From: Aurantiacibacter luteus
GTDB taxonomy: Bacteria > Pseudomonadota > Alphaproteobacteria > Sphingomonadales > Sphingomonadaceae
Direction: 5' to 3'
Assembly (NCBI RefSeq): GCF_001010945.1
Contig: NZ_LBHB01000002.1
Span: forward strand, 806,001 to 870,000
DNA: 64,000 nucleotides
Program-made: the position numbers and the translations under genes
In this document: one piece after another, positions 1 to 64,000 of the stretch
How the letters are laid out: each line of letters starts with the position of its first letter
Numbering within the stretch: position 1 is the first letter of the stretch
The notes under the pieces: model-generated
What the model was told of the DNA's origin: nothing
The model's input: the letters and a program-made list of their open reading frames with translations, nothing else
The model's database searches: none

Positions 1-1083
1 ATGCCCGGCTTCCAGTCGCTCGAGGTGGTCGCGGCCATTCGCTACGACAGCTATTCCGATGCCGGCGACACCACGAACCCGCAGTTCGGCATCAACTGGG
101 AGCCGATCGACCGGCTGACCCTGCGCGGTTCCTACGGCACTTCCTTCCGCGCGCCGACGATCCCGGAGATCTACGGCAACTCCAACAACCTGTTCGTGCA
201 GAACTACCAGAACCCGGCAGGCGGCGCGCCGCTGGTGGGTGTTGCGCTATCGGGCCCCAACCTCGACCTCGGGCCGGAAACCGCCGAGACCTGGTCGGTC
301 GGTTTCGACTACGAGCCGATCGACGATCTCAACCTGTCGCTGACCTACTTCGACGTCTCCTACGACAACCAGGTGAGCGCCAACCTGTCGAACCTGACGA
401 TCCTCGGGCAGGAGAGTCAGTTCGCTGGCACCGGCGTTATTCTGCGCGGCGCGGCGGCGCGGGCGGAGATCCAGCGGCAGATCGATGCCGGCGTGGGCGT
501 GCTCGGCGCTTTCCCCGGCGGCAGCCTTGCGAACATCGACGTGTTCGTGGACGGCCGTTCGCGAAACCTCGGCAAGTCGATTACCCGCGGCTTCGATGCG
601 CTCATCAACTACCGCATGGATCTGGGTGCCAACGATGTCGTGCGTCTCAGCGCTTCGGGAACCTACCTCACCGATTACCAGGTGGCGGTGGCTCCGCAAG
701 CGGACCTGCTCGACCAGCTCAACATCATCTTCCAGCCGCTGAAGTTCAAGGCGCGCTTCGCCGTCAATTGGGACCACGGCCCCTTCACCAGCCGCCTCTC
801 GGCGACCCACGTTGGCGGATACACCAACACTCTCGTCACGCCCAACCAGGAAGTCGACAGCTATACGCCGGTCGACTTCAGCATCACGTACCGCATCGGC
901 GAGGCTTTCGGCTTCGACCGGCTGAGCGGGCTGGAGTTGACCGGCGAGGTGCGCAACATGTTCGACGAGGACCCGCCCTACGTGAACCTTGCCCCGAGCG
1001 GAAACGGCAGCGGCGGCTACGATGCCACCGCGGCCAACCCCGTGGGCCGGTTCTTCGCCGTGGGAGCGCGCGTCCGCTTCTAG
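1..1083 (+). CDS. TonB-dependent receptor, C-terminal barrel (5' end outside window)
   Basis: The frame is open from the first base, so this is the 3' part of a gene that starts outside the window. The 360 visible residues read as the beta-barrel of a TonB-dependent outer-membrane receptor. Strands alternate polar and aromatic residues, an element LRGSYGTSFRAPTIPEIY lies near residues 41-58 (a common barrel signature), and the chain ends in Arg-Phe as expected for outer-membrane insertion. The plug, TonB box and signal peptide are not visible. It lies 19 nt before the CapA/TRAP cluster on the same strand, so it may carry that cluster's substrate across the outer membrane. That link is inferred from position only. 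Confidence 0.9.
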   Translation: MPGFQSLEVVAAIRYDSYSDAGDTTNPQFGINWEPIDRLTLRGSYGTSFRAPTIPEIYGNSNNLFVQNYQNPAGGAPLVGVALSGPNLDLGPETAETWSVGFDYEPIDDLNLSLTYFDVSYDNQVSANLSNLTILGQESQFAGTGVILRGAAARAEIQRQIDAGVGVLGAFPGGSLANIDVFVDGRSRNLGKSITRGFDALINYRMDLGANDVVRLSASGTYLTDYQVAVAPQADLLDQLNIIFQPLKFKARFAVNWDHGPFTSRLSATHVGGYTNTLVTPNQEVDSYTPVDFSITYRIGEAFGFDRLSGLELTGEVRNMFDEDPPYVNLAPSGNGSGGYDATAANPVGRFFAVGARVRF

Positions 1084-1102
1084 GCTGCGCTACACGGGTC
1101 GC

Positions 1103-2215
1103 ATGATGATAGACGATGTCCAGATAGCCGTGCTCGGCGACCTCGTGCTCGATGAGCCCGATGCCGACCACTGGCTGTCCGGCATCGCGCCCGCGATCCG
1201 CGCTGCCGATCTCGCCATCGCCCATCTGGAGGTGCCGCACACGACCTCGGCGCACGAGATGGTGGGCGACGTGCCGGCACGCGGCGCGCCGCCGGAGAAT
1301 ATCGCCGCAATCGCCCGCGCGGGCATCGGGATGGTCAGCCTCGCCGGCAACCACATCGCCGACTGCGGGGCCGAGGGTATCGCCGAGACCCGTGCGCTAC
1401 TCGACGCCGCAGGCGTGGCCCATGCCGGGGCGGGAGCCGATCTCGCACAGGCACGCAAGCCCGCCTTCGCCGATGTCGGCGGGCGGCGGATCGCGCTCCT
1501 CAGCTACAACTGCGTCGGGCCCGAAGCAGCCTGGGCCGGGCCGGGCAGGGCGGGGTGCGCCTATCTCAGAATGATCGCTGCCGATGGCGCGGCAGTGTCT
1601 CCCAAGGCCTGTCTCGAGAGCGTCCACCCGGAAGCTCTCGAGACTCTTTTGGAAGATGTGAACGCGGCACGCGGGGCTGCGGACTTGGTGCTGGTGGCCT
1701 TGCACAAGGGGCAGGTGCATACCCCCGCCATGCTGCAACCCTACGAGCGCGACATTGCCCGCGCCGCCATCGACGCGGGCGCAGACGCCGTCCTGTCGCA
1801 TCACGCGCACATCGTTCGCGGGATCGAGTTCCATCGCGGCAAGCCGATCTTCCACGGCCTCGGCAACGGCTGCGTGGTGACCTCCGCGCTCTCGCCGCAG
1901 CAGGACCATCCGGCCCGCCGCGAATGGGCCGAGCAGCGCCAGCGCATGTTCGGCTTCACGCCGGACCCGGCCTATACCCTCGCGCCGTTTCACCCCGAGG
2001 CGGTCAATGCCTTCATCGGCCTGCTCACCCTGCGCGCCGACGGCCGTATCGAGGCCGCCATCGTGCCGGTGGACGTCGAGCCGCCGGGCCGCCCGGTGCT
2101 GGCTTCGGGCGAGCGGGCGCGGGCCATCGCCGAATATCTCGAACGCATTACCCTTGCCGCCGGTCTGCCGGCCATCGAGGTTGGCGAAGACTTCACCGTC
2201 AGGGCCGCGGCATGA
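1103..2215 (+). CDS. CapA-family metallophosphoesterase-like protein
   Basis: This 370-residue protein has the PGA_cap (CapA) fold pattern. An N-terminal GDLVLDEP metal-site strand is followed by HLEVPHT, GNHIADCG (about residue 83), LHKGQVHT, SHHAHIVRGIE and FHGLGNG, the Asp/His/Asn motifs of the calcineurin-like superfamily. CapA relatives are best known from poly-gamma-glutamate systems, but no ligase partners (CapB/CapC) are nearby, so its substrate here is unknown. No signal peptide is evident, which suggests a cytoplasmic role. The start at 1103 (ATG ATG) was chosen because homology begins there; the frame is open further upstream into the receptor gene. It overlaps the next gene by ATGA and so belongs to the TRAP operon. 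Confidence 0.85.
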   Translation: MMIDDVQIAVLGDLVLDEPDADHWLSGIAPAIRAADLAIAHLEVPHTTSAHEMVGDVPARGAPPENIAAIARAGIGMVSLAGNHIADCGAEGIAETRALLDAAGVAHAGAGADLAQARKPAFADVGGRRIALLSYNCVGPEAAWAGPGRAGCAYLRMIAADGAAVSPKACLESVHPEALETLLEDVNAARGAADLVLVALHKGQVHTPAMLQPYERDIARAAIDAGADAVLSHHAHIVRGIEFHRGKPIFHGLGNGCVVTSALSPQQDHPARREWAEQRQRMFGFTPDPAYTLAPFHPEAVNAFIGLLTLRADGRIEAAIVPVDVEPPGRPVLASGERARAIAEYLERITLAAGLPAIEVGEDFTVRAAA

Positions 2216-2682
2216 GCACGGCGAAGACCCTCGTCATCTGGATCGGCGGGCTGGCGCTGCTGGCGGCGACGCTGGTCGATACGTTCGCCGTCATCGGGCG
2301 GCATGTCGGGCTGCCGCTCCACGGTTCGATCGAGCTGATGCAGGCCATCGTCCTCGTCTCCGGATCGGTCGGGCTGGTCGTGGCGACCTGGGACCTTTCG
2401 CACGCCCGCGTCCGCATCGTGGTGGAGCGCCTCTCGCCGCCCGCGCGCCGAGTGGCGGACCTGTTCTCCGACCTGCTGACGCTGGCTTTCGTGCTGGCCC
2501 TGCTGGCGGGCTCGGTATGGATCATGGCGGACCTGTGGGACGGCTACGAGCAGAGCGAGCTGGTCGGCGTCCCCTGGCTCGCGCTGCGCCTTATCGCCAA
2601 CGTCTGCCTGCTCGCCTGCGCGGTCCTGCTGGCGCTGCGTCTGTTACGGCGAAACGAGCGCGAAGGCGGGGGCGGAGCATGA
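2212..2682 (+). CDS. dctQ: TRAP transporter small permease (DctQ-type)
   Basis: The 156-residue protein has four hydrophobic segments (about residues 8-24, 43-60, 87-107 and 122-142), which is the DctQ topology. Length is typical. DctQ is the small inner-membrane subunit of tripartite ATP-independent periplasmic transporters, which import organic acids using a sodium or proton gradient. The start ATG at 2212 overlaps the CapA stop (ATGA) and the stop overlaps the DctM start, so the genes are translationally coupled. The matching binding protein is encoded four genes downstream at 8216. The split arrangement is unusual, but all three TRAP parts are present. Confidence 0.88.
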   Translation: MSTAKTLVIWIGGLALLAATLVDTFAVIGRHVGLPLHGSIELMQAIVLVSGSVGLVVATWDLSHARVRIVVERLSPPARRVADLFSDLLTLAFVLALLAGSVWIMADLWDGYEQSELVGVPWLALRLIANVCLLACAVLLALRLLRRNEREGGGGA

Positions 2683-3989
2683 TCTACTCGACCGCCGCCA
2701 CCGGAGCCGTGGGCATCCTGATACTGTTCGCCCTGCTGCTGGCGGGCGGGCGCATCGGCGCGGTGCTGGGCGCTGTCGGCGTGGGCGGTCTTGCCGTGGT
2801 GCTGGGGCCGGAGGCCGCGCTCATCAAGGCGGGCGTCGTCGTGATCGACACGCTGACCCGCTACGAGCTCGGCACGCTGCCGCTGTTCCTGTTCATGGCG
2901 CACATCTTCTTCTCGATCGACGCCAGCCGCGACCTGTTCGACGCCGCGGCCAAGTTTCTCGGCCACCGCAAGGGCGGCCTCGCCTACGCCTCCATCGCCG
3001 GATGCGGCGGCTTCGGCGCGATCAACGGCTCCAGCCTCGCCACGACCGCCACCGTCGGCCTCGTCGCCTATCCCGAGATGAAACGCCGCGGCTACGACGA
3101 CCGGCTGGCGACCGGCACCATCGCCGCCGGCGGCACGCTCGGGCAGATGATTCCGCCCTCGGGCGCGCTGATCGTCTTCGGCATCATCGCCGAGACCAGC
3201 ATCGGCACGCTGTTCACCGCCGCCATCATTCCCGGCATCACGCAGGCGCTGTTCTACGCCGCGGTCGTCTTCATCCTCGTGCGGATGCGGCCCGGCCTCG
3301 CCACGACCGGCGAGCGGGCGGACTGGGGCGAGCGGCTGGCCTCGCTGAGGCGCATCTGGGAAATCCTCGTCATCGTCGCGCTGGTGATCGGCGGCATCGC
3401 CATGGGCTGGATCAGTCCGGCCGAGGCCGCCGCCGTGGGCGCGGCGGGCGCACTGGTGACTGCCATGATCCGCCGCAAGCTGACCCGCGCGGCGCTGTTC
3501 AACGCCTTTCACGAGACGCTGCGGACCACCGGCCTCATCTACCTGATCCTGATCGGCGCGCTGATCTTCTCGGTCTTCATCGGCGTGACCGGCCTCGCCA
3601 GCGCGGCGGGCGAGCTCGTCAGCGGGCTGGGGCTGGGGCAGGTGGCGACGCTGATCCTGATCGCGCTGCTGCTGCTGCTGCTCGGCTCGGTGCTGGACGG
3701 GCTGGCGCTGATGCTGCTGATGACGCCGATCCTCCTCCCCATCGTCGAGAGCACCGGCCTCACCGCGATCTGGTTCGGCATCTTCATCACTCGCGCGATG
3801 GAGATCGGCTTCGTCCACCCGCCGCTGGGGATGAACCTCTACATCATGCAGGGCGTGGCCAAGGACGTGTCGATCTCGACCATCTTCAGGGGCGTCCTGC
3901 CCTTTCTCGCCAGCGATTTCGTGCACCTGCTGATGATCATCCTGTTCCCCGCCGTGGTGCTGTGGCTGCCCGGAGTGCTCGGCACATGA
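2679..3989 (+). CDS. dctM: TRAP transporter large permease (DctM-type)
   Basis: The 436-residue, very hydrophobic protein has about twelve membrane segments, the size and topology of DctM. Family features include the conserved GGCGGFGAINGSSLATTATVG-like stretch (near residues 107-127), the IPPSGALIVFG loop and EIGFVHPPLGMNLYI near the C-terminus. It forms the transport channel with DctQ and accepts substrate from the DctP lipoprotein encoded at 8216. TRAP systems carry carboxylates such as C4-dicarboxylates, 2-oxo acids and aromatic acids; the sequence does not say which. The start at 2679 overlaps the dctQ stop by 4 nt, and the stop overlaps the next gene by 4 nt. Confidence 0.93.
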   Translation: MIYSTAATGAVGILILFALLLAGGRIGAVLGAVGVGGLAVVLGPEAALIKAGVVVIDTLTRYELGTLPLFLFMAHIFFSIDASRDLFDAAAKFLGHRKGGLAYASIAGCGGFGAINGSSLATTATVGLVAYPEMKRRGYDDRLATGTIAAGGTLGQMIPPSGALIVFGIIAETSIGTLFTAAIIPGITQALFYAAVVFILVRMRPGLATTGERADWGERLASLRRIWEILVIVALVIGGIAMGWISPAEAAAVGAAGALVTAMIRRKLTRAALFNAFHETLRTTGLIYLILIGALIFSVFIGVTGLASAAGELVSGLGLGQVATLILIALLLLLLGSVLDGLALMLLMTPILLPIVESTGLTAIWFGIFITRAMEIGFVHPPLGMNLYIMQGVAKDVSISTIFRGVLPFLASDFVHLLMIILFPAVVLWLPGVLGT

Positions 3990-4849
3990 CGCAGATAGCC
4001 ACCGCCGGCCCGTGCCTGCCGCACCAGCTGCTGCGCGCCGCCGGATGCCACGCCGGGCCGCTTGCCTTCGATCACGACCGCACGCCCACGCGGGCCGAGG
4101 CGTTCATGGAGAGCAAGTTCATGCCCTGGGCGCCGCTGGTGCTCGATCACTGGCTTGCGGGCGACTACGATCACCTAGACGCCGTGCTCTTCAGCCGCGC
4201 CGACGATACCTCGCAGCGGCTGTTCTATTACCTGAGCGAGTTGCGGCGAACGGGCCGCGCGGGCGGGCCGGAACCCCTGATCTTTGACGTGGCCAAGATA
4301 CCGCGCCCGACGAGCGCCGCGCGCACCGAGACGAAGCTGCGCGAGCTGGCCGAACGGCTGAACGTAACGGCTGCGGCGCTGAATGACGCGCTCACACCTG
4401 CCGAAACTTCCATCCCGGCCAACGACCCTGTCTGTCTCGTCACCGGCACCCCCGCGCCGGACGACCGACTGAACGACGCCATCCGCAATGCTGGGTTTGC
4501 GCCTGTCGCCGAGACGCTTGCGCAACAATGGAGCGAGGATGCGCCCTGCGAGCCGGCCGACGACCCGTTCGCCGCGCTCGCTACCGCGCTCCATGCGCTC
4601 GATTCCGGACCGCGTGCCTTTGCCGATCCCGCCGCTCGCATGGCGCGCCGCATCGCCGAGACGCAGGCGCAGGCCGTCGTCGTCTGGCGCATCGAGGAGG
4701 ACGAGGCGCAGACCTGGCAGCTGCCCGCCGAACGCCGTGCGCTGGAGTTGTCGGGCGTTCCGCATCTCGTCCTTACCCGGCGCGACTGGTTCGGGCGCGA
4801 TGGTGCGGCGGACGAAATTACCGCATTGCTGAAAGGACTTGCCCGATGA
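3986..4849 (+). CDS. 2-hydroxyacyl-CoA dehydratase-like subunit lacking the usual cluster cysteines
   Basis: The 287-residue protein resembles the D-component subunits of 2-hydroxyacyl-CoA dehydratases and benzoyl-CoA reductases (HgdB/HadC/BcrB type) in layout. LPHQLLRAAGCHAGPL matches the usual 'P-E-L-l-y-A-a-G' opening. ESKFMPWAPLVLDHWLAGDY sits where family members have 'CPFaRs', and DHLDAVLFSRADDTSQRLFY where they have 'D-g-v-v-f-s-x-x-C-D-s-x-Q-R'. Both positions that normally carry [4Fe-4S] cysteines are replaced (Met-Pro-Trp; Ala-Asp-Asp). The assignment rests on remembered family motifs, not an alignment. Overlaps of 4 nt with dctM and the CoA-transferase place it in the operon, with a cysteine-bearing partner at 6930. 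It may be a structural or binding subunit. Confidence 0.65.
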   Translation: MTQIATAGPCLPHQLLRAAGCHAGPLAFDHDRTPTRAEAFMESKFMPWAPLVLDHWLAGDYDHLDAVLFSRADDTSQRLFYYLSELRRTGRAGGPEPLIFDVAKIPRPTSAARTETKLRELAERLNVTAAALNDALTPAETSIPANDPVCLVTGTPAPDDRLNDAIRNAGFAPVAETLAQQWSEDAPCEPADDPFAALATALHALDSGPRAFADPAARMARRIAETQAQAVVVWRIEEDEAQTWQLPAERRALELSGVPHLVLTRRDWFGRDGAADEITALLKGLAR

Positions 4850-6933
4850 TGCCGCTCGCCGGACACAGCGTGGCCGCGCTCGGCACGATGGCGGAGCGCC
4901 CGCTTGCGCGCTACCTCGCCTCGCTCGGGGCGGAGATCGGCGGCGAGGTGGCGGGGGCGAGCTTCGTCATCGACGACCTCGGCCTCGCGGCGACGAAGGA
5001 CCTCGGCATACCCGCGAGCGCCGTCCACGTTTCCGTCACCACATTCGGTTCGGGCGGACCCCGTGAGAACTGGCGCGGGGGCGAGCTGGTCGCCTCGGCC
5101 ATGGGCGGTGCGCTGCGCCTGACGGGCGAGCCGGGGCAGAAGCCGGTCAAGGAAGCGGGCGATGCCTGCATCTTCCACGCCGACATGGTCGCCGCCGCCG
5201 GCGCCATGGCCGCCCACTATGCGCGCGGCTCGCACGGAGAGGGCCAGCACGTCGACGTGTCCGTCCAGCAGGTCGCCATGAGCCGAAACACCAACGGCGT
5301 CCTGGTCTGGCAGTTCGACCGCCGCAAGCTGGACCGGGCAGGCGGCTGCATCGCCTATGGCCGCGCCAAGGTGCAGGTCATCTGGCGGCTGGCCGACGGC
5401 TGGTGTTTCCACGCGCTGATGACCGGACGGCTCGGCGCGCCCGCCAATCGCGCGCTGTCGCAGTGGATGGACGAGGCGGGCTTCGACAATCCCATGCGCG
5501 AGGTCGACTGGCTGGCCTACAACCGCTCCACGCTCGATCCGGCGGTCCGCGCGACATGGGAGTCGGCCATGGCGGCCTTCTTCGCCAGTCGCACCAAGGC
5601 GCAGATCGCCGGCGAGGGACGCGAGCGCGGCATCAACGCCTGCGTGGTCAACGAGCCCGCCGACGTTTTGGCCGACCCGCATCTCGCCGCGCGCGGATTT
5701 CTCGATACGCCGAGCGGGCTCCCCGAGCGCTTCGCCGCCATTCGCCCCGGTCCTGCCGCCGCTGCCGCGCCCGCCGTCCACAACGGCGAGCGGCCCGGTC
5801 CGCTGTCCGGCGTGAAGGTACTCGATTTCGCCTGGGCGCTGGTCGGCTCGATCACCACCAAGACGCTGGGCGACATGGGGGCCGAGGTGGTCAAGATCGA
5901 GAGCCGCGCGCGCCCCGATCTCTCGCGGCTCGACGTGCAGGTCTCGGCCTCAAGCGCCGACAGCCTCGACGACAAGCCGTGGTTCGCACACCTCAACTCG
6001 TCCAAGCGCTCGCTGACCATCGACCTCAAGGCTCCGCAGGCGCGCGAGGTGATTAACCCGCTGATCGATTGGGCGGACGTCGTGGTTGAGAATTTCTCGC
6101 CCGGGACCATGGCCAAGCTCGGGCTCGGATATGATGACCTCGCCGCGCGCCGACCCGACATCGTCATGGTCTCGGGCAGCGTGTTCGGCCAGACCGGCCC
6201 GCTGGCGCAGGAGTGGGGCGTGGACGGCACCGGCGGGGCGCTGTCGGGGCGCACCTACCTCACCGGCTACCGCGACGGCGATCCGGTCATCCCCGGCGCG
6301 GTGCCCTACGGCGATGTCATCGTGCCCTACGTCATGGCGGGCCACGTTGCCGCCGCGCTGCAGTATCGGCGCGAGAGCGGGCGGGGCTGCCACATCGATG
6401 CCAGTATGTACGAAATCTGCGTGCAGCAGATGCGGCCCGCGCTGGCCGCCGCTCTCGCGGGAGAGCAGCCGCAGCGCATGGGCAATGCCGACCCGGCGGT
6501 GTTCTTCCAGGACGTGTTTCCCGCCGCAGGGCAAGATCGCTGGGTCGCCATCAGCGTCTTTTCCGCCGACGAGAAACGCCGCCTTCTCGCCATCACTGGC
6601 GAGGACATTGCCGCCTGGACCCGCACTCGCGAGGACCACGCCATCGCCGCTGAACTGCAGGCTGCCGGCCTTGCCGCGGGCGCGTTGCAGGATGTCGAGG
6701 ACCTGATGGAGCGCGACCCGCAGATCGCCGGGCGCGAGGCGCTCGTCACGCTAGATCATCCGCTGCTTGGCCCTTTCGGCCACATCGCCACGCCCATCGC
6801 CTTTTCGCGCGATGGCATGGTGCCTTACCGCGCGCCCGGCATGGGCGAACACACGCGCGCGGTGGCGACCGGCATCGCGGGGCTGCCCGAAGATCGCTTC
6901 GAAGACCTGCTCGAACAGGGAATTTTCCGATGA
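4846..6933 (+). CDS. Two-domain CaiB/BaiF (class III) CoA-transferase fusion
   Basis: At 695 residues this is nearly twice the usual 380-430 of the family. The C-terminal unit (from about residue 319) is complete: LSGVKVLDFAWALVG, GDMGAEVVKIES, the VVENFSPGTMAKLGLGYDDL signature and GCHIDASM with the probable catalytic Asp518. The N-terminal unit (residues 1 to about 300) has its own GEGQHVDVSV element with Asp137 but a shortened start without the 'VVENF' block. Family enzymes move CoA between acids through aspartyl-CoA thioester intermediates. Position between two dehydratase-type subunits suggests it activates a hydroxy acid. Start 4846 overlaps the upstream stop; ATG 4849 is an alternative. 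Confidence 0.88.
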   Translation: MMPLAGHSVAALGTMAERPLARYLASLGAEIGGEVAGASFVIDDLGLAATKDLGIPASAVHVSVTTFGSGGPRENWRGGELVASAMGGALRLTGEPGQKPVKEAGDACIFHADMVAAAGAMAAHYARGSHGEGQHVDVSVQQVAMSRNTNGVLVWQFDRRKLDRAGGCIAYGRAKVQVIWRLADGWCFHALMTGRLGAPANRALSQWMDEAGFDNPMREVDWLAYNRSTLDPAVRATWESAMAAFFASRTKAQIAGEGRERGINACVVNEPADVLADPHLAARGFLDTPSGLPERFAAIRPGPAAAAAPAVHNGERPGPLSGVKVLDFAWALVGSITTKTLGDMGAEVVKIESRARPDLSRLDVQVSASSADSLDDKPWFAHLNSSKRSLTIDLKAPQAREVINPLIDWADVVVENFSPGTMAKLGLGYDDLAARRPDIVMVSGSVFGQTGPLAQEWGVDGTGGALSGRTYLTGYRDGDPVIPGAVPYGDVIVPYVMAGHVAAALQYRRESGRGCHIDASMYEICVQQMRPALAAALAGEQPQRMGNADPAVFFQDVFPAAGQDRWVAISVFSADEKRRLLAITGEDIAAWTRTREDHAIAAELQAAGLAAGALQDVEDLMERDPQIAGREALVTLDHPLLGPFGHIATPIAFSRDGMVPYRAPGMGEHTRAVATGIAGLPEDRFEDLLEQGIFR

Positions 6934-8219
6934 ACGCCTCGGCCAACCAGCGCAGCCGCAAGACGCTCGCCTGCACGCAGGCGGCGACGGATTATCAAAA
7001 GGCGTTCGGCAAGGAACTGCGTCGCCGCGTGGTGGAGGACCGCGAGCCCTATGCCATCGTCCAGGCCGACACCCCGCACGAGCTGTTCCACGCGATGGAC
7101 ATACCGATCATCACCAACCAGTGGTGGTCCGCCTACATCTCGGCCAAGCAGCTGTCCTCGCGCTACTTCGATGCCATGGTGGCCAAGGGCTATCCGGCCA
7201 ACAGCTGCAAGTACTGCTCGCTTGGCCTCGCCTGCACACTGGCGAACGAGCCGGAGACCGCGCCCTGGGGCGGGCTGCCCACGCCAACGGTCATGGTCGC
7301 GCGGCTCACTTGCGACTGCATCCAGCACGTCTTCGGCCAGTGGTCGGAGGCGATGGGCAGCGAGTTCTTTCCCATGGAAGCGCCCGCCTGGACCGATGCC
7401 GATCCCGACTGGTTCGCGCACTCGCGCTCCGACTGGGAGCGGGTCTACCAGCCCGACCGCATCGCCCACATGGTGGACGAGATGCGCGACCTGATCGCGC
7501 TGCTTGAAAACCGCACTGGCCGCCGTTTCGACGAGGGCAGGTTCCATCACCTGATGGAGCAGATCAACGTGCAGGAAGGCCACATCTGGGAAGCCGCGCA
7601 GGCCATCGGCGCCGCTCGTCCGTGCCCGGTCTCCATCGCCGAGCAGATGCCCAACACCATGATCCCGCAATGGCACCGCGGGTCGGACTGGGCGGTCGCC
7701 CACGCCAAGGCCTTCCGCGACGAGGTGCTGGACCTGGTGGCGCGCGGCCACGGTGCCTCCAGCAACGAGCGGCGGCGGCTGATGTGGATCGGCGCGGGCG
7801 TGTGGCACGATCCTGGCTTCTACCAGGCATTGGAGGAGAAGATGGGCGCGGTCTTCGTGTGGTCGATGTACATGCCCTTCGCCGGCCCGGCCTACATCCG
7901 CGACCTCAAGGGCAAGCCGATGGAGGCGCTCGCCAGCCGCATCGCCAGCATGAACGAGACGCTGCACCTGCCGCCATGGATGAACGGCTGGATGGTCAGC
8001 GAGGCGCAGCGCTGCGGGATCGATGCCGCGGTGATGCTGCTGCCCCCCGACAACCGCCTCAGCCAGTCCGGCAACAAGCTGACCGCCGCGGCCCTGCGCG
8101 AAGCGGGCGTGCCGGTGCTGATGATCGATGCCGACATGGTGGATGCCAAGGTCTGGGACCATGACCGCATGGTCGGCATGGTCGAGGACTTTCTGCTGGC
8201 CGAGGGAGCGGCGGCATGA
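6930..8219 (+). CDS. 2-hydroxyacyl-CoA dehydratase / benzoyl-CoA reductase-type subunit
   Basis: The 429-residue protein fits the HgdA/HadB/BcrC superfamily. It has a cysteine group NSCKYCSLGLACTL (Cys93, 96, 102), LTCDCIQ (Cys128, 130) and a C-terminal half running from RRRLMWIGAG through RCGIDAAVML (Cys362) to VPVLMIDADMVD and the closing RMVGMVEDFL helix. The family uses one-electron chemistry on a cysteine-bound [4Fe-4S] cluster and needs an ATP-dependent activator, which is not visible here. The usual third cysteine after 'D-G-V-I' seems replaced (PPDNRLSQS). Start ATG 6930 overlaps the transferase stop, and its own stop overlaps dctP. Such enzymes are normally oxygen-sensitive, which is odd in an apparently aerobic genome. 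Confidence 0.82.
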   Translation: MNASANQRSRKTLACTQAATDYQKAFGKELRRRVVEDREPYAIVQADTPHELFHAMDIPIITNQWWSAYISAKQLSSRYFDAMVAKGYPANSCKYCSLGLACTLANEPETAPWGGLPTPTVMVARLTCDCIQHVFGQWSEAMGSEFFPMEAPAWTDADPDWFAHSRSDWERVYQPDRIAHMVDEMRDLIALLENRTGRRFDEGRFHHLMEQINVQEGHIWEAAQAIGAARPCPVSIAEQMPNTMIPQWHRGSDWAVAHAKAFRDEVLDLVARGHGASSNERRRLMWIGAGVWHDPGFYQALEEKMGAVFVWSMYMPFAGPAYIRDLKGKPMEALASRIASMNETLHLPPWMNGWMVSEAQRCGIDAAVMLLPPDNRLSQSGNKLTAAALREAGVPVLMIDADMVDAKVWDHDRMVGMVEDFLLAEGAAA

Positions 8220-9247
8220 GGCTGCTCGCATCGCTCCTGCTGGCGCTGATGCTGCTGGGCTGCGCGCGCGAGGTGCCGCCCGGTGTCACCGAGCTGACCT
8301 ACGCGACGCCCTATCCGCCCTCGCATCCATTCAGCAAGGCCGACCAGCGGTGGATGGACTGGATCGAGGCGGAGAGCGGCGGCTCGCTCGTCATCCGCCC
8401 GGTTTGGTCGGGCGCGCTGCTTTCGGCTGACATGTCGATGGAGGAACTGCGCCACGGCGTCGCCGACATCGGCCTCATCACCCCCATCTACGTGCGCGGC
8501 GGCACCCACCTGCTGCGCATCCAGACCGGCTTCTACAGCGGCGCGGACAGCGTCGCATCGCAGGTCGCCCTCTACCGCTGCATGGAGCGGGACGTGCCGC
8601 AGATCTCGCGCGAGCTGAGCGGGCTGAAGATTCTCGCCGTGCAGGGCGGCCTGTTGCCCGGCGTGCTGACCCGTAGGCGCGCGGTGAACAGCCTCGATGA
8701 CCTGCGCGGCATGCGCATCCGCGCTCCGACCGAGCTGCTGCCGGTGCTGCGCGAACTGGGCGCGGACCCGGTCAACATGCCCATGGGCGAAGTCTACTCG
8801 GCGCTCGCCAAGGGCGTGATCGACGGCGTGATCGCCCCGCCGGATACCTTTCGCGCGCTGCACTTCACCGAGGTCGCGACCAACTATTTCGAGCTGAAGG
8901 TGCCGCGCGGCGCCTATCCGGCCCGCGCCATGGGCGCAGCCCGCTGGAATGCGCTGAGCGATGCCGAGCGCGCGCTGCTCGAACGGAGCAGCCGCGTGTG
9001 GGAGCAGGCGCTGACCGAGGAGATCGTCGCATCCGAGCAGGTCGGGCGCGACGCGGGCGAGGGCGTGGTGCGCTACACGCAGCCCAGCGCGGCGGACCAG
9101 CAAGCCTTCGACGACCTGTACCTGCGCATCGGCCGCGCCAACGCGGGCGAGCTCTCGCGCTTCGGCATCGACGGGGAGGCCGCCTACCGAGTCGCCCGGG
9201 CCAGCGTGCGCGGACGCGACCAGATCATGTGTGGAGAGAGGAATTGA
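8216..9247 (+). CDS. dctP: TRAP transporter substrate-binding lipoprotein (DctP-type)
   Basis: The 343-residue protein starts with a short lipoprotein signal (lipobox LLGC, Cys16), so it is probably anchored in the periplasmic face rather than freely soluble. The body is a DctP fold: YATPYPPSHPFSKADQRW near the mature N-terminus, a VRPVWSGALLSADM-like strand, LRGMRIRAPTELL, the MPMGEVYSALAKGVIDGV core motif (about residues 197-214) and VARWN-type elements near residue 240. It should capture the substrate for DctQM encoded at 2212-3989. Separation from the permease genes by three CoA-enzyme genes suggests the transported acid is their substrate. Both ends overlap neighbours by 4 nt. Confidence 0.9.
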   Translation: MRLLASLLLALMLLGCAREVPPGVTELTYATPYPPSHPFSKADQRWMDWIEAESGGSLVIRPVWSGALLSADMSMEELRHGVADIGLITPIYVRGGTHLLRIQTGFYSGADSVASQVALYRCMERDVPQISRELSGLKILAVQGGLLPGVLTRRRAVNSLDDLRGMRIRAPTELLPVLRELGADPVNMPMGEVYSALAKGVIDGVIAPPDTFRALHFTEVATNYFELKVPRGAYPARAMGAARWNALSDAERALLERSSRVWEQALTEEIVASEQVGRDAGEGVVRYTQPSAADQQAFDDLYLRIGRANAGELSRFGIDGEAAYRVARASVRGRDQIMCGERN

Positions 9248-10398
9248 ACCAGCCGCTCGCCGGAATTCGCGTGGCCGATTTCAGCCATGTCATGGCCGGG
9301 CCCTTCGCCAGCCACTTGCTTCGCCTGATGGGTGCGGAGGTCATCAAGATCGAATCCGTCAAGGGCGACCAGTTCCGCAACTACGGCAGCAACCGCGAGA
9401 TGCGCGGCATGTCCCCCGCCTTCATCGCCGCCAACGTGGGCAAGAAGAGCATCGCGCTCGACCTGAAGGACGAGGGCGACCGCGACATTGCCCGCCGCAT
9501 CGTGGCGAAGAGCGACGTCCTGCTGGAAAACTTCCGCCCCGGCACCATCGGCAGGCTCGGCTTCGGCTACGAGGCAGTGCGGGCGGACAATCCCGGCCTC
9601 GTCTACTGCTCGATCTCTGGTTACGGGCAGGACAGCCCGCAGCGCGACTGGCCGGCCATCGACAACATCGTGCAGGCAACCAGCGGCATGATGATGCTGT
9701 CGGGCGCGGAGGGCGATCCGCCGATCCGCATCGGCTTCCCCATCGTCGATACCCTGACCGGCCAGACGGCGGCCACCGCCATCCTCGGCGCGCTGATCCA
9801 GCGGTTCCGCACGGGCGAGGGCGCCTACATCGACGTGTCCATGCTCGATGCGACGCTCTCGTTCATGACCTCGGCGCTGACGCCGTTCCTTTCCACCGGC
9901 AACACACTGCGAAGGCTCGGCAACACCGGCTATTCGGAGCTGCCGACCGCGGGTGTGTTCCGCACGCGGGACGGGCGGTTCGTCTCGCTCGGCGTGGTGC
10001 AGGACAACCAGTTCGATGCGCTCGCCCGGCTGCTGGGGCGCGAGGCGTGGCTCACCGATCCGCGCTTCGCCGATGCCGACGCGCGGCGCGGGGCCTTCGA
10101 CGCGCTGTTCGGCGAGTTGGAGGCGATCATGCTCACGCGCGAGGGAGCCGAGTGGGAGCGTGTGCTGAGCGAGGCCGGCATTCCCTGCGGCCTCGTGCGC
10201 GGCGTGGACGAGGCGGCCTCGCTCTGCCGCGAGGGCAGCCTGCTGCGCTTCGCCGTGCCGACAAACGGATCGCAAACCGATGTCGCCGTGCCCAATGCCG
10301 GCTTCGCCATGACCCCCGGCGGTCCGGGCACCGAAGAGCCGCCGCCCACGCTCGACCAGCACCGCGAGGAGATACTGCAATGGCTCGCCGAGGCATGA
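9244..10398 (+). CDS. CaiB/BaiF (class III) CoA-transferase
   Basis: This is a single-domain, 384-residue family member with every common block. LAGIRVADFSHVMAGPFASH opens it, followed by MGAEVIKIES, LLENFRPGTIGRLGFGYEAV, ISGYGQDSPQRDWPAIDNI and GEGAYIDVSMLDA, where Asp197 is the likely acyl carrier residue. It transfers CoA between carboxylic acids. The chosen start is TTG 9244, which overlaps the dctP stop as TTGA and has a GGAG ribosome-binding site 7 nt upstream; GTG 9229 is a weaker alternative. With the fused enzyme at 4846 it gives the operon two separate transferases, perhaps for two substrates or for two steps of one path. Confidence 0.93.
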   Translation: MNQPLAGIRVADFSHVMAGPFASHLLRLMGAEVIKIESVKGDQFRNYGSNREMRGMSPAFIAANVGKKSIALDLKDEGDRDIARRIVAKSDVLLENFRPGTIGRLGFGYEAVRADNPGLVYCSISGYGQDSPQRDWPAIDNIVQATSGMMMLSGAEGDPPIRIGFPIVDTLTGQTAATAILGALIQRFRTGEGAYIDVSMLDATLSFMTSALTPFLSTGNTLRRLGNTGYSELPTAGVFRTRDGRFVSLGVVQDNQFDALARLLGREAWLTDPRFADADARRGAFDALFGELEAIMLTREGAEWERVLSEAGIPCGLVRGVDEAASLCREGSLLRFAVPTNGSQTDVAVPNAGFAMTPGGPGTEEPPPTLDQHREEILQWLAEA

Positions 10399-12107
10399 GC
10401 GCGCGATCATTGGCGAAGCTGCTGACGGCACTTGCGGCATTGCTGTGCGCCCCCGCCGTGGCCCTCGCGCAGCCCTATCCGGATTACGCGCGGGAATCGC
10501 TTTACGTGCCCGTGCGCGACGGCACGCGACTGGCGGTGAACATCTATCGTCCGGCAACCGGCGGGCAGGTGGCGACGGAGCGACTGCCGGTCATCTTCGT
10601 CTTTACCCCCTACCGCGCCCGCATCCGCAACGCAGAGGGCGAAGTCGTGGAGACGGCGCTGAACGACAATCTCGGCCTGCGCTCGCTGCTGCGGGCGGGC
10701 TATGTCGTCGCGGTGGCGGACATTCGTGGCAAGGGCGCCAGCTTCGGCGCACGGCGAGGGTTCCAGGACCGGACCGAGGCGATGGACGGGCACGACCTCG
10801 TCCAGTGGCTTGCCGCGCGCGACTATTCGACGGGCGATGTCGGCATGGTCGGATGCAGCTATCTCGGCGGCACCACCATGCACACCGCCAGCACGGCCCC
10901 GCCGGCACTGCGGGCGATCTTCACCGGGGCGAGCGACTGGGACAAGTACGCCTTCGTGCGCCGCGGCGGCATCACCGCGCAATTCAACACCCGGCCCGAC
11001 GAGCCGCTGAGCGACGACCTCGCCAGCCTGCCGGTCGATGCCGATCCCGACGGCGCGCTGCTGCGTGAGGCCGTGGCGCAGCATGCCGACAACACCTCGA
11101 TGGCGGGGCTGTGGTACGGAATGCCCTACCGCGACAGCGTCTCCCCGCTGACGGGCAATGCCTTCTGGGACGAGGTGGCAATCTGGCGGTATGCCGACAC
11201 CATCCGCGAAGCCGGCATCGCCACCTACATGTGGGGCAACTGGAACGACGAGCCGACCAGCGACGTCATCCTCGCTGCCGAGAACCTGGGCAGCCGTCTG
11301 CTGGTCGGCCCCGGCAGCCACTGCGAGACACCGCGCGACTTTGCTTTCACGCAGGAGATCGTGCGCTACTTCGACCATGAGCTGAAGGGCCTGGACAATG
11401 GCTTCGCCGAGCAGCCGCGCGTGACCTACTGGTCGGACGAGACGGGCGATGCCGGCCACTATGTACGCGGCGGGGAATGGCCCGGTGCGCGCTCGCAGAC
11501 GGCGGCCTGGTATCTGGGCGACGGATCGCTGGCTGCACGCCCGCCCGAGGCGGGGGCGCGGACCTTTGCCGTCGACTACGACGTGGCGAACGATGCCTAT
11601 TTCGCATTCTGGCCCAGTCCGCTCGACGAACACGGCCTCGTCTACGACGGCGCGCCGCTGGCCGAGCCGATGGACCTGCTGGGCTTCCCCACCGCGCACG
11701 TCACCATCGCCGCAGACCGACCTGACGTCGATGTCTTCGTTTATCTCGAAGCGGTCGATGCAGGGGGCACGGCGGAGGTCGTCTCCTTCGGACGGCTCAA
11801 GGCCTCGCAGCGCGCCCTCAGCGCCGCGCCTTGGGACAATCTCGGCCTGCCCTGGCATTCGGGGCGCGAGGCGGACGCCGCGCCGATCCCTGCCGGACAG
11901 AGCGCGACGCTCATCGTGCCCATGCTGGCGACATCGTACCACGTGCCCGCAGGCTCGCGCTTGCGGTTCGTGGTGACCGGCGCCGACCCGCGCCAGCGCA
12001 ACCTCGCCGATCTCAGGCAGGATCCCGCGCCGCGCATCACGGTGACGCACGGCTGGGCCTACGGCTCGCGGATCGAATTGCCGCTGAATGTGACAGGAGA
12101 CGAATGA
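10395..12107 (+). CDS. Secreted CocE/NonD-family hydrolase
   Basis: The 570-residue protein begins with a Sec-type signal peptide (hydrophobic core, cleavage after ALA near residue 25). It continues as an X-Pro dipeptidyl-peptidase/CocE-type alpha/beta hydrolase. VRDGTRLAVNIYRP is the family opening, TPYR follows, the nucleophile elbow GCSYLGG places Ser155, and WNDEPTSD and GPGSHCE fit the Asp and His regions. The C-terminal part (about 340-570) is the jelly-roll domain with WYLGDGSL and the closing ITVTHGWAYGSR. Relatives cleave esters, beta-lactams or N-terminal dipeptides. Here it probably releases an acid in the periplasm for the TRAP system. It overlaps both neighbours by ATGA. Confidence 0.88.
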   Translation: MSARSLAKLLTALAALLCAPAVALAQPYPDYARESLYVPVRDGTRLAVNIYRPATGGQVATERLPVIFVFTPYRARIRNAEGEVVETALNDNLGLRSLLRAGYVVAVADIRGKGASFGARRGFQDRTEAMDGHDLVQWLAARDYSTGDVGMVGCSYLGGTTMHTASTAPPALRAIFTGASDWDKYAFVRRGGITAQFNTRPDEPLSDDLASLPVDADPDGALLREAVAQHADNTSMAGLWYGMPYRDSVSPLTGNAFWDEVAIWRYADTIREAGIATYMWGNWNDEPTSDVILAAENLGSRLLVGPGSHCETPRDFAFTQEIVRYFDHELKGLDNGFAEQPRVTYWSDETGDAGHYVRGGEWPGARSQTAAWYLGDGSLAARPPEAGARTFAVDYDVANDAYFAFWPSPLDEHGLVYDGAPLAEPMDLLGFPTAHVTIAADRPDVDVFVYLEAVDAGGTAEVVSFGRLKASQRALSAAPWDNLGLPWHSGREADAAPIPAGQSATLIVPMLATSYHVPAGSRLRFVVTGADPRQRNLADLRQDPAPRITVTHGWAYGSRIELPLNVTGDE

Positions 12108-13060
12108 TGCGGCTCATCCTGCCCCTTGCCATGGCGGCAATGATGTTTGCGCCTGCAAGTGCCCAGCAGGCTCCCGATCCCGCCGAGATGCGTCGTCAGA
12201 TGGAGGCGCGCAATGCCATACCCGATACCGCCGGCGACGGACCCTATCCCGCGGTGATCGAGGAATATGCCAGCCTGCCGGACCACGTGGTCTATCACCC
12301 GGCGGAGCTCGCGCCGCCCTTCGGCGGGAGCATGCCGGTGGTAGTCTGGGGCAACGGCGGCTGCGCGGACGACGGCAGCTCGGCGCGCCTCCACCTCGCG
12401 CAGATTGCCAGCTACGGCTACCTCGTCATCGCGCCCGGCCCTCGCCGGAGCGGCCCCGGTGCCACCCACGGCCCCGCGCCGGAGCGTCCGCGCCCGGCCG
12501 AGGGCCTGCCGCCGCCCGCCACCAGCGTCGCCGACGTGATGGCCGGCATCGACTGGGCGATCGCGCAGGATGCCGATCCGGCCAGCCCCTTCTACGGGCG
12601 CGTGGCGACGGGCAGGCTGGCAGTCGCCGGCCACAGCTGCGGCGGGCTCCAGGCTATTCAGGCGGCGGCCGACCCGCGCATCGACACCGTGCTCATTCAT
12701 AACAGCGGGATCTACAATTCGGAAGCCAGCCCGATCCAGTCGATGACCGTGTCAAAGGCCATGCTGCGCGGGTTCCACCAGCCGGTGCTCTACGTGATGG
12801 GCGGTCCGAACGACATCGCCCACCCGAATGGTCTCGACGACTATGCGCGCGTCGATCACGTGCCGATCATGCTGGCAGACCTGCCGGTCGGACACGGCGG
12901 CACCTTCTTCGAACCCTACGGCGGCGCTGCGGCGCAGGTGGCGGTGGACTGGCTGGAATGGCAGCTGCGCGGCGATGCAGTCGCGGGCCGCACGTTCACG
13001 GGCGAAAACTGCCGCTTGTGCAGCGGCTCGCAATGGACGCTCAGCCGCAAGGGTTGGTAG
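12104..13060 (+). CDS. Secreted alpha/beta hydrolase (esterase-like)
   Basis: The 318-residue protein has a signal peptide (cleavage near PASAQQ, residue 20-21) and an alpha/beta-hydrolase core. VVVWGNGGCADDG is a probable oxyanion strand, GYLVIAPGPR follows, and the nucleophile elbow AGHSCGG has Ser178. GGPNDIAHPNG and DLPVGHGGTF supply likely Asp and His. The style resembles poorly characterised feruloyl- or acetyl-esterase-like enzymes, but substrate cannot be read from sequence. Start 12104 overlaps the preceding stop by ATGA; ATG 12107 is equally possible. It is the last gene of the overlapping chain that starts at 1103, followed by a 44-nt gap. Confidence 0.85.
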   Translation: MMRLILPLAMAAMMFAPASAQQAPDPAEMRRQMEARNAIPDTAGDGPYPAVIEEYASLPDHVVYHPAELAPPFGGSMPVVVWGNGGCADDGSSARLHLAQIASYGYLVIAPGPRRSGPGATHGPAPERPRPAEGLPPPATSVADVMAGIDWAIAQDADPASPFYGRVATGRLAVAGHSCGGLQAIQAAADPRIDTVLIHNSGIYNSEASPIQSMTVSKAMLRGFHQPVLYVMGGPNDIAHPNGLDDYARVDHVPIMLADLPVGHGGTFFEPYGGAAAQVAVDWLEWQLRGDAVAGRTFTGENCRLCSGSQWTLSRKGW

Positions 13061-13104
13061 GACACAGTCAACGAATCGCCCGCGTGGCACGAGAGGATAC
13101 GACA

Positions 13105-14508
13105 ATGCAGCAGTTTCAGCGCAAGAACCCGGTGACCGGCGACGTCGCCTCGTCCGCCCACGCGATGAAGGCCAGCGACGTGCCTACGGTAGCCGAGAAG
13201 GCGCAGGCCGGGTTCTCCGAGTGGTCGCAGATGGGCCCCAACGCGAGGCGCGCGGTGCTTATGAAGGCGGCGGACGCGCTGATGGCTAAGAAAGACGAGT
13301 TCGTCGCCGCCATGATGGGCGAGATTGGCGCCACCGCGGGCTGGGCCATGTTCAACCTCGGCCTTGCGGCAGGGATGGTGCGCGAGGCGGCGGCGTTGAC
13401 CACGCAGATTTCCGGCGAGGTCATTCCTTCCGACCATCACGGCACCATCGCCATGGCCCTGCGCGAGCCGGTGGGCGTGCTGCTGGGCATCGCGCCGTGG
13501 AACGCGCCGATCATCCTCGGCGTGCGCGCCATCGCCGTGCCGCTCGCCTGCGGCAACGCGGTGATCCTGAAGGCCAGCGAGCAGTGCCCGCGCACCCACG
13601 CGCTGATTATCGAGGCGTTCGCCGAGGCGGGCTTTCCGGAAGGCACCGTCAACATCGTCACCAACGCGCCCGAGGACGCGGGCGAGGTGGTCGGCGCGCT
13701 GATCGATGCGCCGCAGGTTCGCCGCATCAACTTCACCGGCTCGACCGCGGTGGGCAAGATCATCGCGAAACGCGCCGCCGAGCATTTGAAGCCCGTGCTG
13801 CTGGAGCTGGGCGGCAAGGCGCCGATGATCGTGCTGGAAGACGCCGACCTCGACGAAGCGGTCAAGGCTGCGGCCTTCGGCGCCTACATGAACCAGGGCC
13901 AGATCTGCATGTCGACCGAGCGCATCATCGTGGTCGAGAGCGTAGCCGACGAATTTGCGCGCAAGTTTGCGGAAAAGGTGAAGACCATGCCCGCCGGCGA
14001 TCCCACCGCGGGCAACACGCCGCTGGGCGCCGTGGTCGACCGCAAGACCGTGGATCACTGCCTCGAACTGGTCGAGGACGCCGTCAGCCAGGGGGCGGAG
14101 CTGCTGGTGGGCGGGGAAACCTCGATGAATGTCGTCATGCCCGCGCACCTCGTCGACAAGGTGACGCCCGGGATGCGCCTGTTCCGCGACGAGAGCTTCG
14201 GCCCGGTCGTCGGCATCGCCCGCGCGCGCGACGAGGCGCACGCCATCGAGCTCGCCAACGATACCGAGTACGGCCTCTCCTCCGCCGTCTTCACACGCGA
14301 TACCGCACGCGGGCTGAGGGTGGCGCGGCAGATCCAGGCCGGCATCTGCCACGTCAACGCCAGCACGGTCAGCGACGAGCCGCAAATGCCGTTCGGCGGC
14401 ATGAAGGCCAGCGGCTACGGTCGGTTCGGCGGCAAGGCCGGGATCGATGCCTTTACCGAGCTGCGCTGGATCACGATCGAGACCGAGCCGGGGCATTATC
14501 CGATCTGA
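13105..14508 (+). CDS. Aldehyde dehydrogenase, vanillin/salicylaldehyde dehydrogenase-like
   Basis: The 467-residue NAD(P)-dependent aldehyde dehydrogenase has all catalytic parts: APWNAPIIL (Asn133), LKASEQCPRTH, FTGSTAVGK, LELGGKAP with Glu234, and GQICMSTER with nucleophile Cys268. The GQICMSTERIIV form and length recall vanillin, salicylaldehyde and 4-hydroxybenzaldehyde dehydrogenases. It oxidises an aldehyde, probably aromatic, to the acid. The context supports that, since the next gene, overlapping by one base, is 4-hydroxybenzoate hydroxylase. ATG 13105 has a GAGAGGA ribosome-binding site 7 nt upstream. Confidence 0.88.
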   Translation: MQQFQRKNPVTGDVASSAHAMKASDVPTVAEKAQAGFSEWSQMGPNARRAVLMKAADALMAKKDEFVAAMMGEIGATAGWAMFNLGLAAGMVREAAALTTQISGEVIPSDHHGTIAMALREPVGVLLGIAPWNAPIILGVRAIAVPLACGNAVILKASEQCPRTHALIIEAFAEAGFPEGTVNIVTNAPEDAGEVVGALIDAPQVRRINFTGSTAVGKIIAKRAAEHLKPVLLELGGKAPMIVLEDADLDEAVKAAAFGAYMNQGQICMSTERIIVVESVADEFARKFAEKVKTMPAGDPTAGNTPLGAVVDRKTVDHCLELVEDAVSQGAELLVGGETSMNVVMPAHLVDKVTPGMRLFRDESFGPVVGIARARDEAHAIELANDTEYGLSSAVFTRDTARGLRVARQIQAGICHVNASTVSDEPQMPFGGMKASGYGRFGGKAGIDAFTELRWITIETEPGHYPI

Positions 14509-15677
14509 TGCGCACCCAGATCTGCATCATCGGCGCCGGTCCGGCGGGCCTGCTGCTCGGCCACCTGCTGCGCGCCGAGGGGGTGGAGTGCGTGGTGATC
14601 GAGCGGCAGACGCCCGATTACATCCTCGGCCGCATTCGCGCAGGCGTGCTTGAGGAAATCACCGTCTCGCTGATGGCGCGGCTGGGGCTGGACGCGCGGC
14701 TAAAGGCCGAGGGCTTGCCGCACGGCGGGTTCAATCTGGCGGACGGCGAGCGGCTGATCCGCATCGACATTGCCGACCTGACCGGCAAGCAGGTGGTGGT
14801 CTACGGCCAGACGGAGGTGACCCGCGACCTGATGGCAGCGCGCGAGGAGCGCGGGCTGGAGGTCGTGTACGAGGCCGCCGACGTGGCGCTGCACGACGTG
14901 GAGAGCGACGCGCCTTTCGTTACCTACACCAAGGAGGGCACCGAGCACCGGGTGGACGCGCGCTTCGTGGTCGGCTGCGACGGCTTCCACGGTCCGAGCC
15001 GCAAGGCCATCCCGGCGAACGTGGCGAAGGAATACCTGCGCGAGTATCCGTTCGGCTGGCTCGGCATCCTGGCCGACGTGCCGCCGTGCAACCACGAGCT
15101 GATCTACGCCAACCACGAGCGCGGCTTCGCGCTCGCCTCGATGCGTTCCGAGAGCCGCAGCCGCTACTACGTCGACGTGCCGCTGACCGACCGTGTCGAG
15201 GAATGGAGCGACGAGCGGTTGTGGGACGAGCTGGCCGTGCGCCTCGGCCCCGAGGCCGCCGCGCACATGACCCGCGGGCCTGCCATCGAAAAGAGCATCG
15301 CGCCGCTACGCAGCTACGTCTTTGCCCCCATGCGCCACGGCAGCCTGCTGCTGTGCGGCGATGCCGCGCACATCGTCCCGCCGACGGGCGCCAAGGGCCT
15401 GAACCTCGCCGCCAGCGACGTGCACTACGCCGCCGAGGCACTGACGGGTTACTTCCGCCGCAACGATGCGGGCGCCATCGCCGCCTACTCCGACACCGCG
15501 CTCGCCCGGGTATGGAAGTCCGAGCGGTTCAGCTGGTCGCTCACCCGGCTCATGCACCGCTTCCCCGAAGACGGGCCGTTCGAGCGCGCCATGCAGGTCG
15601 CCGAACTCGACTACATCGCCACAAGCCGCGCAGCGCAAACCGCCATCGCCGAGAACTACGTCGGGCTGCCTATTTAA
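14508..15677 (+). CDS. pobA: 4-hydroxybenzoate 3-monooxygenase
   Basis: The 389-residue flavoprotein matches PobA in length (about 390) and motifs. An N-terminal FAD site IIGAGPAGLLLG is followed by ILGRIRAGVLE, the DG-type motif FVVGCDGFHGPSR and the second FAD motif LLLCGDAAHIVPPTGAKGLN. The enzyme uses NADPH and oxygen to turn 4-hydroxybenzoate into protocatechuate, the entry to ring cleavage. Ring-cleavage genes are not in the window. The ATG at 14508 shares its A with the stop of the aldehyde dehydrogenase, so the pair likely forms a 4-hydroxybenzaldehyde to protocatechuate unit. Confidence 0.93.
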   Translation: MRTQICIIGAGPAGLLLGHLLRAEGVECVVIERQTPDYILGRIRAGVLEEITVSLMARLGLDARLKAEGLPHGGFNLADGERLIRIDIADLTGKQVVVYGQTEVTRDLMAAREERGLEVVYEAADVALHDVESDAPFVTYTKEGTEHRVDARFVVGCDGFHGPSRKAIPANVAKEYLREYPFGWLGILADVPPCNHELIYANHERGFALASMRSESRSRYYVDVPLTDRVEEWSDERLWDELAVRLGPEAAAHMTRGPAIEKSIAPLRSYVFAPMRHGSLLLCGDAAHIVPPTGAKGLNLAASDVHYAAEALTGYFRRNDAGAIAAYSDTALARVWKSERFSWSLTRLMHRFPEDGPFERAMQVAELDYIATSRAAQTAIAENYVGLPI

Positions 15678-15758
15678 TGGATACCGAAAGCCAGGGTTAA
15701 CGCATAAGCAAGCACGCGCGGGTAGACCCGCAGGCTTCGCAACAAGAGCATCGTACGC

Positions 15759-17891
15759 GTGCGCCAGTCCCGTCCGATTTCGCCGGCCATGAGCCGCATC
15801 CTGCTGGTCATGGCCCTCGTGCTGGTGCCGCTCTCGCTGCTCGGGGTGGGGGTGCTGATCCGCGGCGAATTCGAAGAGGTCCGCAAGCTGCGCTCCGTGG
15901 CCGAAGATACGGTCCTCACCCGCGACGAGCTGGATCAGCTGCTGGTATTGCACCTCGATGCGGAAACCGGCGTGCGCGGCTATGTGCTGACCGGCAATCC
16001 CGCCTTCCTCGATCCCTACGAGGCGGCAGTCCCGCGCCGCGACGCGCTGTTTGCCGCACTGGACGCAAAGGCCGATCCGGACGAGCGCCGCCAGCTGGAC
16101 TCGCTGCTGGCGCTGTCCGATGCGAAGCTGGAGAACGCCGCGCGCAACATCGCCGACGTGCGCGCCGGCCGTCCCGAACTTGCCCGCGCCCGCATCGCCG
16201 ACGGGGGCGGGAAACGGACCATGGACCAGATCCGCCGCGCGATCGCCCAACTGCAGGTGGCGGAGACCGCGCAGCTGCACGAGGTGACCAGCCGTGGCAC
16301 CGGCTCGCGCAACGACGTGGAGCGCACGGTCACCCTGCTGCTGGCGGGCGTGGCGGTGCTGCTGGCCTTCGTCACCCTCCTCGTCAGCAACTCCGCGCGC
16401 CAGCGTCGCCGGGCGCTGGAGCGGGCCGAGCATTTCGCCGAGCGGCAGCGGGCCATGTTCGACGGCGCGGTCGACGGGATGCTGTGGCTCGATGCCCGGG
16501 GCAACGTGCTGCGCATGAATCCCAGCATCAGCCGGATGTTCGGCTACAGCGAGGCCGAGGTGATCGGCCGTCATAACCTCATGCTGATGCATCACCGGTT
16601 TTCGATGACGCAGTCGCTGGCCTGGCTGGAGAGCGTGGGCGAGGCCGGGGCGGACGGTGCGGGGCGGCGACAGGAATTCACCGGCAAGCGGGCCGACGGC
16701 AGCACGTTCGAGACCGAGATCGCCATCAGCCGGGTCGACGGAGAGGACAGTGCGGGCGCGCACTACATCGCCTCGATCCGCGATATTTCCGATCGCAAGC
16801 GCGCGGAACGGATGAAGACCGAATTCGTCTCCACCGTCAGCCACGAACTGCGCACCCCGCTGACCTCGATCGGCGGCTCGCTGGGGCTGGTGCTGGGCGG
16901 CGCGACGGGGCCGCTGGAGGACAAGACGCGCCGCCTGATCGGCATCGCCCACGACAACTCGCAGCGCCTGATCCGCCTCATCAACGACATCCTCGACATC
17001 GAGAAGATTGAATCCGGCAAGATGGATTTCGACATCCGCCGCATCCAGGTCGGCCCGCTGGTGCGCCGCACGATCGACGAGATGACGGGGTTCGCCGAGA
17101 AGCACGAGGTGGCGATCGCCGTCAGCTTCCCACCCTGGCCGCTGTGCATCATGGGCGATCCCGACCGGCTCGACCAGTTGCTCGTCAACCTCGTCTCCAA
17201 CGCCATCAAGCACTCGCCGCCCGGCGGCAGGGTGGAGATCGCCTGCAGTCAGGACAGCGGCATGGCTCGAATCGAGGTGCGCGACCGGGGCGCGGGCATT
17301 CCGCTGGACTTTCGCGAGCGTATCTTCGGCAAGTTCGCCCAGGCCGACAGCGCCGACAACCGCGCCAGGGGCGGCACGGGGCTCGGCCTCTCCATCGCGC
17401 GCGAGATCGCCGTCCGGCACGAGGGCGCGATCGGTTTCGACGACCGCGAGGGCGGCGGCACGGTGTTCCACGTCACGCTGCCCTTGGCCAAGGACCAGTC
17501 CATCGCCGCTCCCGCCGGGGATGCGGACCTGCCGCTGGTGCTGCACGTCGACGACGATGCCGATTGCCTCAGCGTGGTGGCCAGCGCCTTTGCCGGCAGC
17601 GCCCGGGTTGTCACCGCCACGACGCTGCGCGAGGCGCGCTACATCGCCGAGCGGCAGGCCATCGCCGCCGCCGTCATCGACGTCGGGCTCGGCAGGGAGA
17701 GCGGCCTGTCGTTGCTCGACCATATCCGCGAGGCCGACCGTGGCCTGCCGATCGTGCTGTTTACCGCGCTCGACGATCCGCCCGATGCCGCGCGCGCCGA
17801 CCGCTTGCTGGTCAAGAGCCGCGCCTCGGTGGACGAACTGGTCGCCGCCACCATGGCCCTGATCGAAACCCGCGAGCGCGAGGCGGCCTGA
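15759..17891 (+). CDS. Hybrid sensor histidine kinase (CHASE3-PAS-HisKA-HATPase-REC)
   Basis: The 710-residue protein has a membrane segment at about 12-34, a periplasmic CHASE3-like domain (about 40-180, with AETGVRGYVLTGNPAFLDPY) and a second membrane segment at 189-210. Next come a PAS domain (about 230-345), HisKA with SHELRTPLTS (phospho-acceptor His362) and HATPase (NAIKHSPPGG, GTGLGLSIA). The C-terminal receiver (from about 592) carries VDDDADC and Asp641. Start is GTG 15759; ATG 15789, ten codons later, is possible. The gene overlaps a response regulator and an Hpt gene, so a full phosphorelay is encoded. The ligand is unknown. Confidence 0.9.
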   Translation: MRQSRPISPAMSRILLVMALVLVPLSLLGVGVLIRGEFEEVRKLRSVAEDTVLTRDELDQLLVLHLDAETGVRGYVLTGNPAFLDPYEAAVPRRDALFAALDAKADPDERRQLDSLLALSDAKLENAARNIADVRAGRPELARARIADGGGKRTMDQIRRAIAQLQVAETAQLHEVTSRGTGSRNDVERTVTLLLAGVAVLLAFVTLLVSNSARQRRRALERAEHFAERQRAMFDGAVDGMLWLDARGNVLRMNPSISRMFGYSEAEVIGRHNLMLMHHRFSMTQSLAWLESVGEAGADGAGRRQEFTGKRADGSTFETEIAISRVDGEDSAGAHYIASIRDISDRKRAERMKTEFVSTVSHELRTPLTSIGGSLGLVLGGATGPLEDKTRRLIGIAHDNSQRLIRLINDILDIEKIESGKMDFDIRRIQVGPLVRRTIDEMTGFAEKHEVAIAVSFPPWPLCIMGDPDRLDQLLVNLVSNAIKHSPPGGRVEIACSQDSGMARIEVRDRGAGIPLDFRERIFGKFAQADSADNRARGGTGLGLSIAREIAVRHEGAIGFDDREGGGTVFHVTLPLAKDQSIAAPAGDADLPLVLHVDDDADCLSVVASAFAGSARVVTATTLREARYIAERQAIAAAVIDVGLGRESGLSLLDHIREADRGLPIVLFTALDDPPDAARADRLLVKSRASVDELVAATMALIETREREAA

Positions 17892-18253
17892 TGCGCGTGC
17901 TCTACGTCGACGACGAGCCCGACATCCGCGAGATCGCCGAGATGGCGCTCGGCCTCGACCCCGGCTTCGAGGTTCGCACCGCCGGCTCGGGCAAGGAGGC
18001 GCTCGCGCTGATGGAGGCGTGGGCGCCGCAGGTCGCGCTGCTCGACGTGATGATGCCGGGCATGGACGGTCCCACGCTTCTCGCCCGCCTGCGCGAGGAC
18101 GCGCGCTATGTCGCGCTGCCGGTCATCTTCGTCACCGCGCGCGCCCAGCGCAGCGAGCTGCAGACCTTTGCGACGATGGATGCCGTGGGCGTCATCGGCA
18201 AACCCTTCGACCCGATGACCCTGGCCGACCGCGTGCGCGAGCTCATCGCGTGA
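17891..18253 (+). CDS. Single-domain response regulator
   Basis: The 120-residue protein is a lone receiver domain: acidic pocket VDDEPD at 6-11, phospho-acceptor Asp52 in LLDVMMPGMDG, VTAR with the switch Thr, and Lys in GKPFDP. There is no output domain, so it probably passes phosphate or acts by protein contact, like CheY-type or sphingomonad single-domain regulators. The ATG shares one base with the stop of the upstream hybrid kinase and its stop overlaps the Hpt start, so the three should be made in linked amounts. Confidence 0.93.
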   Translation: MRVLYVDDEPDIREIAEMALGLDPGFEVRTAGSGKEALALMEAWAPQVALLDVMMPGMDGPTLLARLREDARYVALPVIFVTARAQRSELQTFATMDAVGVIGKPFDPMTLADRVRELIA

Positions 18254-18519
18254 GCGAGGCGCTGGCGGCAAAGATGGCCGAACTGTCGGCGCGCTTCGCC
18301 GCGCAGGCGGGCGTGACGCGCGAGCGGCTGGCGGCGCAACGCGAGGACCGCGCGGCCATCGTTGCCGAGGCGCACAAGCTCGCCGGGATCGCCGCCATGT
18401 TCGGCCAGCCCGCCATCGGTGTGGCAGCCCTGGCGCTGGAGGAACGGGCGGAAAGCGGCGGCGATTACGGCGAGGAATGGCGGCAGCTCGACGCCCTGCT
18501 CGCTGAACTGGCGGCCTAG
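18250..18519 (+). CDS. Small Hpt (histidine phosphotransfer) protein
   Basis: The 89-residue helical protein carries the Hpt motif AHKLAGIAAMFG with candidate phospho-acceptor His42, followed by the expected second helix pair. It would shuttle phosphate between the receiver of the hybrid kinase (15759) and a response regulator. The start is GTG 18250, overlapping the upstream stop as GTGA; no better ATG is available. Its TAG stop lies inside the 4-base palindrome CTAG (18516-18519), which also contains the stop of the convergent glycosyltransferase gene. Confidence 0.75.
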   Translation: MSEALAAKMAELSARFAAQAGVTRERLAAQREDRAAIVAEAHKLAGIAAMFGQPAIGVAALALEERAESGGDYGEEWRQLDALLAELAA

Positions 18520-19949
18520 GCTGCCGAAAAGCCCTTACGCACCATCGTGCCCCAGCTTTGCTGCTTGCGCACGAACTGCCACCAGCCCTGCAGTCGCCAG
18601 ACGTTCGAAAGCTGGCGATAGCCGAAATTCTCGACCACCGCGATGCCCGCCAGCACGGCCAGCTCGCGCGCCTTGGGGAAGCGGCGCAGCTGGATTTCCT
18701 CCAGCACCAGCGTCGCCATCGACAGGAAGATGCCGAGCGTGAAGGTCACCGCAAGGAAGGCCAGCAGCCAGGGCAATGCCAGCAGGCCCAGCGCCCAGAG
18801 CAGCGGCACGAGGACGTAGCCGAGGATTTCGAGCACGGGCCCGAGCACGTCGACGAGCAGAATGTGGCCGAAGCCGATCATGCCAATGCGCCCGTATCGC
18901 GGATTGAAGAGCATGCCCTTGTGCTTGACGAAGCATTCGAGCGCGCCGCGCTGCCAGCGGGCGCGCTGGCGACCGAGCACGGCCAGGCTGTCGGGGCACT
19001 CGGTCCAGCACACCGGCTCGGCGATGAAGTCGATGCGGTAGTCTCGCTTCGCCTCGCGCATCAGCTTGTGTAGCTTGATGACGAGCTCCATGTCCTCGCC
19101 CACGGTGCCGTGGCTGTAGCCGCCCACCTCCACCACCTGCCGCCGCCTGAACAGGCCGAAGGCGCCGGAGATGACGGTCAGCGCCTGCATCTTGCCGAGG
19201 CCCACGCGGGCCATCAGGAAGGCGCGCAGGTATTCGACGATCTGCACCAGCGCGAGGAAATTGGTCGGCAACCTGATGTCGGTGATGCGGCCCGCGTCCA
19301 CCTTGCAGCCGTTGGCGATGCGGATGGTGCCGCCCGCCGCGATGGTCAGGTGCGGCTCGTCGATGAACGGGCGCACCACGCGCAGCAGGGCGTCGCTCTC
19401 GAGGATGGAATCGGCGTCGATGGCGCAGAACAGCGCGGTGCGCGCGCAGTTGATGCCGGCGTTGAGCGCGTCGGCCTTGCCGCCGTTTTCCTTGTCGACG
19501 ACCAGCAGGCGCGGCAGGCGCGGACTGGCGTAGAAGCCGCTGATGGGTGCGTGGTTCACTCCGCTGTCGATGAAGCGGTCTACCTTCTCGAGCCCGAATT
19601 CGGCGATCATCCGCGCCAGCGTACCGTCCTTCGACCCGTCGTTGATGACGATCACCTCGAAATCGGGGTACTGCAACGCCAGCAGGCTGCGCGTGCTCTC
19701 GACGATGGACAGTTCCTCGTTGAAGGCGGGCGCGAGGACGGAGATGGCCGGGGCCTGCTCCGAATAGCGTCGCCAAAGCGTGGCGCTGCGCGGTACGGGC
19801 GGACGGGTGCCGAGCGCCGCGCCGGCATAGAGCAGCAGCACGAAGTAGAATGTCACCTGCAGCAGCCCGGTGACGATCACGACCGAGGCGATGGCCTCTG
19901 CCGAGGCGATCATCCAGGCTTGCGGGTCGGAAAGCGCCATCCAGTTCAT
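18516..19949 (-). CDS. Processive family-2 glycosyltransferase (membrane polysaccharide synthase-like)
   Basis: The 477-residue protein has N-terminal membrane segments (about 13-47), a GT2 catalytic domain and C-terminal membrane segments (about 350-410). Catalytic signatures of processive synthases are all visible: VINDGS (Asp104), AIDADS (Asp178/Asp180), GED (Glu285-Asp286) and QRARW (328-332). This pattern is shared with cellulose, hyaluronan and poly-N-acetylglucosamine synthases, so it should polymerise a sugar and move it across the inner membrane; the sugar is not predictable. It is the last gene of a four-gene minus-strand operon, with its ATG overlapping the HEAT gene stop. Confidence 0.9.
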   Translation of the reverse strand: MNWMALSDPQAWMIASAEAIASVVIVTGLLQVTFYFVLLLYAGAALGTRPPVPRSATLWRRYSEQAPAISVLAPAFNEELSIVESTRSLLALQYPDFEVIVINDGSKDGTLARMIAEFGLEKVDRFIDSGVNHAPISGFYASPRLPRLLVVDKENGGKADALNAGINCARTALFCAIDADSILESDALLRVVRPFIDEPHLTIAAGGTIRIANGCKVDAGRITDIRLPTNFLALVQIVEYLRAFLMARVGLGKMQALTVISGAFGLFRRRQVVEVGGYSHGTVGEDMELVIKLHKLMREAKRDYRIDFIAEPVCWTECPDSLAVLGRQRARWQRGALECFVKHKGMLFNPRYGRIGMIGFGHILLVDVLGPVLEILGYVLVPLLWALGLLALPWLLAFLAVTFTLGIFLSMATLVLEEIQLRRFPKARELAVLAGIAVVENFGYRQLSNVWRLQGWWQFVRKQQSWGTMVRKGFSAA

Positions 19950-20974
19950 GCCGCTCGCCCTTCCGCCAGCATCCGCGCAGCGACGTCGCGCGCGCCTTCG
20001 TCCTCGCCCTCGCTCACTTCGCGCAGGGTGTTGATGCCGCGCGGGCCCAGCCGCAGCAGCGCCTCGCTGGCGCGGTAGCGGACCCAGTAGTGCGGATCGG
20101 CGAGCATCTCGCCCAGCCGCGCCGCTGCCTGCGAGAGGCCCGCCTTGCCCGCGCTTTCGGCGGCGGAGGCGCGCACCGTCCAGTCGTTGGAATGGAGGCC
20201 GTGCACGATCGCCTCGGCGCCCGCCGGATGTCCGGTGCGACCGAGCGCGCGGTAGATGCGCGGCTGCAATTCGCGCTCGCCATCGGCGCTGCGCGCCATG
20301 TAGGCGAGCAGCGGGGCGTATTCGCCGCCGAGGTCCGCCAGCGCATCCATCGCCGCGGCCTTGGCCTCGAACGACAGGTCCTTCTCGAACAGCAGGCCGG
20401 CGACGGCCTCGGAGTTGGTGCGGGCGAGATCCTGCATCAGCGAGACGAGCAGCAGCGAGTGCTCCTCGTCGCCCACCTTCAGCTTGCGCACTACGGTGAG
20501 CGGATCGGGTGCCTCGCCGCGATGAGCAAGGGCGAGGGCGGCCCCCAGGCGCACGTCGGGGTTGCGATCGTCGAGCGCGCGGGTCGCGGCATCGTGGCAC
20601 TGGTCGAACATGGCGATGGCCTCCGCGGCGGAGAGCCGCACCTGCGCCGAGCGGGCAGACAGGCGTTTCTCCAGCAGGCCGGGCACGCCCAGCGCCGCCG
20701 CACGCGCGAGCAGTGCCTCGCGTTCGGACCCGCGGGTCATCTCGGCCAGTTCGACCGTAAGATCGGTGGCGACGCGCAGATCCAGCCCGGCAAGCGGCGC
20801 GAGGCCGGCCGGATCGCCATCGAGCATCCGCGGCAGCAGCGCACGGCGCGCGGCCTCCTCGCGGTGGCCATGACGGGCGGACAGGCTGCGCGCCGCGATC
20901 AGCAGCATCAGGCCCAGAGCCGCGACCAAGCACAGCGCCAGCGAGACAAACCAGAGGTTGGTGAGCGTAGTCAA
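19946..20974 (-). CDS. Membrane-anchored HEAT-repeat protein
   Basis: The 342-residue protein has one N-terminal membrane segment (about residues 6-27), and the rest is alpha-helical with HEAT/PBS-type repeats. Examples are VRLSAAEAIAMF, VRLGAALALAHRG, VRASAAESAGKAG and VRYRASEALLRLG. HEAT arrays bind proteins, so it may scaffold the glycosyltransferase encoded next. The chosen start is TTG 20974, which overlaps the upstream stop as TTGA; no ATG fits near the membrane segment. The same kind of 4-nt overlap joins it to the glycosyltransferase. Confidence 0.8.
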   Translation of the reverse strand: MTTLTNLWFVSLALCLVAALGLMLLIAARSLSARHGHREEAARRALLPRMLDGDPAGLAPLAGLDLRVATDLTVELAEMTRGSEREALLARAAALGVPGLLEKRLSARSAQVRLSAAEAIAMFDQCHDAATRALDDRNPDVRLGAALALAHRGEAPDPLTVVRKLKVGDEEHSLLLVSLMQDLARTNSEAVAGLLFEKDLSFEAKAAAMDALADLGGEYAPLLAYMARSADGERELQPRIYRALGRTGHPAGAEAIVHGLHSNDWTVRASAAESAGKAGLSQAAARLGEMLADPHYWVRYRASEALLRLGPRGINTLREVSEGEDEGARDVAARMLAEGRAA

Positions 20975-21972
20975 AGCGCGAGCTTCAGGCCGAGCCGGAA
21001 CTCGGTGCGGTCCGCGCCGAGCGAGCGCCATTCGCGCGCCAGGCTGCCGAGGAGGGACACATCGCCGGACAGCGGAATCTCGCCGCCGCCGTAGAGGCTG
21101 GTCGTATCGCTGACCACGCCGAGGTCCGTCTCCGGGCCGGAGGCGAGGCCGACGAAGGCGCGCGTGCGCGGTGCGGGGAGCCAGTCGGCGCGCAGCGAGC
21201 CGCCGACGAGCGTGTCGCCCTCCACGAAGACCGCGCGGCCGGCGAGGGCGAGGACATAGCGTCCGCCGGCGAGATACTGCGTCACGCCGGGGCGCAGCGA
21301 GACTACGTCCTGCAAGGGAAACCGCTGCCAGGAGGCATCGAGGCTCGCCACGGTCGAAGGCGCCAGGCGCGCATCGAACCCGGCGGTCACGGCGATTTCG
21401 GGCCGGAAATCGGCGGACGGCGTGGCCGAGGCGCCGATGCGCAGCCACAGGTCCTCGCCCGCGCGGCGGGTGTATTGGCCGCCCAGCTCCACGTCCTCCA
21501 GCCCGAAACGGTCGAACCAGTGGGCTCGGGCGTCCAAGGTGTCGGACGCGCCGAGCGGCACGGACAGCGCGCCGCCGAACTCGTGCCAGTCGCCCTGCCC
21601 GTTCTCGAGGTCGCTCAGCGCCCCCTCAACCAATGCGAACCCGCGCCGTACCTCCCCCGTGGCACCGCGCCGGGCGGCGACGAGCGCCAGCCCATCACGC
21701 GCGTCGGTGTAATCCGGCGCAGCATCCAGCACGGCGGCGAACTGGCGTTCGGCCTCGTCCAGCCGGTCGAGCGAGAGCAGCGCGTAGCCCAGCTGCACGC
21801 GGGCATCGACATCGTCCGGGTGTTCGGCCAGCCAGCGCTCCAGCAGTGTGGCCGCGCCCGCGGGATCGCTGCGTCGCAGCTCCACCGCGCGGTCGTAGTC
21901 GCTCACCTGCGCCAGCGCCGGGCTGGCGACCGAAAGCATGGTCGCGGCAAGAAGCAGTGCGGCGCGCATCAC
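20971..21972 (-). CDS. YaiO-like outer-membrane protein (TPR plus beta-barrel)
   Basis: The 333-residue protein has a signal peptide (cleavage after SPALA, about residue 21). Two TPR-like units follow (about 22-105, with ARVQLGYALLSLDRLDEAER), then a C-terminal region of alternating strands ending in FRLGLKLAL, a beta-barrel end. This TPR-then-barrel plan matches the YaiO family and resembles a reduced PgaA/BcsC export porin. In the operon it would be the outer-membrane exit or anchor for the polymer made by the GT2. It is coupled by 4-nt overlaps to the response regulator upstream and the HEAT gene downstream. Confidence 0.78.
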   Translation of the reverse strand: MMRAALLLAATMLSVASPALAQVSDYDRAVELRRSDPAGAATLLERWLAEHPDDVDARVQLGYALLSLDRLDEAERQFAAVLDAAPDYTDARDGLALVAARRGATGEVRRGFALVEGALSDLENGQGDWHEFGGALSVPLGASDTLDARAHWFDRFGLEDVELGGQYTRRAGEDLWLRIGASATPSADFRPEIAVTAGFDARLAPSTVASLDASWQRFPLQDVVSLRPGVTQYLAGGRYVLALAGRAVFVEGDTLVGGSLRADWLPAPRTRAFVGLASGPETDLGVVSDTTSLYGGGEIPLSGDVSLLGSLAREWRSLGADRTEFRLGLKLAL

Positions 21973-22337
21973 TTGCCCTTCAGCAGCCGGGCGAGCCGCG
22001 CCATCAGCTCTTCGGGCATGAAGGGTTTGACGAGATAGTCGTTCGCGCCCAGTTCCAGCGCGCCGACGATATCGTTCTCGCCGCGGCGCGCGGTCAGCAT
22101 GATGACGGGGGTGTCGGCGTGTTCGGGCGAGGCGCGCATTCGGCGCAGCACCTCGAACCCGTCGTGGACCGGCATCATCGCGTCCAGCACCACGGCGTCG
22201 GGCGCGCTGTCCTCCAATCGCGCCAGCGCCTCGCGCCCATCGGAGGCGCTGACCGGCTTGTAGTCGCGCTGGGCCAGGCGGAATTCGAGCAGCTCGCGCA
22301 TGAGCGGTTCGTCGTCGGCGACAAGAATTGTATGCAT
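21969..22337 (-). CDS. Response regulator, receiver only, first gene of exopolysaccharide operon
   Basis: The 122-residue receiver has VADDEP at 7-11, phospho-acceptor Asp52 in VVLDAMMPVHDG, LTAR and LVKPF, with no output domain. It leads the operon that encodes the YaiO-like barrel, HEAT protein and glycosyltransferase, and is joined to them by ATGA. It could therefore receive phosphate from the convergent kinase/Hpt set at 15759-18519 and control the polymer machine by protein contact rather than by DNA binding. That wiring is inferred from gene order. Confidence 0.9.
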   Translation of the reverse strand: MHTILVADDEPLMRELLEFRLAQRDYKPVSASDGREALARLEDSAPDAVVLDAMMPVHDGFEVLRRMRASPEHADTPVIMLTARRGENDIVGALELGANDYLVKPFMPEELMARLARLLKGK

Positions 22338-22527
22338 GGTGCGATCCGGCTCAGCGTCAATTACACCGGGCTAACCGAATATGGTAAACGAGGGGTGAAG
22401 CCCCGCCTGACAATTCGCCCGCTGCGACCCGGGGCGCCGCCGCCCGGAAACGGATGCGCTTCTTGCGCTTAGGGAAGCGGACCGATAGGCACCATAGGAA
22501 GTTTCACCTGCAACGGAATTCGGCCCC
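22338..22527. other. Divergent intergenic region between the response-regulator operon and mmsA
   Basis: This 190-nt gap separates the minus-strand polysaccharide operon from plus-strand mmsA and must hold both promoters. A small hairpin-capable stretch with GGGG and CCCC arms lies near 22392-22404. I see no clear sigma-70 hexamers or known operator. Confidence 0.4.
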
Positions 22528-24027
22528 ATGCGACATATCGACCACCTCATCCCCGGCCATGGCGGCAGCGACTTTTCGGGCCGCACGCACGACATCTGGA
22601 ACCCCTCGACCGGGGAGGTGCAGGCGCGTGTCGCGCTGGGCGATGCGAGCGTGCTGGAGGCGGCCGTCGCCAACGCGAAGAAGGTCCAGCCCGAATGGGC
22701 GGCGACCAATCCGCAGCGCCGGGCGCGGGTGATGTTCGAATTCAAGCGGCTGGTCGAGGACAACAAGCAGGCGCTCGCCGAACTGCTCGCCAGCGAGCAC
22801 GGCAAGGTCGTCGACGACGCGCACGGCGACGTGCAGCGCGGGCTCGAGGTGATCGAGTTCGCCTGCGGCATCCCGCAGGCGCTGAAGGGCGAGTTCACCA
22901 ACGGCGCGGGGCCGGGGATCGACGTGTATTCGATGCGCCAGCCGCTCGGCATCGGGGCGGGCATCACCCCGTTCAACTTCCCGGCGATGATCCCGATGTG
23001 GATGTTCGGCATGGCCATCGCCGCGGGCAATGCCTTCATCCTGAAGCCCAGCGAGCGCGATCCCAGCGTGCCCGTGCGCCTTGCCGAACTGTTCCTTGAG
23101 GCCGGCGCGCCCGAAGGATTGCTGCAGGTGGTCCACGGCGACAAGGCCATGGTCGACGCGATCCTGGATCACCGCGACATTGCCGCCATCAGCTTTGTCG
23201 GCTCCTCTGACATCGCGCAGTACATCTACGAACGCGGTGCGGCGAACGGCAAACGCGTGCAGGCCTTCGGCGGAGCGAAGAACCACGGCATCGTGATGCC
23301 CGACGCCGATCTCGACATGGTGGTGAACGACCTTGCCGGCGCGGCCTTCGGCTCGGCGGGCGAGCGCTGCATGGCGCTGCCCGTCGTGGTGCCGGTGGGC
23401 GAGGAAACCGCCGACCGTCTGCGCGAAAAGCTGATCCCCGCGATCAACGCCCTGCGCGTGGGCGTCAGCACCGACAAGGACGCGCATTACGGCCCGGTCG
23501 TCACGCCCGAGCACAAGGCGCGCATCGAGAGCTGGATAGACACCGCCGAGAAGGAAGGGGCCGAGGTCGTGATCGACGGGCGCGGTTTCTCGCTTCAGGG
23601 CCACGAAAAGGGCTTCTTCGTTGGCCCGACGCTGCTCGACCGCGTCACGCCCGACATGGAAAGCTACAAGGAAGAGATCTTCGGCCCGGTCCTCCAGATC
23701 GTGCGCGCCAAGGACTTCGAGCACGCGGTGCGGCTGCCTAGCGAGCACCAGTACGGCAACGGCGTCGCCATCTTCACCCGCAACGGCCACGCCGCGCGCG
23801 AGTTCGCCGCGCGGGTGAACGTGGGCATGGTCGGCATCAACGTGCCGATCCCGGTGCCCGTTAGCTACCACTCGTTCGGCGGCTGGAAGCGCTCGGGCTT
23901 CGGCGACATCGACCAGTACGGCATGGAAGGCCTGCGGTTCTGGACCAAGGCCAAGAAGGTCACCCAGCGCTGGCCCGATGGCGGCGGCGACGGCTCCAAC
24001 GCCTTCGTCATCCCGACGATGGGATGA
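22528..24027 (+). CDS. mmsA: CoA-acylating methylmalonate-semialdehyde dehydrogenase
   Basis: The 499-residue enzyme has the length of MmsA and its diagnostic deviation from ordinary aldehyde dehydrogenases. The general-base Glu position reads FGGAKNHGIVMPDAD (Asn252) while the nucleophile Cys281 is in GERCMALP. TPFNFPAMIPMWM and ILKPSERDPSVP are also typical. It turns methylmalonate semialdehyde (from valine or thymine) into propionyl-CoA with NAD+ and CoA. This feeds the propionyl-CoA carboxylase and mutase genes that follow at 25-31 kb. The stop overlaps the deacetylase start (ATGA). Confidence 0.93.
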   Translation: MRHIDHLIPGHGGSDFSGRTHDIWNPSTGEVQARVALGDASVLEAAVANAKKVQPEWAATNPQRRARVMFEFKRLVEDNKQALAELLASEHGKVVDDAHGDVQRGLEVIEFACGIPQALKGEFTNGAGPGIDVYSMRQPLGIGAGITPFNFPAMIPMWMFGMAIAAGNAFILKPSERDPSVPVRLAELFLEAGAPEGLLQVVHGDKAMVDAILDHRDIAAISFVGSSDIAQYIYERGAANGKRVQAFGGAKNHGIVMPDADLDMVVNDLAGAAFGSAGERCMALPVVVPVGEETADRLREKLIPAINALRVGVSTDKDAHYGPVVTPEHKARIESWIDTAEKEGAEVVIDGRGFSLQGHEKGFFVGPTLLDRVTPDMESYKEEIFGPVLQIVRAKDFEHAVRLPSEHQYGNGVAIFTRNGHAAREFAARVNVGMVGINVPIPVPVSYHSFGGWKRSGFGDIDQYGMEGLRFWTKAKKVTQRWPDGGGDGSNAFVIPTMG

Positions 24028-24980
24028 CGCGCGTGCTGGCGCGGCTTCTCGCCGGTCTCGGCGCGCTGCTTCTGGCGGCCTGTGCCAGCGTGCAACCCGC
24101 GCCGACGAACAAGCGCATCGCTCTCACCTTCGACGACGTGCCGCGCGGGGCGGGGGCTTTCCTGCCGGTGGAGGAGCGCGCCGCCATGTTGCGCCGCGAG
24201 CTGCGCCGGGCGGGGGTCAGCCAAGCGGCGTTCTTCGTCAATCCGGGCCACTATGCCGAGCATCCCGAACGCATCGCCGACCTGATTGCCTACGCGGCGG
24301 AAGGGCACGCGGTGGCGAACCATTCGAATACCCACCCGGCCCTCACGGATCTTCGCGCCGAGGACTACCTGCTGGACATCGACCGGGCCGAACGATGGCT
24401 CGTCCAGATACCCAACCACCGCGCATGGTTCCGCTATCCCTATCTCAACGAAGGGCGCAGCGACCTCGCCAAGCGCGATGCCGTGCGCGCGGGGCTTGCC
24501 GAGCGGGACCTCGCCAACGGCTATGTCACTGTGGACGCCAGCGACTGGTTCTACGAAGGCGCGGCCGTGGCAGCGCGCGATGCCGGGAAGACCATCGACC
24601 GCGAGGCGCTGCGCGATCTCTACGTCGAGAGCCACGTCGAGGCCGCCGAGTTCTACGACCGGCTGGCGCGCGAGGCCACGGGCCGCTCGCCCGCCCACGT
24701 CATGCTGCTGCACGAAACCGACCTCGCCGCGCTGTGGATCGGCGACCTGGTGGCGGCCCTGCGCGCGGCGGGCTGGACGATCGTCTCCGCCGACGAGGCC
24801 TACGCCGACCCCATCGCGCCGCTCGCCGCGACTTACGAGACACCCTCCGCGCAAGGCACGCTGACCGAGCAGGTCGCCTGGCAGCGTGGCTTGCCCGCCC
24901 CGCGCTGGTATGCGCGCAACAACACCGATCTGGCGCAGGCCGAGTTCGACCGCCGCGTACTGCACCTGTCCGATGATTGA
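24024..24980 (+). CDS. Polysaccharide deacetylase-family lipoprotein
   Basis: The 318-residue protein starts with a lipoprotein signal (LLLAAC, Cys20) and has the NodB-type deacetylase fold. TFDDVP at 35-40 carries the catalytic base Asp37 and metal Asp38, and NHSNTH carries His100 and His104. RYPYLNEG and MLLHETD come further on. It should remove N- or O-acetyl groups from a glycan in the periplasm. Its 4-nt overlap with mmsA is odd for function. A possible partner is the polysaccharide operon 4 kb upstream, since poly-N-acetylglucosamine systems need a deacetylase; this is inference. Confidence 0.85.
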
Positions 24981-25027
24981 CCCCGCCCGCCCCGCTGTGC
25001 CACGCGCCACGAGGTAAAGGAGCACGA

Positions 25028-26560
25028 ATGTCCGCCAACATCGCCGAACTCGAACGCCGTCGCGAAGCTGCCCGCTTGGGGGGCGGTGAGAAGCGCATCG
25101 CCGCGCAGCACGCCAAGGGCAAGCTGACCGCGCGCGAGCGTCTCGAAGTGCTTTTGGACGAGGGCAGCTTCGAGGAGCTCGACACCTACGTCGAGCACGA
25201 CTGCAATGATTTCGGCATGGCCGAGCAGAAAATCCCGGGCGACGGCGTGGTGACGGGCAGCGGCACGATCGACGGACGGCTGGTCTATGTCTTCAGCCAG
25301 GACTTCACCGTGTTCGGCGGCAGCCTGTCGAAGCGCCACGCGGAGAAGATCCTCAAGGTCATGGACATGGCGCTGAAGGTCGGCGCGCCGGTCATCGGGC
25401 TCAACGATTCCGGCGGCGCGCGCATCCAGGAGGGTGTGGCCTCGCTTGGCGGCTATGCCGAGGTGTTCCAGCAGAACGTGCTGGCATCGGGCGTCGTGCC
25501 CCAGCTCAGCCTCATCATGGGCCCCTGCGCGGGCGGGGCGGTCTATTCGCCGGCGATGACCGACTTCATCTTCATGGTGAAGGACAGCAGCTACATGTTC
25601 GTGACCGGGCCCGAGGTGGTGAAGACCGTCACCAACGAGGTCGTGACGCAGGAGGAACTGGGCGGCGCGATCACGCACACGACCAAGACGAGCGTCGCCG
25701 ACCTCGCGCTGGAGAACGACATCGAGGCGCTGCTCGCCGCGCGAGAGCTGATGGGCTTTTTGCCTTCGAGCAACCAGGCCGAGCTGCCGGTGCTGCCCAC
25801 GCAAGATCCGTGGGACCGCATCGAGGACAGCCTCGACACGCTGATCCCGGCCAACGCCAACCAGCCCTACGACATGCACGAGCTGATCCGGAAGGTGGTG
25901 GACGAGGGGACCTTCTTCGAGATTCAGCCCGCCTTCGGGGCGAACGTGATCACCGGCTTCGGCCGCGTGGAGGGGAGCCCTGTGGGCTTCGTCGCCAACC
26001 AGCCGATGGTGCTGGCAGGCGTGCTCGACATCAACGCCAGCCGCAAGGCGGCGCGCTTCGTGCGCTTCTGCGATGCGTTCTCCATCCCCCTCGTCACCTT
26101 CGTCGACGTCCCCGGCTTCCTCCCCGGCACGGCGCAGGAACTGGGCGGCATCATCAAGCACGGCGCGAAGCTGCTGTTCGCCTATGCCGAGGCGACCGTG
26201 CCCAAGATCACCGTTATCACCCGCAAGGCCTACGGCGGCGCTTACGACGTGATGGCGTCGAAGCACCTGCGCGGCGACCTCAACTACGCCTGGCCCACTG
26301 CCGAGATCGCCGTGATGGGCGCGAAGGGCGCGGTGGAGATCATCTTCCGCAACGAGCGCGACGACCCGGACAAGATCGCCGAGAAGACGAAGGAATACGA
26401 AGACCGCTTCGCCAACCCCTTCGTGGCGGCCTCACGCGGCTATATCGACGAGGTGATCTACCCGCACTCGACCCGGCGGCGGATCGCGCTGGGGCTGCGC
26501 AAGCTGGCAAACAAGCAGCTCGAGAACCCGTGGAAGAAGCATGATAACCTGCCGCTGTAG
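25028..26560 (+). CDS. pccB: Propionyl-CoA carboxylase beta (carboxyltransferase) subunit
   Basis: The 510-residue protein has both crotonase-like halves of an acyl-CoA carboxyltransferase. [19 protein letters not shown] is at the start, [11 protein letters not shown] and [12 protein letters not shown] follow (N-half), and [25 protein letters not shown] and YIDEVIYP lie in the C-half. It moves the carboxyl group from biotin (PccA, 29361) to propionyl-CoA to give methylmalonyl-CoA. Company of mutase and epimerase genes favours propionyl-CoA over acetyl-CoA. The ATG 25028 is preceded 5 nt away by AAAGGAG. Confidence 0.94.
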
Positions 26561-26568
26561 CGTGACGC

Positions 26569-26784
26569 ATGACCCTTAAGATCATCTTTGCCGGCGTGTT
26601 CGGGCTGCTCATGGCGATAGCGACGCTCTTCGCCCTGAAACGAGGCGACATGCGAAGTCCAGAGGGTATCGTCTATGCCGCGAAAGACCGGAAAGCAGGC
26701 TTGTACTGGACGATGATCGTCGTGCGGTTCGCCGTCGCCGCGCTCCTGCTGTGGTTGTTCTTCGACGCTTGGAGCCATGCATGA
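26569..26784 (+). CDS. Small two-segment membrane protein of unknown function
   Basis: The 71-residue protein has two hydrophobic stretches (about 4-22 and 48-66) separated by a charged loop with RGDMRSPEG. It sits 8 nt after pccB, and its stop overlaps the mce start by ATGA, so it is clearly part of the operon. I do not recognise the family. Its constant coupling to soluble propionyl-CoA enzymes is unexplained; it may place them at the membrane or just be hitchhiking. Confidence 0.7.
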   Translation: MTLKIIFAGVFGLLMAIATLFALKRGDMRSPEGIVYAAKDRKAGLYWTMIVVRFAVAALLLWLFFDAWSHA

Positions 26785-27230
26785 TGAAGCTCGGCCGTCT
26801 CAACCACATCGGCATCGCCACGCCGTCCATCGCGGATAGCATCGCACATTACCGCGAGACGATGGGCGCGACCCAGATCACCGAGCCGTTCGACTTGCCT
26901 GCGCAGGGGGTGAAGGTCTGCTTTGTCGACACGCCTACCGGCTCAGATGGTTCGGGCGGCATGAACGGCACGCAGATCGAACTGATCGAGCCTCTGGGCG
27001 AAGACTCTCCAATCCACGGCTTCCTCGCGAAGAACCCCGCCGGGGGTCAGCACCATGTCTGCTTCGAGGTCGAGGATGTCGCCGAGGCGCGTGCGTGGTT
27101 CGAGGGGCAGGGCAAGCGCGTGCTCGGCCCCACCCGCATCGGCGCGCACGGGACGCCGATCTTCTTCCTCCACCCCAAGGACATGATGGGCCAGCTGACC
27201 GAGATCATGGAGACGCCGCGTGACCACTAA
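26781..27230 (+). CDS. mce: Methylmalonyl-CoA epimerase
   Basis: The 149-residue vicinal-oxygen-chelate protein has [11 protein letters not shown] at the start (metal His), [13 protein letters not shown] in the middle (metal His) and GQLTEIME at the end (metal Glu), the pattern of methylmalonyl-CoA epimerase. It interconverts the S and R forms so that the product of propionyl-CoA carboxylase can enter the mutase. Start ATG 26781 overlaps the preceding stop; ATG 26784 is equivalent. The last 11 nt overlap the mutase gene. Confidence 0.93.
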
Positions 27231-29358
27231 GTCCGACTGGCACGCCGCCGCCGCGAAGGAAGTGAAGGGCCGCGACCTTACCTGGCATACGCCGGAAGGC
27301 ATCGCCGTGCGGCCGCTCTACACTGCCGAGGACGTGCCCGCCGAGCCCGCCATGCCCGGCTTCGAGCCCTTCACCCGTGGCCCCTACGCCTCGATGTACA
27401 CCGGCCGCCCGTGGACGATCCGCCAGTACGCGGGCTTCTCCACCGCCGAGGAATCGAACGCTTTCTACCGCCGCAACCTCGCCGCCGGGCAGAAGGGCTT
27501 GTCGGTCGCCTTCGATCTCGCCACCCACCGCGGCTACGACAGCGACCACCCGCGCGTGGTGGGCGACGTCGGCAAGGCGGGCGTCGCCATCGACACGGTG
27601 CGCGACATGGAGATCCTGTTCGACCAGATCCCGCTCGATGAGATGAGCGTCAGCATGACCATGAACGGCGCCGTCATCCCGGTGATGGCCTTCTACATCG
27701 TCGCCGCCGAGCGGGCCGGCGTGGCGCAGGACCAGCTCAGCGGCACGATCCAGAACGACATCCTCAAGGAGTTCATGGTCCGCAACACCTACATCTATCC
27801 GCCCGAGCCATCGATGCGGATCGTGTCGGACATCATCGCCTACACCTCGGCGCACATGCCAAAGTTCAACTCGATCTCGATCAGCGGCTATCACATGCAC
27901 GAGGCAGGGGCGACGGCGGTGCAGGAGCTCGCCTTTACCATCGCCGACGGCAAGGAATACGCCCGCCGCGCCTTGGCGACCGGGCTCGACATCGACGCCT
28001 TTGCCCCGCGCCTCAGCTTCTTCTGGGGCATCGGCATGAACTTCTTCATGGAGATCGCCAAGATGCGCGCGGCGCGCACGCTGTGGCACGAAGTCATGAC
28101 CGAGTTGGGCGCGAAGAACCCCAAGTCGAAGATGCTGCGCACGCATTGCCAGACCTCTGGCGTCTCGTTGCAGGAGCAGGACCCCTACAACAACGTCGTG
28201 CGCACAACGCTGGAGGCGCTCTCGGCCGTGCTCGGCGGCACGCAGTCGCTGCACACCAATGCGCTGGACGAGGCCATCGCGCTCCCCACCGACTTCTCCG
28301 CCCGCATCGCGAGGAACACGCAGCTCATCCTGCAGGAGGAGACCGGCATCACCAACGTCGCCGACCCGCTGGGCGGCAGCTACTACATCGAGGCGCTGAC
28401 GGCCGAGATCGCCGGCAAGGCGCGCGAGCTCCTGGCCGAGGTCGAGGCGGCGGGCGGCATGACCGCCTACGTCGCCAGCGGCGCGCCCAAGGCCGCCATC
28501 GAGAGCGCGGCGGCCGCCAAGCAGGCGAGCGTCGATAGGGGCGAGACGGTGATCGTGGGCGTCAACAAGTATCGCCTGTCCGAGGAAGCCAAGATCGACA
28601 CGCTCGACATCGACAACCACGCCGTGCGCGCGAGCCAGGTCGCGCGGCTGGAGGCGGTGCGGGCAGGGCGTGACGAGGCGGCGTGCCGGTCGGCACTGGA
28701 TGCGCTCACAGAAGGTGCCCGAGGGGGAGACAACGTGCTGACGCTCGCCATCGAAGCCGCGCGCCACGATGCCACCCTCGGCGAAGTGTCCGCCGCGATG
28801 GAGGAGGTGTTCGGCCGCTACGATACCGTGCCGACCCCGGTGAAGGGCGTATACTCGGCCGCCTACGAAGGCGACACCCGCTATGCGCAGGTGGTGGAGG
28901 GCGTCGAGGCCGTCGCCCGCCGCCTCGGCCACGCGCCGCGCGTGCTGGTCGCCAAGATGGGCCAGGACGGCCACGACCGCGGCGCCAACGTGATCGCATC
29001 CGCCTTTGCCGACATGGGCTTCGAGGTCGTCTCCGGCCCGCTGTTCCAGACTCCGCAAGAAACCGCAAAGATGGCGCTCGAGCACGAGGTCGACGCGGTC
29101 GGCGCCAGCTCGCTCGCGGCGGGCCACAAGACGCTGATCCCCGAACTGATCGGGCATTTGCGCGATGCTGGGCGGGCGGACATAAAGGTTGTCGCCGGCG
29201 GCGTGATCCCCCCGCAGGACTACGACTTCCTGCGTGAAGCGGGGGTGCAGGGCATCTACGGACCCGGCACGAACGTGGTCGAGGCGGCGGCGGACCTGCT
29301 GCGCCTGCTCGGGCACAATATGCCGCCTGCGGGCGAAGAACTGGAGGCGGCGGAGTAG
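27220..29358 (+). CDS. Methylmalonyl-CoA mutase, homodimeric large-subunit type
   Basis: The 712-residue enzyme has the TIM barrel with [18 protein letters not shown] (about 66-83), [10 protein letters not shown] and [17 protein letters not shown]-terminal cobalamin domain carries [13 protein letters not shown] with the axial His of the DxHxxG motif. It turns R-methylmalonyl-CoA into succinyl-CoA using adenosylcobalamin. At this length it is the single-chain, homodimeric type (scpA/mcm). The start is GTG 27220, inside the last codons of mce. A G-protein chaperone (MeaB type) is not in the window. No cobalamin riboswitch precedes the operon. Confidence 0.95.
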
Positions 29359-29360
29359 CC

Positions 29361-31394
29361 ATGTTCAAGAAAATCCTCATCGCCAATCGCGGCGAGATCG
29401 CGTGCCGGGTCATCAAGACGGCGCGGCGTATGGGCATCGCCACGGTGGCGGTCTATTCCGATGCCGATGCGCGCAGCCCCTTCGTGCGACAAGCCGACGA
29501 GGCGGTGCATATCGGGCCGTCGCCTGCGTCCGAGAGCTACCTGATCCCCGAGAAGATCATCGCCGCCTGCAAGCAGACCGGGGCCGAGGCGGTGCATCCG
29601 GGGTATGGCTTTCTCTCCGAGCGCGCGAGCTTCGTCGAGGCGCTGGAGGCGGAGGGCATCGCCTTTATCGGGCCGCCCGTGGGTGCCATCGCGGCGATGG
29701 GCGACAAGATCGAGAGCAAGAAGCTGGCGAAGGAAGCGGGCGTCAACGTCGTCCCCGGCTTCGTCGGCGAGATCCGCGATACCGAGCACGCGGTCCAGAT
29801 CGCGGACGACATTGGCTACCCGGTGATGATGAAGGCCAGCGCGGGCGGCGGCGGCAAGGGGATGCGCCTCGCCTACAGCGAAAAGGACGTGCGCGAGGGG
29901 TTCGAGGCGACGAAGCGCGAGGGGCTGAACTCCTTCGGCGACGACCGGGTCTTCATCGAGAAGTTCATCGAGGACCCGCGCCACATCGAGATCCAGGTGC
30001 TCGGCGACAAACACGGCACGGTGCTTTACCTCAACGAGCGCGAATGCTCGATCCAGCGCCGCCACCAGAAGGTGGTCGAGGAAGCGCCTTCGCCCTTCGT
30101 CACCCCGGAAATGCGCCGCAAGATGGGCGAGCAGGCGGTCGCGCTCAGCAAGGCGGTCGGCTACCACTCGGCGGGCACGGTCGAGCTGATCGTCAGCGGG
30201 GCGGACCCGACGGGCGAGAGCTTCTACTTCCTCGAGATGAACACCCGCCTGCAGGTGGAGCATCCGGTCACCGAGGCGATCACCGGCATCGACCTCGTCG
30301 AATGGATGATCCGCGTCGCGGCGGGCGAGGCTTTGCCGTGGGCGCAGGAGGAGATCGGCATCGACGGCTGGGCCATCGAGAACCGCATCTACGCCGAGGA
30401 CCCCTACCGCGGCTTCCTGCCCAGCACCGGGCGACTGGTGCGCTATCGCACGCCGGTCGAGGCCTGGGCAGGGGACCTGCGCGGTATCGACGGCGTGCGC
30501 GTGGACAGCGGGGTGCAGGAGGGCGGCGAGGTCTCGATCTTCTACGACCCGATGATCGCCAAGCTCGTCACCTGGGCTCCCACGCGCGAGGAGGCGGCGG
30601 ACCTGCAGGTCGCCGCGCTCGATGCGGTGGAGCTCGACGGCCTCGGCCACAACGTCGACTTCCTCTCCGCCCTCATGCAGCACCCGCGCTTCCGCTCGGG
30701 CGGGCTCACCACCGGCTTCATCGCCGAGGAATACCCCGACGGCTTCGAGGGCGCGGAGACGGGCGAGCGCACCATCGGTGTGCTGGCAGCGGTCGCGGGC
30801 GTCATCGCCACCGCCGATGCCGACCGCGCGCGGCGCATCTCCGGCCAGCTCGGCGAGGCGCAGCTGCCGCCCGGCGACTGGATGGTCCGCATCGCCGGAG
30901 AGGACCACTCGGTCTCGCTGGGCGAGGACGGCATCACTGTCGACAGCCACAAGGTCACGCTCGCCTTCGACTACACGCCGGGGGACCGGATGGTGCATGT
31001 CGCGCTCTACGACAGCGACGAGGACGATGCCGAGGCGGTCGCCCGCTTCGGCATCCGCCTCCAGCCCTCCCGCACCGGCTACCGGATGACCACCCACGGC
31101 CGCAGCCACGACGTGCGGGTGCTCCAGCCGCGCCATGCCGAGCTCGCGCGCCACATGATCGAAAAGGTGCCGCCCGATACCAGCAAGATGCTGCTCTGCC
31201 CTATGCCCGGCCTGCTGGTCGCGCTGCACGTGGGAGAGGGCGACGCGGTAGAGGCGGGCCAGCCGCTCGCCACGGTCGAGGCGATGAAGATGGAGAACAT
31301 CCTGCGCGCCGAAAAGGCGGGCACGGTCGCCAGGGTCAACGCCGCCGAGGGCGAGACGCTGGTGGTCGACGCGGTGATCCTCGAACTCGAATAG
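29361..31394 (+). CDS. pccA: Acyl-CoA (propionyl-CoA) carboxylase alpha subunit, biotin carboxylase plus carrier
   Basis: The 677-residue protein starts as a biotin carboxylase ([60 protein letters not shown]). After a linker domain it ends in a biotinyl domain with the lysine site VEAMKMEN. It carboxylates its own biotin with ATP and bicarbonate for use by PccB. Length is usual for PccA. ATG 29361 follows the mutase stop by 2 nt. Gene order pccB, membrane protein, mce, mutase, pccA, crotonase suggests one transcript for propionyl-CoA disposal. Confidence 0.94.
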
Positions 31395-31404
31395 GAAATT
31401 GCAA

Positions 31405-32184
31405 ATGGCTTACGAAACGATCCTCGTCGAACAGCGCGACGCCGTCACGCTCATCACGCTCAATCGGCCCGAGGCGCTGAATGCGCTCAACACCAAGGTG
31501 CTGGCCGAACTGACCGAGGCGCTTGCCGCGTTCGAGGCCGACGCCTCGCAGGGCTGTGCGGTGGTGACGGGATCGGGCGACAAGGCCTTTGCCGCTGGCG
31601 CCGACATCAAGGAAATGGCCGACAAGCCCGCCGCCGACTTCTTCAACGAGGACTTCTTCGCCGGCTGGAACCGCATGGTCGCCGCGACGCGCAAGCCGTG
31701 GATCGCCGCGGTCAACGGCTTCGCGCTGGGCGGCGGGTGCGAGGTCGCCATGATGGCGGACTTCATCATCGCAAGCGAGAACGCGAAGTTCGGCCAGCCC
31801 GAGATCAAGCTCGGCGTCGCGCCCGGCATGGGCGGCAGCCAGCGCCTGACCCGCGCGGTCGGCAAGGCCAAGGCCATGGACCTTTGCCTGACGGGCCGGA
31901 TGATGGACGCCGCCGAGGCCGAGCGCGCCGGGCTCGTCGCCCGCGTCGTGCCGCACGAGCAGCTCCTGGACGAGGCGCTGCAGGCCGCCGCCACCATCGC
32001 CGGCATGGCCCCGATGGCGGTCAAGGTGAACAAGGAACTGGTCGATGCCGCCTACGAGACGACGCTGAGCCAAGGGATGCTGCACGAGCGGCGGCTGTTC
32101 CAGATCCTGACCGCGACCGAGGACAAGGCCGAGGGCATGAAGGCCTTCGTCGAGAAGCGCCCGGCGAACTGGAAGGGCCGCTAG
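31405..32184 (+). CDS. Enoyl-CoA hydratase/isomerase (crotonase family)
   Basis: The 259-residue crotonase has both active-site segments of true hydratases. AAGADIKEM is the oxyanion and CoA site; [12 protein letters not shown] and [20 protein letters not shown] carry the two catalytic glutamates. It probably hydrates a short 2-enoyl-CoA. At the end of the propionyl-CoA operon it could serve valine or isoleucine breakdown. The start at 31405 has AGGA 8 nt upstream. Its TAG stop shares the CTAG palindrome at 32181-32184 with the convergent neighbour. Confidence 0.93.
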
Positions 32185-32594
32185 CCCTCCAGATAACCGC
32201 GCAAGGACGAGAGGTCGTAGCCCGCCGCCTCGGCGCGCTCCATGCGCTCGTCGACCGATAGCCCGTCCGGGTTCGCCAGCGTCTCCAGCGTCATCGAGCG
32301 CGTGCCGCTGCGGCAGTAGGCGAGCAGCGGCCCCTTGGCATCGTGCCGGAGGCGGGCGAAGTCGCTCACCGCGTGTTCGGGAAAGGCGCCGCCCGTTACC
32401 GGCACATGGTGGAAGGCCAGCCCCGCCGCCTCCGCCGCGGCGCGCAGCTCGGCGAGCGGGGGCTGACCCGGCTCCTCGCCGTCGGGCCGGTTGCACATGA
32501 CATCGGTGAAGCCGGCATCAGCCAGCGCCTGCATGTCGCTCGCGTGCACCTGCGGGGCCACCGCGAAACTCTCGTCCACCCGGCGAATATCCAT
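32181..32594 (-). CDS. TIGR01244-family phosphatase/sulfurtransferase-like protein
   Basis: The 137-residue protein matches the small domain often attached to or found near Blh-type beta-lactamase-like sulfur enzymes. [34 protein letters not shown] is summarised here by [12 protein letters not shown] and CNRPDGE. The active loop is YCRSGTRS with Cys near residue 94, a dual-specificity-phosphatase-like or rhodanese-like P-loop. The biochemical role is unsettled. It overlaps the DUF2891 stop/start region by one base and converges on the crotonase gene. Confidence 0.82.
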
Positions 32595-33562
32595 CAGTCG
32601 TCTCCTTTGCCTGCCAGCATAGCGAGCAATGCGAATGTCGCCAGCCAGTGTGAACCCATGTAGTCGCCGTCAACCGCGGGGAGCGACTGGGCCATGTGCC
32701 GCTCGGCGAGATCGCCCCCGAGGCCAAGCTCGCGCCAGCACCACACCCGGGTGAAGTTCACCCCGTCGAGGTGCGCGGCCTTGCCGTCACTGGCATCGGT
32801 CACCCGGCACGGTTCGAACAGCGCGGCAGGCTCGCCAAGATGCAGTCGCGGCAGGAAACCGCGCAGCCATGCGGCGAAGTCGGCGGGCGGCAGGACGCGG
32901 CGCATCAGCGCGGCCTCGACCAGCGGCGCGGAGAGAAAGGCGTCGCCCGCCACCTCCTCGCGCGCGTCCTGGTCCTCGCCGTAGAAGCGCACCGCCCTTT
33001 CCCGCAGCAGCGCGGCGAGGTCGGCGTCGAACCTGTCCGCCCATTCCAGCGACAGGCGCATGGCGAACGCCGTATTGGGGTGCGTAGGGTTCCGGATCGG
33101 GTGGGCGAGCGTAGCAAGGTAGTCGCGCCAGCCAGCGGCGAAGTGGCGCGCCAGCGGTTCGATGTGCGCGGCCCAGGCGTGGTCCGAATGCCGGCTCACC
33201 TCGAGGTGCAAATAGAGCAGCCATGCCCAGCCGTAAGGCCGCTCGAACCCGCGCGCCTCGGGCCGCCGGGCATAAGCGAGCTCGGCGGCAAGGTTGTCGG
33301 CGGTGAGCACCTCGTCCGCCAGGACGGCAATCTCGCCCGCCTCGGGGGCGTCGGGATGCAGCCGCCGAAGCGTCAGCAGCGTCCACCAAGAATGCACGCA
33401 GCTGTGCCAGTCGAAGCTGCCGTAAAAGGCGGGGTGCAGCTCGCGCGGCGTGCGCGCATCGCCGCGCCCGGCCATGACATGGTCGAGCTTATTGGGATAC
33501 TCCAGGGTGACGTGCCCAAGCGCGGTGCGGGCGAAGCGGCGAGCACTGGCGGCATCGATCAT
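32594..33562 (-). CDS. DUF2891-family protein
   Basis: The 322-residue protein is recognisable as DUF2891 by HPAFYGSFDWHSCVHSWW near residue 43, a histidine- and tryptophan-rich segment, and by YGWAWLLYLHLE and a tail with HMAQSLPAVDGDYMGSHWLA. Its regular helix pairs suggest an alpha/alpha barrel as in glycan-processing enzymes. No function is established that I know of. The start at 33562 overlaps the stop of the upstream 5-oxoprolinase-like gene by 4 nt. Confidence 0.85.
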   Translation of the reverse strand: MIDAASARRFARTALGHVTLEYPNKLDHVMAGRGDARTPRELHPAFYGSFDWHSCVHSWWTLLTLRRLHPDAPEAGEIAVLADEVLTADNLAAELAYARRPEARGFERPYGWAWLLYLHLEVSRHSDHAWAAHIEPLARHFAAGWRDYLATLAHPIRNPTHPNTAFAMRLSLEWADRFDADLAALLRERAVRFYGEDQDAREEVAGDAFLSAPLVEAALMRRVLPPADFAAWLRGFLPRLHLGEPAALFEPCRVTDASDGKAAHLDGVNFTRVWCWRELGLGGDLAERHMAQSLPAVDGDYMGSHWLATFALLAMLAGKGDD

Positions 33563-36500
33563 GCGGGTTCTCCATAACCGCCGCCGCCGGGCGTGCGGAT
33601 GACAACGATATCGCCCTCGGCAACGTCCGCCGCCCCGGTCGCGCCGAGTTGGCTGAAGCGCCCGTCGGCGTGTTCGACATAGGTCTCGCCCTTAAGCGCA
33701 TCGCCGCCGCCCGCCAGCCCGCGCGGGGCCACGGTGCGGCGGTTGGCGAGCATCTGCACGCGCATCGGTTCGAGGAAGGCGATGCGCCGCTCCACGCCGT
33801 CGCCCCCGCGATGCGCGCCCGCGCCGCCCGAGCCTTTCCGCACGGCGAAGCTCTCCACCCGCACCGGCAGGCGGGCCTCCAGCACCTCGGGGTCGGTCAG
33901 GCGGCTGTTGGTCATGTGCGTCTGCACCGCGCTCGCTCCATCAAAGCCCGGCCCCGCGCCCGCGCCGCCGCAGATGGTCTCGTAGTACTGGTGGCGCGCG
34001 TTGCCGAAGGTGAGATTGTTCATCGTACCCTGGCTGGGCGCCAGCGCCCCGCAGGCGGCGAGCACGCAGTCGGTGACGACCTGGCTGGTCTCGACATTGC
34101 CCGCGACCACGGCGGCGGGCGGGCGGGGGTTGAGCATCGAGCCTTCGGGCAGCACCAGCTCGACCGGGCGCAGGCAGCCTTCGTTCAGGGGCACATCGTC
34201 GGCCACGAGGCAGCGCAGGGCGTAGAGCACGGCGGCGCGGGCGATGGCGGCGGGCGCGTTGAAGTTGTCGGCCAGCTGGCTGCTGGTGCCGGTGAAATCG
34301 AAGCCGGCTGTGCGCGCCTGCCGGTCGATGCCCACGGTGAGCGAAACCTCGGCCCCGTTGTCCATCGCGTAGGTGAACTTGCCTTCGGGCAGGGTCGCCA
34401 GCAGGTCGCGCACCGCCGCCTCGCCGTTGTCCATCACGTGGCCCATGTAGGCGGCGAGGACGGCGCCCGAGTGCTCCGCCGCCGCCCGCGCCAGCAGGTC
34501 CGCCCCGCGCGCGCAGGCGGCGAGCTGGGCCTTGAGGTCGGCAATGTTGCGGTCGGGATTGCGTGCCGGATGCTCGCCCGCGCCGAGCAGCGCGCGGATA
34601 TCGGCCTCGAAGAAGCGGCCTTCGTCCACCAGCAGCGCATCGTCGATCCGCACGCCTTCCTCGTCGATCGTGCGGCTGTCGGGGGGCATGGAGCCGGGTG
34701 CGATGCCGCCCACGTCCGCGTGGTGTCCGCGTGCAGCGACCCATGCTTGGGGAGAGGAGGCTTGCGAACCCGTCGCCGCATCGTTCCAGAATACCGGCAC
34801 GATCACCGTGATGTCGGGCAGGTGGGTGCCGCCGTGATAGGGATCGTTGAGCACGTAAGCATCGCCCCGCCGGATGCCGCGTTCGCTGCCAGCGCGGTTG
34901 GCGATCACCCGGCGCACGCTCGCCGACATGGATCCGAGATGGACCGGGATGTGCGGCGCATTGGCGATCAGCGCGCCGTCCGCGTCGAACACCGCGCAGG
35001 AGAAATCCAACCGTTCCTTGATGTTGACCGAGCTCGCCGTGGCTTCCAGCACCACGCCCATTTCCTCGGCGACGGCCATGAACAGGTTGTTGAACACGGC
35101 AAGGCGCAGCGGGTCGACCTGGGTGCCGCCCGCGACGGTAGCTCGGCGAGGGGCGACGCGGGTGAGGATGAGGCTGCCGTCCGGCGCGGGCGCGGCGCGC
35201 CATCCGGGCTCGACGACGGTGGTGGATCCCGATCCGGGGATGACGGCGGGGCCGTCCACGGGCGCGTCGATAGGGGCCGCGCCAGTTTCCGCCGCCAGCG
35301 TACCGACGCTGCCCTGCGCCTCGACGCTGATGGCCTCGAGCACGACCGGCGCCGCCGCGTCCGACCAGCCGAAACGGCGGCGATGCTCGGTGCGAAATTC
35401 CTCCTCCACCCGGTCTGAAAGGGGCAGGTCGAGCGTGGTGTCGCTATCCTCGAACCGCAGGCGCAGGCGAGGGAAAAGCGCGATGCGATCCGCCGCAATA
35501 CCTTGGGCAATCATATCTGCGCGCGCCCGCGATTCCACGGTCGACAGCAAGGGACCGAAATTGCACGGCAGGGGACGGATTACGCCCACCTCGCGGATGG
35601 CGACGACCGGGGCGAGGCCGATGCCGTAGGCGCTGAGCAGTCCGGCGAGCGGGTGGACCAACACGGTCTCGATGCCCAGCGCATCGGCCACGCGGCAGGC
35701 CAGCTGGCCGCCGGCGCCGCCGAAGCAGGCGAGCGCATGGGTGGTGACGTCGTGGCCGCGCGCGGTGCTGATCTTGCGGATGGCGCCGGCCATCTCGTTC
35801 ACCGCGAGGGTGAGGAAAGCCTCGGCAAGCTCGGCCTCGGCCATCGGGTGCGGCAGGGCGGCGGCGATTTGCGCGAGGCGGGCGCGGGAGGCTTCGGGAT
35901 CGAGCGGCTGGTCGCCGCCGGGTCCGAAGACGGCGGGAAACTCGGCCGGGTCGATGCGGCCCAGCGCGAGGTTGCAGTCGGTCAACGTCAGCGGGCCGCC
36001 CTTGCGATAGCAGGCGGGGCCGGGGTCCGCGCCCGCGCTTTGCGGGCCGACGCGCAGGCGCTGGCCGTCGAAGCGGCACACCGAGCCACCGCCTGCCGCC
36101 ACCGTTTCCACCTGCATCATCGGCGCGGCGATGCGCACGCCGGCGACCACGCTGTCGCCGGTGCGCTCGTACTCGCCCGCGTAGTGGCAGACATCGGTGC
36201 TGGTGCCGCCCATGTCGAAACCGATCAGGCGCTCGTATCCCAGCGCCCGCGCCGTCTCCACCATGCCGACAACACCGCCCGCCGGGCCGGAGAGCACCGC
36301 ATCCTTGCCGCGAAAGGCGCGCGCATCGGCGAGGCCGCCGTTCGACTGCATGAAGCGCAGCGCCCCGTGCGGCGGCAGGCGCTGCGCCAGCTGCTCGACA
36401 TAGGCGCGGATGACGGGCGAGAGGTAGGCATCGGCAACGCTCGTGTCGCCGCGCGGGACGAGGCGGATCAGCGGTGAGACCTCGTGGCTGGCGCTGACCT

Positions 36501-37050
36501 GCGCGAAGCCCAGCTCGCGCGCGATTTCTGCCAGTCGCGCCTCGTGCGCGGTAAAGGTCCACCCGTGGAGGAGGACGATGGCGAGCGAGTCCACGCCCCG
36601 CTTCCGCAATTCCGCAAGTGCGGTCCGCGCCGCCGCCTCGTCCAGCGGGCGCAGCACCGTGCCGTCCGCGCCCATGCGCTCGTCGATCTCGACGACATGG
36701 CGCTCCAGCCGCTCCGGCTTCACGATGTCGAGCGCGAAGATGTCGGGCCGCGCCTGGTTGCCGATGAGCAGGGCGTCGCGGTGGCCGCGGGTGATGGCGA
36801 GCGCGACCTCGGCCCCCCGCCGTTCCAGCAGGGCATTGGTGGCGATGGTGGTGCCGATGCGCAGCTCGGCGATCGGCGCCTCGCCGTGCTCGGCCATGAT
36901 CCGCCGCACGCCCTCGCTCGCGGCGTCTTCGTAGTGTCCGGGATTGCTGGAGAGCAGCTTGGCGGTGACCAGCGCGCCGCCCGGCACCTCGGCGACCACG
37001 TCGGTAAAGGTACCGCCGCGGTCGATGGCGAAGCGATAGGAGCCGGTCAT
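33559..37050 (-). CDS. Fused hydantoinase A/B (5-oxoprolinase-type) protein
   Basis: The 1163-residue protein carries a HyuA-type ATPase half (about 1-640: [41 protein letters not shown]). The HyuB-type half (about 655-1163) has [40 protein letters not shown] and the C-terminal [10 protein letters not shown]. The fusion is typical of ATP-dependent 5-oxoprolinases of about 1200 residues, which open 5-oxoproline to glutamate, but hydantoin and acetone carboxylases share the fold. The start is ATG 37050; an open extension of 25 codons upstream lacks homology. Confidence 0.9.
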
Positions 37051-37178
37051 GTCTGCGCTCTTGGCCGCGGTACGCCGGCCTTGCAAGCGACAGGCACGTC
37101 TTGGCCATCTCCTTCCGGCACGCATCGCCTTTACAGGGATTTATGGGCTCGGGGTTGAAATGTCCGGACTTTTTCGTA

Positions 37179-37195
37179 TCCCTTCGCACAAGGGA
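37179..37195. promoter_or_regulatory. Perfect 6-bp inverted repeat upstream of the Crp/Fnr gene
   Basis: The arms TCCCTT and AAGGGA flank a 5-nt spacer, 27 nt before the start of the regulator. It could be an operator, possibly autoregulatory, or a leader hairpin. It does not match the standard Crp/Fnr site. The rest of the 171-nt gap between 37051 and 37221 shows no clear promoter. Confidence 0.3.
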
Positions 37196-37221
37196 GCGCA
37201 CAGGAAGGGACCTGGGGTAAC

Positions 37222-37986
37222 ATGGACGAGGAACTGGATCGCTACCCGTTGACGGGGCGATTCCTGATGGGCCGCCTGCGCGACGCGCTGAGCGAGGACG
37301 AGAAGCAGACCGTCGAGAGCCTGATCGAGAAGGTCGAGCAATATGACCGCGACACGACGATCCTCGCGCGCGGCCAGCTGTCGGACCGCTCGACCATGCT
37401 GATCGACGGCTTCGTGCTGCGTACCATCAGGGATGGCGACAAGCGCTTCGTCGTCGGGGTGCAGGTGCCCGGCGACTTCGTCGACCTACACGCCTTTGCG
37501 CTGAAGCGGCTCGACCACGACGTGGTGACGCTTGGCCCTGCGCGGGTCGGCTACGTCTCGCACGACCGGCTGCGCGCGCTGATGGAGGAGAACGCCCACC
37601 TCACGCGGCTGCTGTGGTTCTCCACCCTGCTCGACGCGGCGATCCACCGCGAATGGATCATGAAGCTGGAACAGCTGCGCGCATCGAAGCGGGTGGCGCA
37701 CGTCTTTTGCGAGATTCGCCAGCGGCTCGATTTCGTCGGTCTGGGCGGGGGGCGCGCCATCGACACTCCGCTGATCCAGCAGGACCTGGCGGACATGTGC
37801 GGTACCACGGCCATCCACATGAACCGCGCGCTGGGGCAGCTGCGCAAGGAAGGGCTGGCGGATTTCCGCCGCGGCACGATCCGCGTGGCCGATCGCCGCA
37901 AGCTGGAAAGCTATGCCACCTTCGATCCGACATACCTCTACGGCGAAGGCATCCTGGGCATGAAGGGCGAGCTCAGCCTTTCCTGA
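37222..37986 (+). CDS. Crp/Fnr-family transcriptional regulator
   Basis: The 254-residue protein has an N-terminal cyclic-nucleotide-like sensor domain (about 25-145, with ILARGQLSDRSTMLIDGFVLR and VPGDFVDLHAF). The C-terminal winged helix carries IQQDLADMCGTTAIHMNRAL (about 188-207). It lacks the N-terminal cysteine group of Fnr, so an iron-sulfur oxygen sensor is unlikely; the effector is unknown. Sphingomonads carry many such regulators. It diverges from the 5-oxoprolinase gene, which is a possible target. Confidence 0.9.
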   Translation: MDEELDRYPLTGRFLMGRLRDALSEDEKQTVESLIEKVEQYDRDTTILARGQLSDRSTMLIDGFVLRTIRDGDKRFVVGVQVPGDFVDLHAFALKRLDHDVVTLGPARVGYVSHDRLRALMEENAHLTRLLWFSTLLDAAIHREWIMKLEQLRASKRVAHVFCEIRQRLDFVGLGGGRAIDTPLIQQDLADMCGTTAIHMNRALGQLRKEGLADFRRGTIRVADRRKLESYATFDPTYLYGEGILGMKGELSLS

Positions 37987-38046
37987 CGAGGCCGTTTCGC
38001 CGCCTCGCGCGTTGGCTTATCCGGCTGTATGGAGGATAAGACGATC

Positions 38047-38784
38047 ATGACTGGGCAGGCCGGGGCAGGCTTCACCACGGCGAAGAAGCGGCTCGACTGG
38101 AAGCTGGTGGTGCTGATCGCGCTGCTGCATGTCGTCGCGCTGTACGGCCTTGCCCGCCTGCTCGCGCCCGAATTCACCGCGAGGGTGATGGAGAGCGCGA
38201 CCTCGATGGTGACGGTTACCGTGCGTACCTATGAGGAGCCCGAGACCGAGCCCAGCATTCCGCCGCCGCAGCCCGACGAGGGCGCCGCGGGCGAGGAAGG
38301 GCGCGAGGCCACCCCGCGCGAGGTCGTCGCCCCGCCGCAGCCCTTGCCGCGCCCCAGCCCCGCGCCGCGCGCCTCCTCCACCGGCAGCGCCAACACCAGC
38401 GGCGCGCGCGAGGAGGGCGAGGGCACCGGCGCGGGCGGCACGGGCGATGGCACGGGCAGCGGGCGCGGCGGATCGGGCGCCGGCGGCGCGGTCGCCGTAG
38501 GGCCATCGGTGCGTTCCGGCCAGATCAACGCCGCCAGCGATTTCCCCGTGCCCGAGGGCGGGCGGCAGGCCCGCTTCGGCAAGTCGGTGACGGTCAGTTT
38601 CATCGTCGGCATCGACGGGCGCGCGCGCAATTGCCGGGTCGTGGATACCCAGGTCGATGCCGAGGCGACGGCCCGCGTGTGCCCGCTGGTGATCGAGCGC
38701 ATCCGCTTCAATCCCGCCACCACCGCCGACGGCACGCCGGTGGAGGCTGCCTACGGCTGGCGACAGGATTTTCGCGGCCGGTAA
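38047..38784 (+). CDS. TonB-family energy-transducer-like protein
   Basis: The 245-residue protein has one N-terminal membrane segment (about residues 19-37) and a low-complexity Pro/Glu then Gly/Ala/Ser-rich periplasmic linker. The C-terminal TonB fold has VTVSFIVGIDGRARNCRVV and IERIRFNPAT. It likely moves proton-motive energy to outer-membrane receptors. Cysteines in the C-terminal domain (NCRVV, RVCPLV) are slightly unusual and might pair. ATG 38047 was preferred to the in-frame ATG 38029 because GGAGG lies between them, about 11 nt before 38047. Confidence 0.85.
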   Translation: MTGQAGAGFTTAKKRLDWKLVVLIALLHVVALYGLARLLAPEFTARVMESATSMVTVTVRTYEEPETEPSIPPPQPDEGAAGEEGREATPREVVAPPQPLPRPSPAPRASSTGSANTSGAREEGEGTGAGGTGDGTGSGRGGSGAGGAVAVGPSVRSGQINAASDFPVPEGGRQARFGKSVTVSFIVGIDGRARNCRVVDTQVDAEATARVCPLVIERIRFNPATTADGTPVEAAYGWRQDFRGR

Positions 38785-38827
38785 TTTCTGCTTGAACCCG
38801 CGGCGCTTAGGCGCGAACTGCAAGGGC

Positions 38828-39859
38828 ATGACCACCATCCATCCCGTCATCATGTGCGGCGGCAGCGGCACGCGCCTGTGGCCGCGCAGCCGCAAGTCCA
38901 TGCCCAAGCCCTTCCTGCCGCTTGTGGGCGAGGCCACGCTGTTCGAGGAAACGCTGGAGCGCTGCGACGATCCAGGCCTGTTCGCCGCGCCCGTGGTCGT
39001 CACCGGCACGGCGCACCTTGCCCATGTCGAGGCGCAGACCGCCGGGCGCGAGGCCACGATCGTGGTCGAGCCCGAGGCCAAGAATACCGCGCCCGCCATC
39101 GCGCTCGCTGCCGCGCTGCTGCCCGCCGACGCCATCATGCTGGTATGCCCGAGCGATCACCACATTGCCGACATCGCCGCCTTCCGCTCTGCCGCGCTGG
39201 CCGCCGCGGCACTGGCGGGCGAGGACTACATGGTCGCCTTCGGCATCGAGGCGACCCATCCCGAAACCGGTTATGGCTACATCAAGAGCGGCGAGGTTCT
39301 GGGCAAAGGCCGCAAGGTCGAACGATTCGTCGAGAAGCCCGATCTCGAAAGCGCGCGGGCCTTTGTCGTCGACGGCGGCTATTCGTGGAACGGCGGCATC
39401 TTCGCCTTTCGAGCCGGGGCCTTCCTGGCAGAGCTGGAGGAGCAGCGCCCCGACATGGCCGTTGCCGTGCGCCGCTCGGTCGCACAGGGCCGCCACGATG
39501 GCGCGCGCTTCCACCCCGCCGCCGAACCCTTTGCCGCCATCGCCGGGGAATCGGTCGATTACGCGGTGATGGAAGGCACGCGCCGGGCGGCGATGGTGCC
39601 GGTATCGATGGGCTGGTCCGATATCGGCGGCTGGCCCGCGCTGCGCGACGCCCGCGCCGGCGACGCGCACGGCAACCGGGTGCGCGGGAACGCCGAGCTC
39701 GTCGATTGCCGCAACGTGCTGGTCGAGAGCGACGGCCCCCGGGTTTCGGTCATCGGCCTTTCGGACGTGGCCGTGGTGGTCGACGGCGACGAGGTGCTGG
39801 TGACGACGATGGACGGCGCGCAGCTCGTCGGCAAGCTGGGCGGCGCGGCTAATCAATAG
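38828..39859 (+). CDS. Mannose-1-phosphate guanylyltransferase
   Basis: The 343-residue nucleotidyltransferase has MCGGSGTRLWPRSRKSMPKP at residues 8-27 (GTP site), PSDHHI, TGYGYIKSG and RFVEKPDLESA (sugar-phosphate site). It makes GDP-mannose from GTP and mannose-1-phosphate for polysaccharides. It lacks the C-terminal isomerase domain of bifunctional enzymes, so it is the single-domain type. ATG 38828 fits where homology starts, although the frame is open slightly further upstream. No polysaccharide genes are adjacent; the GT2 operon is 16 kb away. Confidence 0.9.
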   Translation: MTTIHPVIMCGGSGTRLWPRSRKSMPKPFLPLVGEATLFEETLERCDDPGLFAAPVVVTGTAHLAHVEAQTAGREATIVVEPEAKNTAPAIALAAALLPADAIMLVCPSDHHIADIAAFRSAALAAAALAGEDYMVAFGIEATHPETGYGYIKSGEVLGKGRKVERFVEKPDLESARAFVVDGGYSWNGGIFAFRAGAFLAELEEQRPDMAVAVRRSVAQGRHDGARFHPAAEPFAAIAGESVDYAVMEGTRRAAMVPVSMGWSDIGGWPALRDARAGDAHGNRVRGNAELVDCRNVLVESDGPRVSVIGLSDVAVVVDGDEVLVTTMDGAQLVGKLGGAANQ

Positions 39860-39883
39860 CAGGTTCTGGCCAGTAGCCCTCCG

Positions 39884-42442
39884 TCAGCCGCCCAGTTCGG
39901 CCACGATCATCGCGAGATCGTCCGCGGAATAGGGTTTCTGGATGACCCCGCGCGCGTCGCTGTCGGACAGCTGCGCAACCGCTTCGCCGTATCCGGTGAC
40001 GAACCAGAACGGGATGCCCAGCGCCGTCAGGCGTTCGGCCACGGGCTCGCTGGTCTCGTCGCCGAGGTTGTAGTCGAGGATGGCGAACATCGGCTCGTGC
40101 CGGGCCAGTTCGTTCAGCGCCATTTCCGCGTTCGAGGCGACATTCACCGTCTTGAAGCCGAGGCCGCGCAGCAGTTCCTCGGCATCCATCGCGATGATCA
40201 TGCTGTCCTCGACCACCAGCACGCCGTCGCGGCTGTCCGAAGGGCTGAGCGGCATCGGCGTCACCGGCTGGGCAACATTGCTGGAATCGGACGCCTCGCC
40301 GTTGTCGGACGGCGCCGCGTACTTCGAGGGAATCACGAAATCGGCCTCCACGCCGCTCAGTTGGTAACGGATCTGCGCATCGCCCTTCAGTTCGAAGGGG
40401 ATCGAGCGCTCGATGATGGTCGAGCCGAAGCCGCGCCGTTCGGGCGCCTTCACCGGCGGCCCGCCGCGCTCGCGCCACTTGATTTCGAGGTCGGTGTGAC
40501 GGTTGAACGCGAGCTCGATCCTCAGCTGTCCGGAGCTGTCGCACAGCGAGCCGTATTTGGCCGAATTCGTCATCATCTCGTGCACCACCAGCGCCAGCAC
40601 GGTGTAGGCGGTGGGCGCGATCTGGGCGTCGGGGCCGGTCACGATGACGCGGTTCGCCTTGCCTGAAAGGTAGGCCTCGGCCTCGGCCCGGATGAGTTCC
40701 TTGAGCGAAGCGGGCGCCCACTGATGCCGCGTGATCTGGTCGTGCGCCATCGCCAGCGCCTGGATGCGCCCGCCGATGATCTGGGCGAAGGTCTCGACAT
40801 CGGTGGCTTCCGAGCGCGACTGGCCGATTACGCTGCGGATCAGCGTAAGGATGTTGCGCACGCGGTGGTTGAGCTCTGCGATCAGCAGTTCCTGCCGCTC
40901 CTGCGCCTTGGCGCGTTCCTGCATCTGCTCGTCGGTGATGCGCAGGATCACCTCGAGCAGCGTCACCCTGAGGTTTTCTGCGAGGCTGAGCTCCTCTGGC
41001 GTCCACGGCGCGGACTTGCCGTCGACCGACTGCTGCCACGCAGCAAAGCTCTTGCGCGGGGTCAGCCGGTCGCCGTTGGGGCCGACCTCGACCACCTTTT
41101 CCGGGTTGCCCGCCCACTTGACGACCTGGTTCAGTTCCTTGCGCCAGAGGGTCACGTAGTCGCGCGGGCGGCGCGAGACGGGAATGATGAGCGCACCCAC
41201 CACGCGGTCGGCGAAGGCGGAGGCGGCGGGAATCAGGCCGGCAAGCGAATCCGAGGACAGGATGCGGCTGGTGGACGAGGTGTTGAGCGAGGGGACCAGC
41301 GCTCTGAACTCCTCCTCGTTCGGCGCGATGCCGCGGGTCGTGTATTCCCCGTCGATATAGGCCGACATCCCGTCGTGCGGGATCAGCCGCGCAATGGCCT
41401 GGTCGATCGACTTGAGATTATCGGTCAGAAGCTCGCCGCCGATCAGCTGGTTCATCAGCTGTTCGTGCAGCGCGCGGGCCTTGTCCTTGACGAGGCTGCC
41501 CGCGGTCTCGATCGCCAGCTGCAACTGCATGGAGAACAGCTGCGAGAACAGCTCGGCCATCGTGCGCTTGGGATAGCTCAAGGGCATCGGCGAATAGTGG
41601 TGGCACGCGAACAGGCCCCACAGCTTGCCGTCGATGACGATGGAGATGCTCAGCGAGGCGCCCACGCCCATGTTGCGCAGGTACTCGATATGGATCGGCG
41701 AGACCGCGCGCAGCGTGCTCATCGACAGGTCAAGCGGTTCGCCTCCTATCGAAAGCGCAGGCTCGATGGGCACCGGCTCTTCCGCGATATCGGCGATGAT
41801 GCGGAACAGGTTCCTGAGATAGAGCGCGCGCGCCTGGGCGGGGATGTCGGTCTTGGGGTAGCGCAGCCCCTCGAAGGGCTCGAGGTGCGGCTCGCGCGCC
41901 TCGGCCACCACTTCGCCGCTCTGGTCGGGATGGAAGCGATAGACCATGACCCGGTCGAAGCCGAGGAAGCGCTTGAGCTGGGCGGCGGCCTCCACGCACA
42001 GCTGTTCGATCGAACTCGATTTCTGCAGCTTGTCCATCAGCGGGCGCAGCGAGCTGGAGAGCTCCGCGGTGCCCTCGCTAGAGCCCGGCTCGATCTCGAT
42101 GATGACGTAGGAGCCGGAGACGTGGACGGCGATGTCGAACAGCCGCCCGTCCTTCAGCAGGTCGATGCCGAAGACGCGCTCCACGATGCCCATGTCGTGC
42201 GCGTCGGCGGCACGGCTGCGGATGGCCTGCATGGCATCCTGCGAGAAGTGTTCCGCCAGCCGGTCGCCGATGGCGATTTCGCCGCGCGGCTGCACGATCT
42301 CGCCCACGTTGACCGAGCGGAAGGCGACGATCCAGTCGGCGGTGACCGCGATCAGCGCGCCGAAGCCTTGGATATGGCCGAGCTGGTGGATGGGCTCGCG
42401 ATCGCAGCTGGAGAGATCGACCTGGTGCATCGTGTCGGTCAT
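39884..42442 (-). CDS. bphP: Bacteriophytochrome with HWE-type histidine kinase and C-terminal receiver
   Basis: The 852-residue red/far-red photoreceptor kinase has PAS with biliverdin-attachment Cys13 (SSCDREPIH) and GAF with YPKTDIPAQAR (Asp199). His251 is in SPIHIEYLRNMGV, and the PHY tongue carries PRKSF (463-467). The kinase has ELNHRVRNIL (His526), the HWE-defining WRERGG (656-661) and GFGSTIIERS. The C-terminal receiver has Asp790 in AILDYNLGD. Canonical IQPHG reads IQGFG (25-29) and PASDIP reads PKTDIP, which could tune colour or dark reversion. It is coupled by 4 nt to heme oxygenase, and GGAGAGGA precedes the start. Confidence 0.93.
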   Translation of the reverse strand: MTDTMHQVDLSSCDREPIHQLGHIQGFGALIAVTADWIVAFRSVNVGEIVQPRGEIAIGDRLAEHFSQDAMQAIRSRAADAHDMGIVERVFGIDLLKDGRLFDIAVHVSGSYVIIEIEPGSSEGTAELSSSLRPLMDKLQKSSSIEQLCVEAAAQLKRFLGFDRVMVYRFHPDQSGEVVAEAREPHLEPFEGLRYPKTDIPAQARALYLRNLFRIIADIAEEPVPIEPALSIGGEPLDLSMSTLRAVSPIHIEYLRNMGVGASLSISIVIDGKLWGLFACHHYSPMPLSYPKRTMAELFSQLFSMQLQLAIETAGSLVKDKARALHEQLMNQLIGGELLTDNLKSIDQAIARLIPHDGMSAYIDGEYTTRGIAPNEEEFRALVPSLNTSSTSRILSSDSLAGLIPAASAFADRVVGALIIPVSRRPRDYVTLWRKELNQVVKWAGNPEKVVEVGPNGDRLTPRKSFAAWQQSVDGKSAPWTPEELSLAENLRVTLLEVILRITDEQMQERAKAQERQELLIAELNHRVRNILTLIRSVIGQSRSEATDVETFAQIIGGRIQALAMAHDQITRHQWAPASLKELIRAEAEAYLSGKANRVIVTGPDAQIAPTAYTVLALVVHEMMTNSAKYGSLCDSSGQLRIELAFNRHTDLEIKWRERGGPPVKAPERRGFGSTIIERSIPFELKGDAQIRYQLSGVEADFVIPSKYAAPSDNGEASDSSNVAQPVTPMPLSPSDSRDGVLVVEDSMIIAMDAEELLRGLGFKTVNVASNAEMALNELARHEPMFAILDYNLGDETSEPVAERLTALGIPFWFVTGYGEAVAQLSDSDARGVIQKPYSADDLAMIVAELGG

Positions 42443-43002
42443 GCTGCGATCCTCTCCGATGCGTGCGCGGCAAAGGCGGCGAGGAAGTGGTCGAAGACGG
42501 CTTCCGCCGCCAGCGCGGCTCCTTCGGCCTCGGCCGGCGAGACCTGCGCTTCCAGCCGCGGTCGCAGCGCCTTCCAGAACGCCTGCATCCGTTCGTCGGC
42601 GAGGAAGGCGGCGGGCGTGCCGGGCGCTTCGCGCCGCAGGCGGGCGAGCATGGCCCGGTTGCCGAGATGCGACCCGGCGACCACCCAGGCGAGACCGAGG
42701 GGATCGGCACCGGCGGGCAGCGCGAAATGGCGGGTGGGATAGTGCGGAAAGGCGCAGCCGTTCGCGGCAAGGTCGTCCGCCAGCAGCTCGGCCATCGGTG
42801 GCGGGGCCAGGTCGGCGGGGCAGTACAGGGCTACCCAATGCTCGAGACCGAGGCGCGCGGCGAACTGGCGGGCGAGGAAATCGCAATAGGCACCGCGATC
42901 GGCGAAGCTTTCGGGCGCGCCGAGCGCATCGAGCACGTCATGACGGCCCGCGGTGCGGGCCTTCAGATAGCCTCTCAGCTCTACAGTCTGTTCATGCGAC
43001 AA
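42439..43002 (-). CDS. bphO: Biliverdin-producing heme oxygenase
   Basis: About 187 residues read as a bacterial heme oxygenase. LRGYLKARTAGRHDVLDALG places a candidate proximal heme His near residue 21, and LGLAWVVAGSHLGNRAMLARL supplies the distal-helix glycine-rich segment. It cleaves heme to biliverdin, the chromophore of the phytochrome encoded immediately downstream with a 4-nt overlap. The start is uncertain. TTG 43002 gives the usual length, but the frame stays open upstream and no ATG fits. Confidence 0.82.
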   Translation of the reverse strand: MSHEQTVELRGYLKARTAGRHDVLDALGAPESFADRGAYCDFLARQFAARLGLEHWVALYCPADLAPPPMAELLADDLAANGCAFPHYPTRHFALPAGADPLGLAWVVAGSHLGNRAMLARLRREAPGTPAAFLADERMQAFWKALRPRLEAQVSPAEAEGAALAAEAVFDHFLAAFAAHASERIAA

Positions 43003-43073
43003 AGCGCCTGCGACCCCCGGTTTCAAGGCGGCGCAAAGGGGGTCTCTGCGAAAAGCGCCTTGAAGTTGACATA

Positions 43074-43098
43074 AACACCTATAGCTGGAGCCGGTTCC
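43074..43098 (-). promoter_or_regulatory. Candidate EcfG (general stress) promoter for bphO-bphP
   Basis: On the minus strand GGAAC (43098-43094) is followed after 16 nt by TGTT (43077-43074). The alphaproteobacterial EcfG consensus is GGAAC, 16-17 nt, then CGTT, so one base differs. It lies about 70 nt upstream of the proposed bphO start. HWE kinases often feed the EcfG pathway, which makes the match more interesting. A match this short can arise by chance. Confidence 0.35.
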
Positions 43099-43126
43099 CA
43101 CAAGATGAACGAGGCCAAAAGCGGTC

Positions 43127-43585
43127 ATGCCCCTTGCCGACACCATGATCGCGCAGACCATCCAGCTGGCGCTGGCACCCGTTTTCGTGCTGGTCGCCAT
43201 CGGCAACATCATCGCCACGCTGACCCAGCGGCTGGGCCGGGTGGTCGATCGCAGCCGGCAATTGCAGACCCAGCACGGCGAGACCGAGGGCATGGCGCAC
43301 GACCTCGTGGTGCGCGAGATACGGCTGACCGACCGCCGCATCGAGCTGATCGGCAAGGCGCTGCTGCGGCTCGTGCTGGCCGCGCTCTCGATTGGGCTGA
43401 CGGTGGTGCTGCTGTTCGTCGAGGAGTTCGCCCATATCGGGCTGAATCCCGTGGCCGCGGGCACCTTCATCCTCGCCATCGCGCTGCTGATGTGGGCGCT
43501 GCTGCTGTTCCTGAGGGAAACACGCGAGGCGACGGCATCGCTGCGGATCCCGGAGATGTACCTGGAGCGTGAGCGGACGCTCTAG
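43127..43585 (+). CDS. DUF2721 membrane protein
   Basis: The 152-residue protein has three hydrophobic segments (about 11-30, 79-101 and 112-129) and the DUF2721 motif TQRLGRVVDRSRQLQ near residue 32, then IRLTDRRIELIGKALL. Function is unknown. It stands alone on the plus strand, divergent from bphO and convergent with the PHA-type gene at 43596. Start ATG 43127 gives the family length. Confidence 0.87.
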   Translation: MPLADTMIAQTIQLALAPVFVLVAIGNIIATLTQRLGRVVDRSRQLQTQHGETEGMAHDLVVREIRLTDRRIELIGKALLRLVLAALSIGLTVVLLFVEEFAHIGLNPVAAGTFILAIALLMWALLLFLRETREATASLRIPEMYLERERTL

Positions 43586-43595
43586 CTGTCCGCCC

Positions 43596-43904
43596 CTACG
43601 CCTTCGGCGGCGCCAGCATCTTCTGTCCCTGATCGCGCAGCGCGCCCTCGACGATGGGCTTGATGAAGCCGAGGGCGGGCGGCAGCAGGACGTGGAACAC
43701 CACCTGGTGATCCTCGATGTCGATATGCCCGGTGATCGCCTGGCCCATCGCGGTGATCGAGAGGTTCATGCGGTCCTCGCTCGGCCAGCTGGTCTGCACG
43801 TCGGCCATGCCGCCGGGGATCTGGTCGCCGATCTTGTGGCTGTTGTCGCGCATCCGGCGGCGCACTTCCTCGCGGCCGAGGTTGTGGGGAATGGCGACGT
43901 CCAT
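43596..43904 (-). CDS. Polyhydroxyalkanoic acid system family protein (PHA_gran_rgn)
   Basis: The 102-residue protein matches TIGR02610/PHA_gran_rgn in size and in IPHNLGREEVRRRM at the start, LSITAMGQAITGHIDIED in the middle and the PALGFIKPIVEGAL end. Some relatives lie near PHA granule genes; none is visible here, so a link to storage polymer is only a family name. The start overlaps the stop of the XpaC-like gene by one base. Confidence 0.8.
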   Translation of the reverse strand: MDVAIPHNLGREEVRRRMRDNSHKIGDQIPGGMADVQTSWPSEDRMNLSITAMGQAITGHIDIEDHQVVFHVLLPPALGFIKPIVEGALRDQGQKMLAPPKA

Positions 43905-44731
43905 CAGACCTTGCTCCTGTCGGCGGTGAAGTCGGGCAGCGGCACGCCGGAGCCGGCCGCGTCCGGCGCGGAAATCGCGTCCCGTTCGCCGTACTTGTAA
44001 TCGAGATAGCGCGTGCGGATAGCGAGATCGTCCAGTGCGCCGTCGGCCAGCTGGCGGGTGACGCTGTCGATCTCGCGGCTGATCTTGCCGAGGCTGTCAA
44101 CGAGTTGCGCGTCGGGCGTGGAGCCGGCGCGCTCTTCGCCGCGCAGGTGCGCGGGGATGCGACCATAGGCCTCGATGGTCTCGGGCAGCACGTCGCCCAC
44201 CAGCTTGCGCGTTTCGGCGGCGGCGGGGTGCGCGGGATCGACGTGGGCAAGCTGCTTGCCCAGCGCATCGAGCTGCACGCCCAAATCGTCCACCAGCTGC
44301 GCCGCGTGAGCGGGCAGGGCGGGGCGCTGGCTCTCCAGCCACAGCTCGGTGCGGGCGACGAGCTGGCGCGCATCCTGCGTGCGGGCGAGATCGGCGCGCT
44401 GCGGGGTCTTCATGCGCGGGAAGGTGCCGAACACGAAACCCGCCACGATCAGCGCGAAAATCGTCAGCATGACGCCAGCAAACCCGATGCCGTCGATGAC
44501 GAGGCCGACGGCTATGGCTGCGGCAAAGATCGCGGCGGCGGCGAACATGATATTGCGCAGCTTGGTCTTGTAGTGGCGGTTGCGCAGCCGCCGGCTGCCC
44601 TCGCCGATGGGACGACGTCGCGGCGGTCCGCCGCTGCCGCCGCGCCGGTGCCGCCCGCCATCGCGGTTGTCGCGCAGCAGGGCGCGGCTGTCGGCGAGGA
44701 TGCGGTCGGAATGGCGGGTGGTGTCGTCCAT
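43904..44731 (-). CDS. XpaC-like membrane protein next to TelA
   Basis: The 275-residue protein has a basic N-terminal tail rich in Arg and Gly, two hydrophobic segments (about 60-80 and 84-102) and a long helical cytoplasmic part. Sequence identity to a named family is not obvious. The topology and the direct pairing with a TelA homologue resemble the xpaC-yaaN pair known in Bacillus. The assignment rests mostly on context. It lies 13 nt after telA, so the two are co-transcribed. Confidence 0.6.
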   Translation of the reverse strand: MDDTTRHSDRILADSRALLRDNRDGGRHRRGGSGGPPRRRPIGEGSRRLRNRHYKTKLRNIMFAAAAIFAAAIAVGLVIDGIGFAGVMLTIFALIVAGFVFGTFPRMKTPQRADLARTQDARQLVARTELWLESQRPALPAHAAQLVDDLGVQLDALGKQLAHVDPAHPAAAETRKLVGDVLPETIEAYGRIPAHLRGEERAGSTPDAQLVDSLGKISREIDSVTRQLADGALDDLAIRTRYLDYKYGERDAISAPDAAGSGVPLPDFTADRSKV

Positions 44732-44744
44732 CAGTTCTTTCCGG

Positions 44745-45950
44745 TCACCCCTCCAGGCTCAGGAGGCCGCTGTCCTGCACCTGCGCCGCGGCCTGGTTCT
44801 GCCCTTCGGCGCGGGCGATGTAGCCCTTGGACTTCTCGACCTCGCCCGAGAGCACCTCGACCGTCTGCTTCATCGATTCGAGAGCGCGGACCTTGAAGTT
44901 GTCGACCTCGTCCATGGTGTCGTAGATGTTCTGGAAGGCGCGTTGGAGCGTCTCCAGCGGGATCGTGCTGGCGGCGGCCTGTTCGTGGATCTTGCCGGTG
45001 TTGTCGCGCAGCAGGGTGCTGGTGCTGTCGATGATCCCGGCAGTCGTCTCGTTCAGCGCCGTGATCTGGCCGAGCACGAGGCGCTGGTTGGTCATCGCCT
45101 GCGCCACGGTGACGGCGATGCGCAGCGCGCCCACGGTGGTGGTGCTGGCGCGGTCCACGCCCTTCACCAGTTCCACGTTGTTCTTCTTGACCAGGTCGAG
45201 CGCGAGGTAGCCCTGCACGCTGACCGCCATCTGCGTCAGCAGGTCCTGCGTGCGCTGGCGGACGTAGAACAGCGCCGTCTCACGGATGGCCTTGGCCTTG
45301 GCCGGATCGGTCGCATCGAGGCTGGCGGCTTCGTCCTCCAGCCGCGCATCGAGCGTCTTGGCGATGTGCGCCATCTGCTCCAGCTTGCCCATCGCCTCCC
45401 ACAGCTTCTGGCGTTCGACGTCGATGGCGGCGTTGTCCATCAGCAGCTCGTCCTTGCCGCTGGACAGGCGGGCGAGGATCGACTGGATGTGCCCCTGCGC
45501 GCTGGTGTAGCTGTCGAAGTAATTCTTCAGCTTGTTGCCGAAGGGGATGATGCCGAGGAACTTGCGCCCCGTCATCTTGCCCTTGCGGCCGGGATCGAGC
45601 TCCTCGACCGTGCGGCGCAGTTCGGTGAGGTTCGCGCCCACGCCGCTGTCGGCATCCATCGCGCGCACCGGGCGATCGAGGAAGCGGTTGGACATCTGCG
45701 AGGCGGCCATGATCTCCTTGCGGCCCATGCCGGTGATCTGGTCCACCTTCTTGCCGAACTCGGGCGAGTTGGCGTCGAGCGCGACCAGCTCGGCGACGAA
45801 GCCGTCGACCTTTTCCTCCAGCGCGCTCTTCTTCTCGTCGGAAACGGGCACCAGGCCCGCGGCCCGCTCGGGCGCGACCTGCGGCACGGGATCGGGCGGA
45901 GTCAGTTCGAGGGCGGTCTCGGTCTTGGTGGTCGTTGCACTGGTGGCCAT
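44745..45950 (-). CDS. TelA-family (toxic anion resistance) protein
   Basis: The 401-residue, mostly helical cytoplasmic protein matches TelA/KlaA/YaaN. IPFGNKLKNYFDSYTSAQGHIQSI, abbreviated here as IPFGNKLKNYFDSY, lies near residue 132, and IAVTVAQAMTNQRLVLGQ and TTAGIIDSTSTLL lie further along. Relatives are named for tellurite resistance, but many sit in membrane-stress loci and their activity is unresolved. Together with the XpaC-like neighbour it probably forms an envelope-stress unit. Its promoter region holds a perfect 7-bp inverted repeat at 45978-45996. Confidence 0.88.
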   Translation of the reverse strand: MATSATTTKTETALELTPPDPVPQVAPERAAGLVPVSDEKKSALEEKVDGFVAELVALDANSPEFGKKVDQITGMGRKEIMAASQMSNRFLDRPVRAMDADSGVGANLTELRRTVEELDPGRKGKMTGRKFLGIIPFGNKLKNYFDSYTSAQGHIQSILARLSSGKDELLMDNAAIDVERQKLWEAMGKLEQMAHIAKTLDARLEDEAASLDATDPAKAKAIRETALFYVRQRTQDLLTQMAVSVQGYLALDLVKKNNVELVKGVDRASTTTVGALRIAVTVAQAMTNQRLVLGQITALNETTAGIIDSTSTLLRDNTGKIHEQAAASTIPLETLQRAFQNIYDTMDEVDNFKVRALESMKQTVEVLSGEVEKSKGYIARAEGQNQAAAQVQDSGLLSLEG

Positions 45951-45977
45951 CGTCGCGGGTGTCCCCTAATCGTCTCC

Positions 45978-45996
45978 TGCCACTGTATTAGTGGCA
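45978..45996. promoter_or_regulatory. Perfect 7-bp inverted repeat between telA and DUF389 genes
   Basis: TGCCACT and AGTGGCA are separated by GTATT. The repeat lies 28-46 nt upstream of the telA start and 77 nt before the divergent DUF389 gene. It could be an operator shared by both promoters or a leader hairpin. The whole gap is 122 nt. Confidence 0.35.
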
Positions 45997-46072
45997 CAAG
46001 ACACGCGTTTCAAGTCCGCCGAGCGCACCCCGGCGCTTGCGGTGTCACGGTTTTCAGCGATAACCGCCGTCA

Positions 46073-47638
46073 ATGCAAACCCCAAACGCGCCTGCTGACG
46101 CTGCCCCGCCACCTGCCGACGAGCCGCTTGCCCGCGCGCGGCGCAGTGTCGCCGACGGCTGGGACCGTCTGCTCCACTGGTGGGGCCGCGAGGTGGCGGG
46201 CACGGTCGACCAGGTCGCGGTGATCGAGACCCGCCGGGCGGAGTGTGCGCTGTCGGCCCGCTACCTGTTGATGACCTGCATGTCGGCGGGCATCGCCATC
46301 CTCGGCCTGATACAGGGATCGGCCGCAGTGGTGATCGGCGCCATGCTGCTGAGCCCGCTGATGGACCCGATCATGGGCGTTGGCTTCGCGCTCGCCATCG
46401 GCGACTACAAGTGGCTGCGGCAGTCGGCGCGCTCGCTGGCCGTGGGCACGCTGGTGGCGATCCTGTTCACCGCGCTGGTGGTCTGGGCCTCGCCCCTGCA
46501 GACGATCACCAGCGAGATCGCCTCGCGCACGCGGCCGAGCCTGCTCGACCTCGGCGTCGCCATCTTCTCCTCGGTCGCGGGCGCCTATGCGATGATCCGC
46601 GGGCGGCTGGGGACGATCGTGGGCGTCGCCATCGCCACCGCCCTCATGCCGCCGCTGGCCGTGGTCGGCTTCGGCCTAGCCACGCTCAACGCAACGGTGT
46701 TCTGGGGCGCGCTGTTCCTGTTCGTCACCAACCTCACCGCCATCGCGCTGACGGCAACCGCCATGGCGCGGCTCTACGGCTTCTCGGCCAGCCTGTCGGA
46801 CAAGCAGACGCGGATGCAGACCGTGCTCATCATTGCCGCCTTCATCGCGCTGTCGGTGCCCCTGTTCCTCTCGCTGCGGCAGATCGTGTGGGAAGCGCAG
46901 GCCACGCGCCAGGCGACCGCGACGGTGGAGGAGGTGTTCGGCGGGCGGGCCACCATCTCGCAGCTCGCGCCCAGCTTCGATGCCGAGCCGATGCAGGTGA
47001 GCGCCACGGTGTTCACCCCGCAGATCGTCGGCGAGGCGGAGCAGCAGGCCGAGCGATTGCTGACCGAGCGGCTGGGCCGCGAGGTGGACGTCACGTTGAC
47101 GCAGGTGCGCGTCGGCTCCAGCGCGCAGGCGCAGGAGGAAGCCCAGCTCGCCGCGGCCCGATCCGCCGAGGCCGAGGCCGCCGCGCAGGCCGCCGACATC
47201 GCCGAGCGCCTCTCGCTGCTTGCAGGCGTGCCGGTCGATGCGGTGACCGTCGATCGGGCCCGCCGCCGCGCCATGGTGCGCGCCCGCCCGCTCGACGGTG
47301 CTAGCCTCGCCGCCTATTTCGAACTCGAACGCCGCATCGACGCGACCGAACCCGAGTGGGACATCCGCCTGACCCCGCCGCTCCGCCCGCTGCCGAGCGT
47401 GACGTTCGAGCGCGGCGAGGGCGGGGATGCCGCGCTCCAGCCTACGACGCAGGGCCAGCAGGCGCTGGAGCTGATCGGCTGGGCGCAGCAGCGCACCGGC
47501 GTGCCCGTCCGCCTTTCCGGTCCGGCCGAAACCGTCGCCGCAGCGGGCTCGGTGCTGGCCGGGCAGGGGGCCGAGGTGCTTGCGGCGGCGGAAGGCGGGA
47601 GCGGCCCGGTCTCCGCAAGCTGGACAACGGGAGAATGA
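46073..47638 (+). CDS. DUF389 (TIGR00341-type) membrane protein
   Basis: The 521-residue protein has about six to eight membrane segments in its first 270 residues. Family motifs are visible: SAAVVIGAMLLSPLMDPIMG near residue 83, GVAIATALMPPLAVVGFGLA near 182, and LFVTNLTAIALTATAM. The C-terminal 240 residues are soluble and contain an Ala/Glu-rich helix. Function is unknown; the family is widespread in bacteria and archaea. It diverges from telA. Confidence 0.88.
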   Translation: MQTPNAPADAAPPPADEPLARARRSVADGWDRLLHWWGREVAGTVDQVAVIETRRAECALSARYLLMTCMSAGIAILGLIQGSAAVVIGAMLLSPLMDPIMGVGFALAIGDYKWLRQSARSLAVGTLVAILFTALVVWASPLQTITSEIASRTRPSLLDLGVAIFSSVAGAYAMIRGRLGTIVGVAIATALMPPLAVVGFGLATLNATVFWGALFLFVTNLTAIALTATAMARLYGFSASLSDKQTRMQTVLIIAAFIALSVPLFLSLRQIVWEAQATRQATATVEEVFGGRATISQLAPSFDAEPMQVSATVFTPQIVGEAEQQAERLLTERLGREVDVTLTQVRVGSSAQAQEEAQLAAARSAEAEAAAQAADIAERLSLLAGVPVDAVTVDRARRRAMVRARPLDGASLAAYFELERRIDATEPEWDIRLTPPLRPLPSVTFERGEGGDAALQPTTQGQQALELIGWAQQRTGVPVRLSGPAETVAAAGSVLAGQGAEVLAAAEGGSGPVSASWTTGE

Positions 47639-47640
47639 CC

Positions 47641-48036
47641 ATGCCGATCGAACTTACCATCCTGGCGCTGGGAGCGGTGCTGCTCATCGTCCACATCCAG
47701 GTCGCCATCCGCGCCAAGACGAAGCAGTACGGCGTGGAATGGAACACCGGCCCGCGCGACAAGGACATGCCGCCGCTGGGCGAAGTGCCCGCCCGGCTGG
47801 AACGCGCCCGCGACAATTTCCAGGAAACGCTGCCCGTCGCCATCATCGGCCTCATGGGCGTGGTGGTCGCCGGCAAGACGAGCGAGATCACCGCAATCGC
47901 CGGCTGGGTCTGGCTGGCCGCGCGCGTGATCTATTTGCCGCTCTACTGGACCGGCGTCAGGCTGTGGCGAACGGTCGTGTTCGGCGTGTCGGCGCTGGCG
48001 CTGGTCGTGCTGATCGGCGTGCTGCTGCTCGGCTGA
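47641..48036 (+). CDS. MAPEG-family membrane protein
   Basis: The 131-residue protein has four hydrophobic segments and the MAPEG pattern: GPRDKDMPPLGEVPARLERARDNFQE (short form PARLERARDNFQE, about residue 48) and AARVIYLPLYWTGV. Eukaryotic relatives handle glutathione conjugates and eicosanoids; bacterial substrates are unknown. I chose ATG 47641 because GGGAG lies 7 nt upstream. ATG 47635, overlapping the DUF389 stop as ATGA, is the alternative. It is co-transcribed with DUF389. Confidence 0.88.
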   Translation: MPIELTILALGAVLLIVHIQVAIRAKTKQYGVEWNTGPRDKDMPPLGEVPARLERARDNFQETLPVAIIGLMGVVVAGKTSEITAIAGWVWLAARVIYLPLYWTGVRLWRTVVFGVSALALVVLIGVLLLG

Positions 48037-48037
48037 A

Positions 48038-49783
48038 CTACGCCGCCAGGTCGAGCGGCGCGATTTCGCCCGAGAGGTAGAGCTTCTTTGCCTTGGCGCG
48101 GCTCAGCTTGCCGGAACTGGTGCGCGGCAGGGTGCGCGGGGGCACCAGCTCGACGACGCAGTTCATCCCGGTGACCGAGCGCACCTTGTCGGCGATCTGG
48201 TCACGCAGGCGCACGCGCTCTTCCGGGTCCGACACGCGGCAGTGGACGAGCACCGCGGGGGCTTCCTCGCCGCTTTCGGTCTCGACCGAGAAGGCGGCGA
48301 TGTCGCCGTGGTTGAAGCCCGGCAGCTGCTCCACCGCCCACTCGATATCCTGCGGCCAGTGGTTCTTGCCGTTGATAATGATCATGTCCTTGGCGCGGCC
48401 GACGATGTAGAGATAGCCCTTGGACATGTAGCCCATGTCGCCGGTGTCGAGCCACGCCTCGCCGCCATCCTCGGCCGGCACGAGGCAATCGCGCGTCGCT
48501 TCCTCGTTTCTGAAATAGCTGTGCATCACGCTGGGGCCGCGGCACCAGACCTTGCCGATCTGGTGGTCGCCCTTGACCGCGCCGTTCTCGCCGCGGATTT
48601 CCAGTTCCATCTCGGGCAGCGGCTTGCCGCAGTTGACGATGGCGCGGTAGCGCGCCGGGCGGCTGAGGTCGCGGGGGGAGCCGCTGAGCCGTTCCTCTTC
48701 GACCAGTTCCACCTGGATGCCTTCGCCCGGCGGCATGACGGTGACCGCCAGCGTCGCCTCGGCAAGGCCATAGCTGGGGGTGAAGGCGCTGGCCTTGAAG
48801 CCGGCCTCGGCAAAGGCGTTGACGAAGCACTGCATCACGTCGGGCCGGATCATGTCCGCGCCATTGCCGGCCAACCGCCAGCGCGACAGGTCGAAGCGTT
48901 CGGCCACGTGGCTCTGGCTGGAGATGCGCCGCGCGCAGATGTCGTAACCGAAGGTGGGCGAATAGCTCATCGAATTGCCCGGATTGCGGGTGATGAGGTC
49001 GAGCCAGGCTAGCGGGCGCCGGGCAAAGTGCTCGGTGCGGATGTAATCGACGCTGACCTGGTTGCCGATCATCGACAGGAAGCAGCCGACGAGGCCCATG
49101 TCGTGATAGAGCGGCAGCCAGCTCACCCCGCGGTCGCCTTCGCCGATATTCATCGAGCGCGAGTGGCCGGAGAGGTTGTGCAGCAGCGCGCGATGGGTGA
49201 CCGCGACGCCGGTGGGAAAGCGCGTGGAGCCGCTCGAGTACTGCAAGTAGCAGATGTCGTCGGGATCGAGTGCGGGCAGCTCCGCCTCGGGCGCATCGAG
49301 CGCGGCGAATTCGTCCCAGTCCATGCCCCTGCAACCCTGGTTGGCGGCGGCGGCGGCGGCCATGTCGCCGATCTCGGCGGGATAGAGCAAGAGGACGGGA
49401 TCGCTGCTGGAAAGCTGCACGCCGAGCTGCTCGATATAGCTGTCCTTGCCGCCGAAGGTGGTCGGCAGCGGCAGCGGCACCGGCCAGGCGCCGGCATAGA
49501 CGCAGGCGGCGAAGGCGGCGCAGAACTCGGCCGAGGTCTCGGCGATCAGCGCCACCCGGTCGCCGCGCCCCACGCCCATCCCGATCAGCCGCGCGGCGTG
49601 GCCCAGCGCATCCTCGCGCAGCTGCGCGTAGGGGTAGGCCCGTTCAAGCTGGCCGCGCGCGTCATGGAAATTCATCCCCTTTGCGCTTCTCGCGGCGTAG
49701 TCGATCGCCTCGTCGAAGGTGTCGAAGTCCGCACGCCGCCGCGGCAGCGGGCAATCGTTGGGGGTGTAGTCGAGTTCGCTCAT
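48038..49783 (-). CDS. Fatty acyl-AMP ligase (FAAL-like)
   Basis: The 581-residue adenylate-forming enzyme has LQYSSGSTRFPTGVAVTH (ATP loop), WLPLYHDMGLVG, PSYGLAEATLAV, WLDTGDMGYM and GRAKDMIIINGKNHWPQDIE. The last element is the FAAL/long-chain acyl-CoA ligase hallmark. HDMGLVG with YHDMGLIG-type context and length of about 580 favour FAAL, which makes acyl-adenylates for acyl carrier proteins. No PKS, NRPS or carrier-protein gene is near, so it is an orphan here. The start is ATG 49783. It diverges from recX. Confidence 0.88.
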   Translation of the reverse strand: MSELDYTPNDCPLPRRRADFDTFDEAIDYAARSAKGMNFHDARGQLERAYPYAQLREDALGHAARLIGMGVGRGDRVALIAETSAEFCAAFAACVYAGAWPVPLPLPTTFGGKDSYIEQLGVQLSSSDPVLLLYPAEIGDMAAAAAANQGCRGMDWDEFAALDAPEAELPALDPDDICYLQYSSGSTRFPTGVAVTHRALLHNLSGHSRSMNIGEGDRGVSWLPLYHDMGLVGCFLSMIGNQVSVDYIRTEHFARRPLAWLDLITRNPGNSMSYSPTFGYDICARRISSQSHVAERFDLSRWRLAGNGADMIRPDVMQCFVNAFAEAGFKASAFTPSYGLAEATLAVTVMPPGEGIQVELVEEERLSGSPRDLSRPARYRAIVNCGKPLPEMELEIRGENGAVKGDHQIGKVWCRGPSVMHSYFRNEEATRDCLVPAEDGGEAWLDTGDMGYMSKGYLYIVGRAKDMIIINGKNHWPQDIEWAVEQLPGFNHGDIAAFSVETESGEEAPAVLVHCRVSDPEERVRLRDQIADKVRSVTGMNCVVELVPPRTLPRTSSGKLSRAKAKKLYLSGEIAPLDLAA

Positions 49784-49958
49784 GGGGGGACAGGTACCTT
49801 GTCTCTCGGCGTTTCTGACGACGCCTTCGTGCGATTCGCTGCCGTCCCGAATCGCGGGCGGCGAGGCTCCGATATCCAAAAAAGCGGCGCCGAAAACGTT
49901 CCGACACCGCATCAAACCTCCCCATTTGAGGGGAACTGTGGCACGAATATGGCCGAGC

Positions 49959-50531
49959 ATGGCCTATTCCGATGGTAAACGCAGCGTCCCCAGGCCCAAA
50001 AAGCCGCTGACCCGGCAGTCGCTGGAAGACCTCGCGCTGTCTTACGCCGCGCGATACGCCACCAGCGCCGCCAAGCTGGAGCGCTATCTCGCGCGCAAGC
50101 TGTTCGAGCGTGGATGGGAGGGCGAGGAGGAGGCGGACCTGCCCGCCCTCGTCGCCCGCTTCGTGGAAAAACGCTACGTCGACGACGAGGCCTATGCCCG
50201 CGCGCGGTCGTCCGACCTGTTGCGGCGCGGCTACGGCGGGCGGCGCGTGCGGCAATCGCTGGGGCAGGCGGGTATCGGGGAGGCGGTGGCGCAAAGGGTC
50301 GCGCCGGGAGAATATGCCGCGCGCGAGGCGGTGCTGCAGATGGCGAGGAAACGCCGTCTCGGCCCCTACGCCGTCGAACCCGTGCCGCCCGAGAAGCGCG
50401 AGAAACAGATTGCGGCCATGCTGCGCGCGGGCCACAGGTTCGACCACGTGCGCGCCGTGCTCTATCTTGCAGGAGAGGACGCGGCGGAAGAGTGGCTGTT
50501 CGAGGCGAGGGACGATGATGGCGTGGCGTAA
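49959..50531 (+). CDS. recX: Regulatory protein RecX
   Basis: The 190-residue helical protein has the RecX three-repeat look: LEDLALSYAARYATSAAKLERYL at the start (short form ARYATSAAKLERYL), FVEKRYVDDEAYARARSSDL and RRGYGGRRVRQSL, then RFDHVRAVLYL. RecX binds RecA filaments and limits their growth. recA itself is not adjacent. ATG 49959 was chosen; GTG 49938 has a better AGGGGA ribosome-binding site and would add seven residues. Confidence 0.85.
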   Translation: MAYSDGKRSVPRPKKPLTRQSLEDLALSYAARYATSAAKLERYLARKLFERGWEGEEEADLPALVARFVEKRYVDDEAYARARSSDLLRRGYGGRRVRQSLGQAGIGEAVAQRVAPGEYAAREAVLQMARKRRLGPYAVEPVPPEKREKQIAAMLRAGHRFDHVRAVLYLAGEDAAEEWLFEARDDDGVA

Positions 50532-51027
50532 CCGGATGATGGCGGCGATGGCCGCGCTGGCACTGGCGGGCTGTTCGCAGGCGGCGGAGCAGACTGCCGA
50601 GCGGGAAACTGCGCCGACGGCCTCGGCCACCACCGCCGCCAATGCGCATCCCCTGTCGGGTCTCGAGGTCGTGCCCGTCACGGTCACCACCGCCGACGGC
50701 ACGGCCCACACCTTTCGCGCCGAACTCGCCGCCAGCGCCGACGAACAGCGCCGAGGGCTGATGTTCCGCACCGAAATGGGGCCGGACGAGGGGATGCTGT
50801 TCCCCTACGCGGCGCCGCAGGTGCTCAGCTTCTGGATGCACAACACCGTGCTGCCGCTCGACCTCGTCTTCATCGATGCCGATCGCACGATCATCAACAT
50901 CGGCGCGGGCGAACCCTACAACGAGACCAGCATCACCTCGGATCGCCCCGGCATCGCCGTCCTCGAACTCAACGCGGGCCGTGCTGCGGAACTCGGCATC
51001 GCGCCGGGTGACCGGGTAGATTGGTGA
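50515..51027 (+). CDS. DUF192 lipoprotein
   Basis: The 170-residue protein has a lipoprotein signal (LALAGC, Cys20) and one DUF192 domain: ASADEQRRGLMFRTEM, DEGMLFPY, FWMHNTVLPLDLVFID and VLELNAGRA near the end. The family is widespread and of unknown function. It overlaps the end of recX by 17 nt in another frame. A shorter start at 50536 would also retain the lipobox. Confidence 0.87.
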   Translation: MMAWRNRMMAAMAALALAGCSQAAEQTAERETAPTASATTAANAHPLSGLEVVPVTVTTADGTAHTFRAELAASADEQRRGLMFRTEMGPDEGMLFPYAAPQVLSFWMHNTVLPLDLVFIDADRTIINIGAGEPYNETSITSDRPGIAVLELNAGRAAELGIAPGDRVDW

Positions 51028-51085
51028 GGACGCGGCGGCATCGCTGCTCTTGGCGCGGGCCTGCGGGGCGGCTAAGGGCGCTGGC

Positions 51086-51484
51086 ATGAGCATCTTGGGC
51101 AAGATCTTCACCTGGTGGAACGGCGCCACCATCGGCACCCTGCTGTGGTCGCGGCGCAACGGCGAGCAGGTCGGCACCGATGCGCAGGGCAACACCTATT
51201 TCCGCTCGAAGAACGTCAAGGACGGCGAGCGGGAGCGGCGCTGGGTGATCTACGAAGGGCTCAACGATGCCAGCCGCGTGCCGAGCGAATGGCACGGCTG
51301 GCTGCACGGCTCCTACGACGACCTGCCCGAGAGCCATCTGGCCCCGGCTAAGGTCTGGGAAGCCGACTATTCGCCAAACGCCACCGGCACCGATGCGCGC
51401 TACCTGCCCGCGGGCTCGCTGGAGCGGGGCGGCCGGCGGGCCGCGGCGCGCGGCGACTACGAAGCCTGGTCGCCCGACGCATGA
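51086..51484 (+). CDS. NDUFA12-type NADH:ubiquinone oxidoreductase accessory subunit
   Basis: The 132-residue protein has the NDUFA12/B17.2 pattern: TWWNGATIGTLLWSRRNGE at the start, GNTYFRSK, RRWVIYEG and VPSEWHGWLH. It is an accessory subunit or assembly factor of complex I, shared by alphaproteobacteria and mitochondria. This marks the genome as alphaproteobacterial. The stop overlaps the DUF2155 start by ATGA, a pairing often kept in this class. Confidence 0.92.
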   Translation: MSILGKIFTWWNGATIGTLLWSRRNGEQVGTDAQGNTYFRSKNVKDGERERRWVIYEGLNDASRVPSEWHGWLHGSYDDLPESHLAPAKVWEADYSPNATGTDARYLPAGSLERGGRRAAARGDYEAWSPDA

Positions 51485-52017
51485 TCCGGCGCGCCGCCGC
51501 ATTGCTGGCGCTGGGCCTGTTGCCGCTGGCCGCGTGCCAGGGCGAAGCGCCCGTGCCCGAGGCGCAGCAGACCGAGGTGCCCGAGGAATTCCGCCAGCCG
51601 ACGCCCGTGCAGGTCACCGGCGGGGCGGAGGCCGTGGGTACGCCGATGGAGGAGCGCGTGGCGACCATCGGCCTCGTCAACAAGCGCAACAACATCAGCC
51701 AGGACTTCGAGATGAAGCCCGGCGAATCGGTCCGTTCCGGCGATGTCATCATCCGCCTCGCTGCCTGCGAGAAGCCCGCGCCTTGGGAAGACGGCGGCAT
51801 GACCGGCGCCTTCGTGCAGGTCTTCGTGAACGAACGGGCCGACGTCGATTCCGAACGGACGTGGAACCGCGTATTCTCCGGCTGGATGTTCAAGGAATCC
51901 CCCAGCCTGAACGTCGTCGAGCACCCGGTCTACGACGTGTGGATCAAGGACTGCGCGATGACCTTCCCCGACGAGGAAGCGCCCGCCGAGGACGCTTCGG
52001 ATACGACCGAGGCATAG
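51481..52017 (+). CDS. DUF2155 lipoprotein
   Basis: The 178-residue protein has a lipoprotein signal (LPLAAC, Cys19) and a DUF2155 domain: IGLVNKRNNISQDFEMKPGE near residue 63, IRLAACEK, and FSGWMFKESPSLNVVEHPVYDVWI (short form GWMFKESPSLNVVEH) with the closing CAM. The function is unknown. Its last 88 nt overlap the 3' end of the convergent aat gene. Confidence 0.87.
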   Translation: MIRRAAALLALGLLPLAACQGEAPVPEAQQTEVPEEFRQPTPVQVTGGAEAVGTPMEERVATIGLVNKRNNISQDFEMKPGESVRSGDVIIRLAACEKPAPWEDGGMTGAFVQVFVNERADVDSERTWNRVFSGWMFKESPSLNVVEHPVYDVWIKDCAMTFPDEEAPAEDASDTTEA

Positions 52018-52634
52018 GCCGCGTTCAGCGACATGGCTGGCGGCCCGCTCGTGGCATCGCCCAGCAGTTGCTGATAGCGTTCGCGGGTGATCTCCACGGC
52101 TCCGAGCGAGGCGAGGTGGTCGGTCATGAACTGGCAGTCGAGCAGCACGTATCCCGCACGCCGCAGCAGCACGACGAGCCAGGCGAGCGCCACCTTGCTG
52201 GCGTTGTCGGCGCGGCTGAACATGCTCTCGCCGCAAAACAGCTGGTCGACCGCCACGCCGTAAAGGCCGCCGACCAGTTCGCCGTCCTGCCAGCATTCCA
52301 CCGAGTGCGCCGCGCCCTGGCGGTGCAGGTTGCGATAGCTCTCCTCGATCGTCTCGCTGATCCATGTGCCTTCCCCGTCCGCGCGTGGGCCGGCGCAGGC
52401 GGTGACCACCGCGGCGAAGTCTGCATCCACGCTCACGCGATAGCGCCCCTGCTTCAGCACCTTGGCGAGCGACTTCGAGCACCGGAAGCCGTCCAGCGGC
52501 AGGATTGCGCGGCGGCGCGGTTCGACCCAGAACACCTCGTCGTCGTGGCGCGCGTCCGCCATCGGAAACACGCCGCTGCGATAGGCGAGCAGCAGGATGT
52601 CGGGCGGGATCAGCTTGGCGGCCGGGGCGTGCAT
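51930..52634 (-). CDS. aat: Leucyl/phenylalanyl-tRNA-protein transferase
   Basis: The 234-residue enzyme has the Aat motifs: IPPDILLLAYRSGVFPMAD at the start, FWVEPRRRAILPL, SYRNLHRQGAAHSVECW, GGLYGVAVDQLFCGESMFSR and DCQFMTDHLASLGA. It adds Leu or Phe to N-terminal Arg or Lys of proteins, marking them for ClpS/ClpAP (N-degron path). ATG 52634 has AGGG 8 nt upstream. The tail, ending KVIAQSLIHTS, lies across the end of the DUF2155 gene. Confidence 0.94.
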   Translation of the reverse strand: MHAPAAKLIPPDILLLAYRSGVFPMADARHDDEVFWVEPRRRAILPLDGFRCSKSLAKVLKQGRYRVSVDADFAAVVTACAGPRADGEGTWISETIEESYRNLHRQGAAHSVECWQDGELVGGLYGVAVDQLFCGESMFSRADNASKVALAWLVVLLRRAGYVLLDCQFMTDHLASLGAVEITRERYQQLLGDATSGPPAMSLNAAYASVVSEASSAGASSSGKVIAQSLIHTS

Positions 52635-52716
52635 TGCCGCCACCCTAGCACGGCGGGTGGACGAGGTCGCTTGCCTTTGGCCCCACGCCCGATTAGAGGC
52701 GCAATCCGTCCAGTGC

Positions 52717-52792
52717 AGGGGTGTAGCTCAGCTGGTAGAGCATCGGTCTCCAAAACCGAGGGCCACGGGTTCGAATCCTGTCACCCCTGCCA
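52717..52792 (+). tRNA. tRNA-Trp (anticodon CCA)
   Basis: The 76-nt cloverleaf includes an encoded CCA. The acceptor arms AGGGGTG (52717-52723) and CACCCCT (52782-52788) pair perfectly. The anticodon stem is TCGGT/ACCGA with loop CTCCAAA and anticodon CCA at 52750-52752. The T arm contains GGTTCGAATCC. In most proteobacteria secE and nusG follow tRNA-Trp; here they do not. Confidence 0.96.
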
Positions 52793-52803
52793 TTTTCTTC
52801 GGG

Positions 52804-53244
52804 ATGCGCGAGCACCCGCTGAGGACAAAGCTCTCCTGCGATACGAGCGGCGCGGCCCCTTGGCGTGACTTTTGCGAATCACGGATCGCAAGCCGATATG
52901 GTTCGTTCCCAAAATTGTTAGATCAAGCTCGCCAGATTGTCCGAGGATGCGGCAATTGGACTGACCGGGTGCCAATACGTTCGGACGATCTCACGGTTTT
53001 GAGGAGTATTTGCCCGATCGACAGGACACAACTTTTCGAACGTTGCCGTGCAGAAAAGGACGGGCTTCTCTGGCGTGGCGTGGTCGCTTTTGCGGTGACG
53101 CAGCGCGCTATTCCTGTCCTGCCAGAAATGGCCCCAACGGCGCGCTTGCCCCTCTTGCTCGCTATTCTCGAAGATGCGCGCGTGAGTAATTTCTTCTGCC
53201 GACCTTGGCTCCGGGCCCTGGCCTTCCGGTTGTCTCCGGCGTGA
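52804..53244 (+). CDS. Uncertain ORF downstream of tRNA-Trp
   Basis: An open frame of 146 residues starts 12 nt after the tRNA. It resembles no family I know. Its base composition looks less GC-rich than the neighbours (for example around 52890-52940), and the N-terminal half is not convincing as protein. One point in favour is that its TGA overlaps the GTG start of the DUF427 gene as GTGA, which suggests real translation of at least the 3' part. It may be a remnant of a larger gene. Otherwise the 448 nt from 52793 to 53240 show nothing recognisable. Confidence 0.3.
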   Translation: MREHPLRTKLSCDTSGAAPWRDFCESRIASRYGSFPKLLDQARQIVRGCGNWTDRVPIRSDDLTVLRSICPIDRTQLFERCRAEKDGLLWRGVVAFAVTQRAIPVLPEMAPTARLPLLLAILEDARVSNFFCRPWLRALAFRLSPA

Positions 53245-53735
53245 GGCGATGGCGCGACTTACCGGGGCCCGGACAGATCAGTGTCTGGGACTTCCCTCGG
53301 CCCGCCATTGCACGAGCCGGCAGCGACAGCGTTGTGATCGAACACGGCGGCATCGTCATCGCTCGCACCCGTTCGCCCGTCCTTACGTTCGAGACCAGCC
53401 ACCCACCCAGCTACTACATACCGCCGGGCGATATCATGCCGGGCGTCCTGCGCCGAGCCGAAGGATCGAGTTTCTGCGAATGGAAGGGTGCCGCAGTGTA
53501 CTGGGACGTGATCACGCAGGACGGCGTGCAGTCTCGCGTCGCGTGGAGTTACCCCAACCCCAGCCCGCCTTTTGCTATGTTGCGCGACCATGTCGCGTTC
53601 TTTGCCGGCTCCTTCGACAGGTGCAGTGTGAACGGCGAGACAGTGGTGCCCCAGCCAGGGCAATTCTACGGCGGTTGGATCACCAGCCGCTATTCCGGCC
53701 CGTTCAAGGGCATACCGGGCAGCACGGGATGGTAG
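53241..53735 (+). CDS. DUF427-family protein
   Basis: The 164-residue protein matches DUF427 along its whole length: ISVWDFPRPA at the start, GGIVIARTRSPVLTFETSHP, YYIPPGDI, SFCEWKGAAVYWDV, VAWSYPNPSPPFAML and the closing FYGGWITSRYSGPFKG. The fold is a small beta-barrel; the biochemical role is unknown. I chose GTG 53241 because homology begins there; an in-frame ATG at 53205 is possible. It precedes the ABC1 kinase by 3 nt. Confidence 0.88.
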   Translation: MRRWRDLPGPGQISVWDFPRPAIARAGSDSVVIEHGGIVIARTRSPVLTFETSHPPSYYIPPGDIMPGVLRRAEGSSFCEWKGAAVYWDVITQDGVQSRVAWSYPNPSPPFAMLRDHVAFFAGSFDRCSVNGETVVPQPGQFYGGWITSRYSGPFKGIPGSTGW

Positions 53736-53738
53736 TGG

Positions 53739-55110
53739 GTGAGCGGTAGCGACCGGGACGATAGAGGCCGCGCAGTGCCTCACAGCCGCATCGCGCGTCT
53801 GGGGCAATTCGGGCGATTGGCCGGCGGGATCGCGGGCGGGATGGTGGCGGAGGGCGCGCGCCAGCTGGCGGAAGGCAAGCGGCCGCGGATGCGCGATATG
53901 TTGCTGACGCCGGGCAACGCCATGCGGCTCGCCGAGCGCCTGTCGCATCTTCGCGGTGCGGCGATGAAGCTGGGCCGGATGATCTCGATGGATGCAGGCG
54001 ATATGCTCCCGCCGGAGCTGGCAGCAATCATGGCTCGCCTGCGCAGCGATGCGCACCACATGCGGCCACAGCAGCTGCAACAGGTTCTGGCGGCCGAATG
54101 GGGAAAGGACTGGCGAACCAGGTTCCGCCGCTTCGATCCGCGCCCCATGGCGGCGGCCTCCATCGGTCAGGTGCATCGCGCCATTACGCATGACGGCCGA
54201 GATCTGGCGATCAAGATTCAGTATCCAGGCGTGCGCGAAAGCATCGATGCGGATGTCGACAACGTAGTGGTGCTTCTTCGCATGTCCGGCCTCCTGCCAG
54301 CTGGTCTGGATATCGCGCCGCTTCTCACCGAGGCCAAGCGGCAGCTGGCTGAGGAAGCCGATTACGTCCGGGAAGGCGTACAGTTGACGCGGTTCGGTAC
54401 GCCGTTGGCCGACAGGCCTGACGTCGTCGTTCCCGCAATGGATGCGGCGCTGAGCACGTCGCGCGTCCTTGGCAATGGATTTCATCGAAGGTCGTCCGAT
54501 CGAGTCTCTGGAGACTGCTTCGCAGGCGCAGCGCGATGCCGCCGCGCGTACGATCATCGATCTCGTCTTGCGCGAGATGTTCCAGTTCGGGCTGATGCAG
54601 ATCGATCCCAACTTCGCGAATTATCGCTACCAGGAAGACAGCGGACGCATCGTTCTCCTCGACTTCGGCGCGGCGCGGGAGGTCGGGTCACGGACCGCCG
54701 AAGGCTACCGTCGCCTCTTGCGGGCAGGTCTGGACGGCGATCTTGCAGAGGTGCGCGATGCCGCGATTGCGGCGGGATTTCTCGGCGTCGGCGCGGTGGC
54801 GCGCCATCGCTCGCGGATCGACGCAATGATCGGGGTCATCCTGCGGGAAATGAACCGGGACGGCCCTTTCGATTTCGGCGATCGCCAGTTCGTGGAATTG
54901 CTGCGCGACGACGGCATGGCCATCGCTCAGGACAGGGATGCCTGGCATGTTCCGCCGGCCGATGTGCTGTACGTTCAGCGCAAGATAAGCGGAACCGCGC
55001 TGCTCGCCGCCTGGCTGAAGGCGAGAGTAAACGTGCGGGAGATGATCATGCCATGGCTGGAAATGGGCAGGGATGTTGCATCGCCAGAAGCTGCTGGCAC
55101 GGTCTGGTAA
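53739..55110 (+). pseudogene. ABC1/UbiB-like kinase interrupted by a frameshift
   Basis: Two frames together make one ABC1 (AarF/UbiB/Coq8-like) kinase. Frame one (GTG 53739 to about 54470) carries MKLGRMISMD (usual KxGQ reads KLGR), PMAAASIGQVHRA (Ala-rich loop) and LAIKIQYPGV (catalytic Lys). Frame two (from about 54472) carries AMDFIEGRPIESL, MQIDPNFANY and LLDFGAAREV (DFG motif). The break is an apparent extra G at 54471-54472: dropping it gives R-V-L-A-M-D-F. Frame one otherwise runs on as nonsense to 55133. It is either a pseudogene or a base-call error. A TTG at 54469 could start the second part alone. Confidence 0.85.
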
Positions 55111-55157
55111 TGGTGTCAATTTGCCTCGGGTAGCAGTGTGCCCGTTTGTCCCTGTAA

Positions 55158-55883
55158 TCAGGGTGCGATTTCCGTGCCATCCCAGGCAAAGCAATGGCCG
55201 GTATCGGTGGGGTCCAGGTTGTCCAGAACCGTGAGCAGGTGAGCAGCCGAAGTCTCCGCCGAAAACAGGCGATCCGAGGGAACAGCGCGCTGGAAGGGCT
55301 TGCTAAGGTCCGTGTCGACAGTACCGGGATGAAGGCCGACGCAGATCGCTTCGGGCCGGGTGCGTGCCAACTCGATCGAAATCGTTTTGATCAGCATGTT
55401 GAGAGCGGCTTTCGATGCCCTGTAGCCGTGCCATCCACCAAGGCGATTGTCGCCGATGCTTCCAACTCGCGCAGACAGCGCCGCGAAGATGCACCGTCCG
55501 CTTTTCGGGAGGAGCGGGATAAAATGCTTGGCGACGAGCGCCGGTCCGACCGCGTTGACGGCAAACAGCTGCATCAGGTTATCCTGATCGAGTTCGCGCA
55601 AGGCCTTTTCCGGTTTCAGGTTCTCGTTGTGCAACAGACCAGTGCAGACGAGTATGAGCGAGAATGGCGCTTGATCGCGCAATTGCACGGCGGCAGTCTC
55701 GATGGTGTGTTCTCGCGATAGATCGACCGACATCTGGTGCGAACTTGTGGGGAGCGAACGTGAAAGTCCGGTGACCAGCATTCCTCTGGCCCTGAGCTGC
55801 CGTTCGAAAGCGGCGCCAATCCCGCCGGAATTTCCCACGATGAGCGAGCGAGGCGGGGGATCGTCGAGCTTGTCGGAGAGCAT
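55158..55883 (-). CDS. SDR-family NAD(P)-dependent oxidoreductase
   Basis: The 241-residue Rossmann-fold enzyme has a slightly unusual cofactor loop GNSGGIG (17-23), VNAVGPAL and the catalytic triad Ser137, Tyr154 and Lys158 in YRASK. LHPGTVDTDLSKPF places it near CsgA-like short-chain dehydrogenases. Substrate is unknown. It converges on the broken ABC1 kinase gene. SDR, DUF427 and ABC1 genes occur together around photolyase genes in some marine bacteria as I recall, but no photolyase is present here. Confidence 0.88.
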   Translation of the reverse strand: MLSDKLDDPPPRSLIVGNSGGIGAAFERQLRARGMLVTGLSRSLPTSSHQMSVDLSREHTIETAAVQLRDQAPFSLILVCTGLLHNENLKPEKALRELDQDNLMQLFAVNAVGPALVAKHFIPLLPKSGRCIFAALSARVGSIGDNRLGGWHGYRASKAALNMLIKTISIELARTRPEAICVGLHPGTVDTDLSKPFQRAVPSDRLFSAETSAAHLLTVLDNLDPTDTGHCFAWDGTEIAP

Positions 55884-56044
55884 CGCTAAGCCCTGTCATG
55901 GTAAGAGAACCATGTCATCGAACAATTGCAGCGGGGTGCGCAGGTGGCGAGCACGACGATGCTCTGACAGCCTAGGCGGCGGGTACCGAGTGACCTTGGC
56001 GTCCAGGTGCCAGATCGGACAAACTGGGATGAGTGCTGCGGCAG

Positions 56045-58153
56045 CTAAAAGGCGATGGATCCTGACGCCTTGATTGTGCGTGGGGCACCCTGAAGCAACG
56101 CCGGGTTGAAAGCGTCGAATGCGCTTGCCCAATAGGCCTCGTCTGTGACGTTATCGACCGTCAGCCGCAGCGTGATCGGCGCCTCGCCTGCAGTAAAGAC
56201 ATAGCGTGCACCCAGATCGAACACCGTCCAGCTGTCCAGTTGCAAAGTGTTCGCAGCATTCGCCTGCTGCTCGCCGGTATGAGTGACGCGGCCGTTCAGC
56301 GTCAGGCCGGGGAGGAAGGGCAGGTCCCATTCGACATTGGCGTTGGCGGCGAACTCGGGCACGCCGGGAGCCTCCAGCCGGCTGTCGAACTCGGCCTCGG
56401 CCAGCGCCAGGCCGGCGATGACGCGCAGGCCGCTGGCGACTTCACCGTTAAGCGTCAGCTCGACCCCGCGGTTGCGCTGCTCGCCGACGTAGCCGAAGCG
56501 TGTTCCGCCCGCGCCGTCGTCCTCGAACCCGTCGCCCGGTCGTTCGATCTGGTACAATGCCAGCGTGGCGAAGATCGACGGGTCGAAGTAGAATTTGCCG
56601 CCGATCTCGAGCTGCGTCGTCATGCGCGGGGCCAGCACCTCACCGGGGTTGACGATGTTCGGGTCGAGCGGCGCGACCGCGCCCTGCTGCAAGGCCTCGA
56701 TGTAATTGGCGTAGAGCGAGAGCCCCTCGATAGGCTTGATCACCAGCCCGGCGACGGGCGTGACCGCGTCCTCGGTATATTCGCTCGTCAGCGCACCGCC
56801 GAGATAGCTGAAGCCCTCGACATCGATGCTCTGCCAGCGCGCGCCCAGCGTCAGCAGGAAACTGTCGCCGAGGAAGCCCAGCGTGTCGGAGGCGAAAACG
56901 CTGCCGATCTGCTTTTCCGTGATCGGGAACGGCTCATCAAGGTCACCCCCGGCAAAGGCGCGCTGCTGGACGGCGACCTGCTGCGGCGCGTAAAGGTTCG
57001 TATCGAACGGCGAGAAGAAGTCGTACGCCGTGCGGTCCTGCTGCCAGACCATGTTGCCACCAAGGTTCAGTGTGTGGGTCACCGCGCCGGTGGTGAACCC
57101 GGCACGTACTCCCGCTTCCACCGCCTCGGCGTTTTGTTCGTAGGGGATGTAGGAATGAAAGCCGCTGGTAGCAGCGCCGGTAGCGGCATCGGTGACCTCA
57201 ATGCCGCCGTAAATTCCTTGCTCGTCTCCTCGCCGCGCACCCGCCCGTCCGTAGAGCATCACTTCGTCGGAAAGGTCGAATTCAAGGCTGAGCGTGCCGA
57301 ACACGTCGACAAGTTCGGTGTACGTATAATCTTGCGCGTAGTTTGCGCCGGCATCGGGCACGCGGGGCAGGGTCGCCGTGCTGAAGCTGACCTTTGGGCG
57401 CAGGCTATCGATCCGCACCTCTTGGTAAGCGAAATCGAGCGCTGCGCGGAAGTCCCCGCCGTCGTAGTCGAATGCGCCGCCAAGCACCTGCGCGCGGCGA
57501 TCCTCGCGTTCGATGGATACCTCTCCGTCGCGGTACGCACCGTTGACCCGGACGCCCCATTCATCGCCAGCGCCAAAGCGCCGGGCTATATCGAAGCTGC
57601 CGCCGATGTGACCTTCGCCAACGAACGTGGCGGTGGCGCGCGTCAGATCCGCGTCGGCGCGCTTCAGCAGGAGGTTGACGCTGCCGCCCAGGCCGGATCC
57701 GCCGGGCGCCGCCCCGTTCATGAAGGCGCTCGCCCCATTCAGAACCTGGACCTGGCCGAACAGTTCGGGCGCGATCAGCTGACGCGGCGCGATGCCGTAA
57801 AGGCCGTTCACGCCCACGTCGTCGCCGAACAGTGAGAAACCGCGGATTACGAACTGCTCCGCCGCGTTGCCGAACCCATAGGTTGTGCGAACGGTGGGAT
57901 CGTTTTCCAGCACCTCGCCGATCGTGAGGGGCTGCTGGTTGTAGATCAGAGTCTCGTCGAAGCTGCGGATGTTGAACGGCAGGTCTTCGGCGGCGACGTC
58001 GCCAAGCGCGCCGGCGTCGCCGCCGTTGACGATCTCGGTCGCGTTGTCCCGCTGTGCGGTCACGACGATGGCATCACCCTCGTCCTGCGCGGCGGCAGGC
58101 GCCACCAGCGCGGCGGCGATAGCGAAGGTGGAAGCGGCGAGGCGGAAAGTCAT
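56045..58153 (-). CDS. TonB-dependent siderophore receptor
   Basis: The 702-residue protein has a signal peptide (cleavage near PAAAQD), a TonB-box-like AIVVTAQR and a plug with TIGEVLENDPTVRTTYGFGN and FVIRGFSLFGDDV. The barrel ends in TIKASGSIAF, with VFDLGARYVF near the end. The plug style (APRQLIAPELFGQVQVLNGAS) is typical of ferric-siderophore receptors. It is the last gene of a three-gene operon with a PepSY reductase-like protein, downstream of a Fur box at 59557-59575, so iron control is very likely. Confidence 0.93.
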   Translation of the reverse strand: MTFRLAASTFAIAAALVAPAAAQDEGDAIVVTAQRDNATEIVNGGDAGALGDVAAEDLPFNIRSFDETLIYNQQPLTIGEVLENDPTVRTTYGFGNAAEQFVIRGFSLFGDDVGVNGLYGIAPRQLIAPELFGQVQVLNGASAFMNGAAPGGSGLGGSVNLLLKRADADLTRATATFVGEGHIGGSFDIARRFGAGDEWGVRVNGAYRDGEVSIEREDRRAQVLGGAFDYDGGDFRAALDFAYQEVRIDSLRPKVSFSTATLPRVPDAGANYAQDYTYTELVDVFGTLSLEFDLSDEVMLYGRAGARRGDEQGIYGGIEVTDAATGAATSGFHSYIPYEQNAEAVEAGVRAGFTTGAVTHTLNLGGNMVWQQDRTAYDFFSPFDTNLYAPQQVAVQQRAFAGGDLDEPFPITEKQIGSVFASDTLGFLGDSFLLTLGARWQSIDVEGFSYLGGALTSEYTEDAVTPVAGLVIKPIEGLSLYANYIEALQQGAVAPLDPNIVNPGEVLAPRMTTQLEIGGKFYFDPSIFATLALYQIERPGDGFEDDGAGGTRFGYVGEQRNRGVELTLNGEVASGLRVIAGLALAEAEFDSRLEAPGVPEFAANANVEWDLPFLPGLTLNGRVTHTGEQQANAANTLQLDSWTVFDLGARYVFTAGEAPITLRLTVDNVTDEAYWASAFDAFNPALLQGAPRTIKASGSIAF

Positions 58154-58181
58154 GGTCGGTCCTGTCCAAGTCGAGAGGTGT

Positions 58182-58382
58182 TCAGCCGCGCCGTGCCCAA
58201 GCGAGGGCGAGCGCGAGCAGAGGGAGCGCGGCAAGCAGCCACGCGAGAACGTCCCGCGCCCTGTCGCCGGTAAGCCCGATGACGAGCCCGGCGAGGGTCG
58301 CCAGAAGCAGGGCCAGCGGGATAACAAGTGGGCGGGCGTAAGAGGCACGTGCGGTGCGACGCTTGCGGGCAGCGGTAATCAT
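58182..58382 (-). CDS. Small membrane protein in iron-uptake operon
   Basis: The 66-residue protein has a basic N-terminus and two hydrophobic segments (about 19-37 and 44-62), ending in WARRG. It overlaps the PepSY gene stop by 4 nt and precedes the receptor gene by 28 nt. Small proteins of this kind are common between PepSY and receptor genes in iron operons; the function is unknown. Confidence 0.72.
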   Translation of the reverse strand: MITAARKRRTARASYARPLVIPLALLLATLAGLVIGLTGDRARDVLAWLLAALPLLALALAWARRG

Positions 58383-59524
58383 GCGGCGGCTACGCGTGCG
58401 ATTTCGTCAACCCGGCGCTCCGTGTGGCCGGGACCGCGCCGCAACCAAAGCAGCAAGCCGGTCCACAGCACCCAGATCGTCAGCAGCGTCATCGCCGCCC
58501 AAATGAGCTTCAGGACCAACCCGCCATAGTCGCCGAAGTGCAGCGGCTTCGACAGCATCAGGGCCTGGTTGAGCGCCGGCATCTCGCGCGCATCGGTCAG
58601 TTCGCCGGTAGCGGCATCGACCAGTGCAGGGGTCAGCAGGTAACTGGTAAGGGGCCGATCGCCCTGGAAGAAAATTGCGTAGTGATGCCCGGTGCTCCAG
58701 GCGCCGCCGGGAAAGCCGATGAATTGCGGCGAGCGTCCCGGCAACGCCGCCTTTGCGGCCGCCATCGCCGCGTCGAGCGAGCCGTAATCGGCAGGTGCGA
58801 GCGGGGCCTCGCCCGCGTACTGCGCAGTCATCGCGGCGAGCTCGCCGGACTGCCAGCTTTCGGTCACGGGATCGGCCAGCGCGTTGATCACCCCGGTGGC
58901 GCCGACCACCAGCATCCAGCCCAGCGCGACGATGCCGACGAGGTTGTGACGATCGAGCGTTCGGACGCGAGCACTGCGTTTCTCGCGCAGGGTGCCAAAC
59001 GGCAGGCGGCGCATGAAGGGCGCGTAAAGTACCGCGCCAGAGGCGAGCGCTAGGACAAACAGGAAGCCCATTGCACCAAGAAACAGCATGCCCGGCGTGC
59101 CGAGAAACAGGTCCGTATGCAAGGTGAGCACGAAATCCATCAAGCCTCCGGTCGGCGCCGGGCCTAGCGCCGCGCCCGTAGCGCGGTCGAAGAACAGGAG
59201 GGTCATCGCATCGCCCGGCGCGTCGGGCGCGGGGCCGGTCGTGACGGTGAGCAGGGGGCTGTCCTGGCTAAAGGCCATGAACAATGGCACCTCGCCGGGG
59301 CGCTCGGCCAAAGCGGTCGCTAGCATCGCGTCGAGCGGGCGTCCTGCGCTTGCAGATGGCGGTCCGGCAAGCGCGCCTTCGTAATCCTCGCCCAGTGCGG
59401 CGTCGATCTCGTCGTGAAAGACCAACGGCAGGCCGGTGACGCACAGCATCAGCAAGGATGCGGTTGCCACGAGGCTCGACCACTTGTGCACCAAGAACCA
59501 GAAACGAATGCTGCGCCGCGTCAT
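58379..59524 (-). CDS. PepSY-associated membrane protein (siderophore reductase-like)
   Basis: The 381-residue protein has four membrane segments with PepSY-type domains between. FLVHKWSSLVATASLLMLCVTGLPLVF (short form VHKWSSLVATASLL) lies at the start, TLHTDLFLGTPG and LDRHNLVGIVALGWM follow, and KPLHFGDYGGLVLKLIW comes near the end. The conserved His pairs could bind heme. PepSY_TM proteins linked to siderophore receptors are thought to reduce ferric complexes at the inner membrane. The start ATG 59524 leaves a 33-nt leader after the Fur box. Confidence 0.88.
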   Translation of the reverse strand: MTRRSIRFWFLVHKWSSLVATASLLMLCVTGLPLVFHDEIDAALGEDYEGALAGPPSASAGRPLDAMLATALAERPGEVPLFMAFSQDSPLLTVTTGPAPDAPGDAMTLLFFDRATGAALGPAPTGGLMDFVLTLHTDLFLGTPGMLFLGAMGFLFVLALASGAVLYAPFMRRLPFGTLREKRSARVRTLDRHNLVGIVALGWMLVVGATGVINALADPVTESWQSGELAAMTAQYAGEAPLAPADYGSLDAAMAAAKAALPGRSPQFIGFPGGAWSTGHHYAIFFQGDRPLTSYLLTPALVDAATGELTDAREMPALNQALMLSKPLHFGDYGGLVLKLIWAAMTLLTIWVLWTGLLLWLRRGPGHTERRVDEIARVAAA

Positions 59525-59556
59525 CGGGTGCCCGACTACGGACGCGGAAACCAACC

Positions 59557-59575
59557 GTCAATGATAATCATTCGC
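59557..59575 (-). promoter_or_regulatory. Fur box
   Basis: The 19-bp site has an exact 13-base core AATGATAATCATT of the Fur consensus, with a nearly palindromic layout. It lies 33-51 nt upstream of the PepSY gene on the minus strand, where a repressor would block transcription of the PepSY, small-protein and receptor genes when iron is plentiful. The remaining gap (59576-59683) shows nothing clear. Confidence 0.85.
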
Positions 59576-59683
59576 AATAGCACCGGACGTGATCCGAGCT
59601 TGTCGGAACATTCCTATCTCGTCGATGTCGGGTGCCAGTAAATCGCAAGTATGCCGAAGTGGGGTCGATTGTCGCAGACGCGG

Positions 59684-60004
59684 TTACTGCTCTTCAGGCG
59701 TGCGCGCTATCAGACCTTCAAGTTGCGGTGTAATGACCACCTGGCACGCCAAACGCGAATTGGGGGTGCGCTCATCGGTGAAATCCAGCAGTGCATCCTC
59801 GTCGTCGCCCATGGCACCGGTAAGCGGCAGATAGCGATCGTCGATATAGACGTGACAAGTAGCGCACGCTGCCATCCCGCCGCACTCGGCAACTATGCCC
59901 GGAATTCCGTTGTCGCGCGCGGCAAGCATGAGTGTGGAGCCCGGTTCGGCCTGGACCTGGCGTGCTGTGCCTGCGCGATCGATGAAGGTGACGGAGACCA
60001 TCAT
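59684..60004 (-). CDS. Adrenodoxin-type [2Fe-2S] ferredoxin
   Basis: The 106-residue ferredoxin has the four cluster cysteines in order C-x5-C-x2-C and a distant fourth: ECGGMAACATCHVY (Cys41, 47, 50) and RLACQVV (Cys87). HVYIDDRYL and DDEDALLDF are typical of adrenodoxin/putidaredoxin types. It should pass electrons to the Rieske oxygenase encoded just upstream with a 4-nt overlap. A flavoprotein reductase is not in the window. The size and pairing recall the ferredoxin of dicamba O-demethylase. Confidence 0.92.
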   Translation of the reverse strand: MMVSVTFIDRAGTARQVQAEPGSTLMLAARDNGIPGIVAECGGMAACATCHVYIDDRYLPLTGAMGDDEDALLDFTDERTPNSRLACQVVITPQLEGLIARTPEEQ

Positions 60005-61047
60005 GCCGGCTCCAGCGAAGCGGATGCTGACGACATTTTCGCATATTTCCGGATTGCCCGGCGTGCCATCATGCGTGCCGCATCGGCAGCATTGTCGAAC
60101 AGGCGCTCCTCGCCCAATTCATCGACGCGCAGTTGCTGAGCCTCGATGAACACCTTGTCTTCTGCGATGGCCTGCTCGATCTGCTCGAAGATGACATCGG
60201 TCGCGCGCGGATCGTCGATCGCGTGGCCGTTCTGGAGGGACCAGAAATAATAGCAGCTCGTGTCGGTGGCTGGCGTGGCGGAATGGAAAATGCGCATATC
60301 GAACCGCGGCGCTGGCGCGATGGCGCGGTCGCTGCCGGCGGGGACGCCGCCCGAATATTGCAGCACGGTGCTGGGAACCACGAAGTCGAATTCCTGCCAG
60401 CGATCGATTTGCTTGGGCAGGTCGGGCACACAGGCGGAATAGGCGGGCGGCGGCGGAGCCCCGCGCATCAGCCGCTCGAAACGCAGGCCGTTTTTCGCGG
60501 GCTTCAAAGAGCTTTCCGCGACCATGTGCACATTGGGATCGCTGCCACCCACGGTGCTGCCGTGGACGTAGGCAAGATGGGTTGCATCGAGCAGGTTGTC
60601 GGCGATCAGCATGAAGTTGCCGGCTACCGGGGCCATGGAAAATCGCGCGGGCCAGGCAGGGTCGCGATGATAGGGATAGTCGACGATCAACGTCGGATCG
60701 GCCTTTGCCGGGTCCCCGTGCCATAGCCAGACGATGTCATCCTTTTCGACCAGCGGAAAGCTCGTCACCCGGGCCTTGTCTGGAATCAAATCCTGATTGG
60801 GTATGCGGGTGCAGATGCCGTCGCCGCCGAAGACCACGCCGTGGTAGTTGCAGCGAATACCATCGGCAACGACAGTCCCGAGGCTGAGGGGCGCCCCGCG
60901 ATGTGCGCAGCTGTCGATCAGCGCGCAGGCCTGTCCGGCCAGCGATCGATAGAGGACCACGGGTAGGTTGAACAGGCGGCGGGCGAGCGGATGTGTCGTG
61001 ACCTCGTGCGACCATGCCGCGACGTACCAAGCGTTTTCCAAGATCAT
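60001..61047 (-). CDS. Rieske non-heme iron oxygenase, O-demethylase-like alpha subunit
   Basis: The 348-residue oxygenase has a Rieske cluster site CAHRGAP (Cys47, His49) and CNYHG (Cys66, His69). The mononuclear iron site NLLDATHLAYVHG supplies His157 and His162 with Asp154 bridging. NAWYVAAW at the start, length and lack of a beta subunit place it with VanA/DdmC-type O-demethylases, so a methoxylated aromatic acid is a likely substrate. ATG 61047 is preceded by GGAGAA. It is divergent from an IclR regulator and followed by its ferredoxin. Confidence 0.9.
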   Translation of the reverse strand: MILENAWYVAAWSHEVTTHPLARRLFNLPVVLYRSLAGQACALIDSCAHRGAPLSLGTVVADGIRCNYHGVVFGGDGICTRIPNQDLIPDKARVTSFPLVEKDDIVWLWHGDPAKADPTLIVDYPYHRDPAWPARFSMAPVAGNFMLIADNLLDATHLAYVHGSTVGGSDPNVHMVAESSLKPAKNGLRFERLMRGAPPPPAYSACVPDLPKQIDRWQEFDFVVPSTVLQYSGGVPAGSDRAIAPAPRFDMRIFHSATPATDTSCYYFWSLQNGHAIDDPRATDVIFEQIEQAIAEDKVFIEAQQLRVDELGEERLFDNAADAARMMARRAIRKYAKMSSASASLEPA

Positions 61048-61068
61048 TTGACGATTCTCCTCGCTCCC

Positions 61069-61089
61069 AATTATCAATATACGAGAATT
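61069..61089. promoter_or_regulatory. Candidate operator in the divergent oxygenase/IclR region
   Basis: An imperfect inverted repeat (AATTATC, 7-nt spacer, GAGAATT; 6 of 7 pairs) lies in an AT-richer patch 22-42 nt before the oxygenase ATG. IclR proteins usually bind such sites in the shared promoter. The 113-nt gap also holds GGGA before the IclR start. Confidence 0.35.
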
Positions 61090-61160
61090 ACCGCTCTTGC
61101 AATTGTTTGGGTGGGGAGAAATACTTTGCCTCACACGACGCATGCGGAAAGGGACGCTTC

Positions 61161-61925
61161 ATGGCAACGACTGCCGACAGGGTTCTCAGCCTGCTTGCCT
61201 TGTTCACCGAACAACGTGCGAGATGGACAGTGGAAGAGGCGGCGGACGCGCTGTCCGTTCCTACCAGTACGGCCTATCGCTATTTCCGCAGCCTCGCCGA
61301 TGCCGAACTTCTTTCTTCGGATTTGCCTGGCAGCTACGTGCTGGGTCCTGCCGTGTGTGCACTTGACCGGGCGATGCTGATCAACGATCCCTTCATCAAT
61401 GCCGCCGCGGCGCAAATGCATCGGATGGCGGAGGAGCATCCGGATACGATCGTCCTGCTTGCCCGCCTCTATCGGGGTACGGTGATGTGCGTGCATCGAG
61501 AGGGCGACCGCCTGGCAGCCGATGGTTACGAACGCGGCCGTCCGATGCCACTGGGCCGCGGTGCCGCATCGAAAGTCATCCTGGCGAACCTGTCCTCGCG
61601 CCAATTCCGGGCGCTCGCCCGCGCGGAAGGCAGCGAGGCCGAAATTGCCTCCGCACAAATGCAGGAGACGTTGCGCCGTATCAGGGTCGACGGGTTCGCG
61701 GTGACGTATGGCGAGATCGATCCCGACAAGATCGGCCTGTCGGTACCGGTGATGCGCGACGATACAGCGGTGGAAGGCAGCTTGTCGTTCGTCATCCGCA
61801 AAGGGGCGGCACATGACGAGCGAGCCCTTCTGGGCAAACTCATCCGCGGACGCAAGACGATCGAGGGCAACCTGATGCTCGCGCGCTTGTCGGCTTCGCA
61901 CCGGCGGGCCGGAACATCGGATTAG
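61161..61925 (+). CDS. IclR-family transcriptional regulator
   Basis: The 254-residue protein has an N-terminal winged helix (TADRVLSLLALFTEQRARWT, EEAADALSVPTSTAYRYFRSL) and a C-terminal effector domain with RGRPMPLGRGAASKVILA and FAVTYGEIDPDKIGLSVPV. IclR proteins respond to small acids and often control aromatic degradation. Gene order suggests it governs the divergent oxygenase-ferredoxin pair and perhaps the receptor downstream. ATG 61161 has AAGGGA just upstream; the frame is open further 5' without homology. Confidence 0.9.
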   Translation: MATTADRVLSLLALFTEQRARWTVEEAADALSVPTSTAYRYFRSLADAELLSSDLPGSYVLGPAVCALDRAMLINDPFINAAAAQMHRMAEEHPDTIVLLARLYRGTVMCVHREGDRLAADGYERGRPMPLGRGAASKVILANLSSRQFRALARAEGSEAEIASAQMQETLRRIRVDGFAVTYGEIDPDKIGLSVPVMRDDTAVEGSLSFVIRKGAAHDERALLGKLIRGRKTIEGNLMLARLSASHRRAGTSD

Positions 61926-61966
61926 AATTTACGCGCACAAGATTTCTCACAGATTGATATCGTGCA

Positions 61967-61996
61967 TTGACCGGTCGCATATCGATGACGTAGATT
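61967..61996 (+). promoter_or_regulatory. Candidate sigma-70 promoter with overlapping palindrome
   Basis: TTGACC (61967-61972) and TAGATT (61991-61996) are 18 nt apart, in the 117-nt gap before the last receptor gene. The palindrome GACCGGTC (61969-61976) overlaps the -35 element and could be a repressor site. Confidence 0.35.
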
Positions 61997-62042
61997 TCTG
62001 GGCAAGGCGCAGCAAATGGCGCACGACCCACGGAGAGGTATC

Positions 62043-64000
62043 ATGATCGCACGACTGCTCGGATCGGCTTCCGCCGCTGCTATCTTTCTGACGCTGGCAT
62101 CCGCTGCTGCAGCGCAGGACGTCCCGCCCGAACAGCAGGATGACGACCGCGATGCGGGCTTCTCCGGCGAGATTATCGTCACCGCGCAGCGCCGCGAGGA
62201 ATCGCTGCAGGATACCGCCCTCGCCGTCACTGCACTGGGCGGCGACCGATTGCAGAACCAGCAGGTGACGACGCTGCAGGATCTGCAGGTGGCCGTGCCC
62301 GCGGTAACCTTCGGCAACGACTTCAACATGGCCAAGGTCTTCATCCGCGGCGTAGGTGCCAACACATCGACCACCGGCAGTTCGACTGGCGTGGCGTTGC
62401 ACGTCGATGGCGTCTATGTCGCGCGCGCGGAAGCGCAGCTGACTTCGCTGTTCGATCTCGAGCGGGTAGAGGTTCTGCGCGGCCCGCAGGGTACGCTATA
62501 CGGGCGCAATGCCGTGGGCGGCTCGATCAACCTGATCACCGCCAAGCCGACCGACTATTTCTCCGGCTACGTGCGCGGGACCTACGGAAACTACAACCGC
62601 TTCATCGGTGAGGCGGCCATCGGCGGCCCTATCACCGAGGGCATACGCTTTCGCGTGGCGGGGATGTCGCAGCAGGGCGACGGCTTCGGCGTCAACCCGG
62701 TCACCGGGCAGGACGTGGATGACATGAACCGCTGGATGGGCCGTGCGCATCTGGAATTCGACCTCGGCAGCACCGGCGAACTGCTGCTGACCGGAGAGTA
62801 TTTCCGCCAGAACGACAGCGCTGGCGCGGTGCATTATCTCGCCCCGTCCTTCCCCGGTGTGCCGCGCCTCGCGCCGTTGGGCGTTGGCGGCTACGCCATC
62901 GAACCGCGTGATCTTGCCAGCGAGATCCAGCCGGGTACCGATACCGAGAGCTACGCCTTCACCGGACGCCTGTCGTTCGATCTCAACGATAGCCTGAGTA
63001 TCGCCAACATCGCCAGCTACCGCGATTTCTACAGCAAGCTCTATCAGGATCTCGACCTGTCGGGCGTCCAGAACGGCTTTACCGTCAATGGCCGCCCGTC
63101 GACCGTGCAACGCCGCACCATCGATGCCGAGCAGTTCAGCAACGAACTGCAACTAACCTACACGTCCGATCTGATCGAGGGCGTGCTCGGCGGCTATTAC
63201 TTCACCGAAGAGCAGCATCCCAACGATACGCTCGGACTTGGCCGTGAAACCGGGGTTCCGACCAACACCGCGATCCTTGCGCGCGACGGCGTGCCGCTCG
63301 ACCGCGCCTATTTTCTCTGCGGCTTCCAACCCGACGGCACGACCGGGGGTAGCGCGCTGCAAACGCCCAAGCGCGTGTGTACGCGGTCCAATCTCGATAC
63401 CGAGGCCTGGGCCATTTTCGGGCAGGCGACTTTCGATGTCGGCCAGCTCGTCCCGGCGCTCGACGGCTTCTCCGTGCGTCTGGGCGGTCGATTCAGTCAT
63501 GAGCGGGTCGAAAGCGAGAATCCCGGCGTCGTGATCCGCTATGCCGCCGGCGCGCCCAACAACGCTCTGCCGACGCTCGTGGCGACCGAGGAAGGCACCC
63601 ATGCCGAGCGTACCTTCGAGGACTTCAGTCCCGAATTCGGCCTGCAGTACCGCCCCAACCCCGACCTGCTGTTGTATTACACCTACTCTGAGGGCTTTAA
63701 GGCGGGCTCGGGCGAGAACGCCTTTGCCAGCACCACGATCGTCGATCCGGAATACATCTCCAACCACGAGGCGGGGATCAAGTACACCTTCATGGATGGG
63801 CGCCTGAACGCCAGTCTCACGGGTTATACCTACGACCTCGAAGGCCTGCAGCTCAACAAGACGATCGCCGGCGGGCCCACCGGCTACACCACCGTGTTCG
63901 ACAACGCCGCCGACAGTTCGGCAAGCGGTATCGAATTCGAACTGTTCGGCAGTCCTTTCGATGGCTTCCGTTTCAGCAGCGCCGTTTCCTATACCGACGC
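62043..64000 (+). CDS. TonB-dependent receptor (3' end outside window)
   Basis: The frame starts at ATG 62043 after GGAGAGG and stays open to the window edge, giving 652 residues. It has a signal peptide (cleavage near AAAAQD), the sphingomonad-type TonB box EIIVTAQRREESLQDT and a plug with GVALHVDGVYVAR. LERVEVLRGPQGTLYGRNAV is the typical plug end. Barrel strands follow, with LLYYTYSEGFKAG near residue 545. Placement after the oxygenase and IclR genes suggests it imports the aromatic substrate rather than iron; this is inference. Confidence 0.93.
   Translation, partial: MIARLLGSASAAAIFLTLASAAAAQDVPPEQQDDDRDAGFSGEIIVTAQRREESLQDTALAVTALGGDRLQNQQVTTLQDLQVAVPAVTFGNDFNMAKVFIRGVGANTSTTGSSTGVALHVDGVYVARAEAQLTSLFDLERVEVLRGPQGTLYGRNAVGGSINLITAKPTDYFSGYVRGTYGNYNRFIGEAAIGGPITEGIRFRVAGMSQQGDGFGVNPVTGQDVDDMNRWMGRAHLEFDLGSTGELLLTGEYFRQNDSAGAVHYLAPSFPGVPRLAPLGVGGYAIEPRDLASEIQPGTDTESYAFTGRLSFDLNDSLSIANIASYRDFYSKLYQDLDLSGVQNGFTVNGRPSTVQRRTIDAEQFSNELQLTYTSDLIEGVLGGYYFTEEQHPNDTLGLGRETGVPTNTAILARDGVPLDRAYFLCGFQPDGTTGGSALQTPKRVCTRSNLDTEAWAIFGQATFDVGQLVPALDGFSVRLGGRFSHERVESENPGVVIRYAAGAPNNALPTLVATEEGTHAERTFEDFSPEFGLQYRPNPDLLLYYTYSEGFKAGSGENAFASTTIVDPEYISNHEAGIKYTFMDGRLNASLTGYTYDLEGLQLNKTIAGGPTGYTTVFDNAADSSASGIEFELFGSPFDGFRFSSAVSYTD

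Follow-up and report, generated by a model that had tools for sequence, protein, structure and literature searches.

HGD-D enzymes are known for textbook anaerobe chemistry, in which an ATP-driven electron is put to use at an oxygen-sensitive cluster. BzdNO is one example and, according to PMC11971306, its BzdN subunit carries an [8Fe-9S] cluster on six cysteines and its BzdO subunit a [4Fe-4S]-OH2 cluster on C95, C128 and C380; the same paper presents DCCP (6eno, 7yyl, 7yzm) as a homodimer with an ATP-dependent reductase partner. The locus studied here, whose two HGD-D proteins we call HGD1 and HGD2, resembles HadABC and FldABC (HadBC, 3o3m/3o3n) in that an HGD-D alpha/beta pair of the same fold adjoins class III CoA-transferases. 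It differs from them in lacking an activase and the beta-cluster ligands, in the replacement of the third alpha ligand and of Glu55, in belonging to an aerobe, and in a gene run that also provides for TRAP/TonB import, a two-domain CaiB and CapA. The class I benzoyl-CoA reductases BzdNO and MbdON (8s02, 9g87) are similar in another respect, providing the top profile matches of HGD2 and the top structural Z matches of HGD1; the locus is set apart from them by its cysteines, which occupy two alpha positions out of three and none of the tested beta positions. What is more, HGD2 stays below the benzoyl-CoA reductase models (bzdO, 41.3 bits against 448.6; benz_CoA_red_B, 19.4 against 486.55). The double-cubane cluster model NF040772 gave 19.6 bits against a cut-off of 350, and, compared with DCCP, the locus would encode a heterodimer and has no ATP-dependent reductase partner.

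Results

The gene run and its conservation

The window, i.e. the whole stretch analysed, comprises 64,000 nucleotides of Aurantiacibacter luteus DNA (contig NZ_LBHB01000002.1, positions 806,001 to 870,000). The preliminary description had listed seven genes, from DctQ to CaiB, and all of them are found where it placed them, on the forward strand (Table 1). The run is longer than it had supposed, since CapA overlaps it upstream, and CocE and an esterase-like protein overlap it downstream. Every adjacent pair from CapA to the esterase-like gene shares a 4-bp overlap by its coordinates, nine in a row, and we infer that the run is one transcription unit. The dehydration module was also said to be fused to a TRAP importer, which holds for the gene run but not for any protein.

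Table 1. Genes of the run, the flanking receptor and residues of interest in HGD1 and HGD2.
Feature	Position	Strand	Support
TonB-dependent receptor, C-terminal part; gene starts before the window	1..1083	+	
CapA/PGA_cap protein	1106..2215	+	PF09587 2e-54
DctQ, TRAP small permease	2212..2682	+	PF04290 3.9e-15
DctM, TRAP large permease	2679..3989	+	PF06808 4.1e-91; TIGR00786 over cut-off
HGD1, HGD-D beta-type subunit (HadC/BzdN fold), without beta-cluster cysteines	3986..4849	+	
HGD1 Asp239, acidic in a classical ligand Cys column	4700..4702	+	Asp 61, Glu 17 of 78 distinct
Fused two-domain CaiB/BaiF class III CoA-transferase	4846..6933	+	PF02515 7.2e-108, three stretches
HGD2, HGD-D alpha-type subunit (HadB/BzdO/MbdO fold)	6930..8219	+	HGD-D 5.2e-47
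HGD2 C93 (aligns with classical alpha-cluster Cys) and C96 (extra Cys)	7206..7217	+	
HGD2 C128 (aligns with classical alpha-cluster Cys) and C130 (extra Cys)	7311..7319	+	
HGD2 N375, in third alpha-cluster Cys position	8052..8054	+	Alignments to MbdO, BzdO, HadB
DctP, TRAP solute-binding protein, lipoprotein-like signal (by eye)	8216..9247	+	PF03480 2e-26; TRAP_S1 over cut-off
Single-domain CaiB class III CoA-transferase, TTG start assumed	9244..10398	+	PF02515 3.6e-108
CocE/NonD-type S15 hydrolase, signal peptide (by eye)	10395..12107	+	PF02129 2.8e-39; PF08530 5.3e-29; TIGR00976 over cut-off
Exported hydrolase-like protein, esterase-like or DLH by eye	12104..13060	+	

Gene order is conserved in relatives, for which we used the best 80 of 310 confirmed ones. 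The cassette co-occurs in 42 of the 49 long-flank loci (CaiB and fused CaiB being assigned without overlap), and all 49 have a CaiB-type gene, be it fused or single-domain; the fused form is missing in loci L031, L076, L080 and L125. Among these best 80 of 310 relatives, the cassette is found mainly in Sphingomonadales, Caulobacterales and relatives of Steroidobacter. A limited literature search returned no description of it.

Concerning the neighbours of the HGD genes, the complete TonB receptor ORF, read in upstream DNA (L146:12346-15084), has 912 amino acids with Plug and TonB_dep_Rec_b-barrel domains, and a related receptor occurs in the 14 close loci. The last hydrolase-like protein of the run has no Pfam match at E<=1e-5 and no NCBIfam match; relatives of its gene are present in 36 of the 49 long-flank loci. 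The fused CaiB conserves the motif aspartate in both halves (D137 and D518), and its best PDB match is benzylsuccinate CoA-transferase BbsEF (9fn0), chain B of which resembles the C half, while the best stretch of chain A matches the N half; the difference is that here the two are fused in one chain and the motif Asp is kept in both. In the single-domain CaiB the motif aspartate is D197, and formyl-CoA transferase is matched in the PDB (10uh, 3e-63).

The nearest solved structure to CapA, in which no signal peptide was seen by eye, is the metal-dependent lasso-peptide epimerase MslH (PDB 8gqb/8gq9, about 6e-26), although the NCBIfam model epimerase_MslH (NF038314; 3.8e-31) gives 107.9 bits, far below its cut-off of 700. 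As described in PMC10406935, the MslH site consists of two His/Asp dyads and one metal, the residues named being Asp11, Glu44, Asn87, His88, Asp91, His259, His295 and His261. Seven CapA residues conserved across 54 sequences (Asp12, Glu42, Asn82, His83, Asp86, His200 and His235) lie at or near the first seven of these in 8gq9, with the pairing of Asp12 and Asp11 made by eye outside the printed alignment. The eighth, His261, aligns with Gly202, so that seven of the eight site residues named there have a conserved counterpart. No lasso-peptide genes were noticed.

The HGD1-HGD2 pair

Both dehydratase-type proteins belong to the HGD-D family by profile, as had been proposed. HGD2 exceeds the gathering score of Pfam HGD-D (PF06050) by far (161.5 bits against 28.4), and HGD1 exceeds it narrowly (1.6e-08, 35 bits against 28.4). 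This weak match is nevertheless real, since the HGD-D profile picks up 36 out of 43 HGD1 sequences at E<=0.01, the best at 1.7e-24. The AlphaFold models of both proteins, which carry no cofactor, have the fold of solved HGD-D members, HGD2 being alpha-like and HGD1 beta-like: the best sequence-profile matches of HGD2 are MbdO (9.4e-21) and BzdO (6.1e-16), and for HGD1 the best structural Z is shared by BzdN, MbdN and HadC. Six genomes encode HGD1 and HGD2 together in a single ORF of roughly 715-800 amino acids (three of these ORFs match HGD-D in each half, and the other three were recognised by eye), and, judging from these sequences, a 1:1 pair is therefore likely. The HGD tree was built from a chosen subset, with the fused sequence L037 left out.

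Activase and oxygen lifestyle

The absence of a visible activator, noted beforehand for the window, extends to the whole genome: neither activase profile (TIGR00241, PF01869) has a match in it, and the genome is given as 100% complete. It contains two COX1 matches and no match to the anaerobic ribonucleotide reductase NrdD, in keeping with the aerobic life suggested earlier, and the cassette-bearing relatives are mostly known as aerobes as well. TIGR00241 was searched in 36 cassette genomes and three controls. It is absent in 32 of the 36, of which 13 had been picked for an earlier PF01869 match, and in all 19 of the window's own family; it is positive in all controls (G088, G152 and G892), two of which, G088 and G152, come from the same bacterial family. 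That earlier PF01869 search covered 50 of the best 80 loci (49 genomes), chosen for spread. Activases do occur elsewhere in four cassette MAGs (G324, G331, G342 and G344). Finally, a true activase used as the query matched in the control loci L040/L041 and, at E<=1, in none of 104 cassette loci, some of which are repeats of one genome (13 of all 106 loci are shorter than 12 kb).

Cluster ligands

The ligand positions were mapped by alignments at low identity (12-24%), with the proteins of loci L040/L041 as classical references. HGD1 lacks the cluster cysteines of Had/Fld-type beta subunits. Namely, in 78 distinct sequences (86 rows, fused proteins left out), compared with three classical beta subunits, the ligand columns 46, 75 and 239 contain no cysteine at all, column 155 has one in a single sequence, and the fifth ligand column is a gap throughout; column 169 is Cys in 6 of the 78, as against two of the three classical subunits. 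The six-cysteine [8Fe-9S] site of BzdN-type subunits is missing, too: no Cys stands in the HGD1 columns aligned with BzdN C36, C73, C100 (via the classical subunits) and C327, the C293 region is deleted or Gly, and the C263 position was read from a single alignment.

HGD2 (89 distinct sequences in 97 rows) has cysteines at two of the three alpha [4Fe-4S] ligand positions and Asn375 at the third, where L040 has Cys; that column is Cys in only one of the 89, the protein of locus L142, in which all three alpha-ligand columns are Cys. The set C93/C96/C128/C130 is all-or-none, being complete in 80 of the 89 and wholly absent in nine, which include the clade with fused HGD1-HGD2. The counterpart of HadB Glu55 is Gln64 in 88 of the 89 and Thr in one (L148). 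Yet 32 residues are invariant in all HGD2 sequences, Cys-free ones included, among them N63, W65, K73, W248, R250, G251, W292, F309, S312, M313 and Y314, and the protein is therefore still under selection without the cysteines. Since two classical ligand positions and two new cysteines are kept in 80 of 89, an Fe-S cluster may, as far as sequences can tell, still be bound and redox-active in these, and the branches without the cysteines may have taken on another function.

Discussion

The preliminary description had called the system Had/Fld-like, and this stands as regards the HGD-D alpha/beta pairing, as in HadBC and BzdNO, the CaiB transferases, the TRAP importer and the conserved run. Neither of the outcomes that it had named as refuting, a lack of HGD-D matches and a gene order that relatives do not share, was observed. 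Of the two readings that it offered, an unrecognised aerobic variant of the Had/Fld path fits worse, as ligands which that path needs are missing. The other reading, a system that binds CoA and has new chemistry, is the better fit, because the beta ligands, the third alpha ligand and Glu55 are missing and nine of 89 HGD2 sequences lack the four cysteines. Most likely, HGD1-HGD2 acts on an acyl-CoA, tolerates oxygen and does without activator-driven ketyl chemistry.

What we infer for the complex, substrate, reaction, direction and metal of the HGD system is set within a broader explanation, to which we give slightly better than even chances, namely, that the run serves the catabolism of an organic acid which the cell imports and which probably comes from an ester, with an oxygen-tolerant, activator-free acyl-CoA conversion by HGD1-HGD2. 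The TonB receptor would take up the compound, the exported CocE/esterase-type hydrolases would cleave it, the TRAP importer would bring the acid into the cell, and the CaiB transferases would put CoA on it and later take it off. The HGD1-HGD2 heterodimer would convert the acyl-CoA in an elimination, isomerisation or lyase-type reaction that bypasses the ATP-dependent ketyl-radical chemistry of activator-driven enzymes, and CapA may be a metal-dependent epimerase acting on the alpha-carbon of the substrate. A further proposal, which we put forward tentatively and rate as possible rather than probable, is that the HGD-D branch of aerobes left Fe-S radical chemistry for an ATP-independent, oxygen-stable acyl-CoA reaction in the same cleft, the four-cysteine set being a zinc or structural site, lost in some lineages including a subunit-fused one.

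Alternatively, the pair could be an aerobic 2-hydroxyacyl-CoA dehydratase of the Had/Fld type, with C93, C128 and a nearby cysteine as ligands of a [4Fe-4S] cluster, in which the electron that starts the ketyl chemistry comes from a general cellular donor and not from a BadF-type activase. The two aligned cysteines are kept in most HGD2 sequences and the third in L142, a CaiB transferase next to an alpha/beta pair makes up the HadABC set, and an MslH-like epimerase would suit an (R)-specific dehydratase. Such an enzyme is unlikely, however, given that HGD1 offers no beta-cluster ligands for an electron relay, that 88 of 89 HGD2 sequences have lost the third ligand, that Gln takes the place of HadB Glu55, that the activase is absent from 32 of the 36 cassette genomes searched, and that nine relatives dispense with all four cysteines while their invariant residues are unchanged. 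The all-or-none CxxC...CxC quartet would also suit a structural zinc site in a pair that only binds CoA esters as a partner of the CaiB transferases (a carrier, thioesterase or transferase subunit) and does not act on the carbon skeleton. The constant presence of a CaiB-type gene in the long-flank loci and the branches that lost all cluster ligands yet kept the proteins agree with such a role, which we nevertheless consider quite improbable. That this is an ordinary dehydratase of a facultative anaerobe with a simply missed activator, as the one annotated public record might suggest by naming HGD2 '2-hydroxyacyl-CoA dehydratase family protein' (and HGD1 'hypothetical protein'), is very improbable in view of the complete genome, the two negative profiles, the positive same-family controls, the missing ligands, and the presence of COX1 with NrdD not found.

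Returning to the preferred reading of an oxygen-tolerant, activator-free acyl-CoA enzyme, the HGD pair has been kept in a bacterium with cytochrome oxidases while the activase and the cluster ligands have been partly or wholly lost. This points to an old protein fold put to new chemical use in an oxygen-breathing organism. The analysis defines a conserved cassette for import, activation and conversion. What is more, the number of alpha-ligand positions with a cysteine is three, two or zero depending on the relative, and the share of the cluster in the chemistry is therefore testable. Biocatalysis could make use of an acyl-CoA dehydratase or isomerase that is stable to oxygen and, if the reading is true, the family would contain either a second, non-radical route to a HadBC-like result or a new reaction on the HGD-D scaffold.

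Gene organization and distribution

The preliminary description had placed seven genes, from DctQ to a single-domain CaiB, at 2212-10398. All are present there, and the run extends further on both sides, with a 4-bp overlap between neighbours in each of the nine pairs from CapA through the esterase-like protein. Judged by eye, CocE and the esterase-like protein each have an N-terminal signal peptide, and DctP carries a lipoprotein-like one. The dehydrogenase-hydroxylase order downstream recurs in G103 and is rare elsewhere.

Features of the window and of related loci (L, with genome G in brackets)
Feature	Location	Strand	Remark
TonB-dependent receptor	ends at 1083		starts upstream of the window
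CapA	1106-2215		ahead of DctQ
HGD1	3986-4849	+	HGD-D beta-type subunit
HGD1 residue 84	4235-4237		Ser
CaiBf	4846-6933		fused CaiB-CaiB
HGD2	6930-8219	+	HGD-D alpha-type subunit
CaiB	9244-10398		single-domain
CocE	10395-12107		after CaiB
Esterase-like protein	12104-13060		after CocE
Aldehyde dehydrogenase, PobA-like FAD hydroxylase	13105-15677		downstream of the run
Carboxyltransferase, methylmalonyl-CoA mutase, biotin carboxylase	24977-31394		as in propionyl-CoA pathway
HGD2, CapA directly downstream	L142:8165-11606 (G359)		
Exported protein pair	L024:2434-4787		also in relatives
Classical two-subunit HGD-D, nearby activase	L040 (G088):3843-6279, 13258-16652; L041 (G152):4273-7683		one genus of the window's family

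Conservation of gene order, on which the first reading had been made to depend, holds with changes across 14 close loci (L022-L035), as TonB receptor-CapA-DctQ-DctM-HGD1-CaiBf-HGD2-DctP-CaiB-(CocE)-(esterase). In L029 CapA has moved to the far end; L030 and L034 have the esterase placed after DctP and ahead of CaiB; CocE precedes the TonB receptor in several loci; and L031 is without CaiBf and CapA. HGD2 relatives occur in 21 of 298 genomes of the bacterial family: the organism's own, 14 at 77-87% identity, four at 39-43%, and G088 and G152 at about 22%, the latter two carrying distant classical proteins, the only such pair among the 298. In samples drawn from the class and phylum, the HGD2 family is rare (7/385 and 6/398 genomes, E<=1e-10), counts that take in the organism itself, a single congener and weak hits on classical proteins.

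A contig-level search confirmed 310 relatives, of which the best 80 include members of Sphingomonadales, Caulobacterales, Hyphomonadaceae, Parvularcula, Steroidobacter and Aquamicrobium, and metagenome-assembled genomes (MAGs) of Myxococcota, Bacteroidota and Acidobacteriota. In the 49 loci of at least 20 kb from these 80 (tblastn, non-overlapping assignment), all six core genes (CapA, DctM, HGD1, CaiBf, DctP, CaiB) are found in 42; singly, presence is 45 for the TonB receptor, 46 each for CapA, CaiBf and DctP, 47 each for DctQ and CaiB, 49 for DctM, 48 for HGD1, 43 for CocE and 36 for the esterase. The Bacteroidota MAG loci L126 and L129 hold a compact run of CaiB, esterase, CapA, HGD2 and HGD1; L126, the one scanned, adds an MFS transporter and two further esterase-type genes. 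A Novosphingobium plasmid has the same gene set, with HGD2 annotated as '2-hydroxyacyl-CoA dehydratase family protein' and HGD1 as 'hypothetical protein'. Literature searches, over the part of the result lists covered, returned no description of the cassette.

Two side observations concern these loci. L087, a cassette (HGD2 75%) in a MAG titled Klebsiella pneumoniae, groups in the tree with other proteobacterial MAGs, and the record is probably misnamed. An exported pair near the cassette, by eye a CxxCH (di-heme peroxidase-like) and an OmpA-like protein, was seen at 24/100 and 17/100 loci, respectively; its Bacteroidota copy has just a weak MbnH-family match.

Activase searches

The initial remark that no activator gene is visible was borne out genome-wide, as neither PF01869 nor TIGR00241 matches anything in the organism's own genome, whose stated completeness is 100%. 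TIGR00241 is likewise missing from 19/19 cassette genomes of the family and from 32/36 cassette genomes searched, a sample biased toward finding an activase, since 13 were included owing to an earlier PF01869 match; the positives (G324, G331, G342, G344) are all MAGs. The profile matched the positive controls G088, G152 and G892, each with classical HGD-D proteins and nearby activases. With a true activase as tblastn query, none of the 104 cassette loci, some of them short and some one genome fetched twice, gave a match at E<=1, and both control loci (L040, L041) matched. Two COX1 genes are present; a search for NrdD found none.

Cluster-ligand positions

According to PMC11971306, BzdO holds its [4Fe-4S]-OH2 through C95, C128 and C380, and BzdN its [8Fe-9S] through C36, C73, C100, C263, C293 and C327. 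On alignment, HGD2 C93 and C128 fall on cysteines of MbdO and HadB, and N375 falls on the third alpha ligand; in the classical protein of L040 all three positions are Cys. Among 89 distinct HGD2 sequences, the third position is Asn in 68, a gap in eight and Cys in one (L142). This L142 protein has Cys at all three columns and looks like an intermediate state. The HadB Glu55 column corresponds to Gln64 (Gln 88/89, Thr 1/89).

The set C93/C96/C128/C130 is complete in 80/89 and wholly absent from 9/89 (six fused proteins, L128, L144 and L148); because no sequence among the 89 has only part of it, the pattern argues for one metal site. Throughout, 32 residues are invariant, including N63, W65, K73, W248, R250, G251, W292, F309, S312, M313 and Y314, and from where they fall in the alignments we infer that they would line the cleft. 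As they are kept in the Cys-free proteins too, the protein is still under selection after Cys loss. In a tree of chosen relatives, the HGD2 family separates from classical proteins (support 100/100); the fused clade and L128+L144 each receive 100/100, the branching order of the two being open.

For HGD1, 86 rows (78 distinct) were compared with three classical beta subunits of G088 and G152 at the five columns that are Cys in all three. Residues 46, 75 and 239 are Cys in none of the 78, residue 155 in one, and the fifth column is a gap in every HGD1; at residue 239, 61 sequences have Asp and the other 17 Glu. At a sixth column, 169, two of the three classical subunits and 6/78 HGD1 sequences have Cys. 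Separately, residue 84, Ser in the window's own HGD1, is Cys in 43/44 rows of one alignment and in 55/60 of another.

The proposal of a Had/Fld-like module stands in part. The pair belongs to the HGD-D superfamily; activase, third alpha ligand and beta-cluster ligands are all missing, and since these three tested features failed, the cassette is not to be classed as a Had/Fld system. Its enzyme may act on hydroxyacyl-CoA all the same.

Partner enzymes and proposed function

The nearest PDB match of CaiBf is benzylsuccinate CoA-transferase, chain B resembling its C half and chain A best its N half. The (V/I)D-x-S motif Asp, which we take to be catalytic, is kept at >=97% in each half of CaiBf (D137 and D518, 75 sequences) as well as in the single-domain CaiB (D197, 66 sequences). 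CapA is nearest to MslH, with conserved counterparts for 7/8 key residues and a score far under the MslH cut-off. According to PMC10406935, MslH is an epimerase with a one-metal site, and it shifts the alpha proton of a Trp at the C terminus.

Alongside what was observed directly (gene run, fold, subunit type, conservation, no activase, lost ligand columns), we lean, by a modest degree, toward HGD1-HGD2 being an acyl-CoA enzyme without activator-driven ketyl chemistry. A Had-like enzyme using another electron donor seems unlikely. Slightly less probable still is a non-catalytic partner of the CoA-transferases. Elimination (dehydration) is our first guess for the reaction because of the partners and the fold, with isomerase or lyase chemistry fitting equally. 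The TonB receptor and exported hydrolases would supply an acid from an ester, the TRAP importer would take it into the cell, CapA may fix its alpha stereocentre beforehand, and the CaiB enzymes would put CoA on and later recycle it, HGD1-HGD2 converting the acyl-CoA without activator-driven electron transfer.
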